Notes: generated by a model not told the origin, from the sequence alone. 64,000 bases of DNA from Desulfococcus multivorans (GCF_001854245.1 NZ_CP015381.1:1895001-1959000), one strand, 5' to 3'. Shown: positions 1 to 64,000, numbered from the stretch's first letter. Translations and numbers: made by a program.

Positions 1-543
1 TTTTCCCGGCTGCGGGGAATGCGGTGTTTGCAAAAATTCTACTGCTTTCGGACAGCCTCAGCCGCAGCGGCCGAGTGTTGCATGCAGATGATAAAAGCGA
101 TGACGGAAGGGGCGGGAGAAACGGTATTCCGAATCATTTTTCGAGAGCGCAACCGGCAGTCTGATCGGCTGTTTCGAAACCATAACGTCAATATAATTTT
201 GGGGGGGACGGTTGTCTATAAGGAAAAGTGTGCTCATATTATTCTTTATAAAAAAAGCGCTTGGCTGTTCCATGAGAAAAAAAGCGTGTCAAACGGCATT
301 GGAAACCGTCTTTGGCCATACTCAGACCGACAGATTCCCGCGCCTCCAAGACACAACGCAATTTATTTCATCTTCTTCCGGTTAACTTCAAATACGCTGC
401 CGTCATCATCATCCGGGGCTTGCAGCAGAATTCCGCTTCAAGCGGTTATCCAAAAACCATCCTTCAACCATTCTATACACTGTAGGCGTGTCGGGAAGTT
501 CCGATTATCTCAATCATCAATCCTTAAACCGTGTGGATGCGAT
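1..543. other. Non-coding leader upstream of the CIS operon
   Basis: I see no convincing gene here. The frame of the first CIS gene stays open upstream to about position 19, but that stretch has irregular composition and no family resemblance. The segment is more AT-rich than its surroundings, especially at 180-260, so it probably holds the operon promoter, although I found no well-spaced -35/-10 pair that I trust. A short perfect palindrome (CCGCTT-C-AAGCGG) lies near 434-446. The rest of a larger CIS locus, if any, would have to lie left of the window. Confidence 0.5.
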
Positions 544-1218
544 ATGATTGAACGTATTGACAGAAAACTGACGGAATGGGTCGGCGATATCCTGGGAGAC
601 GTGAAGGTCTGGTTGGGCGCGCCGGAGAAAAAGGACACCGACACCGTCGGGGTCTACCTGACGGATATTCTGCCGTCGTCTCCGGCCCACGTCACCCGCA
701 GGGCGCCCCTGCAGGTGATGCTGTGCTACCTGTTGACCGTCTGGTCCGAAGAGCCTCTGGAAGCCCACAAGATGTTGAGCCGACTGCTTTTCGCCGCGAT
801 GGAGCACCCCGAATTCGAGGTGGATCTGGCGGAGGTGCCCGCCCAGACGTGGTCCGCATTCGGGATCAAGCCCCGCCCCTCGTTCAAGATCCGGCTTCCC
901 CTGCGCGTCGAACGGACGGACCTCACGACGCACAGGGTCAGGGGCCCGATGGAGATTCGCCGCACCTCGATTTCCGCGATGGAGGGGATCGTGATCGGGC
1001 CGGCGGACCAGCCCATCGACAACGCCCGCATCTCCCTCCCCGCCTGCAAACTCATCACGACCACCGATTCCCGCGGCCGGTTCGCTTTCGAAAGCGTCCC
1101 GTTGCTTTCCCAGGGGATGTTGAAGCTCCATGTGGAGGCTCGGGGACGAGAGGTGGTCAGGGAGATTGCGTCAACGGAGATGATTGAAGAAAAGTTGATT
1201 ATCCACATCGATTTATAG
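544..1218 (+). CDS. CIS tail-terminator protein, DUF4255 (Pvc16/Afp16-like) with C-terminal beta-sandwich
   Basis: This 224-residue protein resembles the DUF4255/Pvc16_N family, which caps the distal end of the sheath and tube in Afp/PVC-type particles. The N-terminal 140 residues carry the family pattern: a short beta strand (VGVYLTDILPSSPAH), a helix (LQVMLCYLLTVW) and a helix describing ordered multimers (EAHKMLSRLLFAAMEHPEF). Residues about 145-224 look like a carboxypeptidase-regulatory-type beta-sandwich (EGIVIGPADQPIDNARISL...TTTDSRGRFAFESVP), a domain often appended to this family. The ATG at 544 was chosen because the upstream reading frame lacks family character; the ribosome site is weak. 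The sheath gene starts 9 bases after its stop. In many related clusters this gene sits at one end of the operon, as here. Confidence 0.8.
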   Translation: MIERIDRKLTEWVGDILGDVKVWLGAPEKKDTDTVGVYLTDILPSSPAHVTRRAPLQVMLCYLLTVWSEEPLEAHKMLSRLLFAAMEHPEFEVDLAEVPAQTWSAFGIKPRPSFKIRLPLRVERTDLTTHRVRGPMEIRRTSISAMEGIVIGPADQPIDNARISLPACKLITTTDSRGRFAFESVPLLSQGMLKLHVEARGREVVREIASTEMIEEKLIIHIDL

Positions 1219-1227
1219 GAGGTTGAC

Positions 1228-2451
1228 ATGCCAACCTACATGACACCCGGCATCTACATCGAGGAGGTGGCCACAGGTGCGAAGCGGATCATGCCCGTAG
1301 GTACCAGCACCGCCGCCTTTCTGGGGGAGGCGCCCTATGCCGACGCCTACCTCAACGAACCCGTCGCCATCAACAACCCGTCACAGTTCATCCGTAAATT
1401 CACCAAACAGGATTCCCCCGGCACCGACCTCGCCCGGGCCGTAATGGGCTTTTTCGCCAACGGCGGTTCGCGGTGCTATGTCCTCAACGTCGGCAGTGGG
1501 AACCCCATCGCCGGAGATCCACGGCGCCGTGAGGGCATTGCGGCGCTGGAAACCGTCGACGAGGCGAAAATCATCGCGGCGCCCGGATATGCCGATCCGC
1601 TCTCCTATGAGGCTATCATCACCCATTGCGAAAAGATGGGGGACCGCTTCGCCATCCTTGACGCCCCGGCGGAGGTGGATGACATCGACCTTCTCAAGAA
1701 GGTGTGCACATCGGGATCCCTCTCCGATGGAGAGCAGAGCGGCGAAAAATCAGGACTTCGGGCTCGTGAGACGGTCTCTGCCGCCTACTATTTCCCGTGG
1801 ATTGAAGCGCCGGATCCCTTTGACCCCAAAAAAATCGTCAGAACACCGCCCTCCGGTCATGTCGCGGGCATCTATGCCAGAACCGACGCCCGGCGAGGGG
1901 TTCACAAAGCCCCTGCCAACGAAGTGGTTCGGGGGGCGCTGGACCTCGTGTACAAGGTCACGCGGGAGGAGCAGGGCGAACTCAACCGTGCCGGCGTCAA
2001 CTGCATTCGCTTTTTCCCCGATGCCGGTATTCGCGTGTGGGGCGCCCGGACGTTGGCCGGCGAGTCGAGCGAGTGGCGCTACATCAATGTCCGTCGCCTC
2101 TTCAATATGATCGAGGAATCCATCGACGCCGGGACGCGCTGGGTTGTCTTCGAACCCAATGACGCTCGGAGCTGGAAAACCATCGAGAGGAACGTTCGGG
2201 CATTTTTGACGACCGTATGGCGCGACGGCGCCCTGAAGGGAGACTCCCCTGAAAAGGCGTTTTTCGTGAAATGCGACGAGGAGACCAATCCGCCTGATGT
2301 CATCGACGCCGGAAGACTGGTGACGGAGATCGGGATCGCTCCTGTCAAGCCTGCAGAATTTATCATCTTCCGCATTGGTCAATGGATCGGCGGTGCCGGA
2401 ACCGAAGAAGCGGCGGCGGGCGGCGGACAAACCGAAAGTGAAGGAGGATGA
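1228..2451 (+). CDS. CIS contractile tail sheath protein
   Basis: The 407-residue product is a phage-tail-sheath family protein that would polymerise around the inner tube and contract to drive it outward. The N-terminus has the classic sheath start (TYMTPGIYIEEV, then VGTSTAAFLGEAP). The C-terminal domain has the signature for sheath interlocking (YINVRRLFNMIEESID, RWVVFEPND, then an NPPDVIDAGRLVTEIGIAPVKPAEFIIFRI stretch described here only by its ends). A strong AGGAGG site lies 5 bases before the ATG. Only one sheath gene is present, unlike Afp/PVC loci with two or three paralogues. The last 20 residues are a Gly/Ala/Glu-rich tail. Confidence 0.95.
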   Translation: MPTYMTPGIYIEEVATGAKRIMPVGTSTAAFLGEAPYADAYLNEPVAINNPSQFIRKFTKQDSPGTDLARAVMGFFANGGSRCYVLNVGSGNPIAGDPRRREGIAALETVDEAKIIAAPGYADPLSYEAIITHCEKMGDRFAILDAPAEVDDIDLLKKVCTSGSLSDGEQSGEKSGLRARETVSAAYYFPWIEAPDPFDPKKIVRTPPSGHVAGIYARTDARRGVHKAPANEVVRGALDLVYKVTREEQGELNRAGVNCIRFFPDAGIRVWGARTLAGESSEWRYINVRRLFNMIEESIDAGTRWVVFEPNDARSWKTIERNVRAFLTTVWRDGALKGDSPEKAFFVKCDEETNPPDVIDAGRLVTEIGIAPVKPAEFIIFRIGQWIGGAGTEEAAAGGGQTESEGG

Positions 2452-2453
2452 TC

Positions 2454-2882
2454 ATGCCGGATATGGATATCTATCGGTCATATAATTTCGTGTTGGACAT
2501 CCAGAACGTAACGGTGGGGTATTTCACCGAGGTCAGCGGATTGAGCGTCTCGGTGGAGGCGATTTCGTACCGGGAAGGAGGCGGCGCGGCAGCGGTCCGG
2601 AAACTGCCGGGAAGGGTGGAATACGGCGACGTGACCCTCAAATGGGGAATGAGCGATTCCACCGAACTCTGGACCTGGCTGATGAGTGCGGCTGCCGGAA
2701 ACGTCGAGAGAAAGGAGATCTCGATCATTCTTCTGAAGCCGGATGGGCAACAGGAGAATACCCGCTGGAATCTCCATAGCTGCTGGCCGAGGGCATGGCG
2801 CGGGGCAAGGTTGGATGCCCTTGGGCAGGAGGTTGCCTATGAAACCCTTACCCTGGTCCATGAAGGGATTGAGCGGGCATGA
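2454..2882 (+). CDS. CIS inner tube protein (gp19/Afp1-like)
   Basis: A 142-residue phage tail tube protein of the T4 gp19-like family, expected to form hexameric rings making the inner tube. Visible family features are the start (YRSYNFVLDIQNVTVGYFTEVSGLS), the EAISYREGG strand and the C-terminal WNLHSCWPRAWRGARLDALG segment with the AYETLTLVHEGI ending. The ATG at 2454 is preferred over the one at 2448 because GGAGG at 2442-2446 is properly spaced only from 2454. The next gene overlaps its stop by ATGA. Confidence 0.93.
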   Translation: MPDMDIYRSYNFVLDIQNVTVGYFTEVSGLSVSVEAISYREGGGAAAVRKLPGRVEYGDVTLKWGMSDSTELWTWLMSAAAGNVERKEISIILLKPDGQQENTRWNLHSCWPRAWRGARLDALGQEVAYETLTLVHEGIERA

Positions 2883-4240
2883 CGGCCGACTCCCTTCGAA
2901 AACTGCTGTTTGCCGCAGTCCTTGCCGTTCACCGCGGTATTTTCGGTCTGGCCCGGAGACTGACCGAGATCGACGAGAGGAAGAAGTCGGGTTTTGAGAA
3001 AAGATCCGTCGACCCTGATAAGCCTCCTGCCGCGATGCTTCCGACCGAAGAAGCTACCGGAGGACCGCCCAGGCACTGGGTCGACCGGGTGAGTCGGTAT
3101 GCACCCGAACTGCTGCTGCCGCCCATACGGGGCGAAGTGTTTCATGATCGGTCTGCCTTCGGGCGAGCAGAGCGGGCAGAGGGTGATCTGCCCGGGAAGA
3201 TGGGGGACCACGGGGTCGAAGCGCTGTCGGTTTCAGGCGATGACGGCGGGCGGAAAGACGGAATGGCTGAGGAGCGCGGGAGGATATTCAAAGAGGATCG
3301 CGGATCGGATATCGGCCGGGAACGCTTTTCGGAACACGCGATCCGGATCCCCCAAAAACCGGAACAGACCCTTGGGAAAAGCGCTGTCCCACTGAATGCC
3401 GTGACGGGAACGAGTGCCGGCCGAGGACCTGTATCCACGCCGGAAATCCAAGCGGAGCAAACGTCATCACCTTACAGCCCGGACAACGACGGGACGAGAG
3501 ATGAGAGTTGGGATCGGTCGGGCGATGAAAGCCGTCGGTGGAATCCGAAACTTGTCTCAGCCCTGAGTTCGGAGGGAATGTCCGTCTCGCGGCGGCATAT
3601 AACCGGTTCGCCGTCCGCCGAGGCATCGGGGCATGACGCCGATGTCTCAAGGGCGCAGGCCGGCACGACAAAAAGCGTTTTTGTCGAGGACGGGGAATCC
3701 CCTTCGGCGGAACCTGATAACCGGAGATCCGCCGATGCCTTGAAAAAGAACGGTGCGCTTCCAACGGCCGCAAGGTTTCACCGGCGCCGGCGGGAGGCAC
3801 CGGCGGACGCTGAACGAATTTCACGCCTCAGTCCGTCCGGGAAAGCGTCGAAAGAGTTTCACGACGATGAAAAGATCTTCCCGGGATCCGAAGCGAACAT
3901 CGTTTTGATTCACACGGAGGCCGACGAAAACGGGCGAGCGGACCCGATATCGATGCACCACGGTCGATCGGATGCAGAGCCCGGCGGCCGGGACGACGGT
4001 GCTGTCCAATTCGAAGACCGGCCTTGGCCCCGGCTGCCGGACGAGGAGCCCATCAGGAGCGGCGCCGATGATCGATCCGGTCTCTGGCCCCTGCTGCTCG
4101 ATGAAACCCAGACACGGGGGAGGAAGCATGAGGACCGGGCGGCGCGTGAAGCCTTCAGGACGGCGCTCCGCGAGCATGTTCGGCTGCAGCGGCTCGAAAA
4201 AGAACAGGAGGGGGAAATATGGAACGCGTGGCCTTTTTGA
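2879..4240 (+). CDS. Long, mostly disordered CIS operon protein of unknown function
   Basis: I do not recognise this 453-residue protein. It starts on an ATGA overlap with the tube gene and overlaps the hub gene by 22 bases, so it is translated as part of the CIS operon. Residues 1-35 form a likely amphipathic helix (SLRKLLFAAVLAVHRGIFGLARR), followed by a short ordered motif (PPRHWVDRVSRYAPELLLPP, residues about 63-82). Residues about 85-400 are rich in Arg, Asp, Glu, Ser, Gly and Pro and look disordered. The last 35 residues are a charged helix ending in WNAWPF. In Afp/PVC loci this position holds the small Afp6 protein. It could be an enlarged Afp6 equivalent, an assembly chaperone, a divergent tape measure or a cargo; none is demonstrated. 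Confidence 0.55.
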   Translation: MTADSLRKLLFAAVLAVHRGIFGLARRLTEIDERKKSGFEKRSVDPDKPPAAMLPTEEATGGPPRHWVDRVSRYAPELLLPPIRGEVFHDRSAFGRAERAEGDLPGKMGDHGVEALSVSGDDGGRKDGMAEERGRIFKEDRGSDIGRERFSEHAIRIPQKPEQTLGKSAVPLNAVTGTSAGRGPVSTPEIQAEQTSSPYSPDNDGTRDESWDRSGDESRRWNPKLVSALSSEGMSVSRRHITGSPSAEASGHDADVSRAQAGTTKSVFVEDGESPSAEPDNRRSADALKKNGALPTAARFHRRRREAPADAERISRLSPSGKASKEFHDDEKIFPGSEANIVLIHTEADENGRADPISMHHGRSDAEPGGRDDGAVQFEDRPWPRLPDEEPIRSGADDRSGLWPLLLDETQTRGRKHEDRAAREAFRTALREHVRLQRLEKEQEGEIWNAWPF

Positions 4241-4926
4241 TCGAGAGGACTGGTGAGCGGATCGGGTGCCTGCTGAATCCCGAGAGCCTCCTGTTTCGTC
4301 GCCAAGCCGGCGTCGTCACCCGGCATGACGCCGGCGGCATCGCAGCCGGTACGGGCCGGTACGACGATCAATTGCTCTGTCGCGGCGGCGGCCTTACCGA
4401 GTTGACCTTCAACCTGCTTTTCGATGTTTCGCTGGCGGGCTCGTCCGGCTCGTCCATGAGCGTGAACGACGTTAGGGACCTGACAGGACCCATCTGGCGG
4501 CTTTCCGAGAACAGCGCCGACGGCACCCCCCCCATATGCCGCTTTGTGTGGGGCAAGAGCTGGCATCTGCCCGGTATCATCACATCCGTTGCCGAGCGAT
4601 TTGAATATTTCAATGCCGACGGTGTGCCCCGGCGGTCCTGGATGCGGTTACGCTTTCGTCGAGTTGCCGAACCCGTGGCGCCGTCGGTCCCTGAACGTCG
4701 GGCGGTCGCCGACGGGGTGACGGGTCCTTACGGGTCAACGCGCCCACTTGAATCCCACGAGGTGAAGGGAAATGAACGACCGGACCAGATCGCCGCCCAA
4801 TGCTACGGCGACCCCTCGCTGGTGCGGGCCCTGATGGCCCACAACAACATCGACGACCCCCTTCATATGCCGGCTGGGAAGATGCTCGACATTCCACCCC
4901 TGGAGAAACTGGAGGCACTGTTGTGA
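4219..4926 (+). CDS. CIS baseplate hub protein with LysM domain (Afp7-like)
   Basis: A 235-residue protein with the two-part layout of Afp7/Pvc7. Residues 1-155 match the contractile-injection-system tube/hub N-terminal type (ERVAFLIERTGERIGCLLNP at the start, then RGGGLTELTFNLLFD and PPICRFVWGKSWHLPGIITSV). Residues about 178-233 form a LysM-like motif (ERPDQIAAQCYGDPSLVRAL, IDDPLHMPAGKMLDIPP). The protein is expected to adapt the inner tube to the spike at the baseplate centre; the LysM in this family is structural rather than proven to bind peptidoglycan. Its stop overlaps the GTG start of the spike gene (GTGA). Confidence 0.9.
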   Translation: MERVAFLIERTGERIGCLLNPESLLFRRQAGVVTRHDAGGIAAGTGRYDDQLLCRGGGLTELTFNLLFDVSLAGSSGSSMSVNDVRDLTGPIWRLSENSADGTPPICRFVWGKSWHLPGIITSVAERFEYFNADGVPRRSWMRLRFRRVAEPVAPSVPERRAVADGVTGPYGSTRPLESHEVKGNERPDQIAAQCYGDPSLVRALMAHNNIDDPLHMPAGKMLDIPPLEKLEALL

Positions 4927-6494
4927 GCGCCCCTGCCGTCATCCCCGCCGTGACCGTTGAGATGGACGGGCTCCGTCTTGCGGAATCGGATGTCCGGTCC
5001 ATGGGCGAGGTCCGCGTTTACCAGGCACTCTCTCTTCCGACGGTGTGCGAACTGGCCTTTTACGAGCCTGAAGGCGCCGTGGTCGGCGCCGCCGCAGTGG
5101 GGCCGGGCACCGCCCTTCGCATTCGCGTCGAAGGTCTCGACCCGTTCCTTTTCGAGGGTGAACTCACGGCGGTGGAATACGATTACGGCCCGGGAGGGGA
5201 GCGGCGGGTCTACATGAGGGGGTATGATATGCTTCACCGGCTGCGAAAGCGTCAGCCGGTCCGATCCCACGTACAGGTCAATTTCGTCGAGCTGGCGCGG
5301 ACCCTGGTTTCAGACCTCGGGTTTTCGGTGTCGACCGTCGACCCCGGTCCGGTTTGGCAGGAGCTCTTCCAGTACGGTCAGTCGGATCTGGATCTCCTGG
5401 CGGAGATCGGCGAGCGATGCGGCCAGTATTTCACCCTCCGGGGATCGGCTTTGCACCTGACGACCCTGGACGGTTTTGGTACGGCCCTTCCCCTTGAGCT
5501 GGGAGCCGCTTTGATCGAAGCCCGTGTCGAGATCAATGCGGAAACCGCCTGCCGGATCGTCGAAGCCCGGGGGTGGGACCCCCATCGGGCGACGCCGGTC
5601 GTCGGATCCGCCAGTCGGGCGCGTATCGGGCGGAACGTCCCGGCAGCGGTCTTTCCCGAGCAGGTCGGCGGATTGCCCCGACGCACCCTTGTCGATACGC
5701 CGGTTCAGGAAGATCTCCATGCCGAAGGCATTGCTCAGGCCGAGTTGGATCGGCGGGCTGCCCGGGAAGTCGTTTTCCGGGGAATCGCCGAGGGCGACGC
5801 AAGACTGAGACCCGGCACCCCCGTCGATGTTTCGGGGGTGGCGCCGCACCTGGCGGGGCGTTACGTACTCACGGCGGTGCGTCATATCATCGATCGGCGG
5901 AAGGGGTACGTTTCGGAACTGGATACATCGCCCCCGCCCGGTCGCTTTCACGCCCGCGGCACTTCGGCCACCCTTGGGGTGGTCAGCCGTGTCGACGATC
6001 CCGAGGGGATGGGGCGTGTCCGTGTCGTGCTGCCCAATTACGGCGATGTCGAAGCCGGATGGTTCAACGTGGTAAGCCCCGGCGCCGGGCCGGGCAAGGG
6101 GATGATGGCGCTTCCCGACGTCAACGACCGGGTGCTGGTGGTCCTCATTAACGGCGACCCTGCCCAGGGTGTCGTTATCGGGGGGCTTTACAGTCTTTCC
6201 GCCCCCCTGGATACCGGGGTTTCGGACGGGGCCGTTCGACGCTTCAGCGTAATGACGCCCGGCGGCCTTCGCGTTCGGCTCGATGACGAAACAAAGACGG
6301 TGGATGTCGAAAACGGAGAAGGCGACCGTATCGCGATGTCGCCGGAAGAGATTCTCATGGCCGACAGCCGCGGGAGTCACATAACGCTTTCGACGGGAAA
6401 GTGCAGAATCGTCTCGACGGCCGATCTCGACATCTCCGCTCCCGGAAGAAAGGTCACCATCAGCGGCAATCATATCGATTTTGAGAGGTCATGA
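4923..6494 (+). CDS. CIS central spike protein (VgrG / gp5-gp27-like, Afp8)
   Basis: This 523-residue protein matches the Rhs/VgrG spike family: a gp27-like hub domain (residues about 1-330; SDLDLLAEIGERCGQYFTLR is typical), then a gp5-type OB fold (LGVVSRVDDPEGMGRVRVVL and GWFNVVSPGAGPGKGMMALP, DVNDRVLVVLINGDPAQGVV), then a short beta-helix-like tail (ISAPGRKVTISGNHIDFE). It would form the trimeric puncturing spike. The start is taken as GTG 4923, overlapping the hub stop as GTGA; the frame is open further upstream but that part only shadows the LysM coding. The C-terminus carries no recognisable effector domain. Confidence 0.92.
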   Translation: MSAPAVIPAVTVEMDGLRLAESDVRSMGEVRVYQALSLPTVCELAFYEPEGAVVGAAAVGPGTALRIRVEGLDPFLFEGELTAVEYDYGPGGERRVYMRGYDMLHRLRKRQPVRSHVQVNFVELARTLVSDLGFSVSTVDPGPVWQELFQYGQSDLDLLAEIGERCGQYFTLRGSALHLTTLDGFGTALPLELGAALIEARVEINAETACRIVEARGWDPHRATPVVGSASRARIGRNVPAAVFPEQVGGLPRRTLVDTPVQEDLHAEGIAQAELDRRAAREVVFRGIAEGDARLRPGTPVDVSGVAPHLAGRYVLTAVRHIIDRRKGYVSELDTSPPPGRFHARGTSATLGVVSRVDDPEGMGRVRVVLPNYGDVEAGWFNVVSPGAGPGKGMMALPDVNDRVLVVLINGDPAQGVVIGGLYSLSAPLDTGVSDGAVRRFSVMTPGGLRVRLDDETKTVDVENGEGDRIAMSPEEILMADSRGSHITLSTGKCRIVSTADLDISAPGRKVTISGNHIDFERS

Positions 6495-6832
6495 TGTATC
6501 TTCTGACGGAAAAAGCGAGGCTGGCCTGCGATCACGACAACGGCACCGTGGCTGTCGAGCCCACCCAGACCCTGGTAACCATCGCGAACGATCGGGTGTT
6601 GGTGGAAACCGACCCTGAGGGGCGTTCCATTTCCGGCTGCCCAAACGTTGCACCGGGGATCAAGGCCTGCGGCCTCACGCTGAAAGTCCGGGAAGGATAC
6701 TCGGACCTGCTTTGCATCGAGGGGCGTCGGATCTGTCTGGATACGGTGACGGGCCTGACCGACGGCACCCCGCCGGGAGCGGTGACCTATACGGTTCGAG
6801 ACCCCGGTCAGGATATCGCAGGAGAGCGCTGA
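6491..6832 (+). CDS. Putative spike-tip / PAAR-like small CIS protein
   Basis: A 113-residue protein in the place where Afp10-like PAAR tip proteins are found, directly after the spike and overlapping it (ATGA, with a second in-frame ATG at 6494). It has two cysteine-containing turns (SGCPNVAPGIKACGLTL and GRRICLDTVTGLTDGTPPGA) but no canonical PAAR repeat, so the assignment rests mainly on position and size. Its stop shares one base with the start of the gp25 gene. An alternative is a baseplate accessory protein. Confidence 0.6.
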   Translation: MMYLLTEKARLACDHDNGTVAVEPTQTLVTIANDRVLVETDPEGRSISGCPNVAPGIKACGLTLKVREGYSDLLCIEGRRICLDTVTGLTDGTPPGAVTYTVRDPGQDIAGER

Positions 6833-7263
6833 TGACATCTTTTGTTTCCCGAAGCATGCGGTTTTTGCACCCGGACTTCGACGAGAGCAGACTGTTTTCC
6901 GGCATCCAGATCGCCAGCACCGGGGGCATCGCCTTGATCTCCGGTGACGCCTCGGTGCGACAGTCGATCCTGATGCTGCTCACCACCACCCCGGGGGAGC
7001 GGGTGATGCGACCCGATTACGGATGCAGCCTCCGGCAGCTGGTGTTTTCGCCCAATGACGCCACCACCCACGGTCTGGCGATATTCTATGTGCGCAGGGC
7101 CATCACCCGATGGGAGCCCCGCGTCGAGATCCTCTTTCTGGATGCCGTGGCGGGTGTCGATGATCCCGAACGGATGGATATCCGCCTGGAGTATCGCCTG
7201 CGGCGAACCGGGCATCGGGAAAGTCTGGTCATACCTGTGTTCATGGCGGAGGACGTATCATGA
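6832..7263 (+). CDS. CIS baseplate wedge protein, GPW/gp25 family (Afp9-like)
   Basis: The 143-residue product fits the gp25-like lysozyme-named but non-enzymatic wedge family. The recognisable features are SGDASVRQSILMLLTTTPGE, the RVMRPDYGCSLRQLVF motif and the following TTHGLAIFYVRRAITRWEPRV helix-strand. It would nucleate sheath assembly at the baseplate. The ATG at 6832 overlaps the previous stop by one base, and its stop overlaps the start of the J-like gene. Confidence 0.93.
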   Translation: MTSFVSRSMRFLHPDFDESRLFSGIQIASTGGIALISGDASVRQSILMLLTTTPGERVMRPDYGCSLRQLVFSPNDATTHGLAIFYVRRAITRWEPRVEILFLDAVAGVDDPERMDIRLEYRLRRTGHRESLVIPVFMAEDVS

Positions 7264-9863
7264 TGTCGATTAAAACCCCCAATCTGGATGATCGACGGTT
7301 TGAGGATCTGGTCGAGGAAGCCCGACGACGGATTGCCCGGCGCTGCCCCGATTGGACGGATCTTTCTCCCGGGGATCCGGGTATGGTGCTTGTCGAAACC
7401 TTTGCCTATCTCACCGATATCCTGCTCTACCGACTGAATCGACTTCCGGAAAAGATCTACATCGAACTTCTCCGTCTCATTGGGCTTCGCCTTCAACCGC
7501 CGTCAGCGGCGAACGTCACGCTTCGCTTTACATTGAACCGGCCCCAGGAACGACCTGTAGAGATCCCCCGGGGGACCCGGGTGACGACCGCGAGGGCCGA
7601 CGCCGGCGTCGAGCCCCCGGTATTCGCGACCCTCGAGACGACTGTCCTCGCCCCCGGCGTCACCATTGCTGAGATCTCCGCGCGCCACTGCGATCTTGTC
7701 GATGCAGAACCGGTCGGTACCGGTACGGGTCTGCCCGGCCTGGTGGTTAACGTCTCTCGCCCTCCGATGATCGCCCCGACAGCAGGATCGAACGACCTGG
7801 TAGTGGGCGTCGAGGCGACGGTCGAGGAGCAGGACAGCCTCTCCGGTCCCTTCGTTTTTCATGAGGGCAGAAGCTTCCGGATCTGGCGGGAGGTGGAGAA
7901 TTTTTCGGGAACCGGTGATGACCGATTCGTCTACACGGTCGACCGGGTGACCGGCGCAATTGTTTTCGCCCCCGCCGCCCGCATGAAAACCGCTGAGGGT
8001 TTTCTGGATAGCGGCGCCGTTGCTTTGGCGGAATTCCCCGCAGCGAATCGGGAGATCCGGATCTGGTACCAGTGCGGCGGCGGTGCAACCGGAAATGTCA
8101 TGGCCCATACGCTGACGACCCTCAAAGATCCGATTCCGGGAATGGCCGTGACCAATCCGCTTCCGGCCACCGGAGGACGGCATGCCGAATCCCTCGAGAA
8201 CGCGCTGCGGCGCGGGCCCCAGGAACTTCATGCGCTTCACCGGGCGGTGACGGCGCGGGATTTCGAACATATTGCCCGGCGATCTTCCGGCGCTGTCGAC
8301 AGGGCCCACGCCATCACCAAGGCGATGCTGTGGTCCTATGCCCGGCCGGGGACGGTGGAAGTGCTGTTGGTACCTCATATTCCCGACCCTGTCCGGGATC
8401 GCGTGACCATCGACGATCTCCACACGCACGAGACCCCGGAAGCCCTCGAACAGATCCAGAAAGCCCTGGACGAACGGAAACCGCTCGGGACGACATGCAT
8501 CGTGAAATGGGTTCACTGCAAGCCGGTCAAGGTTCACGCCCGGCTGGTCGTGTATCGCGAAGAGAATCCCTCTGCCGTGAGAGACCGTGTCCTGGCACGG
8601 CTATGGCGCACCATCAGTCCCCTTTCGACCGCGGGTGACGGCAAGGGATGGCCTTTCGGTCGACCTTTGACGCGTTGGGACATCTACCGGATCATCGATG
8701 AGGAACCGGGCGTGAGCGCCGTGTCGGATATTCGGATGGTGGTCGACGAGGTCCCGGATCGCGATGTCAGCACCATATCGGCCGATGCATACCAGCCTGC
8801 CACCTGGTATGCGGGGGCGGGCGAAAAGGTATTTCGGTCCACCAACATGGGTGACGGGTGGGAGTCGATCGGGCGATTCCCCAATGAACGGGTCGTTGCA
8901 CTGACCTCATTTCCCCGGGAAACGGGTATTCAGGATCGTCCGGGACTTCTTGCCGTCGCCACCCAGATCACCGCGTCTGCCGATGCATCGGCTATCCACA
9001 TCTCACACGACTGCGGGGAGAGCTGGACGGTGGGATTGCGCATGACCTTCAAGGTCGATGCCATGGCCTGGGTGGTAAGAGAGACGGTTCCGGTTCTCCT
9101 CCTTGCGACCGAACGAGGACTCTACGAACTGGCGATCCACGAGCATGCCGAACCTTTCCAGGTGCTGGTGGCCTCTGATCAGCCCTCTCTGGGCTTTTAT
9201 GCGGTGACCGTTTCGACGGACGTCTGGGGAGGGACCAGTGTGGCGCTGGCCGCCCGGGGAGAAAAGGGAATATATCTTTCCGATGAGGGCGGCAAGACCG
9301 AAACGTACCGATGCATCGGTCTCGAGGGGGAAATGGTGCGACGCGTCGCTTTCCAGCACTACGGGGCCCACCGCTACCTGTGGGCCTGCACGGCAGCCAT
9401 TGGGAACGACCCCGGCAGGGCTTGCTTCCGATGGCGGATGACGGGAGCGGAGGAGAACCCGGAGGGATGGCGCCATTTTGACCGGAATTGGAATGGCGGC
9501 GGATGCCGTGAGATCGCGTTTCGAGGCTCGGTGGTGCTGGCGGCCTCCCACCGAAGCGGGGTATTGCGTCTTGATGTCACGGACCCCGAACCTGCATGGG
9601 AGGCACCGACAATTAAATGCAACCTGCCCTTGAGGGGTCCCGAACGTTTGTTCCAGCCTGTCGATGCCCTGGCCGTGGATTCGGCCACGGGTTGCCTGTT
9701 TGCCGGAGGCGTCGAGGGGATCTATCGGAGCCGCGACCAGGGCAATGCTTACGAGCACGTGTCCAGCGGCACATTTGTCGAGCGGGTAACCTTGCCCGGC
9801 ACGTGGCTCTTTTGCTCGGCGGAACACCGTCTGGAGGTGGAAAGCGAAGATGAAATCCAATGA
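7260..9863 (+). CDS. CIS baseplate assembly protein (gp47/J-like, Afp11-like) fused to a BNR/beta-propeller-like C-terminus
   Basis: An 867-residue protein. Residues 1 to about 500 look like the putative baseplate assembly protein (J/gp47-like) found in CIS clusters: DWTDLSPGDPGMVLVETFAY at the N-terminus, ALRRGPQELHALHRAVTARD in the middle, and WPFGRPLTRWDIYRIIDEEP near the end of the core. Residues about 510-860 switch to repeated blades of the BNR/photosystem-assembly type: WYAGAGEKVFRSTNMGDGWE, AIHISHDCGESWTVGLRM, GIYLSDEGGKTETYRCIG and GIYRSRDQGNAYEHVSSGTF. The fusion places a propeller on the baseplate, where it could contact receptor, membrane or tail-fibre partners. It starts on an overlap with gp25; ATG 7263 is an equally possible start. 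Confidence 0.92.
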   Translation: MMSIKTPNLDDRRFEDLVEEARRRIARRCPDWTDLSPGDPGMVLVETFAYLTDILLYRLNRLPEKIYIELLRLIGLRLQPPSAANVTLRFTLNRPQERPVEIPRGTRVTTARADAGVEPPVFATLETTVLAPGVTIAEISARHCDLVDAEPVGTGTGLPGLVVNVSRPPMIAPTAGSNDLVVGVEATVEEQDSLSGPFVFHEGRSFRIWREVENFSGTGDDRFVYTVDRVTGAIVFAPAARMKTAEGFLDSGAVALAEFPAANREIRIWYQCGGGATGNVMAHTLTTLKDPIPGMAVTNPLPATGGRHAESLENALRRGPQELHALHRAVTARDFEHIARRSSGAVDRAHAITKAMLWSYARPGTVEVLLVPHIPDPVRDRVTIDDLHTHETPEALEQIQKALDERKPLGTTCIVKWVHCKPVKVHARLVVYREENPSAVRDRVLARLWRTISPLSTAGDGKGWPFGRPLTRWDIYRIIDEEPGVSAVSDIRMVVDEVPDRDVSTISADAYQPATWYAGAGEKVFRSTNMGDGWESIGRFPNERVVALTSFPRETGIQDRPGLLAVATQITASADASAIHISHDCGESWTVGLRMTFKVDAMAWVVRETVPVLLLATERGLYELAIHEHAEPFQVLVASDQPSLGFYAVTVSTDVWGGTSVALAARGEKGIYLSDEGGKTETYRCIGLEGEMVRRVAFQHYGAHRYLWACTAAIGNDPGRACFRWRMTGAEENPEGWRHFDRNWNGGGCREIAFRGSVVLAASHRSGVLRLDVTDPEPAWEAPTIKCNLPLRGPERLFQPVDALAVDSATGCLFAGGVEGIYRSRDQGNAYEHVSSGTFVERVTLPGTWLFCSAEHRLEVESEDEIQ

Positions 9864-10419
9864 GATCAAGGAATTGTTGCCCCAGCTTTTTCAACGAACC
9901 CTTCGGGACGGCGGCCCTCTGAATGCCCTGTTGGACGTGATGGCGTCGCTCCATGAACCGGTGGAAACGGTGCTGGCGGATCTGGCGACCTTTTTCAATC
10001 CCCGCACCGCACCGGACAAGTTTGTGCCGTATCTCGCCTGCTGGATGGATCTGGATCGTTTTTTCCCCCTCTACTGTGCACAAAACGAGGGATTTCAGCG
10101 CAACGCGGATCCCATCTCCTCGGGCAACGGATCTCTGCGGGAGTTGATCGCATCGGCGGCTTTCCTGTCGCAGTGGCGGGGGACGGCCAAGGGCTTGAAG
10201 CATTTTCTTGAAATCGCCACCGGCGTGGGCGGCTTCCGGTTGCTTGAAAACCTGGACGGGGAGGGGCAGCCGCGTCCGTTCCATGTCTGCATCATAATGC
10301 CGGACGACGCCGAACCGCACCGGGCATTGATCGAGAGAATCGTTGAACAGGAAAAACCGGCCTATGTCTCTTACGAACTCAAGAGCGGGTCGGCCACAGA
10401 GGGAAGGGAGGAGCCATGA
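9850..10419 (+). CDS. CIS tail protein I-like baseplate protein
   Basis: A 189-residue protein like the phage tail protein domain seen in CIS clusters (P2 gpI type). Typical elements are the N-terminal ELLPQLFQ, the central FFNPRTAPDKFVPYLACWMD, and RELIASAAFLSQWRGTAKGL followed by KHFLEIATGVGGF. It is expected to sit at the outer baseplate next to the J-like protein. Its start overlaps the J-like gene by 14 bases and its stop overlaps the membrane PASTA gene by ATGA. Confidence 0.88.
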   Translation: MKSNEIKELLPQLFQRTLRDGGPLNALLDVMASLHEPVETVLADLATFFNPRTAPDKFVPYLACWMDLDRFFPLYCAQNEGFQRNADPISSGNGSLRELIASAAFLSQWRGTAKGLKHFLEIATGVGGFRLLENLDGEGQPRPFHVCIIMPDDAEPHRALIERIVEQEKPAYVSYELKSGSATEGREEP

Positions 10420-11207
10420 GTATCGTTTCCATCAAGGAGGTCAAGGGGGTTGTCAAGTGCGGCAAAGACGGCAGAGCCGCGCATGTTTTCAACGTCAAAA
10501 ACAGCATGGAGACCCGGATTCGGATCTCGACCCAGGTCGCGGCGAACGCACCTGCAGAGACGGCATGGCTCACCATTGAAGGCGAAACCGAACGGGACCT
10601 TGATCCCGACACCATGACCCAGGTTGTCGTCAACATCCAGGTCCCAGACGGCTGCAAACCGGGGAAATACAGCTATCGCCTCCGGGTGTTCGACCCCGAC
10701 AACCCCGGGGAAAAATTTGTGGACGGCGAAAACGTCTACTTCGAGGTGGAGGAGAAGACGCCTGTGCCGCCGCCCGTCGAGAAAAAAAAGCGATGGATTC
10801 CATACGCTGCCGCGGGGATTGTCCTGGTGGTGGTCATCGGCGTCGCCACCTGGATGTTTACGGGGGAAGCCAAGGTCGAAGTGCCGCAGCTGGAGAAGTC
10901 AAGCCTCTTCAACGCGCTTCAGAAGATCAACACCAGCCGGCTGGCATTCAATGCCGAAACCGGCCTTTTTACCCGAAGGGTCGGCAATTCACGGGAGATC
11001 GGCGTTGTTCTGGAACAGCAGCCAAAGGCCGGCGCGTCGGTGCCCGAGAAAACCGAGGTGAAACTCTGGGTGGGCGCCATGAGTCGGGTCACCATAGACA
11101 AGCTGATCCCCATGCAGAGCCTGAGTGAGGTGAAGATGATGAAGCACGTCACCATACCCCAGTCGGTGCTCAATCGTTCCCTGGAACCTGAACCCGTGAA
11201 CAACTGA
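10416..11207 (+). CDS. Single-pass membrane protein with cytoplasmic Ig-like domain and periplasmic PASTA domain, coupled to the CIS operon
   Basis: A 263-residue protein. Residues 1-112 form a predicted beta-sandwich (VFNVKNSMETRIRIS, WLTIEGETERDLDP, GKYSYRLRVFDPDNPGE). After a proline/lysine linker, residues about 128-148 are one hydrophobic helix (WIPYAAAGIVLVVVIGVATW) preceded by EKKKR, so the N-terminus should be cytoplasmic. Residues about 154-220 resemble a PASTA repeat (VEVPQLEKSSLFNALQKI ... VLEQQPKAGASVPEKTEVKL). PASTA domains in other proteins bind peptidoglycan or its precursors. The ATGA overlap with the gpI-like gene implies co-translation with the baseplate. I infer it anchors the CIS baseplate to membrane and wall; it could instead be an unrelated structural protein. 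Confidence 0.75.
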   Translation: MSIVSIKEVKGVVKCGKDGRAAHVFNVKNSMETRIRISTQVAANAPAETAWLTIEGETERDLDPDTMTQVVVNIQVPDGCKPGKYSYRLRVFDPDNPGEKFVDGENVYFEVEEKTPVPPPVEKKKRWIPYAAAGIVLVVVIGVATWMFTGEAKVEVPQLEKSSLFNALQKINTSRLAFNAETGLFTRRVGNSREIGVVLEQQPKAGASVPEKTEVKLWVGAMSRVTIDKLIPMQSLSEVKMMKHVTIPQSVLNRSLEPEPVNN

Positions 11208-11229
11208 CGGAGAAGGGGGCAAGCTTCTC

Positions 11230-11928
11230 ATGAGATCCAATAAGATTGTCATCGTCATTCTGGTGCTGCTGGCGGCGGCTTTCGTTGCCGGCGTCGGAAC
11301 GCCGTACCTGACGGGTTCGAAGGACGGGGAGCAGGACATGACCGAGGATGAGGCCGTCGAGGCGGCGAGGGGGCTCATGGATCAATGGGTCGGTTCGCTG
11401 GGCCGGTCCCTCGATTTTCTCAGCCCGGCACTGGACGTCAAACGGCTCACGCCGCCCGCGCCGTGCCGAAGTGGACAGAAGACGTTCCGGCTGACGGGGG
11501 ACACCCCCTGCCTGGTCCGAATATCGAAACGGGACAAGGGGTTCTGGGACTGGACCGATTTCGAGAAAGCGGTGCTGAGGGCCGAAAGGGCCGGGTTGAG
11601 CCTGCAAGTCTGCCGCTGTGAAACATCGGGCGCCGCCGCCCGGGGACCGGGGGTCCGCGTAACCCCCAAGAAACTGTTGAAGGTGTCGGACCGGTTCAAG
11701 TTCCCCACCCACGTCGGTGCCGATATCGCCGTTCAAGGTCGCCCCGAACTGGAGGTCTCCTATTTTCCCAAAGGCAAGACGGTAACCGCGGGTTGCGGCG
11801 GCGGCAAGGTCCAGGTGTGCGAGGTCGTCGACACTGCCGATCTCGTGGTGCTCGATGACGGCGGCATTATCCGTCTGGCCTGTGACGGCTGCACCCCGAC
11901 GACACCGGCCGTCGTCGGCATCGAGTGA
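11230..11928 (+). CDS. Membrane-anchored or secreted Cys-rich protein of unknown function at the end of the CIS operon
   Basis: I do not recognise this 232-residue protein. Residues 6-27 form an N-terminal hydrophobic signal anchor (IVIVILVLLAAAFVAGVG). The exported part has nine cysteines, in APCRSG, TPCLVR, CRC, GCGGG, VCEV and CDGC settings, suggesting disulfides or a metal site in the envelope. It lies 22 bases after the PASTA gene with a modest AGAAGGGGG ribosome site near 11212, so it probably belongs to the same transcript. The gene abuts the convergent membrane protein gene with no space between the stops. Confidence 0.5.
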   Translation: MRSNKIVIVILVLLAAAFVAGVGTPYLTGSKDGEQDMTEDEAVEAARGLMDQWVGSLGRSLDFLSPALDVKRLTPPAPCRSGQKTFRLTGDTPCLVRISKRDKGFWDWTDFEKAVLRAERAGLSLQVCRCETSGAAARGPGVRVTPKKLLKVSDRFKFPTHVGADIAVQGRPELEVSYFPKGKTVTAGCGGGKVQVCEVVDTADLVVLDDGGIIRLACDGCTPTTPAVVGIE

Positions 11929-12588
11929 TCAGGTCACCGATTTGTCCACCCGGAGTGCCTTCAGGATGGCGGGAATCGCCCCGACAAGATAGAAGAGCGC
12001 CCAGATCAAGGTCAACACCGCAATGACGATGGCGCCGATGTCGTCGGTGATGCTGGCCAGAAAGCGGGGAAAGAGCCCGTGCAGGAAGCCCAGGAGGATG
12101 GTGCCGATGAAGGATGTCAGGACGATCAGCACGAGCCCCTTGTTCTCCAGAAATCGCTGGTGGGCCAGCATCATCAACACCGAGAAGCCGAGCTTGAGCG
12201 CCATGGCGAGACTCAGCGTCGCCGCGGCTGCGGTTCTGTCGAACCGTCCGTATTCCTTGAGATAAACAATCGGTCCAAAGGGGATGGCCATCAGGAGGGA
12301 AACCATCAGAAGCAGCAAACCCAGCGCGGCGAAAACCATGGCGACGGATCCGATGAACATGAGGAACGAAAAGAGGAAGGTGACGACGCCCTGAATGCGG
12401 CCGTGGAAACGGTGGGTGATGACCAGGGGGGCGCCTACCAGAAGAATCGTGAACAGCACCAGGGAATCCAGGATGCCGAGGTAGAAGATGCCGCTGACGG
12501 TGAATCCCGACCCCAACTCCACCAGAACGACCAGGAAGATGGCGACAACGGCGGCGATGAAAAATGGTTTTCTCAGTTCGTCAAGCAT
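11929..12588 (-). CDS. Polytopic membrane protein of unknown function
   Basis: A 219-residue protein with about six hydrophobic segments, for example FFIAAVVAIFLVVLVELG, LVLFTILLVGAPLVI, LMFIGSVAMVFAALGLLLLM, LGFSVLMMLA, IVLTSFIGTILLGFLHGLF and IVIAVLTLIWALFYLVGAI. No catalytic motif is evident. The start at 12588 (MLDELRKPF) follows a good purine stretch on the minus strand (AAAGGAACAGGCT). The frame stays open far upstream, but that part is only antisense to the caspase-like gene. The gene is convergent with the CIS operon and divergent from the caspase-like gene, so it has its own promoter in 12589-12738. Confidence 0.65.
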   Translation of the reverse strand: MLDELRKPFFIAAVVAIFLVVLVELGSGFTVSGIFYLGILDSLVLFTILLVGAPLVITHRFHGRIQGVVTFLFSFLMFIGSVAMVFAALGLLLLMVSLLMAIPFGPIVYLKEYGRFDRTAAAATLSLAMALKLGFSVLMMLAHQRFLENKGLVLIVLTSFIGTILLGFLHGLFPRFLASITDDIGAIVIAVLTLIWALFYLVGAIPAILKALRVDKSVT

Positions 12589-12738
12589 AGCCTGTTCCTT
12601 TGTCGATGTCCGTGATGGATATGTCAAGCTGATATCGTAATGGCGGGCAAGAGCATTGGATATATCTGAATATCTTACCCGTACCATAACGGAGCGGAGA
12701 GCGAAAGGACGTTTTTTCGCATCCGACGGGAGGTTGCA

Positions 12739-15543
12739 ATGATAGAATATCTGTACCAAAAGCGTGGGCGTCAAGCCTTTCTGTCGGGTCTGACGGTCGC
12801 TTTTCTGATATTTTTCGGCGCATGCGGCCATATTGACGCCGGGAAAAACGGCGGTTTGACTGCGCGGAATCCCAATGCTCCGGGCATCCTCTGCGGTGGC
12901 GCCGATGTTGTTGAAATCGACGGCCGGCGGCGCCTCGCCCTCATTGTCGGGGTCGGTGAATACAGGAACGACAGAATTCCCGACCTTCCGGGGCCTCCCA
13001 ATGATGCCAGACGGTTTTACGACATGTTGACCGGGAAGAACGGCTACGGCTTTCCCAGGGAAAACGTCTGCATGCTCCTTGATGAAAAAGCGACGACGGC
13101 GGGGTTCAGGGCGGCATTTGACACCATGCTCGTCTCTCGGGCGAGAGAAAACGATGTGGCCGTTGTTTTCTATGCGGGTCACGGATCCCAGGCCCGCGAT
13201 AAAAACGGGGACGAACCCGACGAATGGGATGAGACCTTCCTCTTCCACGACGCACGGACTGACGGCATTGGAGACATGCTGGACGACGAGATGAACCAGA
13301 TGCTGGCGCGGCTGTACCGGAAAACCAGGAACATCACCGTCATTCTCGATGCCTGCAATTCCGGCACGGCGACCCGGGCGCCGGATAAAGGAACCACGCT
13401 CGCACGTTTTTTTACCCCTATGCCGGAAGACCTGAAAAATCCGGCAGCCGAGGGAGAGGGCGGCGACGGCAGTGAGGGGTGGACGACGGAAGCCATGCCG
13501 GGGCTTGTCGTTTTTTCCGCCGCGACGGACAGCAATCCGGCTTTGGAGAAAAACGGCAAGGGCATTTTCACCGACGCCCTGCTCCAGGTTATGTCCGGGG
13601 TGGGGGATCAACCCATGACATACGCTCAGATCGCCCGTCAGGTCCCCGCTCTGGTGGCGGCGGAAAGCCCCCAGATTCCCTACTTCCAAGGAGATCTGAC
13701 CCAAAAGGCCCTGGGCAATACGGGACGGACGCATCCGGTCGCCTGGGAGGTGTCGGCGATCGGTCCGCCCCTCACGCTGACCGGTCCGCCCTTGCCCGGT
13801 ATCGGTAAGGGGGCTGAGATGCGCATCTATGACGGCCGTGTTGAAGGCGCCGACACCCGCGATCCGGGCAAAGCCAAGGCGACCGTCGTGGTGACGGAAA
13901 TGACCGGTTTGAACGCCAGCGCCCTTGTCTCGGCCACCGCGGAGAGCCTCGGCGCAGTTGCGCCGGGTGACCTTGCCGTTCTGGTTCGACCTGCGGATGA
14001 CTACACGACGCTGAAGGTTCGGTTGAAGCCCGGTAGCGAGGTTGGGGGGATCCCCTCGGAAATCGCCCTGAAGATCAGGGCGCTTGTCGCTGAGAATCCC
14101 GAAACCCGTATGCTCGTCCAACTGGTGGAAGGGGCGGGGGACTTCGAGTTGGGCATGATTGACGAAGGCCGACTGGTCTTGCGAGGACCCGAGAACCGCC
14201 CGAGAAATTTTTACCGGAATCCGGATGAGATTCCCAAAAGCCTGTGGCAGCACGCCCGTCAAAAGGCGCTGCTGCATCTGCGGGGAGAGGGCGGCAGCGA
14301 TTTTGTCGACAACCGGACCCTTGCGGTTTCCCTGGTACCCGCGCCCTCTGCCAGGCAGAACAAATGCGCCGACGGCATATGGCGGCAGGCAGCGCCGGGT
14401 GATCACCAGATGATTCCCCTGTGCCAGGCCTGGAACGTCAAGGTCACCCTTTCGAAGGCATCCCCTGTTCCGCTTTTGATCGGCGCACTGATCCTGTCGA
14501 CGGACGGCGGCATTTTCGCGTTGCCCCGGGATGACCGTAAGGTCCGACTCCAGCCCGGCGAAAGCACCGTTTTCAACGCCACCGGCGAGACCTTCATCGG
14601 TTTGCCGCCGCTGGATGTCCGGGACCGCATCATGGTTTTCGGCACATGGGAGAGCAACCCCGTCTCCTGGGGGCAGTTCACCGAGACGGCCGCCGGCCGG
14701 GGCCCTGGAATGAGCGGGCTTGCCCGGGCTCTTGACCGCTATTTCCAACCCGGGACACGAGGGGTCGGTGTCGTCTCGGCGGAATCGGCTGAAACGACGA
14801 CCTGGACCCTCAGCACCATCACTTTGCACGTGGAGGCCAACAATCGCTTTGCCGAGACGGACCGCGGAACCAGGACCATCAACTGGCGCGAGTACACCAT
14901 CGCTGATTTCGACATCCGGCCTTACCTCCCTGCCGATGAAATGACCGCGCTCTACAAAGTCCTGAAAACGGCGGATCGCCTTGCGAACGCTTCGGCCCGG
15001 GACGGCTATTCCTACAGGCAGCACGACTGGACCCAGCCTTCGGACGAGGCGAACCTGAAGCGCGGCATCGACTGCTCCAGGGCCGTCTGGTTCGCTTTCA
15101 CGCGCTCAGGAATACCTTACAACCGGGAGGATAGGTACCTGACCACGGCCATGATGGTCGGCGACGACAGTATCATGGACGACGATTTCGACAGCTGCGC
15201 CGGCGACCCAGACCTCGAGATCGGAGACATCCTGGTCTATCGGGACGAGACCCGGGGCGACGGCCACGCGGTTATGGTCATCGATCCGGAAAAGCGTATT
15301 GCGTGGGGATCCCACGGCTGGGACGGCAACTCCCGCAACCTGCCTGTCGAGCCGGACACCGGCGTGGAGTACCAGAAGATCAAATTCAAGCCGGACTGGG
15401 AGCGGTGGGATCGAGGCTCCATGAAACTCAAAGCCTGCTGGCGACACCGGCGGATTGCCGGGGAGGGAGTGCGCTTCCGCGGCCGGCCGGGCTCACGACC
15501 CCTGACGGATATCTGCAATGCTGAACGAAACTGCGGGCGGTAG
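12739..15543 (+). CDS. Caspase-like (C14) and NlpC/P60-like double cysteine protease, predicted exported
   Basis: A 934-residue protein. Residues 11-30 are a signal sequence ending in FFGAC, a loose lipobox, so it may be a lipoprotein. Residues about 60-340 are a caspase/metacaspase domain: LALIVGVGEYR, DARRFYDML, the catalytic His148 in FYAGHGSQ and Cys206 in ILDACNSGT, with a DEWDETFLFHDA acidic stretch between them. A middle part of about 420 residues contains beta-rich sequence with a DUF4384-like look. The C-terminus (residues about 770-880) has an NlpC/P60-type triad pattern: Cys779 in GIDCSRAVWFAF, His843 in GDGHAVMVID and His859 in WGSHGWD. GGAGG lies 5 bases before the ATG. It opens a block with the small membrane protein, FecR and CHAT genes. 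Confidence 0.85.
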   Translation: MIEYLYQKRGRQAFLSGLTVAFLIFFGACGHIDAGKNGGLTARNPNAPGILCGGADVVEIDGRRRLALIVGVGEYRNDRIPDLPGPPNDARRFYDMLTGKNGYGFPRENVCMLLDEKATTAGFRAAFDTMLVSRARENDVAVVFYAGHGSQARDKNGDEPDEWDETFLFHDARTDGIGDMLDDEMNQMLARLYRKTRNITVILDACNSGTATRAPDKGTTLARFFTPMPEDLKNPAAEGEGGDGSEGWTTEAMPGLVVFSAATDSNPALEKNGKGIFTDALLQVMSGVGDQPMTYAQIARQVPALVAAESPQIPYFQGDLTQKALGNTGRTHPVAWEVSAIGPPLTLTGPPLPGIGKGAEMRIYDGRVEGADTRDPGKAKATVVVTEMTGLNASALVSATAESLGAVAPGDLAVLVRPADDYTTLKVRLKPGSEVGGIPSEIALKIRALVAENPETRMLVQLVEGAGDFELGMIDEGRLVLRGPENRPRNFYRNPDEIPKSLWQHARQKALLHLRGEGGSDFVDNRTLAVSLVPAPSARQNKCADGIWRQAAPGDHQMIPLCQAWNVKVTLSKASPVPLLIGALILSTDGGIFALPRDDRKVRLQPGESTVFNATGETFIGLPPLDVRDRIMVFGTWESNPVSWGQFTETAAGRGPGMSGLARALDRYFQPGTRGVGVVSAESAETTTWTLSTITLHVEANNRFAETDRGTRTINWREYTIADFDIRPYLPADEMTALYKVLKTADRLANASARDGYSYRQHDWTQPSDEANLKRGIDCSRAVWFAFTRSGIPYNREDRYLTTAMMVGDDSIMDDDFDSCAGDPDLEIGDILVYRDETRGDGHAVMVIDPEKRIAWGSHGWDGNSRNLPVEPDTGVEYQKIKFKPDWERWDRGSMKLKACWRHRRIAGEGVRFRGRPGSRPLTDICNAERNCGR

Positions 15544-15579
15544 CCGATATTGGCTCCAACGCGCCAGGCGAGGTGCCGG

Positions 15580-15933
15580 ATGGACGAATTCCTGAAGTCA
15601 AGAGCGATGATGACCCCAGGTGTTGCAGGTGGTGTCACCACCATGATCACGGGGACACTGGTCAGCCAGTTTGGGCTGCCGGGGAACTGGACAGGCCTTG
15701 TCATCAGCCTTCTGCTGGGACTCGCTGTTCTGGCGGACAAGTCGGTCTCCGTCTATCAGCGAATTGTGTATTACATCATCAATTCCCTGACGATCTATGC
15801 CGTTGCCATCGGCATCAACACGGCAGGGATGGCGATTCAATACAGCAACGAACCCGGTTCGGACCCAGCGATAATCGAGAGAGAGGTGCCACCCGACACT
15901 GGCCGGTTTTTCCAGGAGTGGTTCCGTAACTAG
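15580..15933 (+). CDS. Small membrane protein, holin-sized
   Basis: A 117-residue protein with an N-terminal hydrophobic stretch (VAGGVTTMITGTLVSQFG), a second (WTGLVISLLLGLAVLAD) and a third (IVYYIINSLTIYAVAIGINT), then a charged soluble tail. The size, three short helices and polar C-terminus resemble holin-like or small scaffold membrane proteins, but no family is certain. GAGGTG lies just before the ATG. It sits 36 bases after the caspase-like gene and 79 bases before the FecR gene, so it is probably co-transcribed with them. Confidence 0.6.
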   Translation: MDEFLKSRAMMTPGVAGGVTTMITGTLVSQFGLPGNWTGLVISLLLGLAVLADKSVSVYQRIVYYIINSLTIYAVAIGINTAGMAIQYSNEPGSDPAIIEREVPPDTGRFFQEWFRN

Positions 15934-16012
15934 TTGATTCCAGACGCCTCTATTGCTCTTTGTGTATAGAGAACGCTGGCTGTCTGCCTGGACTGCCGGA
16001 AAGGAGAAAGAT

Positions 16013-16984
16013 ATGAAGGCGCTGCGACTTGATGTTAAAAATTTTGGCTTTTTTTGGGGACAGCTGCTGATGGTCGCACTGCTGGCCGGATGCCCTCCCT
16101 TTCCGCAGTCGGACGGTGAATTCGGCGGCCCCTCGTCCGGTGTTGTCGAGATGGATCAGAACACCGATCCCCGTTTTTTTTTTCGTTATCGCCAGGGCGC
16201 CATCGGTCGGATCATGGTGGCCGGCAAAGCGGTTTGGCTTGACGGCAGGAGGCTTGTCCGGGACAGCTACATCCGGAACGGCGCTCACGTCAGCACCGGT
16301 CCCGCCGGCGCCGCCATTATCGAATTTTTTCAATCCGGCGGGATGGAATGCGGGCTCGACATCCGTGAATTCCGCCGCGGGCGGATCTATGGCAGCACCG
16401 ATCGGTGCGGACACATGGTGGTGACGGATCAGGGCGGCATGGAGATGGGAGGATGGCCGGCATCCTACCATGTCGACGTCCGGGACAAAGGCGTGACCAT
16501 CTTCACCGTCATCAACGGCGAGGCCTGGGTCTGGCGCCATGCCGATCCTTCCCGGCGGGTGCCGGTGTCGGGTTACCACCAGGCGGCGCTGTCGCGCACC
16601 CGGATCAGCCCACCGCGCAGCGTCACCCCGGAAGAGGTCGAAGCGATCACCCGATGGCGGGAAAATTTCCAGCGTTTGAGAGATCTGTACCAAAGCCCCC
16701 GGGATAGTAAGCCCCCTCCTGTCGTTTCAGAGCCGGATTTGCTGAACAGAATATTCAGAGATGCATGGAAACTATTCGACAATCCAAGATCGAGGGATCG
16801 TCTTGATCCTCCAGACACGGACACAAAGCCCGGCGTTGATTCGCAAATCCCCGACACCGATACAAAGGTGAAAACGATCCCGACGGTTCCGATAAAACCG
16901 AAAATGGCAACCCCTCTGAAAAGGAGCCCGGCAGTTCCGATAAAACCCTATGGGGTGACCCCTCCGGAACCGAATCTTCGGTGA
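16013..16984 (+). CDS. FecR-domain lipoprotein
   Basis: A 323-residue protein with a strong lipoprotein signal (MVALLAGC, lipobox LAGC). Residues about 60-200 match the FecR domain: GRIMVAGKAVWLDGRRLVRD, NGAHVSTGPAGAAIIEF, then HMVVTDQGG and YHVDVRDKGVTIFTVINGEA. In classic systems FecR passes an outer-membrane signal to a sigma factor, but stand-alone FecR domains like this often sit beside CHAT-domain genes and likely serve as protein-interaction modules in the periplasm. The tail is low-complexity with Pro/Asp/Lys repeats (PDTDTK twice and two VPIKP motifs). AAGGAG lies 7-8 bases before the ATG. Confidence 0.83.
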   Translation: MKALRLDVKNFGFFWGQLLMVALLAGCPPFPQSDGEFGGPSSGVVEMDQNTDPRFFFRYRQGAIGRIMVAGKAVWLDGRRLVRDSYIRNGAHVSTGPAGAAIIEFFQSGGMECGLDIREFRRGRIYGSTDRCGHMVVTDQGGMEMGGWPASYHVDVRDKGVTIFTVINGEAWVWRHADPSRRVPVSGYHQAALSRTRISPPRSVTPEEVEAITRWRENFQRLRDLYQSPRDSKPPPVVSEPDLLNRIFRDAWKLFDNPRSRDRLDPPDTDTKPGVDSQIPDTDTKVKTIPTVPIKPKMATPLKRSPAVPIKPYGVTPPEPNLR

Positions 16985-17077
16985 TGCAAAGAGATGTGCG
17001 GCGCGACACCTTGGTAACCGCTGGGCTTCAGCCGCTCATATATTGATGCCGACGGTGCCGGCATTTCAGAGAACTGA

Positions 17078-19990
17078 ATGAAGATAATGGATACAGATCC
17101 ATCTCGGCCTGGCCGCAAGTATACGGCTATTCTTATGGTACGTTCGGTGCTGGTTGGGGCCCTTCTGTTGAGTGGGTGCTGCCGAATACCGAAATGGGTG
17201 TCGATGGACGGGATCATCGACATGCACAGCCGCCGTGGGCAGCAAGCCTATAGCAAGGGGGACTATCGCCAGGCGGCGGCAGCCTGGCGGAAAGGGCTGG
17301 ACGCGGCTGGAAAAGGCGGGCGCAACACCGACGCCGCGCGGTTCCTGGTGAACCTCTCCGAGGCCAGCGAAGGCATAGGGCTGTATAAAGCGGCCTTAGC
17401 GCAAGCGTCTGAAGCCCTCGACCTTTTGGGGGAGGGGGGAGATCCGGCCATCCGATCTCAGGCCCTGATCCAGAAAGGGTTGGCCTATCGACGGACGGCA
17501 CGTTATGCCGCGGCAAGGCCGTGCTTTGACGACGCCCTTGAGATCGCCCGCCGGGTGAAAAACCCCCATCTTGAAAGCGAGAGCATCCGAAATATCGCAG
17601 CGCTCCTGCAGGACCAGGGGGAGCTCGAAGCAGCACTGCCCCTTTATGAGGATGCCATCGATCTGGCACGGGCTTATGGGGATGAGACGAGCGAGGCCAG
17701 AAGCCTCAACAACCTGGGCCTTTTGTTCGATGCCAGGGCCGAGTATCCAGAGGCCCTGAAACACCATCAGGCATCCCTTGCCCTCCGCCGAAAGCTTGGA
17801 GACCGGGCCGGGGAAGGCAAGGTTTTGGGGAATATCTGCATCTCATACAGCAAGCTGAACCGGTTCGATCAGGCCCTTCAGCACTGTGAGGCGGCCCTGG
17901 ACATTGCGGAGAAGATCGGGGATCGGCAGCGGGCGGCCAACCACCTCAACAACATCGGCTCTCTCTACCGCCGCCTGAACCAGCCGCGCAAGGCCCTCCG
18001 GTATTACCGGCGCTCCCTTGAGATCAAACGGGAGACGGCCGATCCTGCCGGTGAAGCACGCGCCCTCAACAATATCGGCGAAACTTACTGGCATCTGAGA
18101 AAACTGGATTCGGCTGAAGACTATCTCGAGAGATCGCTCGAGATCAAGAAACGCATCGGCGATTTGGCCGGGCAGAGCGCCTCTTATCAGAATCTGGCAC
18201 TGCTTTACAGCCGCCGGGGGCGTTATCCGGAGGCCAAATTCTTCTACATGAAGGCGGTTTTGCTCAACAACCGGATCGATCGGCCCGAGTTGACGTGGCG
18301 GGCCTATGACGGACTGAGCTACGTTTACGAAGCGCTCTCCATGCCCGAGCCGGCGATACTCTACGGCAAAAAAGCGCTGCATTCGATCCAGGACACCCGC
18401 TCCCGTTTGGCCGTCATGGAAAAGCCGCTGCGCCTCTCCTACCTCGAGGACAAGACGCACGTCTACCGCCGTGTCGCCGATCTTCTGATCCGGGAAGGCC
18501 GTTTGCTGGAGGCCCAGCAGGTCATCTCACTGCTCAAGGAGGAGGAATATTGGCATTTTCTCGACATCCGGGGGCCGGATGGTCCGTCGGTCGATGACGT
18601 CGTCACGACCTTAACCGAGCAGCACTGGATCCGGAAGATCGCGGCATTCGAAGGAGAGTTGGGCAAGGTCGGCCATGAGATCGAGGGGCTGGAGATGGAG
18701 CAGCAGGGGCGCGAACTATCGGAAACGGAGCGTGAGCGTCTTTTTCAGTTGTATGACAGGGCGGATGAGATTCATGCAGCCTTTGAAGCCTACCTGCAGG
18801 AACTGGAATCGACCTACAGCGACAAAGTGGAATTCGGCCAAAAGACACTGGATGCCCTGGAGTCTCTGCAGGGAGACCTGGGCAGGTTTCCGTTGCGCAC
18901 CGTCATCGTGACCTTTCTCGTCCTGGAGGATAACATCAGCATTCTGCTTACGGCCCCTGCAATCCAGATTCCCTACCGGATCCCCATGACCGAAGCCGAC
19001 CTCAATCGATTGGTGTTCAATTTCAGGGAGACGCTGATACGCCCGGACCGGGATCCCCGGCCTCCGGCCGGGGCGCTCTACGATCTTCTGATGGCGCCTA
19101 TCGAGCAGGACCTCATCAGGCTTGAGGCTGAAACCCTTATGATCTCCCTGGACGGCACCCTGCGGTATCTGCCTTTCTCAGCTCTGTTTGACGGGGAACG
19201 CTACCTGACGGAGCGCTATAACCTTGTCCTGTTTACGCCGGCCGCCAAAAGGCTTTTCGGGGAAGTGAGGACACAAGGCCTGCGCATCGCGGGATTGGGG
19301 ATGAGCGAAGCGGCCGAAGGGTTCGGCAGCCTGCCGGCGGTCAAGGAAGAGCTGGACGCAATCGTCAGGGAAGAGGACGAGAACGACCTCATGGGGGTTG
19401 TACCGGGCAAGATTCTGCTTAACCAGGATTTTACCGCGACCGGTCTGGCGGAGATGCTGGGAAAGGGATATCCGCTCGTTCATCTTGCGAGTCATTTTTC
19501 ATTCCGTCCCGGGACTGCGGAAGACTCGTTCATTCTCCTGGGGGACGGAAGCCGGCTCACCCTTTCGGAGCTGGACAGCCGGAGATATCCCTTCAGATTC
19601 ATCGATCTGCTGACGCTGTCCGCCTGTGAAACCGCCGTCGGTGGGCAGGACGCCCGGGGCAGGGAGATCGAAAGTTTCGCCGCTCTTGCCCAGACGCGCG
19701 GCGCAGGGGCGATACTGGCGACCCTTTGGCCTGTTGCGGATGCCAGCACCGGAACCTTCATGGCGCTGTTCTATCAACTTCGAACCGAACACCGCCTGAG
19801 TAAGGCGGAAGCCCTGCGGGAAGTGCAGCGCAGATTCCTGTCGGGCAAGGATGAAACGGACATTCATGAAGATGAACCCCGCGGCGTCAAACCGGTCAAC
19901 GACCAAGGGGAGTTTACACCACCGCCCGAGGCGCCCTATGCGCATCCGTTCTATTGGGCGCCCTTTATTCTGATGGGAAATTATCTCTAG
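17078..19990 (+). CDS. TPR-CHAT protease lipoprotein
   Basis: A 970-residue protein. A lipoprotein signal ends in LLLSGC. Residues about 50-440 hold about ten TPR units (for example GEARALNNIGETYWHLRKLD and SLNNLGLLFDARAEYPEALK). A charged coiled stretch follows (about 500-600). Residues about 620-970 form a CHAT domain, with the catalytic pair His806 in VHLASHF and Cys850 in LSACETAVGG, and the family ending (GAGAILATLWPVADASTGTF ... HPFYWAPFILMG). CHAT is clan CD, the same clan as caspases. It ends the block begun by the caspase-like gene. No strong ribosome site is visible; ATG 17087 is another possible start. Confidence 0.92.
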   Translation: MKIMDTDPSRPGRKYTAILMVRSVLVGALLLSGCCRIPKWVSMDGIIDMHSRRGQQAYSKGDYRQAAAAWRKGLDAAGKGGRNTDAARFLVNLSEASEGIGLYKAALAQASEALDLLGEGGDPAIRSQALIQKGLAYRRTARYAAARPCFDDALEIARRVKNPHLESESIRNIAALLQDQGELEAALPLYEDAIDLARAYGDETSEARSLNNLGLLFDARAEYPEALKHHQASLALRRKLGDRAGEGKVLGNICISYSKLNRFDQALQHCEAALDIAEKIGDRQRAANHLNNIGSLYRRLNQPRKALRYYRRSLEIKRETADPAGEARALNNIGETYWHLRKLDSAEDYLERSLEIKKRIGDLAGQSASYQNLALLYSRRGRYPEAKFFYMKAVLLNNRIDRPELTWRAYDGLSYVYEALSMPEPAILYGKKALHSIQDTRSRLAVMEKPLRLSYLEDKTHVYRRVADLLIREGRLLEAQQVISLLKEEEYWHFLDIRGPDGPSVDDVVTTLTEQHWIRKIAAFEGELGKVGHEIEGLEMEQQGRELSETERERLFQLYDRADEIHAAFEAYLQELESTYSDKVEFGQKTLDALESLQGDLGRFPLRTVIVTFLVLEDNISILLTAPAIQIPYRIPMTEADLNRLVFNFRETLIRPDRDPRPPAGALYDLLMAPIEQDLIRLEAETLMISLDGTLRYLPFSALFDGERYLTERYNLVLFTPAAKRLFGEVRTQGLRIAGLGMSEAAEGFGSLPAVKEELDAIVREEDENDLMGVVPGKILLNQDFTATGLAEMLGKGYPLVHLASHFSFRPGTAEDSFILLGDGSRLTLSELDSRRYPFRFIDLLTLSACETAVGGQDARGREIESFAALAQTRGAGAILATLWPVADASTGTFMALFYQLRTEHRLSKAEALREVQRRFLSGKDETDIHEDEPRGVKPVNDQGEFTPPPEAPYAHPFYWAPFILMGNYL

Positions 19991-20148
19991 CGCCACGGCA
20001 ATTTCATCGTTGTCAATTGAATTCCCCCTGTGATATGCCAATCCTTATGCACCGCAGGTTTCCGTCAAGGTGCGCCTTCCGGTCGGCCCCCTGAAGGAGA
20101 TGACGGATGAGGGACGCTGTTTCCAGCGGTCGGCGCTCACGATTTTAA

Positions 20149-20193
20149 TTGATCATTCAACTTTCGACTGAATACCGAAAGTTGAGTGATCAA
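20149..20193. repeat. Palindromic intergenic element (copy a)
   Basis: An 18-bp inverted repeat with one mismatch: TTGATCATTCAACTTTCG and, after a 9-base loop (ACTGAATAC), CGAAAGTTGAGTGATCAA. It lies between the CHAT gene and the MFS gene. Its CAACTTTCG core and the ACTGAATACCGAAAGTTG loop-arm text recur in other gaps in this window. Confidence 0.9.
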
Positions 20194-20216
20194 TCGACGT
20201 TGAATGAATATGGTAT

Positions 20217-21467
20217 ATGGTGTCAACCTTCGTACCCTTTACCGCTCTTTTCGCCGCCGTTCTGATCCTGATGGCCGGCGTCGGCCTGCTCAATACCCTT
20301 CTGAGCCTCAAACTGACATTGGCAGGCTTTGCCCCCCAGACCATCGGCGGTATCATGGCCTGCTATTTTGTCGGACTGATCCTGGGATCCGTCCAGGGCC
20401 ATCGATTGATCGAACGGGTCGGGCACATCCGCGCCTTTGCCGTTTTCGCCGCCGTGACGACGGGGATGGTCATGCTTCACGGATTATTTGTTTCGGCGGC
20501 CTTGTGGGCCCTCCTGCGACTCCTGACCGGCATCTCCATCATCGGGCTTTACATGGTCATCGAAAGCTGGCTCAATGAATGCACCGAACCCCGGACCCGG
20601 GGACGAATTTTTTCGGTGTACATGATTATGAGTTATCTGGGTATGGCCGTCGGTCAGCAACTCCTTAACATGGGAAATGTGGCAACTCAGGAGCTTTTTT
20701 TCCTCGTGGGTTTCCTCGTCACATTCAGCCTGGTGCCGGTGGCCGCCACCCACGCGATTCACCCCGAATTGCCTTCGGCGCAACACTATCGAATTCTGCC
20801 CTATTTTAAAAGGGCGCCCATCGGCATGCTGGGATCCTTGTCGGCGGGAATGATCAACAGTGCTTTCTACGCGATGGGGCCGGTTTTTGGACACCAGATC
20901 CATCTGACGGTTTCCGAATTGTCGGCCTTCATGACGGCGACCATTCTGGGCGGGCTGGCGTTTCAGTGGCCTGTCGGAATCATTTCCGACCGCTTTGACC
21001 GGACCCTGGTGCTGCCTCTGCTGGGGGTGATGGTGGCCGGTGCCGCGCTTCTGGTGATTGTCGTGGCGGAAATCACCTACTGGCTGATGATCGGGGTAAT
21101 GGCGATGTTCGGAGGGTTGATTTTCGCGGTTTACCCGGTGGCCGTGGCGCGGGCCCATGATCTTTTTGAGCGGAAAGACATTGTGCCGGTCAGCTCATGT
21201 CTGCTTTTTTCTTACGGCATTGGTGCCGCAGTCGGCCCCGTGGGGGCGTCGACGGTGATGACATGGGCTGAAAGCCCATACGGGTTCATGGGATATATCG
21301 CTATGATCGCCGGCATCTACGCCGTCGTAACATGGGTGTTGCGGCGTATCGAAAAGGTCGAAATCGTTCCGGTGGCGGATCAGGTGGGCTTTCTGGCCAT
21401 GGAGAGCACCTCCCCGATGGCGGTGCAACTGGATCCCCGGGCAGAGATCGATTCGAAAGGATTATGA
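20217..21467 (+). CDS. MFS transporter
   Basis: A 416-residue major facilitator superfamily protein with about twelve hydrophobic segments. MFS signs are the cytosolic loop sequence GSVQGHRLIERVGHIRAF between helices 2 and 3, and its second-half counterpart PVGIISDRFDRTLVLPL. The substrate cannot be read from the sequence; the overall look (short loops, YCAD-like pattern ESWLNECTEPRTRGRIFSVY) suggests a small-molecule exporter. No Shine-Dalgarno sequence is apparent before ATG 20217. The kinase gene follows after 64 bases. Confidence 0.88.
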   Translation: MVSTFVPFTALFAAVLILMAGVGLLNTLLSLKLTLAGFAPQTIGGIMACYFVGLILGSVQGHRLIERVGHIRAFAVFAAVTTGMVMLHGLFVSAALWALLRLLTGISIIGLYMVIESWLNECTEPRTRGRIFSVYMIMSYLGMAVGQQLLNMGNVATQELFFLVGFLVTFSLVPVAATHAIHPELPSAQHYRILPYFKRAPIGMLGSLSAGMINSAFYAMGPVFGHQIHLTVSELSAFMTATILGGLAFQWPVGIISDRFDRTLVLPLLGVMVAGAALLVIVVAEITYWLMIGVMAMFGGLIFAVYPVAVARAHDLFERKDIVPVSSCLLFSYGIGAAVGPVGASTVMTWAESPYGFMGYIAMIAGIYAVVTWVLRRIEKVEIVPVADQVGFLAMESTSPMAVQLDPRAEIDSKGL

Positions 21468-21531
21468 GCCCAGGATCACTTCTCCGCGGGATCTTCCGCG
21501 GCTATGGACCTCTCCCACATCCAGGAGGATC

Positions 21532-23370
21532 ATGAATCATCCTGAAAGATTGATGTTCGTTCAACTGAATCGCTATATATGGGCAATGGCGATCTTCTGG
21601 AGTCTGATCGTATTCCTGTCACTGACATGGAACTGGATTCATTCGGAACTGAACGTCCAGGAGAACGCTCGAATTCAGGCCCGGACCGCCTATCAGAAAG
21701 ACATCCTTTACAGACGCTGGAATTCCCTTCACGGCGGCGTCTTCGTCTTCGTGGGGAGACACGCCACGCCCAATCCCTATCTCAGCGCCGAGGAACGCGA
21801 GATCATGACGATTTCGGGCCGTCGACTGGCGCTGATCAATCCGGCTTATATGCTGCGAATGATTTATGATCTTGAAAGGGCCTCGACCGACATCAGGGGG
21901 CGGATTTCGAGCCTTAAACCGATTCGCCCTGAGAACGCGCCGGACGCCTGGGAAGCCGCCGCCCTTCGGGGATTCAGGATCGAAGGGCAGGAAGCCAGCG
22001 GGATCGCCACTATTGACGGCACGGAATACATGCGTCTGATGCGGCCCCTCGTCACCGAGCGAAGCTGTCTCAAATGTCACGAGAAGGAGGGCTATAAGGA
22101 AGGCGACATTCGCGGCGGTATCAGCGTTTCCATCGCCATGGCACCGCTTCGCGCCGCTCTGAAGCCTTATCGTGTCGCTCTGATTTTCGGTCACGTGCTG
22201 CTGTGGCTTTTCGGTTGCGGTGGGATTGGTCTGGCTGCGAGCCGTCTCCGGCGGCAGATACGACAACGAAAAGCGATAGAGGGAGCACTGAGAGAAAGTG
22301 AGGAGAGATCTCGAGTCCTGGTGGAAAACGCCCCCTTCGGTCTGTCCATCATGCGGCCGGATCAACGGTTCGAATATTTCAATCCCAAGTTCATCGAAAC
22401 CTTTGGCTATACCCTGGCGGATATTCCGGACAAGACGGCCTGGTTTGAAAAGGCCTACCCCAATCCCGGTTATCGGGATACGGTACGGAAGATCTGGACG
22501 GCGGATACCTGCCGGCCGATGGGGGACGCCCCGGAAATCGACCCGAAAACCTTCACGGTCCGGGGAAATGACGGACGGGATCGCGTCATCCGTTTCAGGA
22601 ATGTCCCCCTGAAAGACGGACGCCAGCTCCTGACCTACGAGGACATCTCCAAACAGGTAGCGGCGGAGGATGCCCTCAGAAGGTCGGAAGAGAATCTTCG
22701 CTTACTGTCATCGGGACTTCTGGCGGCTCAGGAGAAAGAACGGCGACGCATCGCCTATGCCCTGCACGATGAACTGGCCCAGGACCTGGCGGTGCTGACC
22801 ATCGAGGTGAAATGCATCGAGGAGGGCTTGTCGGCCGACCAGACAGGTCTCCGGGAGGCTTGCCGCAAGACCCATTTGCATATCATCGACATTATCGAAA
22901 ATACGCGTCGACTGTCGCAGGGACTGAGTCCGGCCCTTCTGGAAGACTTGGGGCTTTCGGCTGCCATCCGACGGATGATCGAGGATTTTTCCGCCCAGAC
23001 CGGCATTGACGTCTCTCTGGAGATGGCGGATATGGACCACTGCTTCCGGCCGGAAACCGAGGTCATTGTCTACCGCATCTTTCAAGAGGCCTTCACCAAC
23101 ATCCGTAAACACGCCGAAGCGACTCGGGTGACAGTGACGGTGGTCCTTGAGGACGGCGAGATGACAATCTCCATCGCGGACAACGGCCGAGGGTTTCGTC
23201 CCCAGGTCTTCAGGAATCGACGCTGTTCGGGCAAGGGGCTTGGCCTGATTGCCATGGAGGAGCGGGTTCGCATGCTGGGCAGAACCCTGCACAAGTCCAG
23301 CGACGACGGCAAGGGCATGCGGCTTGTTTTTGCCGCGCCGCTGGACAGAGCGTGCGGAGAAGTACCTTAG
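21532..23370 (+). CDS. Sensor histidine kinase with CxxCH (heme-c-type) DUF3365-like sensor, PAS and HisKA_3
   Basis: A 612-residue kinase. After a first membrane helix (residues 14-33), the periplasmic domain (about 35-215) resembles DUF3365/Tll0287-like sensors and contains Cys179-x-x-Cys182-His183, a covalent heme attachment motif. A second helix lies at about 218-240. A PAS domain follows (about 258-380, LVENAPFGLSIMRPDQRFEY), then HisKA_3 with the phospho-acceptor His412 in RRIAYALHDELAQDLAVL, and a HATPase domain with YRIFQEAFTNIRKHA, ISIADNGRGF and GKGLGLIAMEERV. AGGAGG sits before the ATG. It should phosphorylate a NarL-type regulator, none of which is adjacent. Its stop overlaps the convergent putA stop. 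Confidence 0.9.
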   Translation: MNHPERLMFVQLNRYIWAMAIFWSLIVFLSLTWNWIHSELNVQENARIQARTAYQKDILYRRWNSLHGGVFVFVGRHATPNPYLSAEEREIMTISGRRLALINPAYMLRMIYDLERASTDIRGRISSLKPIRPENAPDAWEAAALRGFRIEGQEASGIATIDGTEYMRLMRPLVTERSCLKCHEKEGYKEGDIRGGISVSIAMAPLRAALKPYRVALIFGHVLLWLFGCGGIGLAASRLRRQIRQRKAIEGALRESEERSRVLVENAPFGLSIMRPDQRFEYFNPKFIETFGYTLADIPDKTAWFEKAYPNPGYRDTVRKIWTADTCRPMGDAPEIDPKTFTVRGNDGRDRVIRFRNVPLKDGRQLLTYEDISKQVAAEDALRRSEENLRLLSSGLLAAQEKERRRIAYALHDELAQDLAVLTIEVKCIEEGLSADQTGLREACRKTHLHIIDIIENTRRLSQGLSPALLEDLGLSAAIRRMIEDFSAQTGIDVSLEMADMDHCFRPETEVIVYRIFQEAFTNIRKHAEATRVTVTVVLEDGEMTISIADNGRGFRPQVFRNRRCSGKGLGLIAMEERVRMLGRTLHKSSDDGKGMRLVFAAPLDRACGEVP

Positions 23371-26300
23371 TCCGGAATGGCGCGGTCTCCAAGGTTGCCG
23401 TACCGGTGGTAGCTGTGGGAGACGGTCTGCTCCTGGAAATAATTGAGCATCTCGATGCGTCCTTCCATCAGGACCCGATTCCGGGAGATGTAGAAACCAT
23501 GTTCGGCTGCTGCTTCGAAAACAGCCTTGGGAACACGGTCCGGTGCCGCATACCGGATACGATCCACGTCATTCAGAATGTCTATCAGATCCTGATCCGA
23601 ATGGCGGACGACGGGAATGCCGCCCAGGAAATACCGGCCGTTTCCACCTGCGAGAAAACCGGTCACCGGGCTGTCGAGATCCCTGGGGAGACCGACGATG
23701 ACCCGGCATCCGGCGACGGCCGCCCCCGCGATCCGGGCCAATACCTCGAAGAGTGTGTCTCGGGCGTCCACCCTCACGATCACCGTGTCGACGGGGCGGT
23801 AGCGCAGCACATTGTCTTCTCCGCGGATTTTGAAATAGTCCTTGGTCTGAGAGAATTCCTGTTCGACGTTGTAAATATAACTGTGGATTGCCCGGACGGT
23901 CCGTTCGATATCATCCCGATGGTCGGGCATCTGGCCCCAGGCCGTCTTTCGACGCCATTCCTGAGCGATCCGGAGAAGGCGGTATTCTTTTTGAATGGCG
24001 CCCGTCCGGGGGAAGCCGACCTCCTCGAAATCCATGAACTGAGAGACATAATTGGGGCTGCCGGCTTTGATGCCCGCACCGAGGGCGGATTTTCCCATTC
24101 CGCCGAAGGGTTGGCGAAGGACGACAGCGCCGGTGGTCACCCGGTTGATGTACAGGTTTCCGGCCTCGATCTTCCCTTTCCAAAGACGCTGCTCCCGTTC
24201 ATCTATGCTTTCAAGACCGGAGGTGAGCCCGTATCCGGTCTCATTCACCCATTTGATGGCGGTCTCCAGGCTGTCGGCTTTCATCACCCCGATGACCGGG
24301 CCGAAGAACTCGGTCATATGGGTATAGGAACCGGCCTGAACGTTCCATTTTATCCCGGGCGTCCAGAGGTAGGGATTACCATCGATGTTCCGGGGCTTCA
24401 GCGCCCATTCCTCACCCGGCTCCAGCTGGGTGAGGGCACGCTCAAGATCGCCTTTTGGCGGGTGAATCAGGGGCCCCATCCGGTTCCGGAACCGCCAGGC
24501 CGAACCTGTCGCATAACTTTCCGCCGCGTCCACCATCTGTCGTTTGAAGTGGGGATCTTCGAAAACCTCCTTCTCGAGAATGACGAGAGAGGTGGCCGAA
24601 CACTTCTGGCCGCTGTTGCTGAAAGCGGAGTGAAGGATGTTTTTGATGGCCTGATCCCGGTCGGACATAGCCGTGACGATGGTGGCGTTTTTCCCTCCGG
24701 TTTCGGCTGCCAGGAGCGCGTCGGAGCGGTTTTTCAGGATCTTCATGCCGGTGTCGGTGCCGCCGGTTAGAATGATGAAGTCGATGTCGGGACTGCCGGT
24801 GAGTCGGGGGCCCACCGAAGATCCGTCGCAGGGTACGAACTGCAGCGTATTTCTGGAAACGCCGGCCCGCCAGAAGCACTGACAGAGATGCCATGCGGTC
24901 ATGGCCGCCGCGGACGCCGGTTTGAAGATGACGGTGTTTCCTGCGGAAAGGGAGGCCAGGATGCCGCCTGCCGGAATGGCGACGGGAAAATTCCATGGGG
25001 TGATGACCAGTGCCGTGCCTTTGCCCTGACAGGTGACGCCGGGGAGGCTTTCATAGATTCCCGCGGTCCATGGGTAGAACTCTGCGAAGTCGATGGCCTC
25101 GGATATCTCCGGATCAGCCTCGGTGAAGATCTTTCCCGTGTTGGCGGCGGCGCATCCCATCAAATCTCCCCGGGCTTTCCGGAGTTCGACGGCCACATTC
25201 GACAGGATGCGATGCCGTTCGACATGGGTGAGGGCGCGCCAGCCGTCAGGGTCCGCCTTGGCGACGGCGACGGCGCGATCGACGTCTTCTATGGTCGCCA
25301 GGGCAAATCGGGCCGGTATGACCTTTTCGGCATATTGGTTGGGATCGATGCAGTCCACGATCTCCCGCCCCTGGAAAAGCGCCTCACCGCCAATGACCAC
25401 GGGGATCTCCTCCGGAGGGTCCCCCGGACGCTTCATCCAGCGCTTCCTCACCCGTGCCGCCCACCGGACATTGGCGGAAAGGGACCAGTCCGTATCCGCT
25501 TCGTTGATGAATTCGCCCGTGTGAAACGAACCGCAAGGGGTATCGTAGGTTTCGGTATTCCGGTCCTGGATCCGGTTCGGCGTTGACTTGACCCGATGCT
25601 TATGTCGACAGGAGGCGATGAAACGCTCCTTGAGGAAGCACCACTCGGGCGAGCCGGACGTCAGATTGAAGGCGTACCGCAGAAAATTTTCGTCCGCCGT
25701 GTTTTCGTCCAGTCGGCGAACGAGATAGGCGATGGCGTTGATGAATTCCTCCCGGGCGGCCACCGGTGCATACAACAGCACCTCCTCCCCGGTGCTGTCC
25801 CGAAGGGCGCGCCAGACATGGTTGGCCATACCCTCCAGCATCTCGAAGGAGACATAGGCGTTGACACCGTACTGCCGGGCCCGGAGATAGGCATAGGCCT
25901 GTTCAAAAAGATTGTGGGAGGCGATGCCCAGATGGACGGCGGTGATGTTGTCCGGTCGCATGCCGTAGTCGATCATTCGCTTATAGTTGGCGTCGACGTC
26001 CAGTTTGTTGTCGTAAAGGGCCAGCGGCCAGTTATGAATGGCCGACTCCACCAATTCCATCTCCATGTTGGCGCCTTTGACGATGCGGATTTTGATGGGC
26101 GCACCTTTGCCGGCTGCCCTTTCCCGGGCCCATCGGGTCAGTTCCCGTTGCTTTTCGAAGGCGTCGGGCAGATAGGCCTGAAGCACGATGCCGGCTTCGT
26201 AGTCCCTGAATTCATCCTGGTCCAGCGTCTGTGTGAAAGCCGCGAGCGTGATGGCGAGATCCCGATATTCCTCCATGTCGAGATTGACGAATTTGGGGAC

Positions 26301-27008
26301 GAGGGCACCGTCCTCCCGGCGGTAGCGGTGATGTTTTGCAGCTCTGAAAAGTCGGGAGAGACGTGCTTTCAGAACGGCGACCGTGTTTTCGAAAGCCAGG
26401 GAGTTGATCTGGGAAAAAATGGTCGAGATCTTAACCGATATGTACTCGATGGACGGATCTTCCATATCCCGGATATAGGTGGCGAGACGTCCTTCGGCCT
26501 CCCTTTCTCCCAGAACCGCCTCGCCCAGGTGGTTGAGATTCATACGAATCCCTTCTTTTCGGCGCTGTTTCAGATGAGCGTCCAGGATCACCTTCTCCCC
26601 CGGAATGACGGATCGGGCGCTGTCTTTTCGGATCTTTTCGATCATCCTCGGGATTGCGGTGCCCGGAGCGTATCGACCGGCTGTCAGAAACAAACGGATC
26701 AAGGTCTTTTCCGGGATGGAGAAAAATTGGGGCACCCCGTATTTCAACAAAACATGGCGGACTTGGTCGGCTACACGGGCATGGTTGTCGGAGCGGAAGC
26801 TCTGGTCGATCATTCTGGTCAGAATGACCTTGTCGAGGGGATTGCGGATCAGTCGCATCATTTGCCGCTGATGCCGTTTCTCCTGCAGGGTCAACCGGCT
26901 GTTGGCCTTGTCCTGCCATTCCGCGGCGAGCCTGACGGCATCATGAATCAGGGGGTCGGATGCCATGGAATCGGACGATTCCCTTGGATTCGAAACGATG
27001 GTATTCAT
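23367..27008 (-). CDS. putA: Bifunctional proline dehydrogenase / L-glutamate gamma-semialdehyde dehydrogenase
   Basis: A 1213-residue PutA that oxidises proline to glutamate with FAD then NAD+. The PRODH barrel covers residues about 90-480 (EAEGRLATYIRDME, EYISVKISTIFSQ, KIRIVKGANMEMELVE). The ALDH part covers about 530-990, with Glu in ETGGKNATIV and the catalytic Cys in SNSGQKCSATS. A further 200 residues resemble the extra C-terminal ALDH-like unit of longer PutAs and end with the conserved tail SHSYHRYGNLGDR. There is no N-terminal ribbon-helix-helix domain, so it should not repress its own gene. CGAGGAGAA precedes the ATG. Confidence 0.96.
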   Translation of the reverse strand: MNTIVSNPRESSDSMASDPLIHDAVRLAAEWQDKANSRLTLQEKRHQRQMMRLIRNPLDKVILTRMIDQSFRSDNHARVADQVRHVLLKYGVPQFFSIPEKTLIRLFLTAGRYAPGTAIPRMIEKIRKDSARSVIPGEKVILDAHLKQRRKEGIRMNLNHLGEAVLGEREAEGRLATYIRDMEDPSIEYISVKISTIFSQINSLAFENTVAVLKARLSRLFRAAKHHRYRREDGALVPKFVNLDMEEYRDLAITLAAFTQTLDQDEFRDYEAGIVLQAYLPDAFEKQRELTRWARERAAGKGAPIKIRIVKGANMEMELVESAIHNWPLALYDNKLDVDANYKRMIDYGMRPDNITAVHLGIASHNLFEQAYAYLRARQYGVNAYVSFEMLEGMANHVWRALRDSTGEEVLLYAPVAAREEFINAIAYLVRRLDENTADENFLRYAFNLTSGSPEWCFLKERFIASCRHKHRVKSTPNRIQDRNTETYDTPCGSFHTGEFINEADTDWSLSANVRWAARVRKRWMKRPGDPPEEIPVVIGGEALFQGREIVDCIDPNQYAEKVIPARFALATIEDVDRAVAVAKADPDGWRALTHVERHRILSNVAVELRKARGDLMGCAAANTGKIFTEADPEISEAIDFAEFYPWTAGIYESLPGVTCQGKGTALVITPWNFPVAIPAGGILASLSAGNTVIFKPASAAAMTAWHLCQCFWRAGVSRNTLQFVPCDGSSVGPRLTGSPDIDFIILTGGTDTGMKILKNRSDALLAAETGGKNATIVTAMSDRDQAIKNILHSAFSNSGQKCSATSLVILEKEVFEDPHFKRQMVDAAESYATGSAWRFRNRMGPLIHPPKGDLERALTQLEPGEEWALKPRNIDGNPYLWTPGIKWNVQAGSYTHMTEFFGPVIGVMKADSLETAIKWVNETGYGLTSGLESIDEREQRLWKGKIEAGNLYINRVTTGAVVLRQPFGGMGKSALGAGIKAGSPNYVSQFMDFEEVGFPRTGAIQKEYRLLRIAQEWRRKTAWGQMPDHRDDIERTVRAIHSYIYNVEQEFSQTKDYFKIRGEDNVLRYRPVDTVIVRVDARDTLFEVLARIAGAAVAGCRVIVGLPRDLDSPVTGFLAGGNGRYFLGGIPVVRHSDQDLIDILNDVDRIRYAAPDRVPKAVFEAAAEHGFYISRNRVLMEGRIEMLNYFQEQTVSHSYHRYGNLGDRAIPD

Positions 27009-27050
27009 GGGCCATTCTCCTCGTATTGATGGATGGGATGCTGTTGTTTT

Positions 27051-27095
27051 AAATGGTTTGATAATTAGAAGTCAATAGAAATGGTTTGATAATTA
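27051..27095. promoter_or_regulatory. Two 17-bp direct repeats and probable putA promoter
   Basis: AAATGGTTTGATAATTA occurs at 27051-27067 and again, exactly, at 27079-27095, start-to-start 28 bases. Read on the minus strand, a TTGACT sits between the copies and a TTAAAA follows 17 bases later, close upstream of putA, so one repeat fills the spacer of a plausible sigma-70 promoter. The layout suits binding by a dimeric or tandem regulator controlling putA. Confidence 0.6.
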
Positions 27096-27343
27096 CATGC
27101 ATTCAGAAAGATCATAATCACGAAAACCCGGCTTGTACATGATAACCAGCCGGGCATGGTGTTGTCGGTGTTTTCGAAGAGATGGGGATGTCGTCTCATG
27201 ACGCGCCGGAACCGAAAAGGCGTTGTTGGGGCGGCGCATCCCGGAGGATCTTCGACGATTCCCCGGGATGTCATGGATAGAAGGGGTGCGGCGGCTGAAG
27301 GTTCGATCAACCTTCAGCCGATATGGGTCGATCCTGCCGATAT
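27096..27343. other. Intergenic stretch between putA and korC
   Basis: No gene is convincing here. The only clear structure is a perfect 12-bp hairpin at 27292-27320 next to the korC stop; the rest has short open frames with no family character. Confidence 0.5.
27292..27320. terminator. Perfect 12-bp hairpin downstream of korC (repeat-family copy i)
   Basis: CGGCTGAAGGTT and AACCTTCAGCCG flank the loop CGATC. It follows the korC stop on the minus strand and so may end the kor transcript, although no long T run follows. The GGCTGAAGG block also belongs to the dispersed repeat family. Confidence 0.6.
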
Positions 27344-27889
27344 TTAAGGTTTCACTTTTGTTCCCATGGCGAGCCCGGACTCCAGGGCTTTTTGATTGAC
27401 CTCGATGAAGCCTTTGGGGATGCGGGTGGACAGCACCTTCATGATCGATTCCGGGGAGACGACGTCGGTGAGGCCGATGACGGCGCCCAGCATGCAGATG
27501 TTGAAGACGATGGGCTTGCCGATCTCCGCCATCACGGTCTTGTACATGGGCAGCTGAATCTGACGTGCATCCACCCTGGCCTGCATCTTCACAAAGCGGG
27601 AATCGGTGAGGAGAATGCCGCCGGGTCGTACGATCGAACTGAATTTATTATAGGATTCTTGTGTCAGACAGACCAATACGTTGGGTTGGGTGACCTTTGG
27701 GTAACGGATGGGCGAGTCGGATATAATGATATCCGACCGGGTGGCCCCGCCGCGAGCTTCGGGACCATAAGCCTGGGCCTGGGTGGCGATGAGATTTTCA
27801 TGAAGTACGGCCGCCTCGGCCAGAATGATGGCCGCCGTGATCACGCCCTGGCCGCCGGAGCCTGAAAATACGAGTCTGCATCTTTCCAT
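27344..27889 (-). CDS. korC: 2-oxoacid:ferredoxin oxidoreductase, gamma subunit
   Basis: A 181-residue gamma-type subunit, probably of 2-oxoglutarate:ferredoxin oxidoreductase (or a 2-oxoacid relative). Family signs are the N-terminal FSGSGGQGVITAAIILAEA and QAQAYGPEARGGATRSDIII. It completes the four-gene order D-A-B-C. Its start codon shares one base with the korB stop, so the two are translationally coupled. Confidence 0.92.
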   Translation of the reverse strand: MERCRLVFSGSGGQGVITAAIILAEAAVLHENLIATQAQAYGPEARGGATRSDIIISDSPIRYPKVTQPNVLVCLTQESYNKFSSIVRPGGILLTDSRFVKMQARVDARQIQLPMYKTVMAEIGKPIVFNICMLGAVIGLTDVVSPESIMKVLSTRIPKGFIEVNQKALESGLAMGTKVKP

Positions 27890-28695
27890 TACGGCCGCCC
27901 TCCCATTGCTCTTTCGATCACCTTATCGTATTCGGCGCAATATTCCGGTTTTTCCTCCTGAATAAAGATGCCGCGTTCGATCAGGGCCGGATTCTCCTGT
28001 TTGGCCTTGGAGCCGATGGGCGTCGTGTTGTCCCGGAACCACTCCATCATCTCGGCGGCTCCGCCCATCCTGTTTTTACGTCCGAAATAGGTCGGGCACT
28101 GGGTCATGACCTCCACGACGGAAAAGCCTTCGTGGAGGATGGCGGCCTTCAGGATTTCGGTCATTTGTCTGGCGTGATATGTGGTGGTGCGCGCCACGAA
28201 GGAGGCCCCGGCCGCCTTGGCCAGCTGGACGACGTCGAAATCATGGTCGATGTTGGAATAGGGCGCCGTGGTTGCCGACGTGCCGTAACCGGAGAGGGGC
28301 GAGTACTGGCCGCCGGTCATTCCGTAGATCCGGTTGTTCATGACGACGGCCGTCATGGCGATATTGCGCCGGGCTGCGTGGATGAAATGATTTCCGCCGA
28401 TGGCCAGCGCGTCGCCGTCCCCCATGGGTACGATGACATTCAACTCGGGCTTGCTCATCTTGACACCCGTGGCAAAGCCCAGTGCCCTGCCGTGCAGGGT
28501 GTGAAGGGAGTGGAAGTCGACATAGCCGGAGATCCGGGATGAACAACCGATGCCCGACACCATGACGATCTCGTTCTTGCTCATACCGAGCTGCTCCACG
28601 CCCCGGATGAGACTGCCCAGGACGATGCCGTGGCCGCAGCCCTGGCACCACATATGCGGAAAGAAACGTTCACGAATATAATCTTTGACGGCCAT
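27889..28695 (-). CDS. korB: 2-oxoacid:ferredoxin oxidoreductase, beta (TPP) subunit
   Basis: A 268-residue TPP-binding subunit. The N-terminal WCQGCGHGIVLGSLIRGVEQ, the SGIGCSSRISGYVDFHSLHT motif and the TPP/Mg site (MGDGDALAIGGNHFIHAARR, VMNNRIYGMTGGQYSP) are all present. The second iron-sulfur ligand set is supplied by the ferredoxin subunit gene. The exact 2-oxoacid cannot be read; 2-oxoglutarate is the usual substrate of this D-A-B-C type. Confidence 0.93.
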   Translation of the reverse strand: MAVKDYIRERFFPHMWCQGCGHGIVLGSLIRGVEQLGMSKNEIVMVSGIGCSSRISGYVDFHSLHTLHGRALGFATGVKMSKPELNVIVPMGDGDALAIGGNHFIHAARRNIAMTAVVMNNRIYGMTGGQYSPLSGYGTSATTAPYSNIDHDFDVVQLAKAAGASFVARTTTYHARQMTEILKAAILHEGFSVVEVMTQCPTYFGRKNRMGGAAEMMEWFRDNTTPIGSKAKQENPALIERGIFIQEEKPEYCAEYDKVIERAMGGRP

Positions 28696-28698
28696 GGG

Positions 28699-29847
28699 TT
28701 ACACCCCCTTTCCCTGAACGAGTCGCAGGATATTCTTGATGTCGGTGGGTGTGATGAAAACCCCGTCGATCCGATTGGCCAGTACCACGCGCTCGGGGTC
28801 CTTCACGGCGCGCTTTACCGCTCGAGTGATCTGGCCCATATTCATCTCCACCACGACGATGTGACGGGCTTTGGCGCATTTTTCATCGATGAGGCCATAA
28901 GGAAAGGGCCACAGCGTCTGCAGTTCCAGAAGCCCGAGCCGCTCTCCGCGACGCCGTTGATGCTCCACCACATGAAGGGCCGAGCGGGCCGATGAACCAT
29001 AGGAGATCAACACCGTCCGGGCGTCTTCCATATAATATTCCTTGTAGCGGGTGATATCCCCCACGTTGTTTTTGATCTTGTCCACCAAGTGCCGGAGAAG
29101 GCCATGGACGACCGAGGGATTGGACGAGGGGAAACCCCACATGTCATGGGCCAGACCCGTGACGTTGTAACGATGTTCTCCGCCGAAGTCGGACATGGGC
29201 AGACGTCCATCCTCCCGCGGCAGGTAAGGATGATAGTCGACCCCCGCCTTGACGGAGGTGCGGAGACGGTCCACCACGGGGATGGCGCCTTGTTCGGGGA
29301 TGACAAGTTTTTCCCGCATGTGGCCGATGACCTCGTCGAAGAGGAGAATGACCGGGGTCCGGTAGGTTTCAGCCAGGTTGAAGGCATATACCGTCATCTC
29401 GAAGACGTCCTGATGGTTGGATGCCGTCAGGGCGATGATGGCGTGGTCGCCGTGAACCCCCCACCGGGCCTGGTAGACGTCGCCCTGGCTGGGACTGGTG
29501 GGAAGACCCGTTGAGGGGCCGCCCCGCATCACGTTGGCGATGACGCAGGGGATTTCGGTCATGATGGCGTAACCCAATCCCTCCTGCATCAGGGAGAAGC
29601 CCGGTCCGCTGGTGGCCGTCATGACCTTGTGCCCGGTCAGCGAGGCGCCGACGATGGCGCAGATGGATGAAATTTCATCCTCCATCTGAATGAACTTGCG
29701 GCCAAGCCGGGGCAGACGTACGGCCATGTGCTCGGCGATCTCCGTGGACGGCGTGATCGGGTAGCCGGCAAAAAAATCCAGGCCCGCATAGAGGGCTGCT
29801 TCCACGCAGGCCTCGTTGCCCTGAACAAATTTTACATTGTCGTTCAT
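28699..29847 (-). CDS. korA: 2-oxoacid:ferredoxin oxidoreductase, alpha subunit
   Basis: A 382-residue alpha subunit with QGNEACVEAALYAGLDFFAG, the GYPITPSTEIAEHM motif and TATSGPGFSLMQEGLGYAIM. ATG 29847 was chosen because it follows the ferredoxin stop by one base; the longer open frame upstream is antisense to nothing useful and simply overlaps the ferredoxin gene. Only three bases separate its stop from the korB start. Confidence 0.93.
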   Translation of the reverse strand: MNDNVKFVQGNEACVEAALYAGLDFFAGYPITPSTEIAEHMAVRLPRLGRKFIQMEDEISSICAIVGASLTGHKVMTATSGPGFSLMQEGLGYAIMTEIPCVIANVMRGGPSTGLPTSPSQGDVYQARWGVHGDHAIIALTASNHQDVFEMTVYAFNLAETYRTPVILLFDEVIGHMREKLVIPEQGAIPVVDRLRTSVKAGVDYHPYLPREDGRLPMSDFGGEHRYNVTGLAHDMWGFPSSNPSVVHGLLRHLVDKIKNNVGDITRYKEYYMEDARTVLISYGSSARSALHVVEHQRRRGERLGLLELQTLWPFPYGLIDEKCAKARHIVVVEMNMGQITRAVKRAVKDPERVVLANRIDGVFITPTDIKNILRLVQGKGV

Positions 29848-29848
29848 A

Positions 29849-30076
29849 TTATTCAGAAGCCTCCTGTTTTTCCGGTTCGAGAATGACCTCGATGGCGAGG
29901 TCCGGACACCGGATTTCACACAGCTTGCAGCAGATACAGTCTTCCGGGCGAACGGCGATGACTTTCTCCATCTCGTCCAGCGCCAGCACATTCTTGGGGC
30001 AGAAGTGGACGCAGATACCGCACCCCTTGCACCATTCCCGATTGATGGAATGTTCCTTGAGTGTTTTCTTCGGCAT
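29849..30076 (-). CDS. korD: 2-oxoacid:ferredoxin oxidoreductase, 4Fe-4S ferredoxin subunit
   Basis: A 75-residue two-cluster ferredoxin with CKGCGICVHFCPKNV and CICCKLCEIRCPDLAIEV, each a CxxCxxCxxxCP motif. It is the first gene of the kor operon and would pass electrons from the TPP subunit to ferredoxin pools. CAATAGGAAACCC lies before the ATG on the minus strand. Confidence 0.94.
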   Translation of the reverse strand: MPKKTLKEHSINREWCKGCGICVHFCPKNVLALDEMEKVIAVRPEDCICCKLCEIRCPDLAIEVILEPEKQEASE

Positions 30077-30285
30077 TGGGTTTCCTATTCAGGGTGTTGA
30101 TGATGTTTTTCGGATCCAAATCATCTGGATATGGGATGGTCCTTATTGTCATTGGGTATGAAAGTCAAGGAAAAGCGTGAGTGGATTTATTTTATTGAAA
30201 TAAATCATTTCATCATAATATAAATGAAAAATATAAAATGATTTATATTTATTACCAACCCATATAAAATGTTGGCTAAAAAAAA
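30077..30285. promoter_or_regulatory. AT-rich korD upstream region with inverted repeat
   Basis: The stretch 30160-30285 is far more AT-rich than the genome around it. An 11-bp inverted repeat, ATAAATCATTT (30200-30210) and AAATGATTTAT (30236-30246), lies within it. It is upstream of korD on the minus strand and could hold its promoter and an operator, or end the radical SAM transcript. Confidence 0.4.
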
Positions 30286-31452
30286 TCAAATAAATCGTTT
30301 CATCAGTTTCCCGACAATCTCATCAACATTTTGTGGCGTTATTTCATTTTTTTGACAGATGCTTTCGACTTTTTGCATTCGGTAAGGCGATGTCATATCA
30401 TCCAGGCGGCGAAATATCCCAAGCCGTCTACCGACCATATACCGGGTTTGGCGTTCGGGCGGCAGATCGAGAAAATCCTGGAGGAAAGACGTCAATCGGG
30501 CCTTGTCTCCCGGCAGGACGCCCTCGATCTCTTGAAAGAGGTTCAGGACATGATCACTTTTGAGGGTGCTCGTGATGCCGTCGAGGTGCTGAATGAATGT
30601 CAGAATTTCTGCCGCCGTTTCCAGATCCGTGCATTTTTCAAATGCTCCGGTACGGTGTTCCTCGAACAACGGTATATGCTCGGGAAGAGCAAGCGTGCGA
30701 AGCCTGATAAAGTCAGGATTGATCCGGTTCAGCGCGTCGGCCGTCTCAACGGCGTGTTCCCTGGAAAGCGTCCTGCCGCCAAGCCCCGGCATAACGTATT
30801 CCGAGAGTTCCATCCCGGCTTTCCGGGTCTTGATCCCTGCTGAAATATGCATTTGCTTGGTCGTCCCTTTTCGAACGGACTTGAGCACCTTGTCCGATCC
30901 GGATTCCAGTCCGATATGAATCCGGTTGAGTCCGGCCTGTCGGATGGCCGAAAGGTCCGCATCGGAGATACGGGCCACTGTCTGTGATCTGGCATAGGAG
31001 GTGATCCGCTCGATCCAGGGAAAACGGCGTTTGAGATGGAGAAGGATCTCTACGAGGTGTTGAGGCTTTATGATAAGGCTGTTGGCATCCTGAAGAAAGA
31101 CACTGGCAAGACCACCGGAAAACCAGTGAAGGGCCGCCTGGAAAGCACCGGTTTCATCGGAGCTGACCTTGGGTGACAGCTCCCGGACCGTCGCCATGCT
31201 GATCCGTCCCGTACCGCCGGTGTTCTCCTTCAGCATCGTCACGTACTTATGCACCGCATCGATATCCCGGATGACGTGAGCCACCGGGCGGAGGGAAAAA
31301 CGTCGACTCTTGTAAACGGGACAGAAGGTACAGAAATTCCAGGGACAGTTTCGGGTGACCCGGATCAAAAGACTGTCGGCTTCACTGGGAGGGCGAATGG
31401 GCCCCTGTTCGAATCCTCTGTAGGATTGTTTTTCTTTTTTGCCGGAGGGCAT
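30286..31452 (-). CDS. Radical SAM protein with a CX4CX2C motif
   Basis: A 388-residue radical SAM family protein. The cluster ligands are in RNCPWNFCTFCPVYK, spaced C-x4-C-x2-C rather than the canonical C-x3-C-x2-C. Further signs are RIHIGLESGSDKVLKSVRKG (the SAM-ribose region) and GLGGRTLSREHAVETADALN. The substrate is unknown; the overall layout resembles oxygen-independent coproporphyrinogen-like or Elp3-like radical SAM proteins. GAGGAGATC precedes the ATG. No partner gene is adjacent. Confidence 0.85.
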   Translation of the reverse strand: MPSGKKEKQSYRGFEQGPIRPPSEADSLLIRVTRNCPWNFCTFCPVYKSRRFSLRPVAHVIRDIDAVHKYVTMLKENTGGTGRISMATVRELSPKVSSDETGAFQAALHWFSGGLASVFLQDANSLIIKPQHLVEILLHLKRRFPWIERITSYARSQTVARISDADLSAIRQAGLNRIHIGLESGSDKVLKSVRKGTTKQMHISAGIKTRKAGMELSEYVMPGLGGRTLSREHAVETADALNRINPDFIRLRTLALPEHIPLFEEHRTGAFEKCTDLETAAEILTFIQHLDGITSTLKSDHVLNLFQEIEGVLPGDKARLTSFLQDFLDLPPERQTRYMVGRRLGIFRRLDDMTSPYRMQKVESICQKNEITPQNVDEIVGKLMKRFI

Positions 31453-31973
31453 GAAGGATCTCCTCTCGATTTATGTTGATGCTAAGGTTTTCAACCGAAG
31501 GATTCTGTGCGTTTCGTGAAACAGTCTCACCCTTCGAGTTTGGTGATGATGAACGGAAAGCGGTGATGTCGGAAAACGGCAACGTCCCTGGAAAGCATAT
31601 TTGTGTGTCGCTCAGGTTCAGCAAGGGATCGGCGGTCGGGACTGTTCGGGCGTCAGCGTGTTTCCAGGCTGTCCGGAGAGCGTTTCAACGGTTCCTGAAC
31701 GAAGCCGCGCGGGGCGTGAGCCGTCTCCGGACATCGAGGCTTATCGAAAGTCATTTTGAATTCAATGATATACCAGAATCCCGGACGGATCAAGTCGAGA
31801 CGGCCCCGGGACAGGAAATCTCTTTGACAAGCGTGAGTCTTTGACATATGTCCTCACTCAACTTTCGACTCGACTTTCGACTTTCACAGGCCGTAGCCTC
31901 CCGGCACCGCTATCCGGTCACTATCATGAAAGTCGAAGGTTGAGGCCTCATTCAAAACAGGGGGTCTTGGATA
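31453..31973. other. Intergenic stretch upstream of mltG
   Basis: About 520 bases without a convincing gene. A 123-codon frame at 31473-31844 (+) and shorter minus-strand frames lack a ribosome site and any family character. The right part, 31853-31945, is a copy of the dispersed repeat. Confidence 0.5.
31853..31945. repeat. Palindromic intergenic element (copy b)
   Basis: The left side reads CCTCACTCAACTTTCGACTC and the right side GAAAGTCGAAGGTTGAGG, so the ends pair as an interrupted inverted repeat. Between them lie CCTCCCGGCACCG and CTATCCGG, blocks found in other copies. Confidence 0.85.
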
Positions 31974-33032
31974 GTGAAAAAATGGATTTTCGGCATGGCG
32001 GCTGTCGGCGGACTCTTGTCCGTCTGTGCCGCCGCAGCTGCAATATATTTGGCATCCGATCTTTCAGCTTTTGCCCGGCAACCGATCGCCCATGGCCGTT
32101 CGAACGATTCGGGAGCGTGGGAGACGACTGTTGTTCTTCCTCCCGGCCAGAATTTTTCGGATATATTGAAGGGACTCGTGGATGCCCGTGTCGTGGCGGA
32201 TCCACGCCGATTCAAACTCCTGGCGCGGCTTCTGGGATATGACCGGCGGATTCGGGCCGGGGAATATCTTTTCACTTCGGCCATGTCGCCTATTGAGATT
32301 CTCGATAAATTGGCCAGAGGAAAAGTGGTGTTGCGCGCCCTGACCATACCCGAAGGGTTCAATCTTCGGGAGATCGCCGCCCTTCTCGACAGGGAAGGCA
32401 TGGGCGTGCCGGAGCGTTTTCTTTCTAAAGTAACGGATCCGGAGTTCGCCGCAGCCAGGGGGATCCCGGGGAAGAGCCTTGAGGGGTATCTCTTTCCCGA
32501 TACCTATTATTTTCCGCGGAACACGGCGGTCGAGCAGATTATCCAGGCCCTTCTCGACCGGTTCGAAGCCGTTTATACGCCGGAGTGGACGGACCGGACC
32601 CGGCTGATGGGTCTTACGCGCCACGAGGTCGTGACATTGGCCTCCATGGTCGAGAAAGAGACGGGGGTTCCAGAAGAGCGCCGACTGATCGCCTCGGTGT
32701 TCCATAATCGGCTGAAAAAGGGCATGCGGTTGCAGAGCGATCCGACGGTCATTTATGGGATCGAGAATTTTGACGGCAACGTTACCCGAGAACACCTGAA
32801 TACCCCCACCGCTTACAATACCTATCAGCTCGGCGGATTGCCGGCAGGTCCCATCGCCAGTCCCGGGAGAGCGTCGCTTTCGGCGGTTCTCTTCCCGGAG
32901 GAGACCGATTTCCTCTATTTCGTGGCTCGCGGCGACGGAACCCATCAATTTTCAAAAAGTCTGACCGAGCATAACCAGGCGGTACGGCGCTATCAGCTCG
33001 GCGGAAAAGATCATAAGGAAAACAAGCAATGA
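31974..33032 (+). CDS. mltG: Endolytic murein transglycosylase
   Basis: A 352-residue MltG (YceG-like) that cuts nascent glycan strands at the membrane. An N-terminal membrane helix (residues 4-28) is followed by the LysM-like subdomain and the catalytic domain. The active Glu227 is in TLASMVEKETGVPEE, followed by IASVFHNRLKKGMRLQSDPT and YNTYQLGGLPAGPIASPG, all hallmark sequences. It uses a GTG start at 31974 with CAGGGGG upstream. Its stop overlaps the nagZ start (ATGA). Confidence 0.95.
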   Translation: MKKWIFGMAAVGGLLSVCAAAAAIYLASDLSAFARQPIAHGRSNDSGAWETTVVLPPGQNFSDILKGLVDARVVADPRRFKLLARLLGYDRRIRAGEYLFTSAMSPIEILDKLARGKVVLRALTIPEGFNLREIAALLDREGMGVPERFLSKVTDPEFAAARGIPGKSLEGYLFPDTYYFPRNTAVEQIIQALLDRFEAVYTPEWTDRTRLMGLTRHEVVTLASMVEKETGVPEERRLIASVFHNRLKKGMRLQSDPTVIYGIENFDGNVTREHLNTPTAYNTYQLGGLPAGPIASPGRASLSAVLFPEETDFLYFVARGDGTHQFSKSLTEHNQAVRRYQLGGKDHKENKQ

Positions 33033-34024
33033 ACGCGGAGGACTATACCCCGGAACAAATGGCGGGGCAACGGTTGATGGTGGGGTTTGACGGAACGACC
33101 TTCAATGCGGAACTGAAATTTCTGATCGAGGATCTCAAGGTCGGCGGTATCATCCTTTTCGCCCGGAACATCGAATCACCGGCCCAGGTGGCCGAACTTT
33201 GCCGTTCGGTCCAGGTCTGCGCCAACGGATGCGGACAGCCGCCCCTTTTCATCGCCGTCGATCAGGAGGGCGGTTTGGTGGCGCGTTTGAAGCGGCCGTT
33301 TACCGAGTTTCCCGGAAACTCCGCCATGACGGGAGTCGAGGATGCGGACCATTTTGCCGCCGTGACGGCGGCGGAGCTCAAAAGCGTCGGGATCAACATG
33401 AACATGGCACCGGTGCTGGACGTGGCCCCCCTTGGCTTCGGAAGCGTTATGGAGGGCCGCGCCTTCGGCCATGATCCGGCATGGGTGGCTCGCCTGGGAT
33501 GTCATGTCATCAAGGGGCTCCAGGCAGGCGGCATCATGGCCGTGGCCAAGCATTTTCCCGGCATCGGCCGGACGCTCCTCGATTCGCACCTGGCGTTGCC
33601 TATGGTCGACCTCGATCCGACCGATATCGAGACCGTGGACCTGCCGCCCTTTGTCGCTGCCGTCGAAGCATCGGTTTCGGGCGTCATGCTCTCCCACATC
33701 CTCTACCGTAAAATCGATCCCAAATGGCCGGCCAGCCTCTCCGTTCGCATCGCCAGGGATCTTCTTCGCTCCCGAATGGGATTCGGGGGCCTCGTTCTTA
33801 CCGACGACCTGGACATGGGCGCCGTCAACCGTCATTTCGGCATCAGTGAGATTATTCAGCGAATTGTGCTTGCCGACATCGACATTGCGCTGATTTGCCA
33901 CAAAAGCCCTAAAATCGTTCAAGCTTATGAGAACCTCGTGAAAGTGATGGATGCAGACCTCCAGGCGGTCCTGGCGCCCACATCGTCATTGAGACGGATC
34001 CTCATGAAAAAAAAGGATCTCTGA
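33029..34024 (+). CDS. nagZ: Beta-N-acetylhexosaminidase, GH3 (NagZ-type)
   Basis: A 331-residue family-3 glycosidase that removes GlcNAc from cytoplasmic muropeptides. Markers are FIAVDQEGGLVARL, MAPVLDVAP, the KHFPG loop with the DSH catalytic acid/base dyad (KHFPGIGRTLLDSHLALP) and the LVLTDDLDMGAV nucleophile region. The loop reads GIG where many homologues read GHG, but the DSH pair that matters is kept. The overlap with mltG fits a joint role in wall turnover. Confidence 0.92.
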   Translation: MNAEDYTPEQMAGQRLMVGFDGTTFNAELKFLIEDLKVGGIILFARNIESPAQVAELCRSVQVCANGCGQPPLFIAVDQEGGLVARLKRPFTEFPGNSAMTGVEDADHFAAVTAAELKSVGINMNMAPVLDVAPLGFGSVMEGRAFGHDPAWVARLGCHVIKGLQAGGIMAVAKHFPGIGRTLLDSHLALPMVDLDPTDIETVDLPPFVAAVEASVSGVMLSHILYRKIDPKWPASLSVRIARDLLRSRMGFGGLVLTDDLDMGAVNRHFGISEIIQRIVLADIDIALICHKSPKIVQAYENLVKVMDADLQAVLAPTSSLRRILMKKKDL

Positions 34025-34135
34025 AGTCATTCTCAAACAGTTCGCCGCAGCACCTGCATCCGATTTTCGCGACCGGCTTGAGGGCTTCTTGAATGGGATC
34101 ACAGCGAAAAAGTGAAGGCTTTCCGGTGTTAAACA

Positions 34136-35383
34136 ATGAACGACGCATTTCTGTATCTCTGGTCCCGTCTTCCCCTCCTATTGATGTTTATCAACGGATA
34201 CCTGATTTATCGTCTTCTGGTCGTCACCGGTCTGACAGAGCGATTTGTCGCGGCGGCGCTTGGACGGAGCGGCGGTAATCCCCGCAGGCTGTTCCTTTAT
34301 ATCATTCTTTCGGCAACGCTGCTTTCCTTTTTCATTCCCAACGCCGTCACCGTACTCACACTGCTGCCGGTGCTGAAGGATATCAAGGAGCGTTTTCATC
34401 CAGGGCTCAGAGATCGCGTGGTCACGCCCCTGACCTTGTCCGTCATTTACGGCGCCAATATCGGGGGCATGGGCTCTATCGTCGGAAGCCCCGCGAACCT
34501 CCTGCTCATCGGCGCCATGGATCTCTACCAGGTTCCCGGACGGCAGCTGATCGGGTTTTTCAACTGGTTCCTGTGGTCGATTCCTCTGGTCACGCTGCTG
34601 GTTCTGCTGGCATGGGGAGTCGTGGCCGTGGGATGCGGATCTTTTGAGCGCTTTGATGTCAAAAATCGTCCACGGACGGCCGGTCCCCCCCCGCAGCACC
34701 CGTGGCGGACGCTGTATGGGGTGCGGCGATCGGGGGCGCTGCTGTTTCTGATCTTTATCGTCTTCTGGACCGTAGAGGCGGTGATCAAAGGGGTCTGGTC
34801 GAGTTTTGCAGCATGGACGCCCCTGGTGTGCCTGGTTTATTTTGCGGCTTTCTGTCGCCTGGTGTTTTGGGAAATACCGTTTTCGGGTGAGGCGCCCCTG
34901 ATGCGACCGGGAGATCTGTTCGAGGACTTCCCTCGGCGGGGTATTCTGCTGCTGATTCCCGTGGCGATCCTGGTGCTGGTGGTGCGATTCCTGGACCTCG
35001 ACATGACCCTGTCTGCCTTTTACGGAAAGCTTCTCCCTGAAAAGGCGTCGGCTTTCACCGTGATGCTCTTCACCGTCGGCATCGTGATTCTGATGACCGA
35101 GGCCTTGAGTAACACCTTGGTGTCAACGGCTTTTTTCCCCATCGCCTATTTTACGGCAGTGAAAACCGGTTTTTCTCCCATCGAGCTCATGATCGCGGTT
35201 TCGGCGGCCTCAACCTGTGCCTTCATGACGCCCATCGCCACACCCTGCAACGCCTTTGCTTTCGGCGAGATGAAGGGAACCTCCCTGGTCAGAATGATGA
35301 GTCTCGGTTTGCTTCTCAACATGGGAACCACCGTCTGCATTGCCGTCTGGATGCATTGGATGCTCCCTCGAGTCTACGGTTGA
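34136..35383 (+). CDS. Anion permease, SLC13/ArsB-like
   Basis: A 415-residue membrane protein with about ten or eleven hydrophobic segments. The first half has SFFIPNAVTVLTLLPVLKDI and YGANIGGMGSIVGSPANLLL, and the second half has TEALSNTLVSTAFFPIAYF and FMTPIATPCNAFAFG; these paired signature loops are typical of the ion-transporter (IT) superfamily of SLC13-type carboxylate/sulfate symporters and relatives. The substrate is not readable. The ribosome site is weak (GAAGG at 34114-34118). Confidence 0.82.
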   Translation: MNDAFLYLWSRLPLLLMFINGYLIYRLLVVTGLTERFVAAALGRSGGNPRRLFLYIILSATLLSFFIPNAVTVLTLLPVLKDIKERFHPGLRDRVVTPLTLSVIYGANIGGMGSIVGSPANLLLIGAMDLYQVPGRQLIGFFNWFLWSIPLVTLLVLLAWGVVAVGCGSFERFDVKNRPRTAGPPPQHPWRTLYGVRRSGALLFLIFIVFWTVEAVIKGVWSSFAAWTPLVCLVYFAAFCRLVFWEIPFSGEAPLMRPGDLFEDFPRRGILLLIPVAILVLVVRFLDLDMTLSAFYGKLLPEKASAFTVMLFTVGIVILMTEALSNTLVSTAFFPIAYFTAVKTGFSPIELMIAVSAASTCAFMTPIATPCNAFAFGEMKGTSLVRMMSLGLLLNMGTTVCIAVWMHWMLPRVYG

Positions 35384-35500
35384 AGCCGCTGGGTCCGGGA
35401 TTTTTCATTTGACTATTCTGTTTTTCAGACGATAAAAACAGAAGCGCTTGGTTCGGGAATGCACCCAACCGATGACAGCGACACGTGAAAGGAGAAAAAA

Positions 35501-36034
35501 ATGGATTTGAAGCAGAAGGGATCAACGGCGAACGTCGGCGGATTCAAGCAGCTGATGGTGAAAATGAAATGGAGCACGGCCGCCGATTTTGATCTTGCCG
35601 CAGCCTACGAGGATAAGAACGGCAAACAGGGATTGGTTTACTTTGGCGAGCTGGGAGATCTCAATGCATTTCCGTTCATGCAATTGAGCGGCGACGAAGG
35701 GGTCGGCGATACCGGCGGCAACAACGAGGAAACCATGCGAATCACCAATCTGGACGATATGAAATCCGTCTGGCTGCTCTGCTGGGATTACGGCAAGGTT
35801 CAGGAGGGCGCTCCCGCCCGGTTCAAGGAGAGCGATGTCTCCATGACGGTTCTGGATGACAAGGGCACCTCCCACAAGGTGGATCTCGACACAGGGGACA
35901 TGGGGAATGTCGCGCTTATCGCCACCATCGACAACAGCAGTCCTCTCGGCGCGAAGCTGATCAACAGCAGCAAGGCCGGTACGTTGAAAGGCCTGAAAAA
36001 ACTGCAGCAGCTGATGGATATCATCAACGGATGA
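35501..36034 (+). CDS. TerD-family protein
   Basis: A 177-residue TerD-domain protein. Typical features are the start MDLKQKGSTANVGGFKQLMV, the acidic Ca2+-site region (AADFDLAAAYEDKNG) and LSGDEGVGDTGGNNEETMRI. The family is linked to tellurite resistance, phage inhibition and general stress, with calcium-binding shown for some members; the role here is unknown. A good site (AAAGGAG) precedes the ATG. It is convergent with another TerD-type gene. Confidence 0.9.
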   Translation: MDLKQKGSTANVGGFKQLMVKMKWSTAADFDLAAAYEDKNGKQGLVYFGELGDLNAFPFMQLSGDEGVGDTGGNNEETMRITNLDDMKSVWLLCWDYGKVQEGAPARFKESDVSMTVLDDKGTSHKVDLDTGDMGNVALIATIDNSSPLGAKLINSSKAGTLKGLKKLQQLMDIING

Positions 36035-36073
36035 AATGGGATCCTCCCCGATTCCATCCGTTCCCTTGATATA

Positions 36074-36106
36074 GACCCCGACGCCGGACAGGGGCGCGCC
36101 GGGGTC
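36074..36106. terminator. Hairpin between the convergent TerD genes
   Basis: GACCCCGACGCC and GGCGCGCCGGGGTC can form a GC-rich stem. Its place between two converging stops suggests a bidirectional terminator; there is no strong T run on either side. Confidence 0.5.
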
Positions 36107-36159
36107 TTCCCGCTGCAAGGTCTCGCATCCCGAAACGCCGTCTCCGGCCGGGCGCCTGT

Positions 36160-37323
36160 CTATTCCTTGCTGCCGGCCACCCATTTGAGGCCCCAGCCGT
36201 AAGTCTTGTCGCAATCCGGATGGCCTTGATGGAAGGTCACCAGCTTGGTGACCTTGAGTTCACCGGCGCTGAACTCGATCATGGCGACGGCACAGAAATT
36301 CCGGGAGTCCGTCTGGCTGCCCATGGGCACCTCGAGGAGCGGTTGCCCCGGAACTTTTACGGTGACGACGGCGTTGGTGGCGGTCCAGTTGGGCACGCCT
36401 TCGTAAATGTAAGTGAAGATGAGAAGCCGCTTGAGTCGGTGCATTTGTGCCAGATTGACCTTTATGTTTTCCCCTTCGGTCCAGGCGCCGCTGCGGTCGT
36501 CTCCCAGATGCAGAACATACGGCGGAGCGTCAAAGCTGCCGAAGCTGTTTCCCAGAGGCTGAACAGCGCCTTTGGCCTGGTTTTGCAATTCAAAGAGACA
36601 GCCGAGATCGAGATCCACGGCCCCGCCGCTCCTGCCGCCCAGGAGTTTAGAGAAAAAGCCGGTTTGCACCTTCTCTTGGGGGGATTGATCCCAGTTGAGG
36701 TTGATGAGGATTTCACCGGCGGTGATTTTGGGTTTGATGGCAAAGCTGTCGCCTTTTTCTTTGAGGGTGACCTTGGAGGCGATTTTCAGTCGGTCGGCAC
36801 CGGGGATTTCGGCCCGAAAGGATTCCAGGTTCATCACCCGGCTGTCGTTCACCAGTTCGCCGGCGATAAAGCCGCTTGCGAACCGACAGATCACCGCTAC
36901 GGAGCCCGGCTGGGTCGAGTCGAGAGGGATCGAATGGGTCTCACCCCGGTCGGTCGTCACCTCGATCCTGGCGTCGTAGTCGGCGAATAGGTGAGATTCC
37001 CCAACGACGGCATCGGTAAAATTGAGGGCGCAGATATAGATCTCCTCGAAGTCATCGATCCTGGCGATGCTCATAACTTCACGGTTGTTTCCTCCGATTC
37101 CGCCTACCCCCGCATCTCCGGACAGGCGGATATACGGAAACGCGTCCAGGGCGCCCAGGGTGCCACCCTCGTAGTTGTCGGAATAGACGCCGCCGGTGCG
37201 ACCGTCCCGGGTCCGGTAGAAGGCCATCAGATCCAGATCGACGGCGGCGCGCCATATCAGGGATATATCCATCCTTTTAAAGGCCCCGATGTCGGCCTTG
37301 GTTCCTTTCTGCTTGAGTTCCAT
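36160..37323 (-). CDS. Double TerD-domain protein (TerA/TerD-like)
   Basis: A 387-residue protein with two TerD-like parts. Residues 1-190 (MELKQKGTKADIGAFKRMDI, VDLDLMAFYRTRDG, LSGDAGVGGIGGNNREVMSI) align closely with the whole neighbour at 35501. Residues about 205-385 are a more divergent second unit (VTLKEKGDSFAIKPKITAGE, AVDLDLGCLFELQNQAKG, LHLGDDRSGAWTEGENIKVN). The ATG at 37323 has CAGGAGACA upstream. It probably arose by duplication and could bind calcium and act together with the single-domain protein. Confidence 0.88.
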   Translation of the reverse strand: MELKQKGTKADIGAFKRMDISLIWRAAVDLDLMAFYRTRDGRTGGVYSDNYEGGTLGALDAFPYIRLSGDAGVGGIGGNNREVMSIARIDDFEEIYICALNFTDAVVGESHLFADYDARIEVTTDRGETHSIPLDSTQPGSVAVICRFASGFIAGELVNDSRVMNLESFRAEIPGADRLKIASKVTLKEKGDSFAIKPKITAGEILINLNWDQSPQEKVQTGFFSKLLGGRSGGAVDLDLGCLFELQNQAKGAVQPLGNSFGSFDAPPYVLHLGDDRSGAWTEGENIKVNLAQMHRLKRLLIFTYIYEGVPNWTATNAVVTVKVPGQPLLEVPMGSQTDSRNFCAVAMIEFSAGELKVTKLVTFHQGHPDCDKTYGWGLKWVAGSKE

Positions 37324-37890
37324 TGGAATTGTCTCCTGTTGGGGTGCATGAAAATGAAGTGTATGCGATGGGGGAAAAACGGTCGCGGCCGGTTCACCCT
37401 TCCACTGAAAGTTCTCAACTCCAATCAATTCGGGTCTTGAATGTCAAGGAGAAAATATTCGGCAAAGCCAACGGCCGTTAATTGCCTGCAGGCTGTGAAC
37501 AATGAAATGCCGGCTGTATTTTGGCCTTCATGAAATCTAAAACCTATGTTATATGCAAAACTTCACATACGACTATCCGACTTTATTTTAAAAAGTTAAT
37601 ACATCTTTCGGCTTTCGTGAGGGTAACCGGATAGCGGCTGAAGGCTGAAGAGTGAAGTATGACGGGGGATATAAGCCTTCAGCTTTCAGCCTGCGCATCT
37701 GATGGAACGGCGCAGGTCGTCCCCTGCCGGCATCGGCTCCTGAATACCGAAAAGTTGGGAAGTCATACATGGAAACCGAAGGATGCGGCGTGGTCTAAGC
37801 GACAATCCGTCGTCGATCACGGCGACAGGCAATGAATCGGATCGTCGAATCGACTCATCACTTGTACCGGGGTGAGCACGAGGGGGAATC
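37324..37890. other. Intergenic stretch upstream of pilC
   Basis: About 570 bases with no convincing gene. It contains AT-rich sequence around 37530-37600 and a long copy of the dispersed repeat. The promoters of the double TerD gene (minus) and of pilC (plus) should lie here. Confidence 0.5.
37605..37765. repeat. Palindromic intergenic element (copy g)
   Basis: It contains TTCGGCTTTCGTGAGGG, AACCGGATAGCGGCTGAAGG, then a stem made by GGCTGAAGGCTGAAG and CCTTCAGCTTTCAGCC, and ends with CTGAATACCGAAAAGTTGGG, which matches the loop and arm of copy a. AACCGGATAGCGG is the reverse complement of the block in copy e. Confidence 0.82.
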
Positions 37891-39099
37891 ATGGCGGAAT
37901 ACGTATGGAAGGCTAAAAACCGCAGGGGCTTTGAACAGAGTGGTCAGATCGAGGCCCCAAGCCTTGAGACGGCGCGGAGCCAGCTTATAAAAAGGGGCCT
38001 CAACAGTATCAAGGTAAAGGAAAAGCCCAAGGATATCCTCGAAAACATCTCGTTTCTTCAACCGAAGGTGACCAATAAGGATATCATCGTATTCTGTCGG
38101 CAATTTTCGACCATGATCGACGCCGGCCTGCCGATCATTCAATGCCTTGAACTGCTTTCCGCACAGGCTGAGAACAAAACCTTCGTCAAGATTCTGAAGG
38201 CGGTCAAGGAGGATCTTGCAGGCGGTGCCACGCTCGCCGATGCGTTGAAAAAACATCCGAATGAATTCAACGACCTGTTTGTCAACATGATTGCTGCCGG
38301 AGAGGCGGGTGGTATTCTGGACACCATTCTGAAACGGCTCTCGGAAACGCTCGAAAAAGCGGAACGCTTGAAAGCCAAAGTCAAAAGCGCCATGCTTTAT
38401 CCGGCCATTACACTGTTCGTCGCCGTCGCCGTCGTCATTGTCATCATGATTTTCGTTATTCCGGTATTTCAGAAAATGTTCGGTGAAATGGGGCAGGCCC
38501 TGCCGTCGCTTACGATGATGGTGATCCGTGCCAGTGAATTTACCAAGGACAACATCCTTTATATGATCATCGGCGCGGGTTTATTGGGATTTACCGTCAA
38601 GAAATATTACGGTACGGAAAAGGGGCGGCGCATCATCGACCGCCGGCTTTTGGGAATTCCGGTGATTGGGGGACTGATCCGGAAGGTGGCCGTCGCCAAG
38701 TTCACAAGGACCATGGGAACCATGCTGGCCAGCGGCGTAGCGATTCTGGACGGTTTGGATATCGTGGCCAGAACTGCGGGAAACAAGATCGTCGAAACCG
38801 CCATTTACGATGTCCGGTCCAGCATCAAGGAGGGGCAAACGATGGCCGCCCCGCTTGCCGGCAGCGGCGTATTCCCACCCATGGTCTGCTCGATGATCGC
38901 CGTCGGCGAGTCTACGGGCGCCCTGGATACGATGATGGTTAAAATTGCCGATTTTTATGATGAAGAGGTTGATGAGGCCGTCGAGCGGCTTACGGAAATG
39001 ATCGAGCCGTTCATGATCTGCTTTCTGGGCGTCGTGGTCGGTGGGGTCGTTATCGCCATGTACCTGCCGATTTTCAGCATGGCGAGCGGTATCGCATAG
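37891..39099 (+). CDS. pilC: Type IV pilus inner-membrane platform protein
   Basis: A 402-residue type II secretion system F/PilC family protein. Two GspF repeats are visible: FCRQFSTMIDAGLPIIQCLE with AGEAGGILDTILKRLSE, and KFTRTMGTMLASGVAILDGL with AVGESTGALDTMMVKIADFY. Three membrane helices lie near residues 168-190, 223-240 and 370-395. It would link the cytoplasmic motor ATPase to pilus assembly. The PilS-like gene follows, so this is the end of a pil cluster cut from the main locus, or a pilC-pilS pair. Confidence 0.95.
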   Translation: MAEYVWKAKNRRGFEQSGQIEAPSLETARSQLIKRGLNSIKVKEKPKDILENISFLQPKVTNKDIIVFCRQFSTMIDAGLPIIQCLELLSAQAENKTFVKILKAVKEDLAGGATLADALKKHPNEFNDLFVNMIAAGEAGGILDTILKRLSETLEKAERLKAKVKSAMLYPAITLFVAVAVVIVIMIFVIPVFQKMFGEMGQALPSLTMMVIRASEFTKDNILYMIIGAGLLGFTVKKYYGTEKGRRIIDRRLLGIPVIGGLIRKVAVAKFTRTMGTMLASGVAILDGLDIVARTAGNKIVETAIYDVRSSIKEGQTMAAPLAGSGVFPPMVCSMIAVGESTGALDTMMVKIADFYDEEVDEAVERLTEMIEPFMICFLGVVVGGVVIAMYLPIFSMASGIA

Positions 39100-39178
39100 A
39101 CGAACGACCCGAAAGGCGCTGCGTTTGAATTCCCCGCACTTTTTGAGTAGTCGACCCGCCGTCGCCGAGGGTGACGGC

Positions 39179-40465
39179 ATGCATGTCAAGCTGAAATGGC
39201 TGATTTTTTTCCGGCTGCTGTTCACGCTCCTGTTGATGGGGTCCACCGTTGCGCTCCACATCAGGGATGGACTCTCGTTTAAGGAACCGTCTTTGATCGT
39301 TCTGTACGGACTGATCGTTTTTCTCTTGACGGTTTCCTTTTGCTACGCCGTCCTTCTCAAGCGCTTCAAAAAGACTGCCGGACTGACCTATGTACAAATC
39401 GTCATCGATACCGTGGCGATCTCGCTCATCATATTTTTGACCGGCAGTTTTTCAAGTCTTTTCTTTTTTCTTTATCTTGTCGTGATTATGTACGCAGGCA
39501 TTCTGCTCTACCGTAAGGGCGGGTTGATCATGGCGGCCTTGTGCAGCATCCAGTACGGGATTCTGATTGATCTCGAATTCTACGGCGTTCTCAGCCCCAT
39601 GGGCAGGATGGGAGAGTTGACGGCCGCGGATTATGCCTGGAGTTACGTACTCTACAAGGTTATGATCATCATGGCGGCATGCTTTGTGGTGGCGTTTTTG
39701 ACCGGTATCATCGCGGAGCAGGAGCGGGATTCCCGGAAAGAACTGGCGGCCATGGCATCCTATACCAAACGCGTGGAGATCATGGCCGCCGTGGGGGAGA
39801 TGGCTGCGGGCCTTGCCCATGAAATCCGTAATCCGTTGGCCTCCCTCATCGGATCGGTCCAGCTGTTGAAGGAGGATAGCCTGGACGGCCATGGCCGTGG
39901 GCATCGAAAATTGATGCTGATCGTCCTGCGTGAGGCGGACCGCCTGAGTTCCCTCGTGAACAATTTCCTTCTTTTTGCAAAGCCGCCGGCAGGCCGGCGC
40001 GAGGTGATCAATTTAGGAGGAGTGGTATCAGAAACATCCGATATTTTTGATAAAAATACCGACTTGTCCCAGCGGATCACGATTTCGAGGCGCATCGAGG
40101 CGGGCATATGGGTCGAGATGGATCCGGGGCAGCTGAGGCAGGTTTTCTGGAACCTTCTTCTCAATGCGGTGGAGTCCATCGAGAACGACGGCGCGATCAA
40201 TATCGAGGTTCGGGAAACAAAACGTCACACCGCCGTCGTTACGATCGAGGATACCGGATGCGGTATACCGACAGACAAAATCGACGCCGTCTTTGATCCC
40301 TTCATGACCACCAAACCCAAAGGTACGGGGCTGGGACTCTCCATCGTTCACCGCATCATGGAAACCCACGGTTGTCGTCTTGACGTTGAAAGCGTCGTTG
40401 GGAAGGGCACTATCTTCACCCTCACCTTCACCACCGTCGATCCCTCGACGATCTTGAAACACTGA
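39179..40465 (+). CDS. PilS-like sensor histidine kinase
   Basis: A 428-residue kinase with about six membrane helices in residues 5-190 (LIFFRLLFTLLLMGSTVALH first), then HisKA with His214 in AAGLAHEIRNPLASLIGSVQ and HATPase motifs (FWNLLLNAVESIEND, IEDTGCGIPTDK, GTGLGLSIVHRIMETHG). The membrane-spanning sensor and the place after pilC resemble PilS of PilS-PilR, which controls pilin transcription with sigma-54. No PilR-like regulator follows in this window. ATG 39179 has a GAGGGTG site; a TTG at 39125 is an alternative. Confidence 0.85.
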   Translation: MHVKLKWLIFFRLLFTLLLMGSTVALHIRDGLSFKEPSLIVLYGLIVFLLTVSFCYAVLLKRFKKTAGLTYVQIVIDTVAISLIIFLTGSFSSLFFFLYLVVIMYAGILLYRKGGLIMAALCSIQYGILIDLEFYGVLSPMGRMGELTAADYAWSYVLYKVMIIMAACFVVAFLTGIIAEQERDSRKELAAMASYTKRVEIMAAVGEMAAGLAHEIRNPLASLIGSVQLLKEDSLDGHGRGHRKLMLIVLREADRLSSLVNNFLLFAKPPAGRREVINLGGVVSETSDIFDKNTDLSQRITISRRIEAGIWVEMDPGQLRQVFWNLLLNAVESIENDGAINIEVRETKRHTAVVTIEDTGCGIPTDKIDAVFDPFMTTKPKGTGLGLSIVHRIMETHGCRLDVESVVGKGTIFTLTFTTVDPSTILKH

Positions 40466-40470
40466 CATAC

Positions 40471-40512
40471 CCGTATCCTCCCGGCACCGGCCTATGATAG
40501 TCGAAGGTTGAG
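40471..40512. repeat. Intergenic element (copy c)
   Basis: CCTCCCGGCACCGGCCTATG followed by ATAGTCGAAGGTTGAG lies between two convergent genes. It matches the right half of copy b and, in reverse orientation, the left half of copy f. Confidence 0.85.
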
Positions 40513-40523
40513 TATGGGATAGA

Positions 40524-40766
40524 TCAGGGCTGATCCCCTGGATTGCCGGACAGGGCCTGGAGTCGTTTTTGCGCCTCGGCGGCAACGGCGCTGTCCGGGT
40601 ATTTCTTCAACAGTTCCAGGTAAAGCTGCCGGGCATGGTTGGGATTGTTCTGCCGTTCCTCCAGCCGGGCCGTGTCAAACAGCTCCTCGGCGCGTCGCTC
40701 CGAGCAGGACGCCCCGACAAAAAAGGTGAAGGTCGCCAGAGCGATCAACATAAGGCGTCTCATCAT
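40524..40766 (-). CDS. Small lipoprotein with a TPR-like unit
   Basis: An 80-residue protein. The signal (LMLIALATFTFFVGASC) suggests lipidation, with the loose lipobox GASC. The rest is one helix-turn-helix like a single TPR (AEELFDTARLEERQNNPNHA, LYLELLKKYPDSAVAAEAQ), as in YfgM/BamD-type helpers. A strong AAAGGAGGGCGAC precedes ATGATG. It is too short for a full BamD and its role is unknown. Confidence 0.72.
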   Translation of the reverse strand: MMRRLMLIALATFTFFVGASCSERRAEELFDTARLEERQNNPNHARQLYLELLKKYPDSAVAAEAQKRLQALSGNPGDQP

Positions 40767-40862
40767 GTCGCCCTCCTTTAGAATGTAGTGTTTACGGTGC
40801 CCAACGCCTCTTATGCACGACCGATGCAGCGCATCATCCATCGGATACGGGGTGATGTGTCG

Positions 40863-41660
40863 TCATTTTTCCGCGGCCGAACGACAACGCTCCCTGATGA
40901 AATTCATCATGTCGTTGATCCGTGCCTTGTTTTGAACATAGTTCGCCTTGGCTGCTTTGATGAGGCTGTTTCGAACCGCATCCACATCGGGCAGTTCGGG
41001 CATTTTTTTGACGTTGAGCGAGCTGAATTCAATATGTTTGAAGGCCAGGTCTCTGTTGAGGGAACACTCGTCGCCGTAATACGTTCCACCCCCCGTGAAA
41101 TGTTCCTTGGCCTGGGTTGCCTGATCGAATCGTTTGGCGGCCTGGAGGATTTGACTTGGCAGGCATCGACTGTTGATGCGGTCGACCTCTTCGTTGATAA
41201 GAATGCACATGCTTTCCAGCAGGCGATAGTCGGCGTCGTCGACCTGGATTCGCCCTTTTTCGGGACGGTCCGTCAGAGTGCCGTGGTTATAGTTATGACA
41301 GGCGACTGCTAACGCCTCGTATGCCCACAGCACCCATTTGACATATTCGCCCTTGCGCGTCAGGGCGGACGGCACGACATCCGGCAAGGCGTTTTCGATC
41401 AGCTCCCCCTTGACAGGGAAGGCTTCGGCGTCAAGGCCGATGGCCTCATAGAGGGATCGGGCCGCCTGGGGCGTCACCATGAGATAACCGAGGAAGGCCG
41501 CCTTATCGTTGACGTCGCCTTCCTTGAGACGAAGCATGTCGGCGGTTTTATGCAACAGTTTTATATGTTCTTCCAGTTGAACCCGATCTCCGAAAAAATT
41601 GTTGGCCATATCGGTGAGTACTTCGTCAGCCAATGCTTCTGAAAAATCCTCGTGTGCCAT
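40863..41660 (-). CDS. Conserved hypothetical protein
   Basis: I do not recognise this 265-residue protein. It is soluble and helical, with no signal or membrane segment. Noticeable stretches are LADEVLTDMANNFFGDRVQL, EYVKWVLWAYEALAVACHNY and YYGDECSLNRDLAFKHIEF. The start at 41660 (MAHEDF) fits GAAGGAGGCG on the minus strand; ATG 41663 is possible too. It stands alone between two converging/diverging genes. Confidence 0.6.
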   Translation of the reverse strand: MAHEDFSEALADEVLTDMANNFFGDRVQLEEHIKLLHKTADMLRLKEGDVNDKAAFLGYLMVTPQAARSLYEAIGLDAEAFPVKGELIENALPDVVPSALTRKGEYVKWVLWAYEALAVACHNYNHGTLTDRPEKGRIQVDDADYRLLESMCILINEEVDRINSRCLPSQILQAAKRFDQATQAKEHFTGGGTYYGDECSLNRDLAFKHIEFSSLNVKKMPELPDVDAVRNSLIKAAKANYVQNKARINDMMNFIRERCRSAAEK

Positions 41661-41845
41661 CATCGCCTCCTTCAGCCGGGTTGATCTTCCTCGATGTTCC
41701 CGCTGCTCTATTTTACAGTATGGCCCCCGCCTTTCATCGCCGGATTGATGAAATCGAAAGGATAGGCAACAAATAGTTAAATATCTCATTTCATCTGTTT
41801 TGGCAATTACGCATTGAAAACGGCCCCGGTATGAATATTTTTTGC

Positions 41846-41874
41846 TTGACCAAATTGATAATATAAAATATATG
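41846..41874 (+). promoter_or_regulatory. Likely promoter of the TetR gene
   Basis: TTGACC at 41846-41851 and TATATG at 41869-41874 are separated by 17 bases in an AT-rich setting, 38 bases before the TetR start. A perfect match to only part of the consensus makes this moderate. Confidence 0.55.
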
Positions 41875-41912
41875 ATCGCCTTTCAAATAAATAATATTCA
41901 GGAAGTGATCAA

Positions 41913-42545
41913 ATGGGCATCAGAGAAAGAAAAGAGAGGGAACGAGAGCGGCGTCGGCAACAGATCATTGTGGCTGCCAAACGCGTGTTTTCGGACAAAG
42001 GCTTCAATAAATCGACTATGGAGGACATCGCCAAGGAGGCCGAACTCAGTCCGGGAACGCTTTATCTCTATTTCAAGAACAAGGATGAACTTTATGCATC
42101 CCTTTCGCTGCGAATTCTGCAATATCTAATCATACGCCTCGAACATGTCAATGGAAATAACGAGATGGACCCCATTCAGAAGGTCGAAGCCCTCAATGAG
42201 GCGATGTTCGACGTTTACGAGTTTGATCCGCTCATCATCATCAACATGTTCCATCTGCAATCAAGCGAGACCCTCAAAAATCTTTCGGACGAACTTTTAC
42301 GTGAAATCGAGGACTTGTCCAGGAAGTCCCTCGGCGTAATTGCCGGAATTTTTCAGGAAGGCATTGATAAGGGGGTGTTTATCGACGAGCACCCCATCGC
42401 GCTTGCCGATATTTTCTGGTCCTTGTTCTCGGGCGTCATTCTCTGGGAATCGAGCAAGAGCATCATTAACGGCAACAAGGATTACCTGAGGGATACCTTG
42501 AAAATCGCCTTTGAGGTATTTGTCAGGGGGTTGAAAAAGGCGTAA
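41913..42545 (+). CDS. TetR-family transcriptional regulator
   Basis: A 210-residue TetR/AcrR protein. The N-terminal helix-turn-helix is clear (IIVAAKRVFSDKGFNKSTME, DIAKEAELSPGTLYLYFKNK), and the remainder is a helical ligand-binding domain with FDPLIIINMFHLQ and FWSLFSGVILWESSK. Its neighbour on the opposite strand is an acyl-CoA synthetase, so an acyl-CoA or fatty-acid ligand is plausible, as in FadR-type TetR proteins, but this is inference. A purine stretch precedes the ATG (AGGAAGTG). Confidence 0.92.
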   Translation: MGIRERKERERERRRQQIIVAAKRVFSDKGFNKSTMEDIAKEAELSPGTLYLYFKNKDELYASLSLRILQYLIIRLEHVNGNNEMDPIQKVEALNEAMFDVYEFDPLIIINMFHLQSSETLKNLSDELLREIEDLSRKSLGVIAGIFQEGIDKGVFIDEHPIALADIFWSLFSGVILWESSKSIINGNKDYLRDTLKIAFEVFVRGLKKA

Positions 42546-42547
42546 AG

Positions 42548-42592
42548 ACCCAACCCGCCGCCCAACCGATGTGACGCGGTCGGCAGCGGGCG
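42548..42592. terminator. GC-rich hairpin between TetR and acyl-CoA synthetase genes
   Basis: CCCGCCGCCCAACCG and CGGTCGGCAGCGGGCGG can pair imperfectly between two converging stops. A bidirectional terminator is the likeliest role. Confidence 0.4.
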
Positions 42593-42601
42593 GTCCATCC
42601 G

Positions 42602-44251
42602 TCAGCGTCGATCCGGAAACAACGTGACGGACAAGTCGCGCAGTTTGTATTTCTGGATCTTTCCGCTGGCCGTCATCGGATAATCGTCGACAAAGGCGAC
42701 GTAGCGGGGAATTTTATAATGGCTGATCCTGCCTCTGCAGAAATCCCGCACATCCTCCGGCGCCATGACATGGCCCTCCTTGATTTTGATGAAGGCGCCG
42801 ATCTCCTCGCCGTACTTAGGACTGGGAACGCCGGCCACCTGAACGTCCGCTATCCCTTCCATCTGAAAGAGAAATTCTTCGATCTCCCTGGGATAGATAT
42901 TTTCTCCCCCCCGGATGATCATATCTTTATGCCGTCCCGTGATACTCAGATAGCCGTTCTCATCCATGACGCCGAGATCGCCTGAGTGGAGCCAGCCGTC
43001 AGTGTCGACGGCCTGAGCCGTGGCCTCGGACATATTGTAGTATCCTTTCATGACGTTGTATCCCCGGCAACAGACCTCTCCCTGCGTACCGACGGGGAGG
43101 GGGGCGTGGGTTTCAGGGTCCACGATACGGACTTCGATGCCCGGCAAGGCCCGACCGACGGACTCCACGCGAAGGCGGATATCATCCTCGGCGCGGGTTT
43201 GGGTGATCACCGGCGAGGTTTCCGTAAGGCCGTAGCAGATGGTGATCTCGTGCATATTCAGGCGATCGATTACCTGTTTCATGATCTCGATGGGGCAGGG
43301 TGATCCCGCCATGATGCCGGTCCGGAGGGTGCTGAAATCGAATTTGTCGAACAGTTTGTGGTGCAGGACCGCCATGAACATGGTGGGCACCCCATAGAGG
43401 GCCGTGCAACGTTCCTCTTCCACCGACGCCATGACGTCCACCGGATCGAAGCTTTCCAGAAAAACCATGGTTGCAGCATGAGATACTGCCCCCAATACGC
43501 CCATAACGCAGCCAAAACAATGAAACAGCGGCACGGGGATGCAGATTCGGTCGGCCGGTGTGAATCGCTGGTTTTCGCCGACCCAGAAGCCGTTGTTGAC
43601 AATATTGTGATGGGTCAGCATGACGCCTTTGGGGAACCCTGTGGTTCCCGAGGTGTACTGCATGTTGACGACGTCATGCGGATTCAGCGTTCGCCGGCGC
43701 TCCTGGTAGGCTGCGTCGGTGGTCATGACGGCGAGCGCCAGGATTTCCGGGATGGTATACATCCCTCTGTGCTTTTCCTGCCCCAGGAAGCAGACGCGCT
43801 TCAGGGAGGGGAATTTCGGGCTTGTGAGAAAGCCCCGCTCCTGAAGTTTCAATTCGGGAACCAACTCGTAAACGGTTTGTACGTAATCCGTATCTCGAAA
43901 TCCATCGATGATGAAAAGGTTTTCCGTCTCGGATTGTTTCAACAGATAAGTCAGCTCGCTCGATTTGTAATTCGTGTTGACCGTGAGCAGGACGGCACCG
44001 ATTTTGGCTGTCGCGAACTGAAGTGCAACCCAGTAAGGGACATTGGTGGCCCAGACGGCCACCTTTTCGCCCTTTTGAATGCCCAGAGCCATCAGGCCTC
44101 GGGCCAGGCGATCCACCAGATCCCCGAATTCCCTGTAACTGAGACGGAATGCCCGGTCGACATAAATGACGGCGTCGTTGTCCGGATGTGTTGAAACCGC
44201 CTGATCCAGAAGCTGTCCCAGGGTCACGTCCATCAGTTTGTCCGTACGCAT
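42602..44251 (-). CDS. AMP-binding acyl-CoA synthetase
   Basis: A 549-residue acyl-CoA ligase (fatty-acid or related carboxylic acid activation). The P-loop YTSGTTGFPKGVMLTH, the ITICYGLTETSPVITQTR motif, GWLHSGDLGVMDENGYLSIT with GRHKDMIIRGGENIYPREIE, and the C-terminal MTASGKIQKYKLR lysine region are all intact. It most resembles medium/long-chain ligases. AAGGAGTTTTC precedes the ATG. The regulator genes on both sides (TetR and XRE-cupin) suggest acid-responsive control. Confidence 0.93.
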   Translation of the reverse strand: MRTDKLMDVTLGQLLDQAVSTHPDNDAVIYVDRAFRLSYREFGDLVDRLARGLMALGIQKGEKVAVWATNVPYWVALQFATAKIGAVLLTVNTNYKSSELTYLLKQSETENLFIIDGFRDTDYVQTVYELVPELKLQERGFLTSPKFPSLKRVCFLGQEKHRGMYTIPEILALAVMTTDAAYQERRRTLNPHDVVNMQYTSGTTGFPKGVMLTHHNIVNNGFWVGENQRFTPADRICIPVPLFHCFGCVMGVLGAVSHAATMVFLESFDPVDVMASVEEERCTALYGVPTMFMAVLHHKLFDKFDFSTLRTGIMAGSPCPIEIMKQVIDRLNMHEITICYGLTETSPVITQTRAEDDIRLRVESVGRALPGIEVRIVDPETHAPLPVGTQGEVCCRGYNVMKGYYNMSEATAQAVDTDGWLHSGDLGVMDENGYLSITGRHKDMIIRGGENIYPREIEEFLFQMEGIADVQVAGVPSPKYGEEIGAFIKIKEGHVMAPEDVRDFCRGRISHYKIPRYVAFVDDYPMTASGKIQKYKLRDLSVTLFPDRR

Positions 44252-44337
44252 GAAAACTCCTTAAAATTCAACTTTAGGTGTTCATCGGCAGGTGTCGTCA
44301 GCGGATGACCCATGCTGTTGTATCCGGGGGCACGCCG

Positions 44338-44440
44338 AAGACTGAAGGGTTGAGAGGTGCGTCCGCGACAGACGGGGTTCCACCCCTCTTCAGCTTTCAA
44401 CCGCTATCCGGTTGCCATAACGAAAGTCGGGTTGGGCCGA
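44338..44440. repeat. Palindromic intergenic element (copy e)
   Basis: It holds GACTGAAGGGTTGAGAGG, CCCCTCTTCAGCTTTCAACC, CGCTATCCGGTTGCC and CGAAAGTCGGGTTGGG; the first two arms pair as a loose stem. It lies between the XRE-cupin and acyl-CoA synthetase genes, both on the minus strand. Confidence 0.8.
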
Positions 44441-44447
44441 AACGCGA

Positions 44448-45017
44448 TTATTCCGGAAAATAGAGAACAGCATAGATGCTCGCGGCGGAATCGCCGAAGG
44501 ATCCCACATGATGCGGGACCACTGAGTTGTAATAAATACTGTCGCCCGCCAGGAGCCGGTGGGTCTTTTTGCCGTAGACAACCTCGACTTCGCCGTCGAT
44601 CACCACGATGAATTCTTCGCCTTCGTGAGAGGAGAGCTTTATCTCCTTTCCCGATTCGGGAAGCAATTCGATGAAAAAAGGTTCCATATGGCGATCGGTT
44701 TTACCGCGGCCCAGGGAATAAAAGCGAGAGGCCACCGGGCGGTCTTTGGCGCGCAGCATGCTGAGTTCGCCCTTGCGATCGGACTTTCGGATGATGAGAG
44801 GGTCTTCACTGATCTGGTCGTCCAGAAACGTCCCCAAACGGACACCCAGCGATCGGGCGATTTTAAGGAGTGGTCCCAGGGACGGGTAAATATCCTCCTC
44901 CTGAAGGCGTTTCAGGAACCCGGACTCGAGACCGGTTCGTTCGGCGAGGACTTCGAGGGATATTCCTTTCTGGGCCATAATTTTCGTGATGCGTGCGCCG
45001 ACCTTCTCTAAATTCAT
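44448..45017 (-). CDS. XRE-family regulator with cupin domain
   Basis: A 189-residue protein. Residues about 8-62 are a Cro/C1-type helix-turn-helix (ITKIMAQKGISLEVLAERTG, SLGPLLKIARSLGVRLG). Residues about 105-189 are a cupin barrel (SHEGEEFIVVIDGEVEVVYG, LLAGDSIYYNSVVPHHVG). Such proteins often sense small carboxylates or control nearby metabolic genes; the acyl-CoA synthetase downstream on the same strand is a natural target. GAGGAGAATGCA precedes the ATG. Confidence 0.9.
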   Translation of the reverse strand: MNLEKVGARITKIMAQKGISLEVLAERTGLESGFLKRLQEEDIYPSLGPLLKIARSLGVRLGTFLDDQISEDPLIIRKSDRKGELSMLRAKDRPVASRFYSLGRGKTDRHMEPFFIELLPESGKEIKLSSHEGEEFIVVIDGEVEVVYGKKTHRLLAGDSIYYNSVVPHHVGSFGDSAASIYAVLYFPE

Positions 45018-45116
45018 TGCATTCTCCTCAAAAACATCGCTTCATCTGGGGGGTTATCGACATAAAGTTGAGATCTATATCAGCTATCGCTGCTCCGGAA
45101 AAGAGAAAAATGAGGA

Positions 45117-45254
45117 CTTCAATTCAACTATCGGTATCATGGGCCGGTGCCGGGAGGGGAAGGCTGAAGGGGGGCGTTCGCGGCAGGCAGGGTGCTTATC
45201 CTCCCTTCAGTCTTCAGCCGCTTTCCGGCCAACATCGCGAAGTCGAGTTGAGAG
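45117..45254. repeat. Palindromic intergenic element (copy f)
   Basis: Its left part, TCAACTATCGGTATCATGGG followed by CCGGTGCCGGGAGG, is the reverse complement of copy c. A stem is formed by GGAGGGGAAGGCTGAAGG and CCTCCCTTCAGTCTTCAGCC. It ends CGAAGTCGAGTTGAG. It lies in the 315-base gap between the XRE-cupin and lysA genes, which otherwise holds only the regulator's upstream region. Confidence 0.85.
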
Positions 45255-45332
45255 AGAGCGACACCGCGATCGATGACCATTCTCTTGATTCGGACCTTCC
45301 GGAAATCAGCGCGTTTGAGGAAGCGCGTCGGT

Positions 45333-46592
45333 TCAGGGTTTGAAGATATCCGGTGTAAAGTCGAGGGTTGCAAAATAATCTGCCGGCGTCTCGGCCCGAC
45401 GAATCCGTTCAACCGTTCCATCGGCTTTGAGAAGAAGTTCCTGGGGGCGGAGCTTGCCGTTGTAATTGAATCCCATGGCATGGCCGTGGGCTCCGGTGTC
45501 ATGGATGACCAGGATGTCCCCCTCGTCGATGGACGGAAGCGGTCGCTCGACGGCGAATTTGTCGTTGTTTTCGCAAAGGGAGCCCACGACGTCCACGATT
45601 TCGGTCCCGGCCGCTTCGTCCTTGTCGAGCACGTCGATGTGGTGATAGGCGTCATACATCCCGGGGCGCATCAGCGCGGACATACAGGCATCCACACCGA
45701 TATATTTGCGATATATGTTTTTTCGGTTGATGGCGGTGGTCACCAGAACACCATGAGGACCGCTCATGTATCGACCGCTTTCCATGTAAAGCTGTGGAGC
45801 ATAATTGTTCCCGGCCGTGAAGCGATCGAGGGCAGCACGGATGCCCCCGGCCATGGCGGCCAGATCCAGACGGGGTTCCTCCGGACGATAAGGGATGCCA
45901 AGGCCGCCGCCGATATTGATGAATTCAAAAACGATGTCGATTTCGGAATGAAGCCATTCAATGAGGGAGAGAAGCATCTCGGCGGTCTGGACCATATATG
46001 CGTAATTGAGTTCGTTGGATGCGAGCATGGTATGCAGACCGAAGCGACGAGCGCCCATTTCCCGGGCTTGTCGGTAGGCATCCAGGATCTGGTCGTGGCT
46101 GACGCCGTATTTGGCATCGACGGGATTCCCGATAATGTCGTTTCCGGTTCTCCGGGGACCGGGGTTGTAACGAAAGCAGATCAACTCAGGCAGCCGGGGG
46201 ACCTTGGGCAGCAGCGTGATGTCGTCGAGGTTGAGGATGCAGCCTCCTGCCGCATCGGCGCAAAGGAACTCTTCCCGACTGGTGTTGTTGGAGGTGAACA
46301 TAATATCCTCCGGCTTCGCGCCGATCCTGCGGCTCAGCAACAGTTCGGTGATGGAACTGCAGTCGAAACCGAAACCCATGTCCTGCATGATCTCCAGGAT
46401 TCTGGGGTTGGGGAGAGCCTTTACCGCAAAAAACTCCCTGAACCCCGGAAGTTCCGAGAAGGCGTGCTTAAGACTGCGTCCGGTCTCCCGGATGCCGATT
46501 TCGTCGTAAATGTGAAACGGTGTGCCGTAATGCTCGACAATGGATTTCAGCGCGGGAAACAGACGGTCTTTAAAAGCGCTGGACATTGGCAT
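45333..46592 (-). CDS. lysA: Diaminopimelate decarboxylase-family PLP enzyme
   Basis: A 419-residue fold-III PLP decarboxylase, most like diaminopimelate decarboxylase, the last step of lysine synthesis. PLP Lys58 is in FFAVKALPNPRILEIM; other markers are FGFDCSSITELLLSRRIG, the phosphate loop FINIGGGLGIPY, the SLCENNDKFAVE Cys-Glu pair and HDTGAHGHAMGFNYNGKLRP. The CENND stretch departs a little from the usual CESGD, so another amino-acid decarboxylase of the same fold is possible. GGAG lies 10 bases before the ATG. The Lrp gene directly upstream suggests lysine or amino-acid feedback. Confidence 0.85.
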   Translation of the reverse strand: MPMSSAFKDRLFPALKSIVEHYGTPFHIYDEIGIRETGRSLKHAFSELPGFREFFAVKALPNPRILEIMQDMGFGFDCSSITELLLSRRIGAKPEDIMFTSNNTSREEFLCADAAGGCILNLDDITLLPKVPRLPELICFRYNPGPRRTGNDIIGNPVDAKYGVSHDQILDAYRQAREMGARRFGLHTMLASNELNYAYMVQTAEMLLSLIEWLHSEIDIVFEFINIGGGLGIPYRPEEPRLDLAAMAGGIRAALDRFTAGNNYAPQLYMESGRYMSGPHGVLVTTAINRKNIYRKYIGVDACMSALMRPGMYDAYHHIDVLDKDEAAGTEIVDVVGSLCENNDKFAVERPLPSIDEGDILVIHDTGAHGHAMGFNYNGKLRPQELLLKADGTVERIRRAETPADYFATLDFTPDIFKP

Positions 46593-46629
46593 GGCGTAGG
46601 GTCTCCTTGTTCAAAAAGTCAAATGAAAT

Positions 46630-47118
46630 TTATTGGCCCGTCAGGATTCCCGAGATGGGAAACCGGGTTGTTTCTTTGTGAGTGAAGAGTACCGTCAGCG
46701 TCCGGGTGGAACGGACCCCTTGAAGGGGGCGGATATTGTCGCGCAGCAAGGTGCCGAGTTCCTGATGATCCGCAACTCTGACTTTCAAGAGAAGGCAGTC
46801 TTCCCCGGCGACGTCGTGAACTTCCTGGATTTCCGGCATTTTTGCCAGAATGTCATGAACCCTGTCCTGATCGGGGTCTGAAGCAGAAACCAAAGTTGTG
46901 TCGACATCGACGAAGATGAAGGCGATCAGACGACGATTGAATTGTTCGGGGTTCAACCGAACCTCGTATCCGTCGATGATGCCCTGTTTCTCAAGTTTCC
47001 GGATACGCTCGAGTACGGCCGACGGCGCCATCCCAACCTGTCGGGCGACTTCGACGTTTGGAATTCTGGCTTTTTCCTGAAGTATGTTCAGGATATTTAG
47101 ACTAATTTCGTCAATCAT
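46630..47118 (-). CDS. Lrp/AsnC-family transcriptional regulator
   Basis: A 162-residue Lrp/AsnC protein. Residues 3-60 are the helix-turn-helix (LNILNILQEKARIPNVEVAR, QVGMAPSAVLERIRKLEKQG), followed by IIDGYEVRLNPEQFNRRLIA and the RAM ligand domain (IQEVHDVAGEDCLLLKVRVA). It lies 37 bases upstream of lysA on the same strand and likely forms an operon with it. The start at 47118 has AAGGTGA upstream. Confidence 0.93.
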   Translation of the reverse strand: MIDEISLNILNILQEKARIPNVEVARQVGMAPSAVLERIRKLEKQGIIDGYEVRLNPEQFNRRLIAFIFVDVDTTLVSASDPDQDRVHDILAKMPEIQEVHDVAGEDCLLLKVRVADHQELGTLLRDNIRPLQGVRSTRTLTVLFTHKETTRFPISGILTGQ

Positions 47119-47142
47119 TCTTATAATCACCTTAATAAGAAT

Positions 47143-47171
47143 AATATATTTTAGCAAAATAGGTGTGTCAA
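47143..47171 (-). promoter_or_regulatory. Near-consensus sigma-70 promoter for lrp-lysA
   Basis: On the minus strand TTGACA (47166-47171) and TATATT (47143-47148) are separated by exactly 17 bases, 24 bases before the lrp start codon. An AT-rich TTCTTATTAAGG segment follows, a likely site for autoregulation by Lrp. Confidence 0.8.
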
Positions 47172-47253
47172 GAATAAAATTCTGACGTGTTTCCAGGGGC
47201 CAATTTTCAGACCATTTTCTTGGAGGTTCGGAATCGGAAATTGGAGTCAGGGG

Positions 47254-48405
47254 TCAGTCCGGGGCTTGTACGCCGCAATCGGCGCACAAGGTCTGGATGT
47301 CGCCGTAGTAGGCCATGGGCATGCGGCTCGCATCGAGGCAGACATGTCGATGGCGGGCCGCCTGTGACGCTGAATCGGCGCTCAACCGGCCCGTCATGGA
47401 AAACAAAAGCTCCTGCCACATCCGTGTCGGTGCACGCCGAGGTCTTACCAGTTGGAACGTTTCGCCGACGCCGGCCATTTCGGCGAGTTTGGCAAGGGCC
47501 TCCTTTCGGTTCAATGTGCCGTCGATGAGGCCGAAATCCCTGGCCGTTTGGTTGTCGAAGATCTGAGCACCCATTCGCTCCCGGATGACGGCTTCGGAAA
47601 TGTTTCGATTTTCAGCGACGTGGCGGACGAAATTGTCGTATTCGATATCGGCGCCCTTCTGAAGATTATTGAGTTCTTCATCTGTGGCGCGGCGAAAGGG
47701 GTTGCCCAGGTCTTTTCCGCGGCCGGCGGAGATGACGGTGCGCTCGATTCCACTACGGGTGACGATGCCGCCCCCCAGGATACCCCCCTCAATAGCCGTG
47801 GGTTCGTCAAAATAGGTAAGGGCCGCACCCAGCACGCCGATGCTGCCGACGTAACTGCCGTAATCCGCGTAAATCGCGTCGGCGCCGGCCATGGCCATGA
47901 CGGCGCCTGATGCTGAAAGCCCTTCTATGTAGGCGAGCACGGGTTTTCCGGTGGTCTTCTGAAAGGATTTGATCCCCTCGTGGATGGCCATCGATCCGAA
48001 GATGGTGCCCCCCGGACTTTGTACGTGGAGGAATATCCCTTTGACCTGGTTGTCATCCGAGGCTTTTTCAAGCACTTTTTGTATTGAATAACCATAGGTC
48101 GCGTTGAACCATACCATGGTCGAAGCGCTGATATCCTGGGGCGGGCTGCCCAGAATGATGCCTTCCACGGGCAGGGTCACTAGAAGGTTCTTGCTGTCAC
48201 GTTTTCCGGAAACAAAGGTATAGTTCAGTTCTTCCGTGGTGACGAGTTCCGTGAGATCCTTTCGTCCGAACATGGCCCCGACACCTATACCGGCGCTGAT
48301 GAAAAAGGTTGTAAACAGAAACAACAGCACGAAAAAGCTGACAAAAGCGAAAAAGGTCATGCCGAAGATCTTGAGAGGAATTTTCCAGAATTTTGAAACG
48401 TCCAT
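47254..48405 (-). CDS. sppA: Signal peptide peptidase SppA-like serine protease
   Basis: A 383-residue S49-family protein. An N-terminal membrane helix (FFAFVSFFVLLFLFTTFFIS) anchors it. The catalytic region includes GIFLHVQSPGGTIFGSMAIH and the nucleophile Ser in YIEGLSASGAVMAMAGADAI, with YVGSIGVLGA after it. SppA degrades leftover signal peptides in the membrane. ATG 48405 is chosen because GGAGCAGCC precedes it; an ATG at 48432 overlaps the upstream reductase stop. It ends in a Cys-Ala-Asp-Cys stretch that may bind metal. Confidence 0.85.
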   Translation of the reverse strand: MDVSKFWKIPLKIFGMTFFAFVSFFVLLFLFTTFFISAGIGVGAMFGRKDLTELVTTEELNYTFVSGKRDSKNLLVTLPVEGIILGSPPQDISASTMVWFNATYGYSIQKVLEKASDDNQVKGIFLHVQSPGGTIFGSMAIHEGIKSFQKTTGKPVLAYIEGLSASGAVMAMAGADAIYADYGSYVGSIGVLGAALTYFDEPTAIEGGILGGGIVTRSGIERTVISAGRGKDLGNPFRRATDEELNNLQKGADIEYDNFVRHVAENRNISEAVIRERMGAQIFDNQTARDFGLIDGTLNRKEALAKLAEMAGVGETFQLVRPRRAPTRMWQELLFSMTGRLSADSASQAARHRHVCLDASRMPMAYYGDIQTLCADCGVQAPD

Positions 48406-48428
48406 GGCTGCTCCGTTGTAACGATCGT

Positions 48429-48932
48429 TCATTTTTTTACGCTATAGGTCAGGCACACCAGGTCCCTGCCAAGCCGTCTGACATCCTTGAGCTGAAGCTC
48501 CATTGAAATCTCCGGGGTAAAGAGCGAGAGCCCGTAGCCGAAAATGGTCGGGGAGATGGTTACGATAATGTCGTCGATAAGACCTGCTTCGGCGAAAAGC
48601 GAGTTGACCAGGGCGCCCCCGGCGAGGACGGCCTCCCGATACCCTTCCTTCTCGAGGGTTTCCAGAACGGCCTGGGGCGACAGATCCGTATACCAGAGGT
48701 TCTCCCATTGGGAAATGCGTTGCTTGTCTCGGGTGAGAACGATGTTCTTGCGTCCGGACAGCGGCGTACCGATGGTGTCAAAGGTTTTGGAGCCCATGAT
48801 GACGGCTCCGGCCCGCCGGGTGATGGAGACGAAAAGCTTCTTGTCTTCCGGTCCGGTCCAGTCCGGAAAATGGTCCGGCGTTTTGCCGATCTTCCCGTCG
48901 AGGGTAATGGCCATCAGCAGGGTGACCTTCAT
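48429..48932 (-). CDS. Dihydrofolate reductase / RibD C-terminal-like reductase
   Basis: A 167-residue NADPH-dependent reductase of the RibD_C/DHFR-like type. It begins MKVTLLMAITLDGKIGKTPD, with RRAGAVIMGSKTFDTIG, NIVLTRDKQRI, and LAGGALVNSLFAEAGLIDDI followed by TISPTIFGYG. It could act on a pteridine or pyrimidine; the natural substrate is unclear. Its stop overlaps the alternative start of the sppA frame, so the two share a transcript. Confidence 0.85.
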   Translation of the reverse strand: MKVTLLMAITLDGKIGKTPDHFPDWTGPEDKKLFVSITRRAGAVIMGSKTFDTIGTPLSGRKNIVLTRDKQRISQWENLWYTDLSPQAVLETLEKEGYREAVLAGGALVNSLFAEAGLIDDIIVTISPTIFGYGLSLFTPEISMELQLKDVRRLGRDLVCLTYSVKK

Positions 48933-48960
48933 GGTATTGGCACTCCTATTTTTCTCTTTT

Positions 48961-49012
48961 TCAACTTTCATGATGGTGACCGGCACCGGCCCGTGAAAGC
49001 CGGACGTTGAGT
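48961..49012. repeat. Palindromic intergenic element (copy d)
   Basis: TCAACTTTCATGATGGTG, CCGGCACCGGCCCG and TGAAAGCCGGACGTTGAG; the outer parts pair as an interrupted palindrome. It lies between the reductase and GTPase genes. Confidence 0.85.
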
Positions 49013-49030
49013 TCCGCTTACAAGGGATGC

Positions 49031-50479
49031 CTATTGTTTGAACACGAGCCCGTAGGGCCGTTCGCTCCTGGAAATGATTTCCAAAGTGTCGATGATGAGA
49101 CCTTTCATCGCTTTTCGACCGGCATCACGACCGCTGTCGTCGCCGCTTCTGACGGCCTTGAAAAATTCGACGCAGAGGCGTTTGGCCGAATCATCCCACT
49201 GAGTGGTAAAACCGGCCTTTACAGGAGCCTTGGCCGCCCCCTCGCGGGACCCGGGAAGACCCCGTCGGCCGTGGGCCCAGTTGATGATATGGGAATAGTA
49301 GATCAAGGCCCTGTCCAGCAGGATGTACAGGAACTGGATGTTTCCCATGGGCCCGACATGAATCTGGGTTCCTCCCAGTTGCATTCCCACCACCTTGGTC
49401 TTGGCCAGCCGCTCGGCACCGCCGAAGGCAGCCCATCCTGCGCCGACAAGTCCCCCGATGGCTGAGAAAATACCGAAGGTGAGCCCGTGGGCGGCTACGT
49501 CTACCAAAGCGCCGACAGCCGCTCCTCCCAAACCGGCCGCCGTGATGAGTTGTTTTGGCGTGAGCCCCAGAAGCTGCCATGTTCGCTCGTCGAAAAGATC
49601 CTCATGGAGTATGGACTGGGGGGGGAGGTCGACATTGAAGATATTGTGCTTGAACAGCCGCCGGATCTTCTGGTGGGCCGTTCTTTCCATCTCTTCGATA
49701 TCCTGATTGAATCTGGCCTGAAGCGCCTTCTTGGCCGATGCCTCGTCAATCCTGTCGGTAAAATTTCTGGAAACGGAATGGGTCAGGCTTGCCTCCAGGA
49801 GGGTACAGATAATCTCGGCCGTCTGGAGATTCCGGTACCGCCAGTCCTTTTTGAATGCCGAAATCACCGTTTCCAGTGCAGGCTGCCAGTCCTGATCGAT
49901 GTTTTCGAGGTTTTCGAGAAGGCTGATCCGCTCGGCGTAGGTGGCCTTGTGGGCGTTGAAGACCCGAACAGCGTTGAAGTGCTTTCTGAACTCGGCCTTC
50001 CATGCCTCGATATAGCCTGTCTCGTCGTCTTTGCAATTGATAACGGCCATACGTGGGCGTCCGGTCAAACGAAGAATTTCCATCTCAGACCGGTCTACAC
50101 CGCGAACCGGCCGTGATCCGTCGACCACGTAGATAATGCCTGCGCCCCGTTCGATGGGGAGAAAGAGTTCCACATCATCCCGAAATTCCTTGCGGTCGGC
50201 GTGGGCCTGTCGAAAGGCCGCCACCATGAGGGTGTCCGGTCCGCTGTACTCGCGCATCCATTGAAGGGTCTGACGAGGATTCTGGAATCCCGGCGTGTCG
50301 GTGAACCGGATGATTTCTCTGCCGTCAATGGTCACGGGGAAGGTCCGACATTGAAGCGTCTCCCCCGGCGCCGGACTGATTCGAACGCTGTCGTCCTCGG
50401 CCAATGTCGACACTACGGAGGACTTGCCTTCATTGGGATGACCGACGATGGCGAACTCGGGGATACCATCAGGCGTCAT
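49031..50479 (-). CDS. GTPase with DUF3482 domain
   Basis: A 482-residue P-loop GTPase. G1 is GHPNEGKSS, G3 is FTDTPGFQN and NCKD in AVINCKDDETGYIEAWKAEF serves as the G4 motif. The C-terminal half (residues about 270-480) is the DUF3482 region with a hydrophobic Gly/Ala patch (GLGGAAVGALVDVAAHG, FSAIGGLVGAGWAAFGGA), probably membrane-inserting. It is paired with the DUF2868 gene just upstream, and its start overlaps that gene's stop by 11 bases. The family's function is not known. Confidence 0.88.
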   Translation of the reverse strand: MTPDGIPEFAIVGHPNEGKSSVVSTLAEDDSVRISPAPGETLQCRTFPVTIDGREIIRFTDTPGFQNPRQTLQWMREYSGPDTLMVAAFRQAHADRKEFRDDVELFLPIERGAGIIYVVDGSRPVRGVDRSEMEILRLTGRPRMAVINCKDDETGYIEAWKAEFRKHFNAVRVFNAHKATYAERISLLENLENIDQDWQPALETVISAFKKDWRYRNLQTAEIICTLLEASLTHSVSRNFTDRIDEASAKKALQARFNQDIEEMERTAHQKIRRLFKHNIFNVDLPPQSILHEDLFDERTWQLLGLTPKQLITAAGLGGAAVGALVDVAAHGLTFGIFSAIGGLVGAGWAAFGGAERLAKTKVVGMQLGGTQIHVGPMGNIQFLYILLDRALIYYSHIINWAHGRRGLPGSREGAAKAPVKAGFTTQWDDSAKRLCVEFFKAVRSGDDSGRDAGRKAMKGLIIDTLEIISRSERPYGLVFKQ

Positions 50480-52055
50480 GGTTCACCAGCCTTTCGAGCC
50501 GCAGATAGGGGTCTCCCAGGGATGTGATTTTCTGATGCCATATCTTCCAGTCCTTCTCCATGACCCGGGTGAATATCGTGTCGGGCGCAGGTTTTCCGAT
50601 GAGCCCCACTTGAATTCGAGCACGTTCGCCGACGGCCTGTCGCAGATTCCGGATAAAGGCGAGATCCTCACGAATGGGCGGCTGCCACGCTTCTTTGAGG
50701 ATAAAAAAATCAGCGTTTCCATTTGTGCGGACGGATTCGGAGAGTCGAGCCAGAAAGTCCGGATCAGCGGCGCTGTCTCCCTCCAGGCGTAAGGTGTCTC
50801 CGATGCCGAACCCGAAGACCTTGAGCGTCAACGCATCGAGGGTCTCCCGGGGACAGTCATCATAGACGTCGTCCGGAATGATCGCCAGAAGCCGTCCTTC
50901 GGCAGGCATGCCGTGGGGGCGTGCCGGCAAGGTTTTTTCTTCGGGGGACGGCGGCGGGGGTTCCGGCCCGGGTTCTCCTTCGGTGCCGACAAGAGGGGTT
51001 TCCATCCGCTGGACGAGTTGGTCGGCGCGGCTGTGGGAAAACGTGATCCTGGCCAGCGCCCTGGACTTGAACAGCATTCCGGCCGCCAGAAACAGGAGTC
51101 TCGGGATCAGGCCGTAGAAGACGACGGACAGACAGAGAAAGGGCCACCAGGATACCAGGTCCTGGGTGGCGAGGTGATAGATGCCGTCCTTGAGAACCAT
51201 GTGGGATCCTTCGATCTGGGTCAGCGAGGGGTGTGCCGTTCCGGGCGGGATAAACCACGACCAGGGCATTGCGATGAGTTTTGTCGCCTTGTGAACGATA
51301 TCCGCACTGAAGAGGATGGATGACTGCCAGCCAAAGGCGATGTCGGTTCCCAGGACCCGCAGAAGGGTTGCGCCCAGGACGCCCACATTGAAGCTGACGC
51401 CGAACATCTGGGCGAGGGTGAAAAAGGGCCAGTAGAAGAGGGTGCCGTAAATACGGCGCTTCCCGCGGATCAGTCCGAATATCGCCTCCAGGCTGTTTCG
51501 GTGACGTCCTGACACGCGACGCATTGCCAGACGGCCGAATCGGCGCATGAGCGCAACGAGAATCGCGCTGAAGGCAGCGTAGAGGAGGGGGAAGGGGGGG
51601 CGTCGGCGCAGGCGGCGTATAACGGCGCCTGCGGCCAGAAGCAGAACGAGAAGCGTCTGCGTGCCCACCAGCAGGCTCAGGTACACGGAGACGTTCACCG
51701 GACGCGTTCCGGCATATCTCAGGAGGGAAAAGGCCAGACCGCCGCCGCTCATGATGCCGAAAACGATCGTGGCGAGCACGGTCAGGCGAAATATCTCGGT
51801 GAAGGCCTCGCCGGGAAGAAGAACTTCGGGGGTGTCGGATTTCAGGGCGTCGCGTCGCCGTTCAAGCCATTCCCGGATCAGCCGGTGCCGGGGAACGGGC
51901 TCCCCCGGGGCAATCCGCGGGAGGATATGGCGGGTGTAGATCTCCCGGTCCCGGAGCGCTGCGGTTTTTCGTGTTGATTCGTCCCCGTCGAGTTCGTCTG
52001 CGTGGAGAAAATATTCGAGATCGATGAGGTCTTTAAAACGCCATGTGATTTTCAT
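50469..52055 (-). CDS. DUF2868 membrane protein
   Basis: A 528-residue protein of the DUF2868 type. About four membrane helices lie between residues 90 and 350 (LTVLATIVFGIMSGGGLAFS, VSVYLSLLVGTQTLLVLLLA, TLFYWPFFTLAQMFGVSFNV, WWPFLCLSVVFYGLIPRLLF). The C-terminal 160 residues are cytoplasmic and soluble. Its stop overlaps the GTPase start, supporting a two-protein membrane GTPase complex. The ATG at 52055 is chosen because the family begins with a motif like MKITWRFKDLIDLEYFL. Confidence 0.85.
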   Translation of the reverse strand: MKITWRFKDLIDLEYFLHADELDGDESTRKTAALRDREIYTRHILPRIAPGEPVPRHRLIREWLERRRDALKSDTPEVLLPGEAFTEIFRLTVLATIVFGIMSGGGLAFSLLRYAGTRPVNVSVYLSLLVGTQTLLVLLLAAGAVIRRLRRRPPFPLLYAAFSAILVALMRRFGRLAMRRVSGRHRNSLEAIFGLIRGKRRIYGTLFYWPFFTLAQMFGVSFNVGVLGATLLRVLGTDIAFGWQSSILFSADIVHKATKLIAMPWSWFIPPGTAHPSLTQIEGSHMVLKDGIYHLATQDLVSWWPFLCLSVVFYGLIPRLLFLAAGMLFKSRALARITFSHSRADQLVQRMETPLVGTEGEPGPEPPPPSPEEKTLPARPHGMPAEGRLLAIIPDDVYDDCPRETLDALTLKVFGFGIGDTLRLEGDSAADPDFLARLSESVRTNGNADFFILKEAWQPPIREDLAFIRNLRQAVGERARIQVGLIGKPAPDTIFTRVMEKDWKIWHQKITSLGDPYLRLERLVNHDA

Positions 52056-52217
52056 CGGGTCAAGGTCTGATCGTTGGTGTTGGATGCGGCGGGTTGCGTG
52101 GAAAGCGCCGTCTTGTTTGAAATATATAGCCGAAGATGCGCAGAGTGACAAGGTTCAGGCCGATCCAGACCGTCGCGTTTTGGAATTTTCGGCCGACAAA
52201 TTTCCGGATTTCCGGTT

Positions 52218-53000
52218 TCATCTGAGGATTGTCAGGCCGATGGGACAGTGATCCGAGCCGAAAACGGTGTCCTCGATGATGGGATCCCGGATTCTGCCTT
52301 CGGCGATCATGTTTTCGGTGGTGAAAATATAGTCGATCCGCCAGCCGGCGTTTCGTTCCCGGGCCTTGAACCGGTAGGACCACCACGAATATTTGACCGT
52401 TTCCGGATAGAAATGTCTGAAGGTGTCGACATATCCCTCCCGGATGACGGTGTCGATCCAGTCGCGCTCCACTCGGAGAAACCCCGAGTTCTTCTCGTTG
52501 GCCTTAGGGTTTTTCAAGTCGATCTCATTGTGTGCCGTATTGTAATCTCCGGCGATGATGATGTGTTTCCCCGCTTTTTTCAGGGGCGAAAGATACGCAA
52601 AAAAATCCCGATAGAAATCGAGTTTGTAGCGGAGCCTTTCATCGCTCATCTGGCCGTTGGGAAAATAAACGTTGAAAAAGAGGAAGTCCCCGAAGTCCAA
52701 TGTGATGATTCTTCCTTCGTCGTCATAACGGGGGTTTCCGATGCCGGTTTCCACCCGGAGCGGCGGAATGCGCGAGTAAACCCCGACGCCGCTGTAACCC
52801 TTCTTTACCGTTGAACAGGACCAGTAGGCATCGTATCCGTCTACATGTCGCATCTCCTCCGTCAGCTGGTCCGGCTGGATCTTGGTCTCCTGAACGGCAA
52901 ACAGATCGGCATCCAGCCGTCGGAAGGTTTCCAGAAAGCCCTTGTTCCACACGGCCCTGAGGCCGTTGAGGTTCCATGAGATCAATTTGATGTCGTTCAT
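52218..53000 (-). CDS. xth: Exodeoxyribonuclease III
   Basis: A 260-residue AP endonuclease/exonuclease of the ExoIII type for base-excision repair. LISWNLNGLRAVWNKGF, VQETKIQPDQL (catalytic Glu), SGVGVYSRI, the YNTAHNEIDLKNPK loop, WRIDYIFTTENM and GSDHCPIGLTI (catalytic Asp-His) are all present. AAAGGAATCTTC precedes the ATG. It stands alone. Confidence 0.96.
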   Translation of the reverse strand: MNDIKLISWNLNGLRAVWNKGFLETFRRLDADLFAVQETKIQPDQLTEEMRHVDGYDAYWSCSTVKKGYSGVGVYSRIPPLRVETGIGNPRYDDEGRIITLDFGDFLFFNVYFPNGQMSDERLRYKLDFYRDFFAYLSPLKKAGKHIIIAGDYNTAHNEIDLKNPKANEKNSGFLRVERDWIDTVIREGYVDTFRHFYPETVKYSWWSYRFKARERNAGWRIDYIFTTENMIAEGRIRDPIIEDTVFGSDHCPIGLTILR

Positions 53001-53090
53001 GAAGATTCCTTTATGCGGTTTAGCGCTACCACGATTTTGCGCTCAAGACAATAATGAGAATGATAATTCTCTAAAACGGCCGATCCTTTC

Positions 53091-53119
53091 TTGACAGAGT
53101 TGATCCACTTATGTATGGA
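53091..53119 (+). promoter_or_regulatory. Putative promoter of the LOR/SDH-like gene
   Basis: A perfect TTGACA at 53091-53096 is followed after 17 bases by TATGGA at 53114-53119, with AT-rich sequence downstream. It lies about 94 bases before the gene start. The -10 is a weak match. Confidence 0.45.
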
Positions 53120-53212
53120 ATAATATTCGATTAATAATAAAAACAGCGGTTTTTCGTAAAATAATCGGGAAAGGCGTCGTCCTTTCCGGAAATACAATGC
53201 GAGGTTTGTCAG

Positions 53213-54526
53213 GTGAAACAGATGAAAATTGGTATACGGAGGGAAGACAAAAGCGTCTGGGAGCGAAGGGTTCCCTTTGTACCGGAAGACCTGAAGGCCC
53301 TTAAAGCAAAAGGTCTGGATGTTGTGGTACAGTCAAGTCCCGTGCGTGCTTTCGGGGATGAAGAGTTCCGCGCGGCGGGCATACCGGTTCGGGACCATCT
53401 CGAAGACCGTGATCTGATTTTCGGGATCAAGGAGGTGCCGAAGGAGGCCTTTCTGGAGGGGCGGGTCTATGTTTTTTTTGCCCATGTCATCAAAGGTCAG
53501 TCTTACAACATGCCCATGCTGAAAACCATGATGGAAAAGGGTGTGACCCTCATCGATTACGAGCGGATCGTGGACGACGAGAACCGTCGACTGATTTTTT
53601 TCGGCCGTCATGCCGGTCTCGCCGGGATGGTGAACTCCCTTTGGGCCTTCGGGAAGCGTCTGGCGGCGGAGGGCGTCGAAACGCCGTTTGCCGAGCTTAA
53701 ACAGGCGAAAGACTACCGGGACCTGAATGAGATCAAAGCCCATGTCACGGCGGTTGGTTCGGCAATTCGCGACGGCGGCCTCCCTGCCGCGATTCATCCC
53801 GTCATTGTGGGGATCACCGGCTACGGCAATGTCTCCGCGGGGGCACAGGAGATCCTGGACCTCCTGCCTGTCGTCGAAATCCTTCCCGAGGCGGTCGCTG
53901 AAACGGCCGCAGGTTTCGAATCTCCCAGGAACCGCATCTACAAGGCCGTGTTCAAGGAGCATCATTGCGTCAGACCCAGGATCGGGGGCGCGGCCTTCGA
54001 TCTTCAGGATTATTACCGGCGCGGGAAGGATGCATACGAGAATATTTTTGAAGCGTACCTCGACCACCTGAACCTTCTGATCAACTGCGTTTACTGGGAT
54101 GAACGGTATCCCCGCCTTGTCACCCTCGAGGCCGTGAAGCGTCTCTGGGCCGATGGCAGACAGCCTAAGCTACGGGTGATCGGAGACATCAGTTGCGATC
54201 CGGGAGGATCGATTCAGTGCACGGTGGACGCAACGGACCCCGGAGATCCCGTCTATGTTTATCTTCCTGAAAACAATACCGTTGCCAGGGGCGTCATCGG
54301 TCACGGACCCGTTATCATGGCGGTGGATATTCTGCCGACGGAGATACCCCGGGAATCCTCCGTCTATTTCAGCAGCGTTCTTCGAGGAATTGTCGAATTC
54401 ATGGCCAGGGCGGATTACAGCGTCCCCTATGCGGAACTGGACCTGCCGCCCGAGCTGAAGCGAGCCGTTATTCTTTATCGGGGACGCCTTACCCCCGACT
54501 ATGCGTATCTTCATCAGTACCTGTAA
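53213..54526 (+). CDS. LOR/SDH-type protein (lysine-ketoglutarate reductase-like, AlaDH/PNT N-terminal)
   Basis: A 437-residue protein resembling the lysine-ketoglutarate reductase half of alpha-aminoadipic semialdehyde synthase. The AlaDH/PNT-like N-terminus (KIGIRREDKSVWERRVPFVP) and the FFAHVIKGQSYNMPMLKTMM and GITGYGNVSAGAQEILDLLP segments support this; the latter holds a Rossmann Gly-rich turn. ISCDPGGSIQC follows later. No saccharopine dehydrogenase half is fused and none is adjacent, so the reaction may differ (for example a stand-alone LOR or ornithine-cyclodeaminase-like role). Confidence 0.75.
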   Translation: MKQMKIGIRREDKSVWERRVPFVPEDLKALKAKGLDVVVQSSPVRAFGDEEFRAAGIPVRDHLEDRDLIFGIKEVPKEAFLEGRVYVFFAHVIKGQSYNMPMLKTMMEKGVTLIDYERIVDDENRRLIFFGRHAGLAGMVNSLWAFGKRLAAEGVETPFAELKQAKDYRDLNEIKAHVTAVGSAIRDGGLPAAIHPVIVGITGYGNVSAGAQEILDLLPVVEILPEAVAETAAGFESPRNRIYKAVFKEHHCVRPRIGGAAFDLQDYYRRGKDAYENIFEAYLDHLNLLINCVYWDERYPRLVTLEAVKRLWADGRQPKLRVIGDISCDPGGSIQCTVDATDPGDPVYVYLPENNTVARGVIGHGPVIMAVDILPTEIPRESSVYFSSVLRGIVEFMARADYSVPYAELDLPPELKRAVILYRGRLTPDYAYLHQYL

Positions 54527-54527
54527 T

Positions 54528-54573
54528 TCAGTCTTCGGCGTTCGTGACGGCGGGCGGGTAGCGGCTGAAGGGG
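54528..54573. repeat. Intergenic element (copy h)
   Basis: TTCGGCGTTCGTGACGGCGG and GGGTAGCGGCTGAAGG closely parallel the first part of copy g. It lies between the LOR/SDH and DUF4126 genes. Confidence 0.75.
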
Positions 54574-54621
54574 ATCGTTCCCGTCGGTGTGGATCATGGC
54601 TGTTGACAAAGGAAGAGACCC

Positions 54622-55242
54622 ATGGATACCTATAATGAAATCATTCGTGCCATCGCTCTGTCGATGGGTGCCGCCTGGGCCAGCGGGATCAATCTTTATG
54701 CGACAATTCTGGTGCTGGGCGCCCTGGGTGCGACTCAGAACATCGTCCTTCCGGAGCACCTTCATATTCTGATGAATCCGCTGGTGATGACCAGTGCCGG
54801 GCTGATGTTTGTGACGGAGTTTATCGCCGACAAGGTGCCGGGGGTGGATACGGGATGGGATTTGCTGCACACCTTCATCCGCATTCCCGCAGGCGCGGTG
54901 CTGGCTGCGGGGGCGGTGGGGGAGGTGTCCCCCGCGTTGGCGCTGACGGCGGCTATCCTGGGCGGCGGCATCGCCGCCGGTGTCCATGCGACCAAGACGG
55001 GTTCCAGGGCCCTGATCAACATGTCCCCGGAACCGTTCAGCAACTGGACCGCTTCCATTTCCGAAGACGTTATCGTCGTGGCCGGCATATGGACGGCTCT
55101 GAACCATCCGTTGCTTTTTATCGGTCTGTTCATTCTCTTCATCGGCATGGTGATCTGGCTTCTGCCCAGGATCTGGCGGGGACTCAAGCGGGTCTTCGCG
55201 GCTGTGGAGCGTTGGGTGAAGGACCGAACGCCGTCTGCCTGA
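54622..55242 (+). CDS. DUF4126 membrane protein
   Basis: A 206-residue membrane protein of the DUF4126 type, with helices near residues 12-30, 50-65, 85-125 (AAGAVGEVSPALALTAAILG) and 150-185 (LLFIGLFILFIGMVIWLLP). GVHATKTGSRALINMSPEP is a distinctive loop of the family. The function is unknown. Only 47 bases separate it from the PPDK gene on the same strand. Confidence 0.82.
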   Translation: MDTYNEIIRAIALSMGAAWASGINLYATILVLGALGATQNIVLPEHLHILMNPLVMTSAGLMFVTEFIADKVPGVDTGWDLLHTFIRIPAGAVLAAGAVGEVSPALALTAAILGGGIAAGVHATKTGSRALINMSPEPFSNWTASISEDVIVVAGIWTALNHPLLFIGLFILFIGMVIWLLPRIWRGLKRVFAAVERWVKDRTPSA

Positions 55243-55289
55243 TACGGTTTGACACCAAAAAACATTTTTAAAGATAGGGAGGATATTCG

Positions 55290-58028
55290 GTGACAAAAAA
55301 ATGGGTATACCTGTTCGATGAGGTCGAGGCTGCGGAAAAGTACGCCGGCGGAACCTGGGACGGTGTTCGAAGCCTTCTGGGCGGTAAAGGCGCCAACCTG
55401 GCCGAAATGGCCCGTATCGGCGTTCCCGTGCCGCCCGGTTTTACGGTGACGACCGAGGCTTGCAACGCCTATCTCGCGTCGGGAGGAAAATTTCCGGAAG
55501 GGCTCTGGGAGCAGGAACTCGAGGCATTGAAGGCCATTGAGCGGAATACGGGCAAGGTCTTCGGGGATGCTGCGAATCCGCTCCTGGTTTCCTGTCGCAG
55601 CGGCGCCAAATTTTCCATGCCGGGGATGATGGATACCGTCCTCAATATCGGCCTCAACGATGAGACGGCCAAAGGCATGGTCGAACTGACGGGCGATGAG
55701 CGGTTTGTCTACGATGCCTACCGGCGTCTGGTACAAATGTTCGGAAATGTGGTCATGGGCGTGCCGGACGACCTCTTTGAGGAGGTGATCACCGACGCCC
55801 GCATGAAGGAAGGCGTGGAAACCGACGCTGAATTGAGCGCCGAGGCATGGAAAACGGTGACCCGTGAGTTCCAGGCTATCTGCCGACGCCAGAAAGGCTA
55901 TGGGTTCCCTCGCGATCCGTTTGAACAGCTGCGGCTCGCAACCGAGGCTGTTTTCAAGAGTTGGAACGGGAAGCGGGCCGTGGATTACCGGAACGCCGCC
56001 GGCATATCCCACGATTTGGGCACTGCCGTCAGCATCGTGACCATGGTGTTCGGCAACATGGGTGATGATTCGGCCACGGGTGTCGCTATGACCCGGAACG
56101 GATCGACCGGAGAACGTCAGATCGAGGGGGACTACCTCACCAACGCTCAGGGGGAGGACGTGGTGGCCGGCATTCGGTTGACCAAAGACCTTTCCGAACT
56201 CGAAAGGGAAATGCCTGTAGCCTATGCCGAATTCGAGGATGTGGCCCGGAAGCTCGAGCAGCATTATCGGGAAATGCAGGATGTGGAGTTCACCATCGAA
56301 AAGGGAAAGCTCTGGATGCTCCAGACCCGGGACGGAAAACGGACCGCCCAGGCAGCGGTAAGGATTGCCGTGGATATGGCCGAGGAGAATCTCATTTCCC
56401 GGGAGGATGCGGTTTTGCGCGTCACCCCGGAGCAGGTGGACTTTTTTCTGCATCCACAGTTCGATCGGAAGGCCGTTGCTGCGGCGAGAGCCTCCGGAAC
56501 GTTCCTGGGAAGCGGGCTCAACGTCAGCCCCGGTGCCGCCTGCGGTGTGGTGGCTCTGGACGCGGATCTGGCCGAGAAGTGGAGCAAGGAGGGTAAGGAT
56601 GTGGTCATGGTCCGGCCGGAGACAAAACCGGACGACGTTCACGGCATGCTGGCGGCCAGGGGTATTCTCACCAGCCGCGGCGGTCGCACCAGTCATGCAG
56701 CCTTGGTGGCCCGGCAGTTCGGAAAGCCCGCGGTGGTGGGGGTGTCGGAACTTCAGATCGACATGAACCGTCGGCAGATGCGCATCAAGGACGAGATTGT
56801 ACACGAAGGGGACTGGATCTCCATCGACGGCACCGTGGGGGAACTCTTCCTGGGCAAACTGAGCACGACCGTGCCGGATATACGGGACCCATGGCTCATA
56901 AAGCTGCTGTCGTGGGCCGATGAATTCAGGACTCTGGGCGTATGGACCAACGCCGACTATCCCAAGGACGCCCTGCGCGCCAGGGAGTACGGTGCCGAGG
57001 GTATCGGACTCTGCCGATCCGAACACATGTTTTTCGAAGCCGAACGTCTTCCCTATGTTCTCAAGATGATCATGACCGATCTTCCCATTGAACGGCGGGA
57101 GGCCCTCGAAGCCGTCCTTCCGTTCCAGAGGGAGGATTTCGCAGGGCTTTTTCGTGCCATGGACGGCCTGCCCGTGATCATTCGACTTCTCGACCCGCCG
57201 TTGCATGAATTTCTGCCCAATCACGTCGACCTGAGACGGGCTTTGAGCGACATCAAAATTCGACTCCAGCATGCCGACAATCTGGAGAAAATAGACGAGC
57301 TGCTTCAGCAATTCAAAGAGAAGGAACAGCTTCTCAAACGGGCCGAAAGTCTGCACGAGGCCAACCCCATGCTGGGTATGCGGGGGGTTCGTCTCGGGAT
57401 TCTGGTTCCCGAGATTACGACCATGCAGGTACGGGCTATCTTCGAGGCGGCGTGCATCGTCGCCAAGGAGGGCGTGGAGGTCCATCCGGAGGTCATGATT
57501 CCGCTCACCGCCCACGTCAACGAACTCAAGGTGCAGCGCCGGCGCCTGGAGGCTGAGGCCCGGCAGGTAATGACCCAAAAGGGTCAGTCCATCGATTATA
57601 AGTTCGGCACCATGATCGAATTGCCGCGGGCGGCCTTGACTGCCGACCAGATTGCCGAGCATGCCGAGTTTTTTTCCTACGGCACCAACGACCTGACCCA
57701 GACCACTTACGGGATTTCCAGGGATGATGCCGAGGCCGGTTTCCTCATCGACTACATCGAGGAGGGCATTCTGCCGGACAACCCATTCGCCACCATCGAC
57801 GAAGACGGCGTTGGACAGCTCATGAAAATCGGCATCGAGAAGGGACGCAGTGTTCGGCCCGATCTGGAGTGCGGCATCTGCGGTGAGCACGGCGGCGACC
57901 CGGCGTCCATCGCCCTTTGCCACAAACTGGGGTTGACCTATGTCTCCTGTTCGCCGTTCCGTGTGCCGGTGGCCCGGCTGGCCGCGGCCCATGCAGCGAT
58001 TATGGAGAGGCGCGGGCACGATAAATAG
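55290..58028 (+). CDS. ppdK: Pyruvate, phosphate dikinase
   Basis: A 912-residue PPDK interconverting pyruvate, ATP and phosphate with PEP, AMP and pyrophosphate. The ATP-grasp domain begins LLGGKGANLAEMARIGVPVP; the swivelling phospho-histidine is His469 in SRGGRTSHAALVARQFGKPA; the C-terminal PEP/pyruvate barrel has the active-site Cys in ECGICGEHGGDP and FSYGTNDLTQTTYG. The start is a GTG with AGGGAGG upstream. In an anaerobe it feeds gluconeogenesis or glycolysis with PPi, and fits the adjacent ferredoxin-based carbon metabolism. Confidence 0.96.
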   Translation: MTKKWVYLFDEVEAAEKYAGGTWDGVRSLLGGKGANLAEMARIGVPVPPGFTVTTEACNAYLASGGKFPEGLWEQELEALKAIERNTGKVFGDAANPLLVSCRSGAKFSMPGMMDTVLNIGLNDETAKGMVELTGDERFVYDAYRRLVQMFGNVVMGVPDDLFEEVITDARMKEGVETDAELSAEAWKTVTREFQAICRRQKGYGFPRDPFEQLRLATEAVFKSWNGKRAVDYRNAAGISHDLGTAVSIVTMVFGNMGDDSATGVAMTRNGSTGERQIEGDYLTNAQGEDVVAGIRLTKDLSELEREMPVAYAEFEDVARKLEQHYREMQDVEFTIEKGKLWMLQTRDGKRTAQAAVRIAVDMAEENLISREDAVLRVTPEQVDFFLHPQFDRKAVAAARASGTFLGSGLNVSPGAACGVVALDADLAEKWSKEGKDVVMVRPETKPDDVHGMLAARGILTSRGGRTSHAALVARQFGKPAVVGVSELQIDMNRRQMRIKDEIVHEGDWISIDGTVGELFLGKLSTTVPDIRDPWLIKLLSWADEFRTLGVWTNADYPKDALRAREYGAEGIGLCRSEHMFFEAERLPYVLKMIMTDLPIERREALEAVLPFQREDFAGLFRAMDGLPVIIRLLDPPLHEFLPNHVDLRRALSDIKIRLQHADNLEKIDELLQQFKEKEQLLKRAESLHEANPMLGMRGVRLGILVPEITTMQVRAIFEAACIVAKEGVEVHPEVMIPLTAHVNELKVQRRRLEAEARQVMTQKGQSIDYKFGTMIELPRAALTADQIAEHAEFFSYGTNDLTQTTYGISRDDAEAGFLIDYIEEGILPDNPFATIDEDGVGQLMKIGIEKGRSVRPDLECGICGEHGGDPASIALCHKLGLTYVSCSPFRVPVARLAAAHAAIMERRGHDK

Positions 58029-58053
58029 ATACGACAAGGTTACGGATAGCGGA

Positions 58054-58075
58054 AGGGGCGGCTGCGGCCGCCCCT
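58054..58075 (+). terminator. Hairpin after PPDK (repeat-family copy j)
   Basis: AGGGGCGGC and GCCGCCCCT form a 9-bp stem with a TGCG loop, followed by CAACTTTGG, 26 bases after the PPDK stop. It resembles the dispersed repeats (TAGCGG before, CTCAACTTT across the end) and could also act as a terminator. Confidence 0.55.
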
Positions 58076-58175
58076 CAACTTTGGAACGGTCGGATATCGG
58101 ACCGCTCCCGTCTACATCAACATTTTCCGGGAATCCCGGCTGCGTTTCGCGGCCGAAACCGCAAAAGGATCGATT

Positions 58176-59135
58176 ATGAAAACCATACCTCTGAGAAAAA
58201 CCGGCATTCATCTCAGTGCCGTCATTATGGGAACCTGGCAGGCCGGCAAGGCCATGTGGGCCGGCATCGATGATGATCAGACCGAAAGGGCCATGGCCGC
58301 GGCTGTTGATGCGGGCATCACCACCTTCGACACCGCCGCCGTCTATGGGGACGGGCATTCGGAAAGAGTACTGGGAAAGGCCCTCCGTCATGTTCGAAAG
58401 GCGGTGGTGATCGCCACCAAGGTTTTTGCGCACTCCCTGGCCTATGAAAAGGTCTTCAAAGCTTGTCACCAGTCCCTTCGAAACCTTCAGACCGATTACA
58501 TCGACCTCTATCAGATTCACTGGCCTGCCGGGTCCTTCGGCAGCAGGGACGTCCCCATCGAAGAGACGATGCGGGCGCTGAACGCGCTGAAACTGCAGGG
58601 GAAGATCCGGGCGGTGGGCGTCTCCAATTTTTCACAGGCCGAGATCGAAGCTGCGGAAGCCTTCGGGACCATCGACAGCTATCAGCCGCCCTATTCCCTG
58701 TTCTGGCGGCACATGGAAAAGACCGCCATGGCGTACTGCCGGGAGAAGGGTATTGTCGTCATGGCGTATTCCCCAATGGCCCAGGGCATCCTGACCGGAA
58801 AGTTTGGACCGACGCCCCAATTCGAGAAGGGCGATCACCGCGCCAGGAACGTCCTTTTCCAGCCGGAGCATTACACCCGGATTCAGGATGCGCTGAAGGC
58901 GCTTCGGCCCATCGCGGAGGAGAACGGGCTGACCCTGGGGCAGCTGGCCCTGGCGTGGGTGGTCTCCCGTGAGGGGACCTGCGCCATCGCCGGCGCGCGC
59001 AATGCCGATCAGGTCGTTCAGAACGCCAGGGCCGGCACCGTGAGCCTGCCTTCGGAGGTGTTGAGCGAGATCGACCGTATCGGCCGGACCGTCACCGATC
59101 ATCTGGGGGACGATCCGGTCATGTGGAAATGGTAG
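58176..59135 (+). CDS. Aldo-keto reductase
   Basis: A 319-residue AKR of the NADPH-dependent type. The catalytic tetrad is readable: Asp in FDTAAVYGDG, Tyr in the same segment, Lys in VIATKVF, His in LYQIHWPA; VGVSNFSQAEIEAAEAFG, AYSPMAQGILTGKF and CAIAGARNADQV complete the family. It probably reduces an aldehyde or ketone; the substrate is unknown. There is a purine-rich site (AAAAGGA) before the ATG. Confidence 0.93.
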   Translation: MKTIPLRKTGIHLSAVIMGTWQAGKAMWAGIDDDQTERAMAAAVDAGITTFDTAAVYGDGHSERVLGKALRHVRKAVVIATKVFAHSLAYEKVFKACHQSLRNLQTDYIDLYQIHWPAGSFGSRDVPIEETMRALNALKLQGKIRAVGVSNFSQAEIEAAEAFGTIDSYQPPYSLFWRHMEKTAMAYCREKGIVVMAYSPMAQGILTGKFGPTPQFEKGDHRARNVLFQPEHYTRIQDALKALRPIAEENGLTLGQLALAWVVSREGTCAIAGARNADQVVQNARAGTVSLPSEVLSEIDRIGRTVTDHLGDDPVMWKW

Positions 59136-59163
59136 TGAACAGCCGATCGTCGGCTCGCGGCGG

Positions 59164-60159
59164 TCAGATGGCTACGGTGGACTGAATCGCCGACAGCACC
59201 CCGTCGTGAAGCCGGCCGTTGGTGGCCAGGATACCCCGGTGACTTTTGAGGGTTCGACCTTCCGTAAAACCGAGGGGGCTGCCGCTGAAATCGGTCACCC
59301 GGCCGCCGGCCTCCGTTACGACGGCGGCGCCGGCGGCATGGTCCCAGATTTTTTCCCGATATGCCGAGCTCCGGGGCAGGCGAAGATATATGGATGCTTC
59401 GCCTGAGGCTATCGCTGCATATTTGGCCTGGCTGTCGATGCGGCAGGGGGATGCGAGAATCCCCAGGCGGTCGCAGATTCGCCGGTGGACCTCGTGATCG
59501 CTGTGGGCGCTTTCCACCGACTCACAGAATCGGGCAGCTTCGGGCCGGTTCGTTCCATCCACCCGGATGGGTTTGGCGTTCAAATCGTTCCTGCCGACGG
59601 GGGTCCCCGGTTCGATGGGGGCGGCAAAGGCGCCGCCGCCTGCAACGGCATAGAAGATGGCCCCGTTGGCTCCCCATTTTTCAGGATTGAAATTGGGGCA
59701 TCCCAGGACGCCCAATACCACCCGGCCCGCCTCTATCAACGCCAGGGCCACGGCATACTGGTCTCCTCTTAAAAACCCCTTGGTGCCGTCGATGGGATCC
59801 ACGGTCCAGAACCGCCCGGAGAAATTCGTATCACGGGCGCCCCGGTCGATGGCCTCGATCAGGGCATCCTCGTCCACGGCGCCGATCGCGTTCGAGACGA
59901 GGTTATGGACCTTTCCGCGGAGAACGTCGTTTTTCCGCAACAGCACGGCATCCTCTTCCCCCACCAGGGGATCTTCGGGAAAAGCAGCGGACAAGGCCAT
60001 GCTGATGATCGCCTGACTTCCGAAATCGGCGATGGTGACCGGTGAACGATCCTTTTTCTGGACGCTCTCCGCATCGACCAAAGTCTGTTGGACGTCTCGG
60101 CACAGTTTTGCTGCACGGCTCACGGCTGAAAGTGCAATATCAAGTTCTTTTCGATACAT
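59164..60159 (-). CDS. 3'(2'),5'-bisphosphate nucleotidase
   Basis: A 331-residue inositol-monophosphatase-superfamily enzyme, of the Hal2/PAP-phosphatase kind that hydrolyses PAP to AMP in sulfur assimilation. KDRSPVTIADFGSQAIISMA, the metal site DPIDGTKGFLRGDQYAVALA and the WDHAAGAAVVTEAGG motif are intact, and VGEEDAVLL supplies the first Glu site. Length and motifs fit Hal2 more than SuhB or CysQ. AAAGGATTCCG precedes the ATG. Confidence 0.9.
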   Translation of the reverse strand: MYRKELDIALSAVSRAAKLCRDVQQTLVDAESVQKKDRSPVTIADFGSQAIISMALSAAFPEDPLVGEEDAVLLRKNDVLRGKVHNLVSNAIGAVDEDALIEAIDRGARDTNFSGRFWTVDPIDGTKGFLRGDQYAVALALIEAGRVVLGVLGCPNFNPEKWGANGAIFYAVAGGGAFAAPIEPGTPVGRNDLNAKPIRVDGTNRPEAARFCESVESAHSDHEVHRRICDRLGILASPCRIDSQAKYAAIASGEASIYLRLPRSSAYREKIWDHAAGAAVVTEAGGRVTDFSGSPLGFTEGRTLKSHRGILATNGRLHDGVLSAIQSTVAI

Positions 60160-60297
60160 CGGAATCCTTTCCCGGTCGGGTCGTCAGACCGGCGTGAAAT
60201 GAATTGACGGGCGGCGGACTCTCGTATACTTTTCGACAGTAATGACCATCATCGCAACAATCAGGTTAACCATCAAGGATTTTTAAAGGATTCACGG

Positions 60298-62066
60298 ATG
60301 ATTCGGCCAAGGAAACCCATTGTGATGCAACAGCCATATGCGAGGATATTGACGGTCGCGGGCGTCATGGTGCTTTCAGTGTTTTTTCGGGTCCGGTTCG
60401 GGGACAGGAGCAGGAGCGGCGGAACGTCGGTGAAAGGGCAACGGAACCCGCTGCGCTGTCGGCAAGGGACGGCGATACCATCGAGACCCTCAAGAGCCTT
60501 ATCCAGACCCGAATGGAGATCAACACACAGATCAAGGACACGAAGCAGGCGCGGAACGTCGCCGGAAGCGAGGGGGAGAAGACGGCTACCAGCACGGCGC
60601 TGGACCAGCTCAGGGCTAAACTCTCGGAGGTGGAGTCTGATTTCGAGAGCATTGCCACCGGCGTTGATATCGAGAATTTTCTTGTGAAATCGCAGGAAAA
60701 GATCGATTGGAAAGAGGAGCTTTCAACGCTTCTGACGCCGCTGCTCAGTGAATTGAAACAGCTTACCGATCGTCCACGGCAGCAGGAGAAACTGAGGAGC
60801 GAGATTCAACTTCAGCAAAACCAGTTGGCGACCATTAAAGTTGCGCTTCGGAACATCGATACGCTGATTCAGAATACCGCGGATGACGATATCCGCCTCA
60901 AAAAGGCACTGGAGGGGCTGCGAGAGGAATGGCTGCGCCGGGAACGGCAGGTCGCCGACAGGCTCAAGGTGGATCAGTACCAGCTCCAGGAACTCCTGAG
61001 GCAGCGACAATCTATCTTCGATTCCTCCCAGGAGGTTGTGAAGTCCTTTTTCAGGAGTCGCGGAAAAAATTTCATCATGGCCGTGGTCGCCTTTTTCGCC
61101 ACTTTTTTTCTCATGCGCTATGTTCACCGGCTGGTATACCGATTCAGTCCCATTCATAAGCGCGGCGAGCGCACCTTCATCATCCGAATGATGGATGTGT
61201 TTTATCATATCCTGACGGGAATCGGGGCCACCGGCGCGCTCCTATTCGTTCTCTATACGGTCGGAGACTGGCTTCTGCTCAGCTTTGCCATCATCTTCAT
61301 CATCGGTGTCGCCTAGACGGCGAAGGCGGGGCTCCCCATGTTCTGGCGACAGGTTCAACTGATGCTCAATCTGGGCACGGTCCGGGAAAACGAGCGAATC
61401 ATCTTCAACGGCATACCGTGGCGGGTGGCATCTTTGAACGTCTATGCAACACTCGATAATCCGGATCTCCGGCCGAGGCTCCTCCGGGTTCCGCTTCGAG
61501 ACATCCTCGACCTCAATTCCCGGACCTATGATGCCGAGGAACCCTGGTTCCCCTGCCGAATCCACGAGTGGGTCCTGCTGTCGGACGGGAACTGGGGAGA
61601 AATCGTCAGTCAGACGCCGGAGATGGTTCAACTGGTGTCAAGGGGCGGCAGCCGCATTACCTACCCGACCCAGGATTTTTTGGGACTCGGTCCCAAAAAC
61701 ATTTCGAAGGGGTTCAGAATCAAAATTGTCTTCGGCCTCGATTACAATCTCCAGGCGTCGATCACCCAGGCCGTCCCCGAGAAGCTCGAGGCATCCCTCA
61801 GGGCAAAATTGGAGGAGACCGGCTACTACGGGGACCTGGTTCAGCTCAAGGTCGAGGTGGCGGCGGCAGGTCCGTCATCGCTGGATTTGGCGATCATTGC
61901 CGATTTTTCCGGAAAGATGGCGTGTTACTACAACAAACTGAACCGACTTATCAATCGGATGGCCATCGAAACCTGCAACGAAAATGAATGGAATATTCCT
62001 TTTCCCCAACTCACCGTTCATACCCAGGAGCCGTTGCGATTCCAGATGGACGGGTCCTTGTCATGA
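60298..62066 (+). pseudogene. Interrupted MscS-type mechanosensitive channel gene (frameshift plus in-frame TAG)
   Basis: The locus reads as one MscS-related gene with two breaks. Frame 1 begins at ATG 60298 (AAAGGA site upstream) with a signal sequence (MQQPYARILTVAGVMVLSVF) and is open to 60387; the coding then continues in frame 0, one base shifted, after the T6 run at 60382-60387 (GQEQERRNVGERATEPAAL onward, a coiled coil to residue about 190). Membrane helices lie near 61075-61130 and 61200-61310 (LSFAIIFIIGVA). A TAG at 61314-61316 then interrupts the same frame, which continues TAKAGLPMFWRQVQLMLNLG, ERIIFNGIPWRVASLNVYAT to 62066. Adding one T and reading through TAG gives a continuous frame of 590 codons. 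I infer a damaged gene; sequencing error or recoding remains possible. Confidence 0.72.
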
Positions 62067-62192
62067 GATAACTTGCGTATTATAGTAAAAGGTAACGTTA
62101 TGAGGACCCAGACATGCCGATAGAGGGCGCATTCAGGTTTTGGGTCTGGAAAGGTTCAATGGATTCCAATCTCAACAGAAAGGACGACCACC

Positions 62193-62462
62193 ATGATCAG
62201 CAAAGCCGAACTATGTGACAAAATTCGAAAAATATATCCGGATATCGGTGAGTGCGGGATTGACGTCGAGGTCGATTACGATGCCGAACAAAAAGCCTGG
62301 GTCGTGGATCTCAAAAAAGGCGGCCATGAGCTCAAGACATTTCTCGAGGACAACGATGCGGAAAAATGCATGGAGGGAAAGCAGTGTGTCAGTCTGGGCA
62401 TCGAAATTGCTCAACTTAGAGCGAATATCGAGAGAATGAAGGAAGCGGATGGCCGGTCGTGA
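62193..62462 (+). CDS. Small conserved hypothetical protein
   Basis: I do not recognise this 89-residue protein. It is acidic and soluble, with three cysteines (ELCDKI, GECGID, EKCMEGKQC makes four counting the last) and a central beta-like segment VEVDYDAEQKAWVVDLKKGG. It has a good site (AGAAAGGACGACC) and is followed at once by a strong terminator, so it is very likely expressed from its own promoter. Confidence 0.65.
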   Translation: MISKAELCDKIRKIYPDIGECGIDVEVDYDAEQKAWVVDLKKGGHELKTFLEDNDAEKCMEGKQCVSLGIEIAQLRANIERMKEADGRS

Positions 62463-62474
62463 AAATATTTTTCG

Positions 62475-62523
62475 GGCATCTTGCGGGCGGCCTGTTGACG
62501 GCCTCCGCAAGATGCCTTTCTTT
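62475..62523 (+). terminator. Strong Rho-independent terminator
   Basis: GGCATCTTGCGG and CCGCAAGATGCC form a perfect 12-bp stem, with an inner GCGGCC/GGCC extension, followed by TTTCTTT. It lies 12 bases after the stop of the small protein gene. Confidence 0.92.
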
Positions 62524-62570
62524 GGAATGGCCCTGCGGCGGATTCGGTTTGACGGATGCCGCTGCAGAAG

Positions 62571-64000
62571 TTACATTCCCAGATAGTCCAGTTCGAAGGG
62601 CCATGCCTCGTGGCCGCCTTCCATGAACCATACCCGATCGAATCCCGCGGCCTGAAGGATACGCTGGGCCTCATACCCCCTGAGGCTGATCTTGCAGAAC
62701 GTGATGATGTCCTTGTCCCTGGGCAGCTCATTCAGGCGTTCGCGCAGTGAACCCAGGGGGATGTGGACGACCTTGTCATAAGCCATCTTGAGCATCTTGT
62801 TCTCATCGGGCTCCCGGACATCCAGAAGCAGAACATCCCCTTGGTCCATCCGTTCCTTGGCGTCGTAAACACTGATGGATCGGGCGATGCCGTCCATCTT
62901 GTTGCTGAGCACGTGGGCGCATACGGCGATGGGATCGATGGGTGGACCGAAGGGTGGGGCATACGCCAGATCAATATCGGCCAGATCCTCTACGGTCCCG
63001 CCGTAATAGAGGGTGCCGGCGGCCACGTCCAGGCGTTTGGCGCCGTCCCCGGCCCCGGCGACCTGAACTCCCAGTACCTTGCGGTCCCGCTTCGAGGCCA
63101 GCATTTTGATCAGGAAATAGCGGGCGTTCTTCATGTAATGCGGCCGATCGGGTCCGCCCCAGACGATGGATTCGTAAGCAATGCCCAGCTTTTTGGCCAT
63201 GGCTTCGGTCAGGCCGGTTCGACCGACGGTATAGTCAAAGACCTTGACGACGCCGGTGCCGTTGATGCCGGGAAAAGGCGTCTGCTGTCCGGCGATGTGA
63301 TTGGCGATGGTCCGTCCGTGCTTGTTGGCCGTCGACCCCAAAGGAACATACATGGGTGGGGCCACGGTTTTGTTGATGAAACGATTGAGTACGCAGTCGC
63401 CGCCGGCGTAGATATCCGGGTCGCTGGTCTGGCAATTGTTGTTGATGAGAATGCCCCGATCACAAAATAGCCCGGCTTCTCGGGCCAATTCGTCATTGGG
63501 GCGGGTACCCACGGCCACTACGACGCAGTCGGCTGAAATAGAACGTTGATCGGTTTTGACGGCCGTCACTTTGCCGTCCCCGTCGCCTTCGAGTCCCACC
63601 ACCCGTTCGCCCAGAGCCAGGTCCACATCATTGTCCTCCAGATGAAGCTGGACGTAGGCGGCCAGATCCCGATCCATCACGCCGGGCAGCACATGGTCGA
63701 ACATCTCGACCATGGTAACGTTCATATCCTTGTACATCAAGGCTTCGGCCATTTCCATGCCGATAAAACCAGCGCCCACCATTACGGCGTTTTTAAGCCC
63801 CTGGGCTGCGATTTCCTCTACGAGGGTCCGGGCGTGTTCGGGGTGGGTCATGAACCACACGTTTTTGAGATCGATGCCCGGGATGGGAGGACGAAAGGCC
63901 GAACCGCCGGCGGCGATCACCAGTTTGTCATAAGGCAGGTCCGATTCGACCCCGGTGTCGAGGGCTTTGACGGTTACGGTCTTCCGGCTCCGGTTGATCC
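62571..64000 (-). CDS. FAD-dependent CoA-disulfide reductase-like oxidoreductase with C-terminal rhodanese domain, partial
   Basis: The C-terminal 475 or so residues of a pyridine-nucleotide-disulfide oxidoreductase; the N-terminus with the FAD Gly-rich loop and the redox Cys lies beyond the right edge. Visible are YDKLVIAAGGSAFRPPIPG, the NAD loop VMVGAGFIGMEMAEALMYKD, the ATG motif VVVAVGTRPNDELAREAG and the FAD stretch DPDIYAGGDCVLNRF. The last 100 residues are a rhodanese domain with Cys in ITFCKISLRGYEAQRIL. Such fusions (CoADR-RHD type) reduce CoA disulfide or polysulfide/CoA-persulfide and fit sulfur metabolism. Confidence 0.88.
   Translation of the reverse strand, partial: INRSRKTVTVKALDTGVESDLPYDKLVIAAGGSAFRPPIPGIDLKNVWFMTHPEHARTLVEEIAAQGLKNAVMVGAGFIGMEMAEALMYKDMNVTMVEMFDHVLPGVMDRDLAAYVQLHLEDNDVDLALGERVVGLEGDGDGKVTAVKTDQRSISADCVVVAVGTRPNDELAREAGLFCDRGILINNNCQTSDPDIYAGGDCVLNRFINKTVAPPMYVPLGSTANKHGRTIANHIAGQQTPFPGINGTGVVKVFDYTVGRTGLTEAMAKKLGIAYESIVWGGPDRPHYMKNARYFLIKMLASKRDRKVLGVQVAGAGDGAKRLDVAAGTLYYGGTVEDLADIDLAYAPPFGPPIDPIAVCAHVLSNKMDGIARSISVYDAKERMDQGDVLLLDVREPDENKMLKMAYDKVVHIPLGSLRERLNELPRDKDIITFCKISLRGYEAQRILQAAGFDRVWFMEGGHEAWPFELDYLGM

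Follow-up and report, generated by a model that had tools for sequence, protein, structure and literature searches.

A putative Ig-TM-PASTA docking adaptor in the tail-fibre slot of a contractile injection system from Desulfococcus multivorans

In the contractile injection system (CIS) of Streptomyces coelicolor, the tail-fibre slot is occupied by CisA (SCO4242), a single-pass membrane protein with its N-terminus inside the cell, which is needed for contraction (PMC12237407). The system also includes Sco4256-4258, proposed effectors that combine a pilus-chaperone-like N-terminus with one transmembrane (TM) helix and, in two of the three, a C-terminal ricin-type domain, and without which the tube lumen is mostly empty (PMC10066040, PMC10020575). 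Membrane attachment has been described elsewhere. The thylakoid CIS of Anabaena (Cis12/Cis13) has a fibre-like anchor, the trimeric fibre Cis13, whose C-terminal TM helix holds the baseplate to the membrane (PMC8894136), while the archaeal T6SS (Hbor_38620) is docked at the cytoplasmic membrane, with a linked 6-TM protein proposed as its anchor (PMC11566945). In the bacterial T6SS, the TssJLM complex docks the contractile tail and the wall is contacted through the peptidoglycan-binding domain of TagL (PMC8253398). The mode of action of such systems has so far been predicted unreliably from sequence alone (PMC12998442). Here we describe a CIS of Desulfococcus multivorans in which a single-pass protein carrying an Ig-like and a PASTA domain probably stands in for the fibre.

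The window analysed is a stretch of 64,000 nucleotides (bases 1895001-1959000 of the 4.46-Mb chromosome), and the CIS cluster lies at its start. On the plus strand it encodes a Pvc16_N cap protein with a carboxypeptidase-regulatory domain (19..1218, Pfam; true start probably near 541), the sheath (1228..2451, Pfam and a PDB match), the tube (2448..2882, Pfam), a poorly conserved protein of no known family (2879..4240), a CIS_tube/LysM hub protein (4219..4926), the spike (gpD/gpV, 4920..6494), a small conserved protein in the tip position between spike and gp25 (6491..6832), a gp25-like wedge protein (6832..7263) recognised from its position and from relatives annotated as GPW/gp25, a J-like baseplate protein equivalent to Cis11 (7260..9863), and a gpI-like baseplate wedge protein equivalent to Cis12 (9850..10419; Pfam Tail_P2_I, 36.2 bits against a cut-off of 20.6). 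With sheath, tube, spike, gp25, J, I and a Pvc16 cap all in one cluster, the locus is a contractile injection system. It does not fall among the Afp/PVC-like eCIS, since no AAA+ ATPase or tail fibre gene was matched in the cluster, at positions where CIS of other types on plasmids have annotated ATP-binding and fibre-like genes; nor does it fall among the T6SS, since none of the TssJLM families was found among the neighbouring proteins scanned. The J-like protein carries a C-terminal extension (about residues 500-867), taken here as the mark of this CIS type, in which several members show Asp-box-like motifs; these motifs, together with a weak 6p2k match, suggest that it is possibly a beta-propeller, and the AlphaFold2 model of J (three sequences) reaches a pLDDT of only 31.

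The gene following gpI overlaps it by ATGA and encodes a protein of 263 residues (10416..11207, plus strand), a putative membrane dock or adaptor, hereafter the anchor. The first-pass annotation had drawn a single interval, 9850-11207, which takes in the gpI gene too; the anchor is 10416-11207 only. Its description of the gene order, the overlap and a beta-domain followed by a TM helix and a PASTA domain is otherwise borne out by Pfam, hydropathy and AlphaFold2. The N-terminal domain (residues 1-114, 10416..10757) is modelled as a beta sandwich spanning residues 4-109, with a pLDDT mostly of 65-80 past the first 20 residues, and its best Foldseek matches are Ig-like folds (FixG-related, RbmA, MSP and pilus chaperones). 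A single strongly hydrophobic segment, residues 131-149 (10806..10862), is preceded by KKKR and modelled as a low-confidence helix (132-149). No N-terminal hydrophobic signal was found in the protein, so an N-in/C-out topology is likely, with the Ig-like domain predicted to be cytoplasmic. The flanking charge bias is clear in most relatives and weak in L052, L053 and Rhodovulum, for which it is a weak guide to topology.

The PASTA domain (residues 154-220, 10875..11075) scores 25.0 bits against the curated PF03793 gathering cut-off of 23.2 (E 1.8e-5) and is the sole PASTA match of the whole genome. The corresponding fold, residues 153-221, is modelled with a pLDDT of about 80, and a profile of seven relatives matches the solved PASTA structures of PknB (2kui, E 5e-11), so that the PASTA similarity proposed from the sequence holds by both curated profile and structure. 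A chance match can be set aside, because the domain is above the Pfam cut-off in 11 of 11 loci (30.5-98.6 bits among relatives) and the family is kept in these 11 loci from three phyla. About 4 residues separate the TM helix from the PASTA domain here, and 4-22 among relatives. Like the PASTA kinases PknB and PrkC, the protein has a single TM helix with PASTA outside the membrane; unlike them, it has no kinase, carries an Ig-like domain inside, and adjoins a CIS baseplate.

Two further membrane proteins follow: a small one, with a TM helix at its N-terminus and a presumed periplasmic part (11230..11928, plus strand), and a 6-TM protein (11929..12588, minus strand). The small protein occupies the same position in all loci; outside Desulfobacterota its homology is supported for Rhodovulum (2.6e-5, independent profile), weak for Deinococcus and positional for Paracoccus. 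With a profile of the 6-TM protein, relatives were recovered from each of the four plasmid loci read. Of the 35 genomes in which a CIS or J was matched, only the seven anchor genomes and one other, G260, have the family, the remaining 27 being without it; a scan of 232 genomes of the order added none. Neither it nor the anchor was matched in the other CIS loci sampled from the phylum or in the second CIS of the D. multivorans genome. By this pattern of co-occurrence, the predicted membrane module is of three proteins (Ig-TM-PASTA, small anchored protein and 6-TM protein) and not the anchor alone.

The survey was dense for one order and thin for one phylum, other phyla being reached through plasmid records only. 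In all 11 loci read that have an extended J, from Desulfobacterota, Deinococcota and Alphaproteobacteria, an Ig-TM-PASTA protein adjoins gpI; the first-pass annotation had asked for the same neighbour in related CIS loci, and it is present throughout. Six further genomes of the order carry anchor relatives, each next to its own CIS, and two of these (G123 and G335) have two PASTA repeats. When 389 genomes of the order were scanned with a J profile, the seven full-length matches fell in the same seven genomes that have Ig-TM-PASTA; as anchor and J are neighbours, this seven-of-seven agreement reflects linkage within one block and not seven independent events. The block is kept down to 22-24% anchor identity, and the ATGA overlap with gpI was seen in three loci.

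On plasmids, query coverage of J reached at least 80% in five records only: Deinococcus sp. AJ005, Rhodovulum sp. MB263, two R. sulfidophilum and Paracoccus sp. MC1862. In the four that were read, a gene annotated as 'PASTA domain-containing protein' lies directly after gpI (one gene further in Deinococcus), and each product has an Ig-like domain, a TM helix and two PASTA repeats. A profile built from the N-terminal part only of the seven Desulfobacterota sequences recovers these four proteins at 1.5e-16 to 3.4e-7, with no other match below E 0.1; the Ig-like domain is therefore homologous in three phyla. The plasmid relatives were reached through the J gene: tblastn with the anchor alone against plasmids gave no match, and scans of IMG/VR returned no anchor relatives.

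Among solved structures, the nearest to the sheath is that of the S. coelicolor CIS (5.8e-110); the J core matches 9gtp_1K (E 3.2e-91), and the sole significant PDB match of gpI is 9gtp_E (2.3e-4). The best PDB matches are 8BKY and 9GTP, as would suit type IId, but the J tree places this CIS as sister to the Streptomyces clade and not inside it. In that tree of 24 proteins, the 11 J from anchor-bearing loci form one clade (100/100); its sister clade contains the CisA-bearing Streptomyces, Deinococcus grandis and D. aquaticus and the cyanobacterial CIS, the two together being supported at 95/95. On two Streptomyces plasmids that were read, the product of the gene after gpI is a zinc-ribbon protein, likewise with a single TM helix. 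Judging from these loci, the fibre slot in this branch of the CIS can hold a single-pass membrane protein, its domains differing by lineage.

A related CIS in G260 shows another arrangement. There, gpI carries a PASTA domain (27.8 bits) fused to its N-terminus, with no TM helix, presumably as a protein-binding module, in the manner of LysM in CIS hubs, and the next gene encodes a different single-pass protein with a CarbopepD_reg-like domain, a TM helix and an Ig-like domain. In cyanobacteria, the N-terminal extension of gpI has an Ig-like look and was considered as a possible fused Ig domain, but this was rejected, the match being too weak (probability 11%).

We consider it probable that the Ig-TM-PASTA protein is a single-pass inner-membrane docking adaptor, standing in the place of the tail fibre and complexed with the small and 6-TM proteins. 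This is the best reading because sheath, J and gpI are closest to those of the Streptomyces CIS, where CisA sits in the same slot and is required for firing. Both proteins are encoded directly downstream of the baseplate genes, have a single TM helix and are N-in/C-out (for the anchor, by prediction), both clusters are without a fibre, and their J proteins belong to sister clades. The cytoplasmic Ig-like domain would receive the baseplate (gpI/J), as suggested by the slot and the gene overlap; the TM helix would lie in the inner membrane with the PASTA domain just outside; and the three proteins together would dock the CIS at the inner membrane of its own cell as one complex. From there the CIS would fire outward, or be triggered by envelope disturbance, in line with the part played by CisA in Streptomyces. 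As ligand of PASTA, lipid II or a muropeptide, or else a partner protein, would be more likely than the sacculus. Membrane docking as such, already proposed in the first-pass annotation, gains support from the two membrane proteins linked to the anchor, from the missing fibre gene and from CisA in the same slot.

There are also differences from the named systems. In CisA, most of the N-terminal part, which includes a Cys-rich segment, is unstructured and the C-terminal domain is solute-binding-like, whereas the anchor has Ig and PASTA; the conserved C-terminal domain and Cys-rich segment of CisA are absent from it, and no 6-TM homologue was found in the Streptomyces loci read. Cis13 of Anabaena has no outer domain and serves the thylakoid, not the envelope. 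The archaeal T6SS shares a linked 6-TM protein but has no PASTA protein; homology between the two 6-TM proteins was considered and rejected, as our profile gave nothing significant in one haloarchaeal CIS locus. TssJLM/TagL likewise joins a docking complex to a wall-related domain, but the families are unrelated and the domain is OmpA-like in T6SS versus PASTA here.

Could the protein instead be a cargo effector, with Ig as loading domain and TM-PASTA acting on the envelope, along the lines suggested for Sco4256-4258? This is the main rival, and we judge it unlikely. An Ig-like N-terminus, one TM helix and a C-terminal domain past it are common to both, and the Ig domains are weakly similar by profile (hhalign probability 64%, 18% identity). 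The layout of Ig, TM and carbohydrate binder thus also occurs in proposed Streptomyces effectors, which counts against the docking adaptor. The resemblance is, however, at fold level only: the Sco4256-like proteins are missed by the N-terminal HMMER profile, have two Ig domains and other C-terminal domains, and are encoded at the opposite end of their cluster, where it is CisA that occupies the slot seen here. Moreover, the C-terminus is PASTA in 11 of 11 anchors, never an enzyme or variable toxin, and an effector role would not account for the 6-TM protein and the small protein linked to the anchor.

A permanent tether on the model of TagL in T6SS, with Ig holding the baseplate and PASTA the peptidoglycan sacculus, appears slightly less likely still. 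PASTA domains are able to bind muropeptides (PMC4632501), and T6SS does employ the peptidoglycan-binding TagL domain (PMC8253398). The two PASTA repeats of several relatives would also suit such a grip. Yet the short spacing after the TM helix keeps PASTA within a few nanometres of the membrane; the diderm sacculus lies further out than that from the inner membrane, so a domain of about 4 nm placed so near would be expected to encounter lipid II or newly made wall. The extracytoplasmic domain of PknB does bind lipid II (PMC6428115). Together with the G260 fusion of PASTA to gpI without a TM helix, this speaks against the earlier proposal that PASTA grips peptidoglycan. Nor is a permanent tether required, because the CisA-dependent Streptomyces particles are mostly seen free-floating, a point that counts against the docking adaptor as well. 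Least probable, and by our estimate quite improbable, is an envelope sensor with no mechanical role, in which PASTA binds a wall precursor and Ig signals to the baseplate while particles stay cytoplasmic until then. In Deinococcus aquaticus a kinase-FHA-Ig-TM protein does adjoin the baseplate genes; in the anchor here, however, neither a kinase nor any other signalling domain occurs, the presence of the 6-TM and small proteins points to a standing complex, and the explanation overlaps with that of the docking adaptor.

No publication linking PASTA with CIS was found among the open-licence papers searched, and a CIS-linked membrane protein set led by a PASTA protein appears to be unreported. 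The impression that a PASTA anchor is an unfamiliar architecture thus stands as far as this literature goes, but CisA is a precedent for a membrane adaptor in this CIS clade. It is quite possible, although tentative, that these loci form a separate transferable CIS class (Desulfobacterota, Alphaproteobacteria and Deinococcota, sometimes plasmid-borne) with its own three-protein membrane complex unrelated to TssJLM, which would be an independent invention of docking where the tail fibre was replaced by a receptor facing the cell's own envelope. CisA has raised the question of how a CIS in the cytoplasm locates the cell's own membrane and fires at it; the module described here would be a diderm version of the answer, in which the adaptor differs and two more membrane proteins are linked to it. 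Since cultured bacteria, namely Rhodovulum sulfidophilum DSM 1374 (A6W98_RS19440), Paracoccus and Deinococcus, carry it on plasmids, docking is open to direct testing, and the module may serve as a genomic marker of membrane-docked CIS.

The gpI-like baseplate protein of genome G260, which has a related CIS, bears a PASTA domain at its own N-terminus, as a PASTA-gpI fusion (L104 9039-9926, minus strand; L-numbers denote the DNA stretches read around CIS loci). The baseplate genes of the Deinococcus aquaticus CIS are adjoined by a gene for a kinase-FHA-Ig-TM protein of 1596 aa (L117 19113-23903, plus strand). In Deinococcus sp. AJ005 gpI is followed by a polytopic protein with an HExxH motif (L107 17049-17966, plus strand) and then by the PASTA gene. 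The second CIS of the source genome (G000:C1, about 2958000-2983000; L054, L055), which is of another type, has neither PASTA anchor nor 6-TM protein.

Lipoprotein-like proteins related to each other, one next to the CIS of the window (15953-16984, plus strand) and one next to that of L008 (13672-14526), gave no Pfam match and, judged by eye, are FecR-like. Nearby, a CHAT-domain protein with TPR repeats (window 17078-19990, plus strand) has a lipoprotein-like N-terminus. The N-terminus of the caspase-domain protein (Peptidase_C14, 82.5 bits; window 12739-15543, plus strand), which carries GHG and DACNSG motifs, is lipobox-like, and in G123, a related genome with an anchor-bearing CIS, a homologue lies directly upstream of the sheath gene (L009 1272-4118). 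This protein is a possible tie between the CIS and cell death or envelope proteolysis. Finally, three genomes encode a CIS-adjacent GH24 phage-type lysozyme with a lipoprotein-like N-terminus (L010 9245-9943, minus strand, upstream of the window; L008 12510-13214; L009 16198-16908), which could open the cell's own wall to let the tube through.
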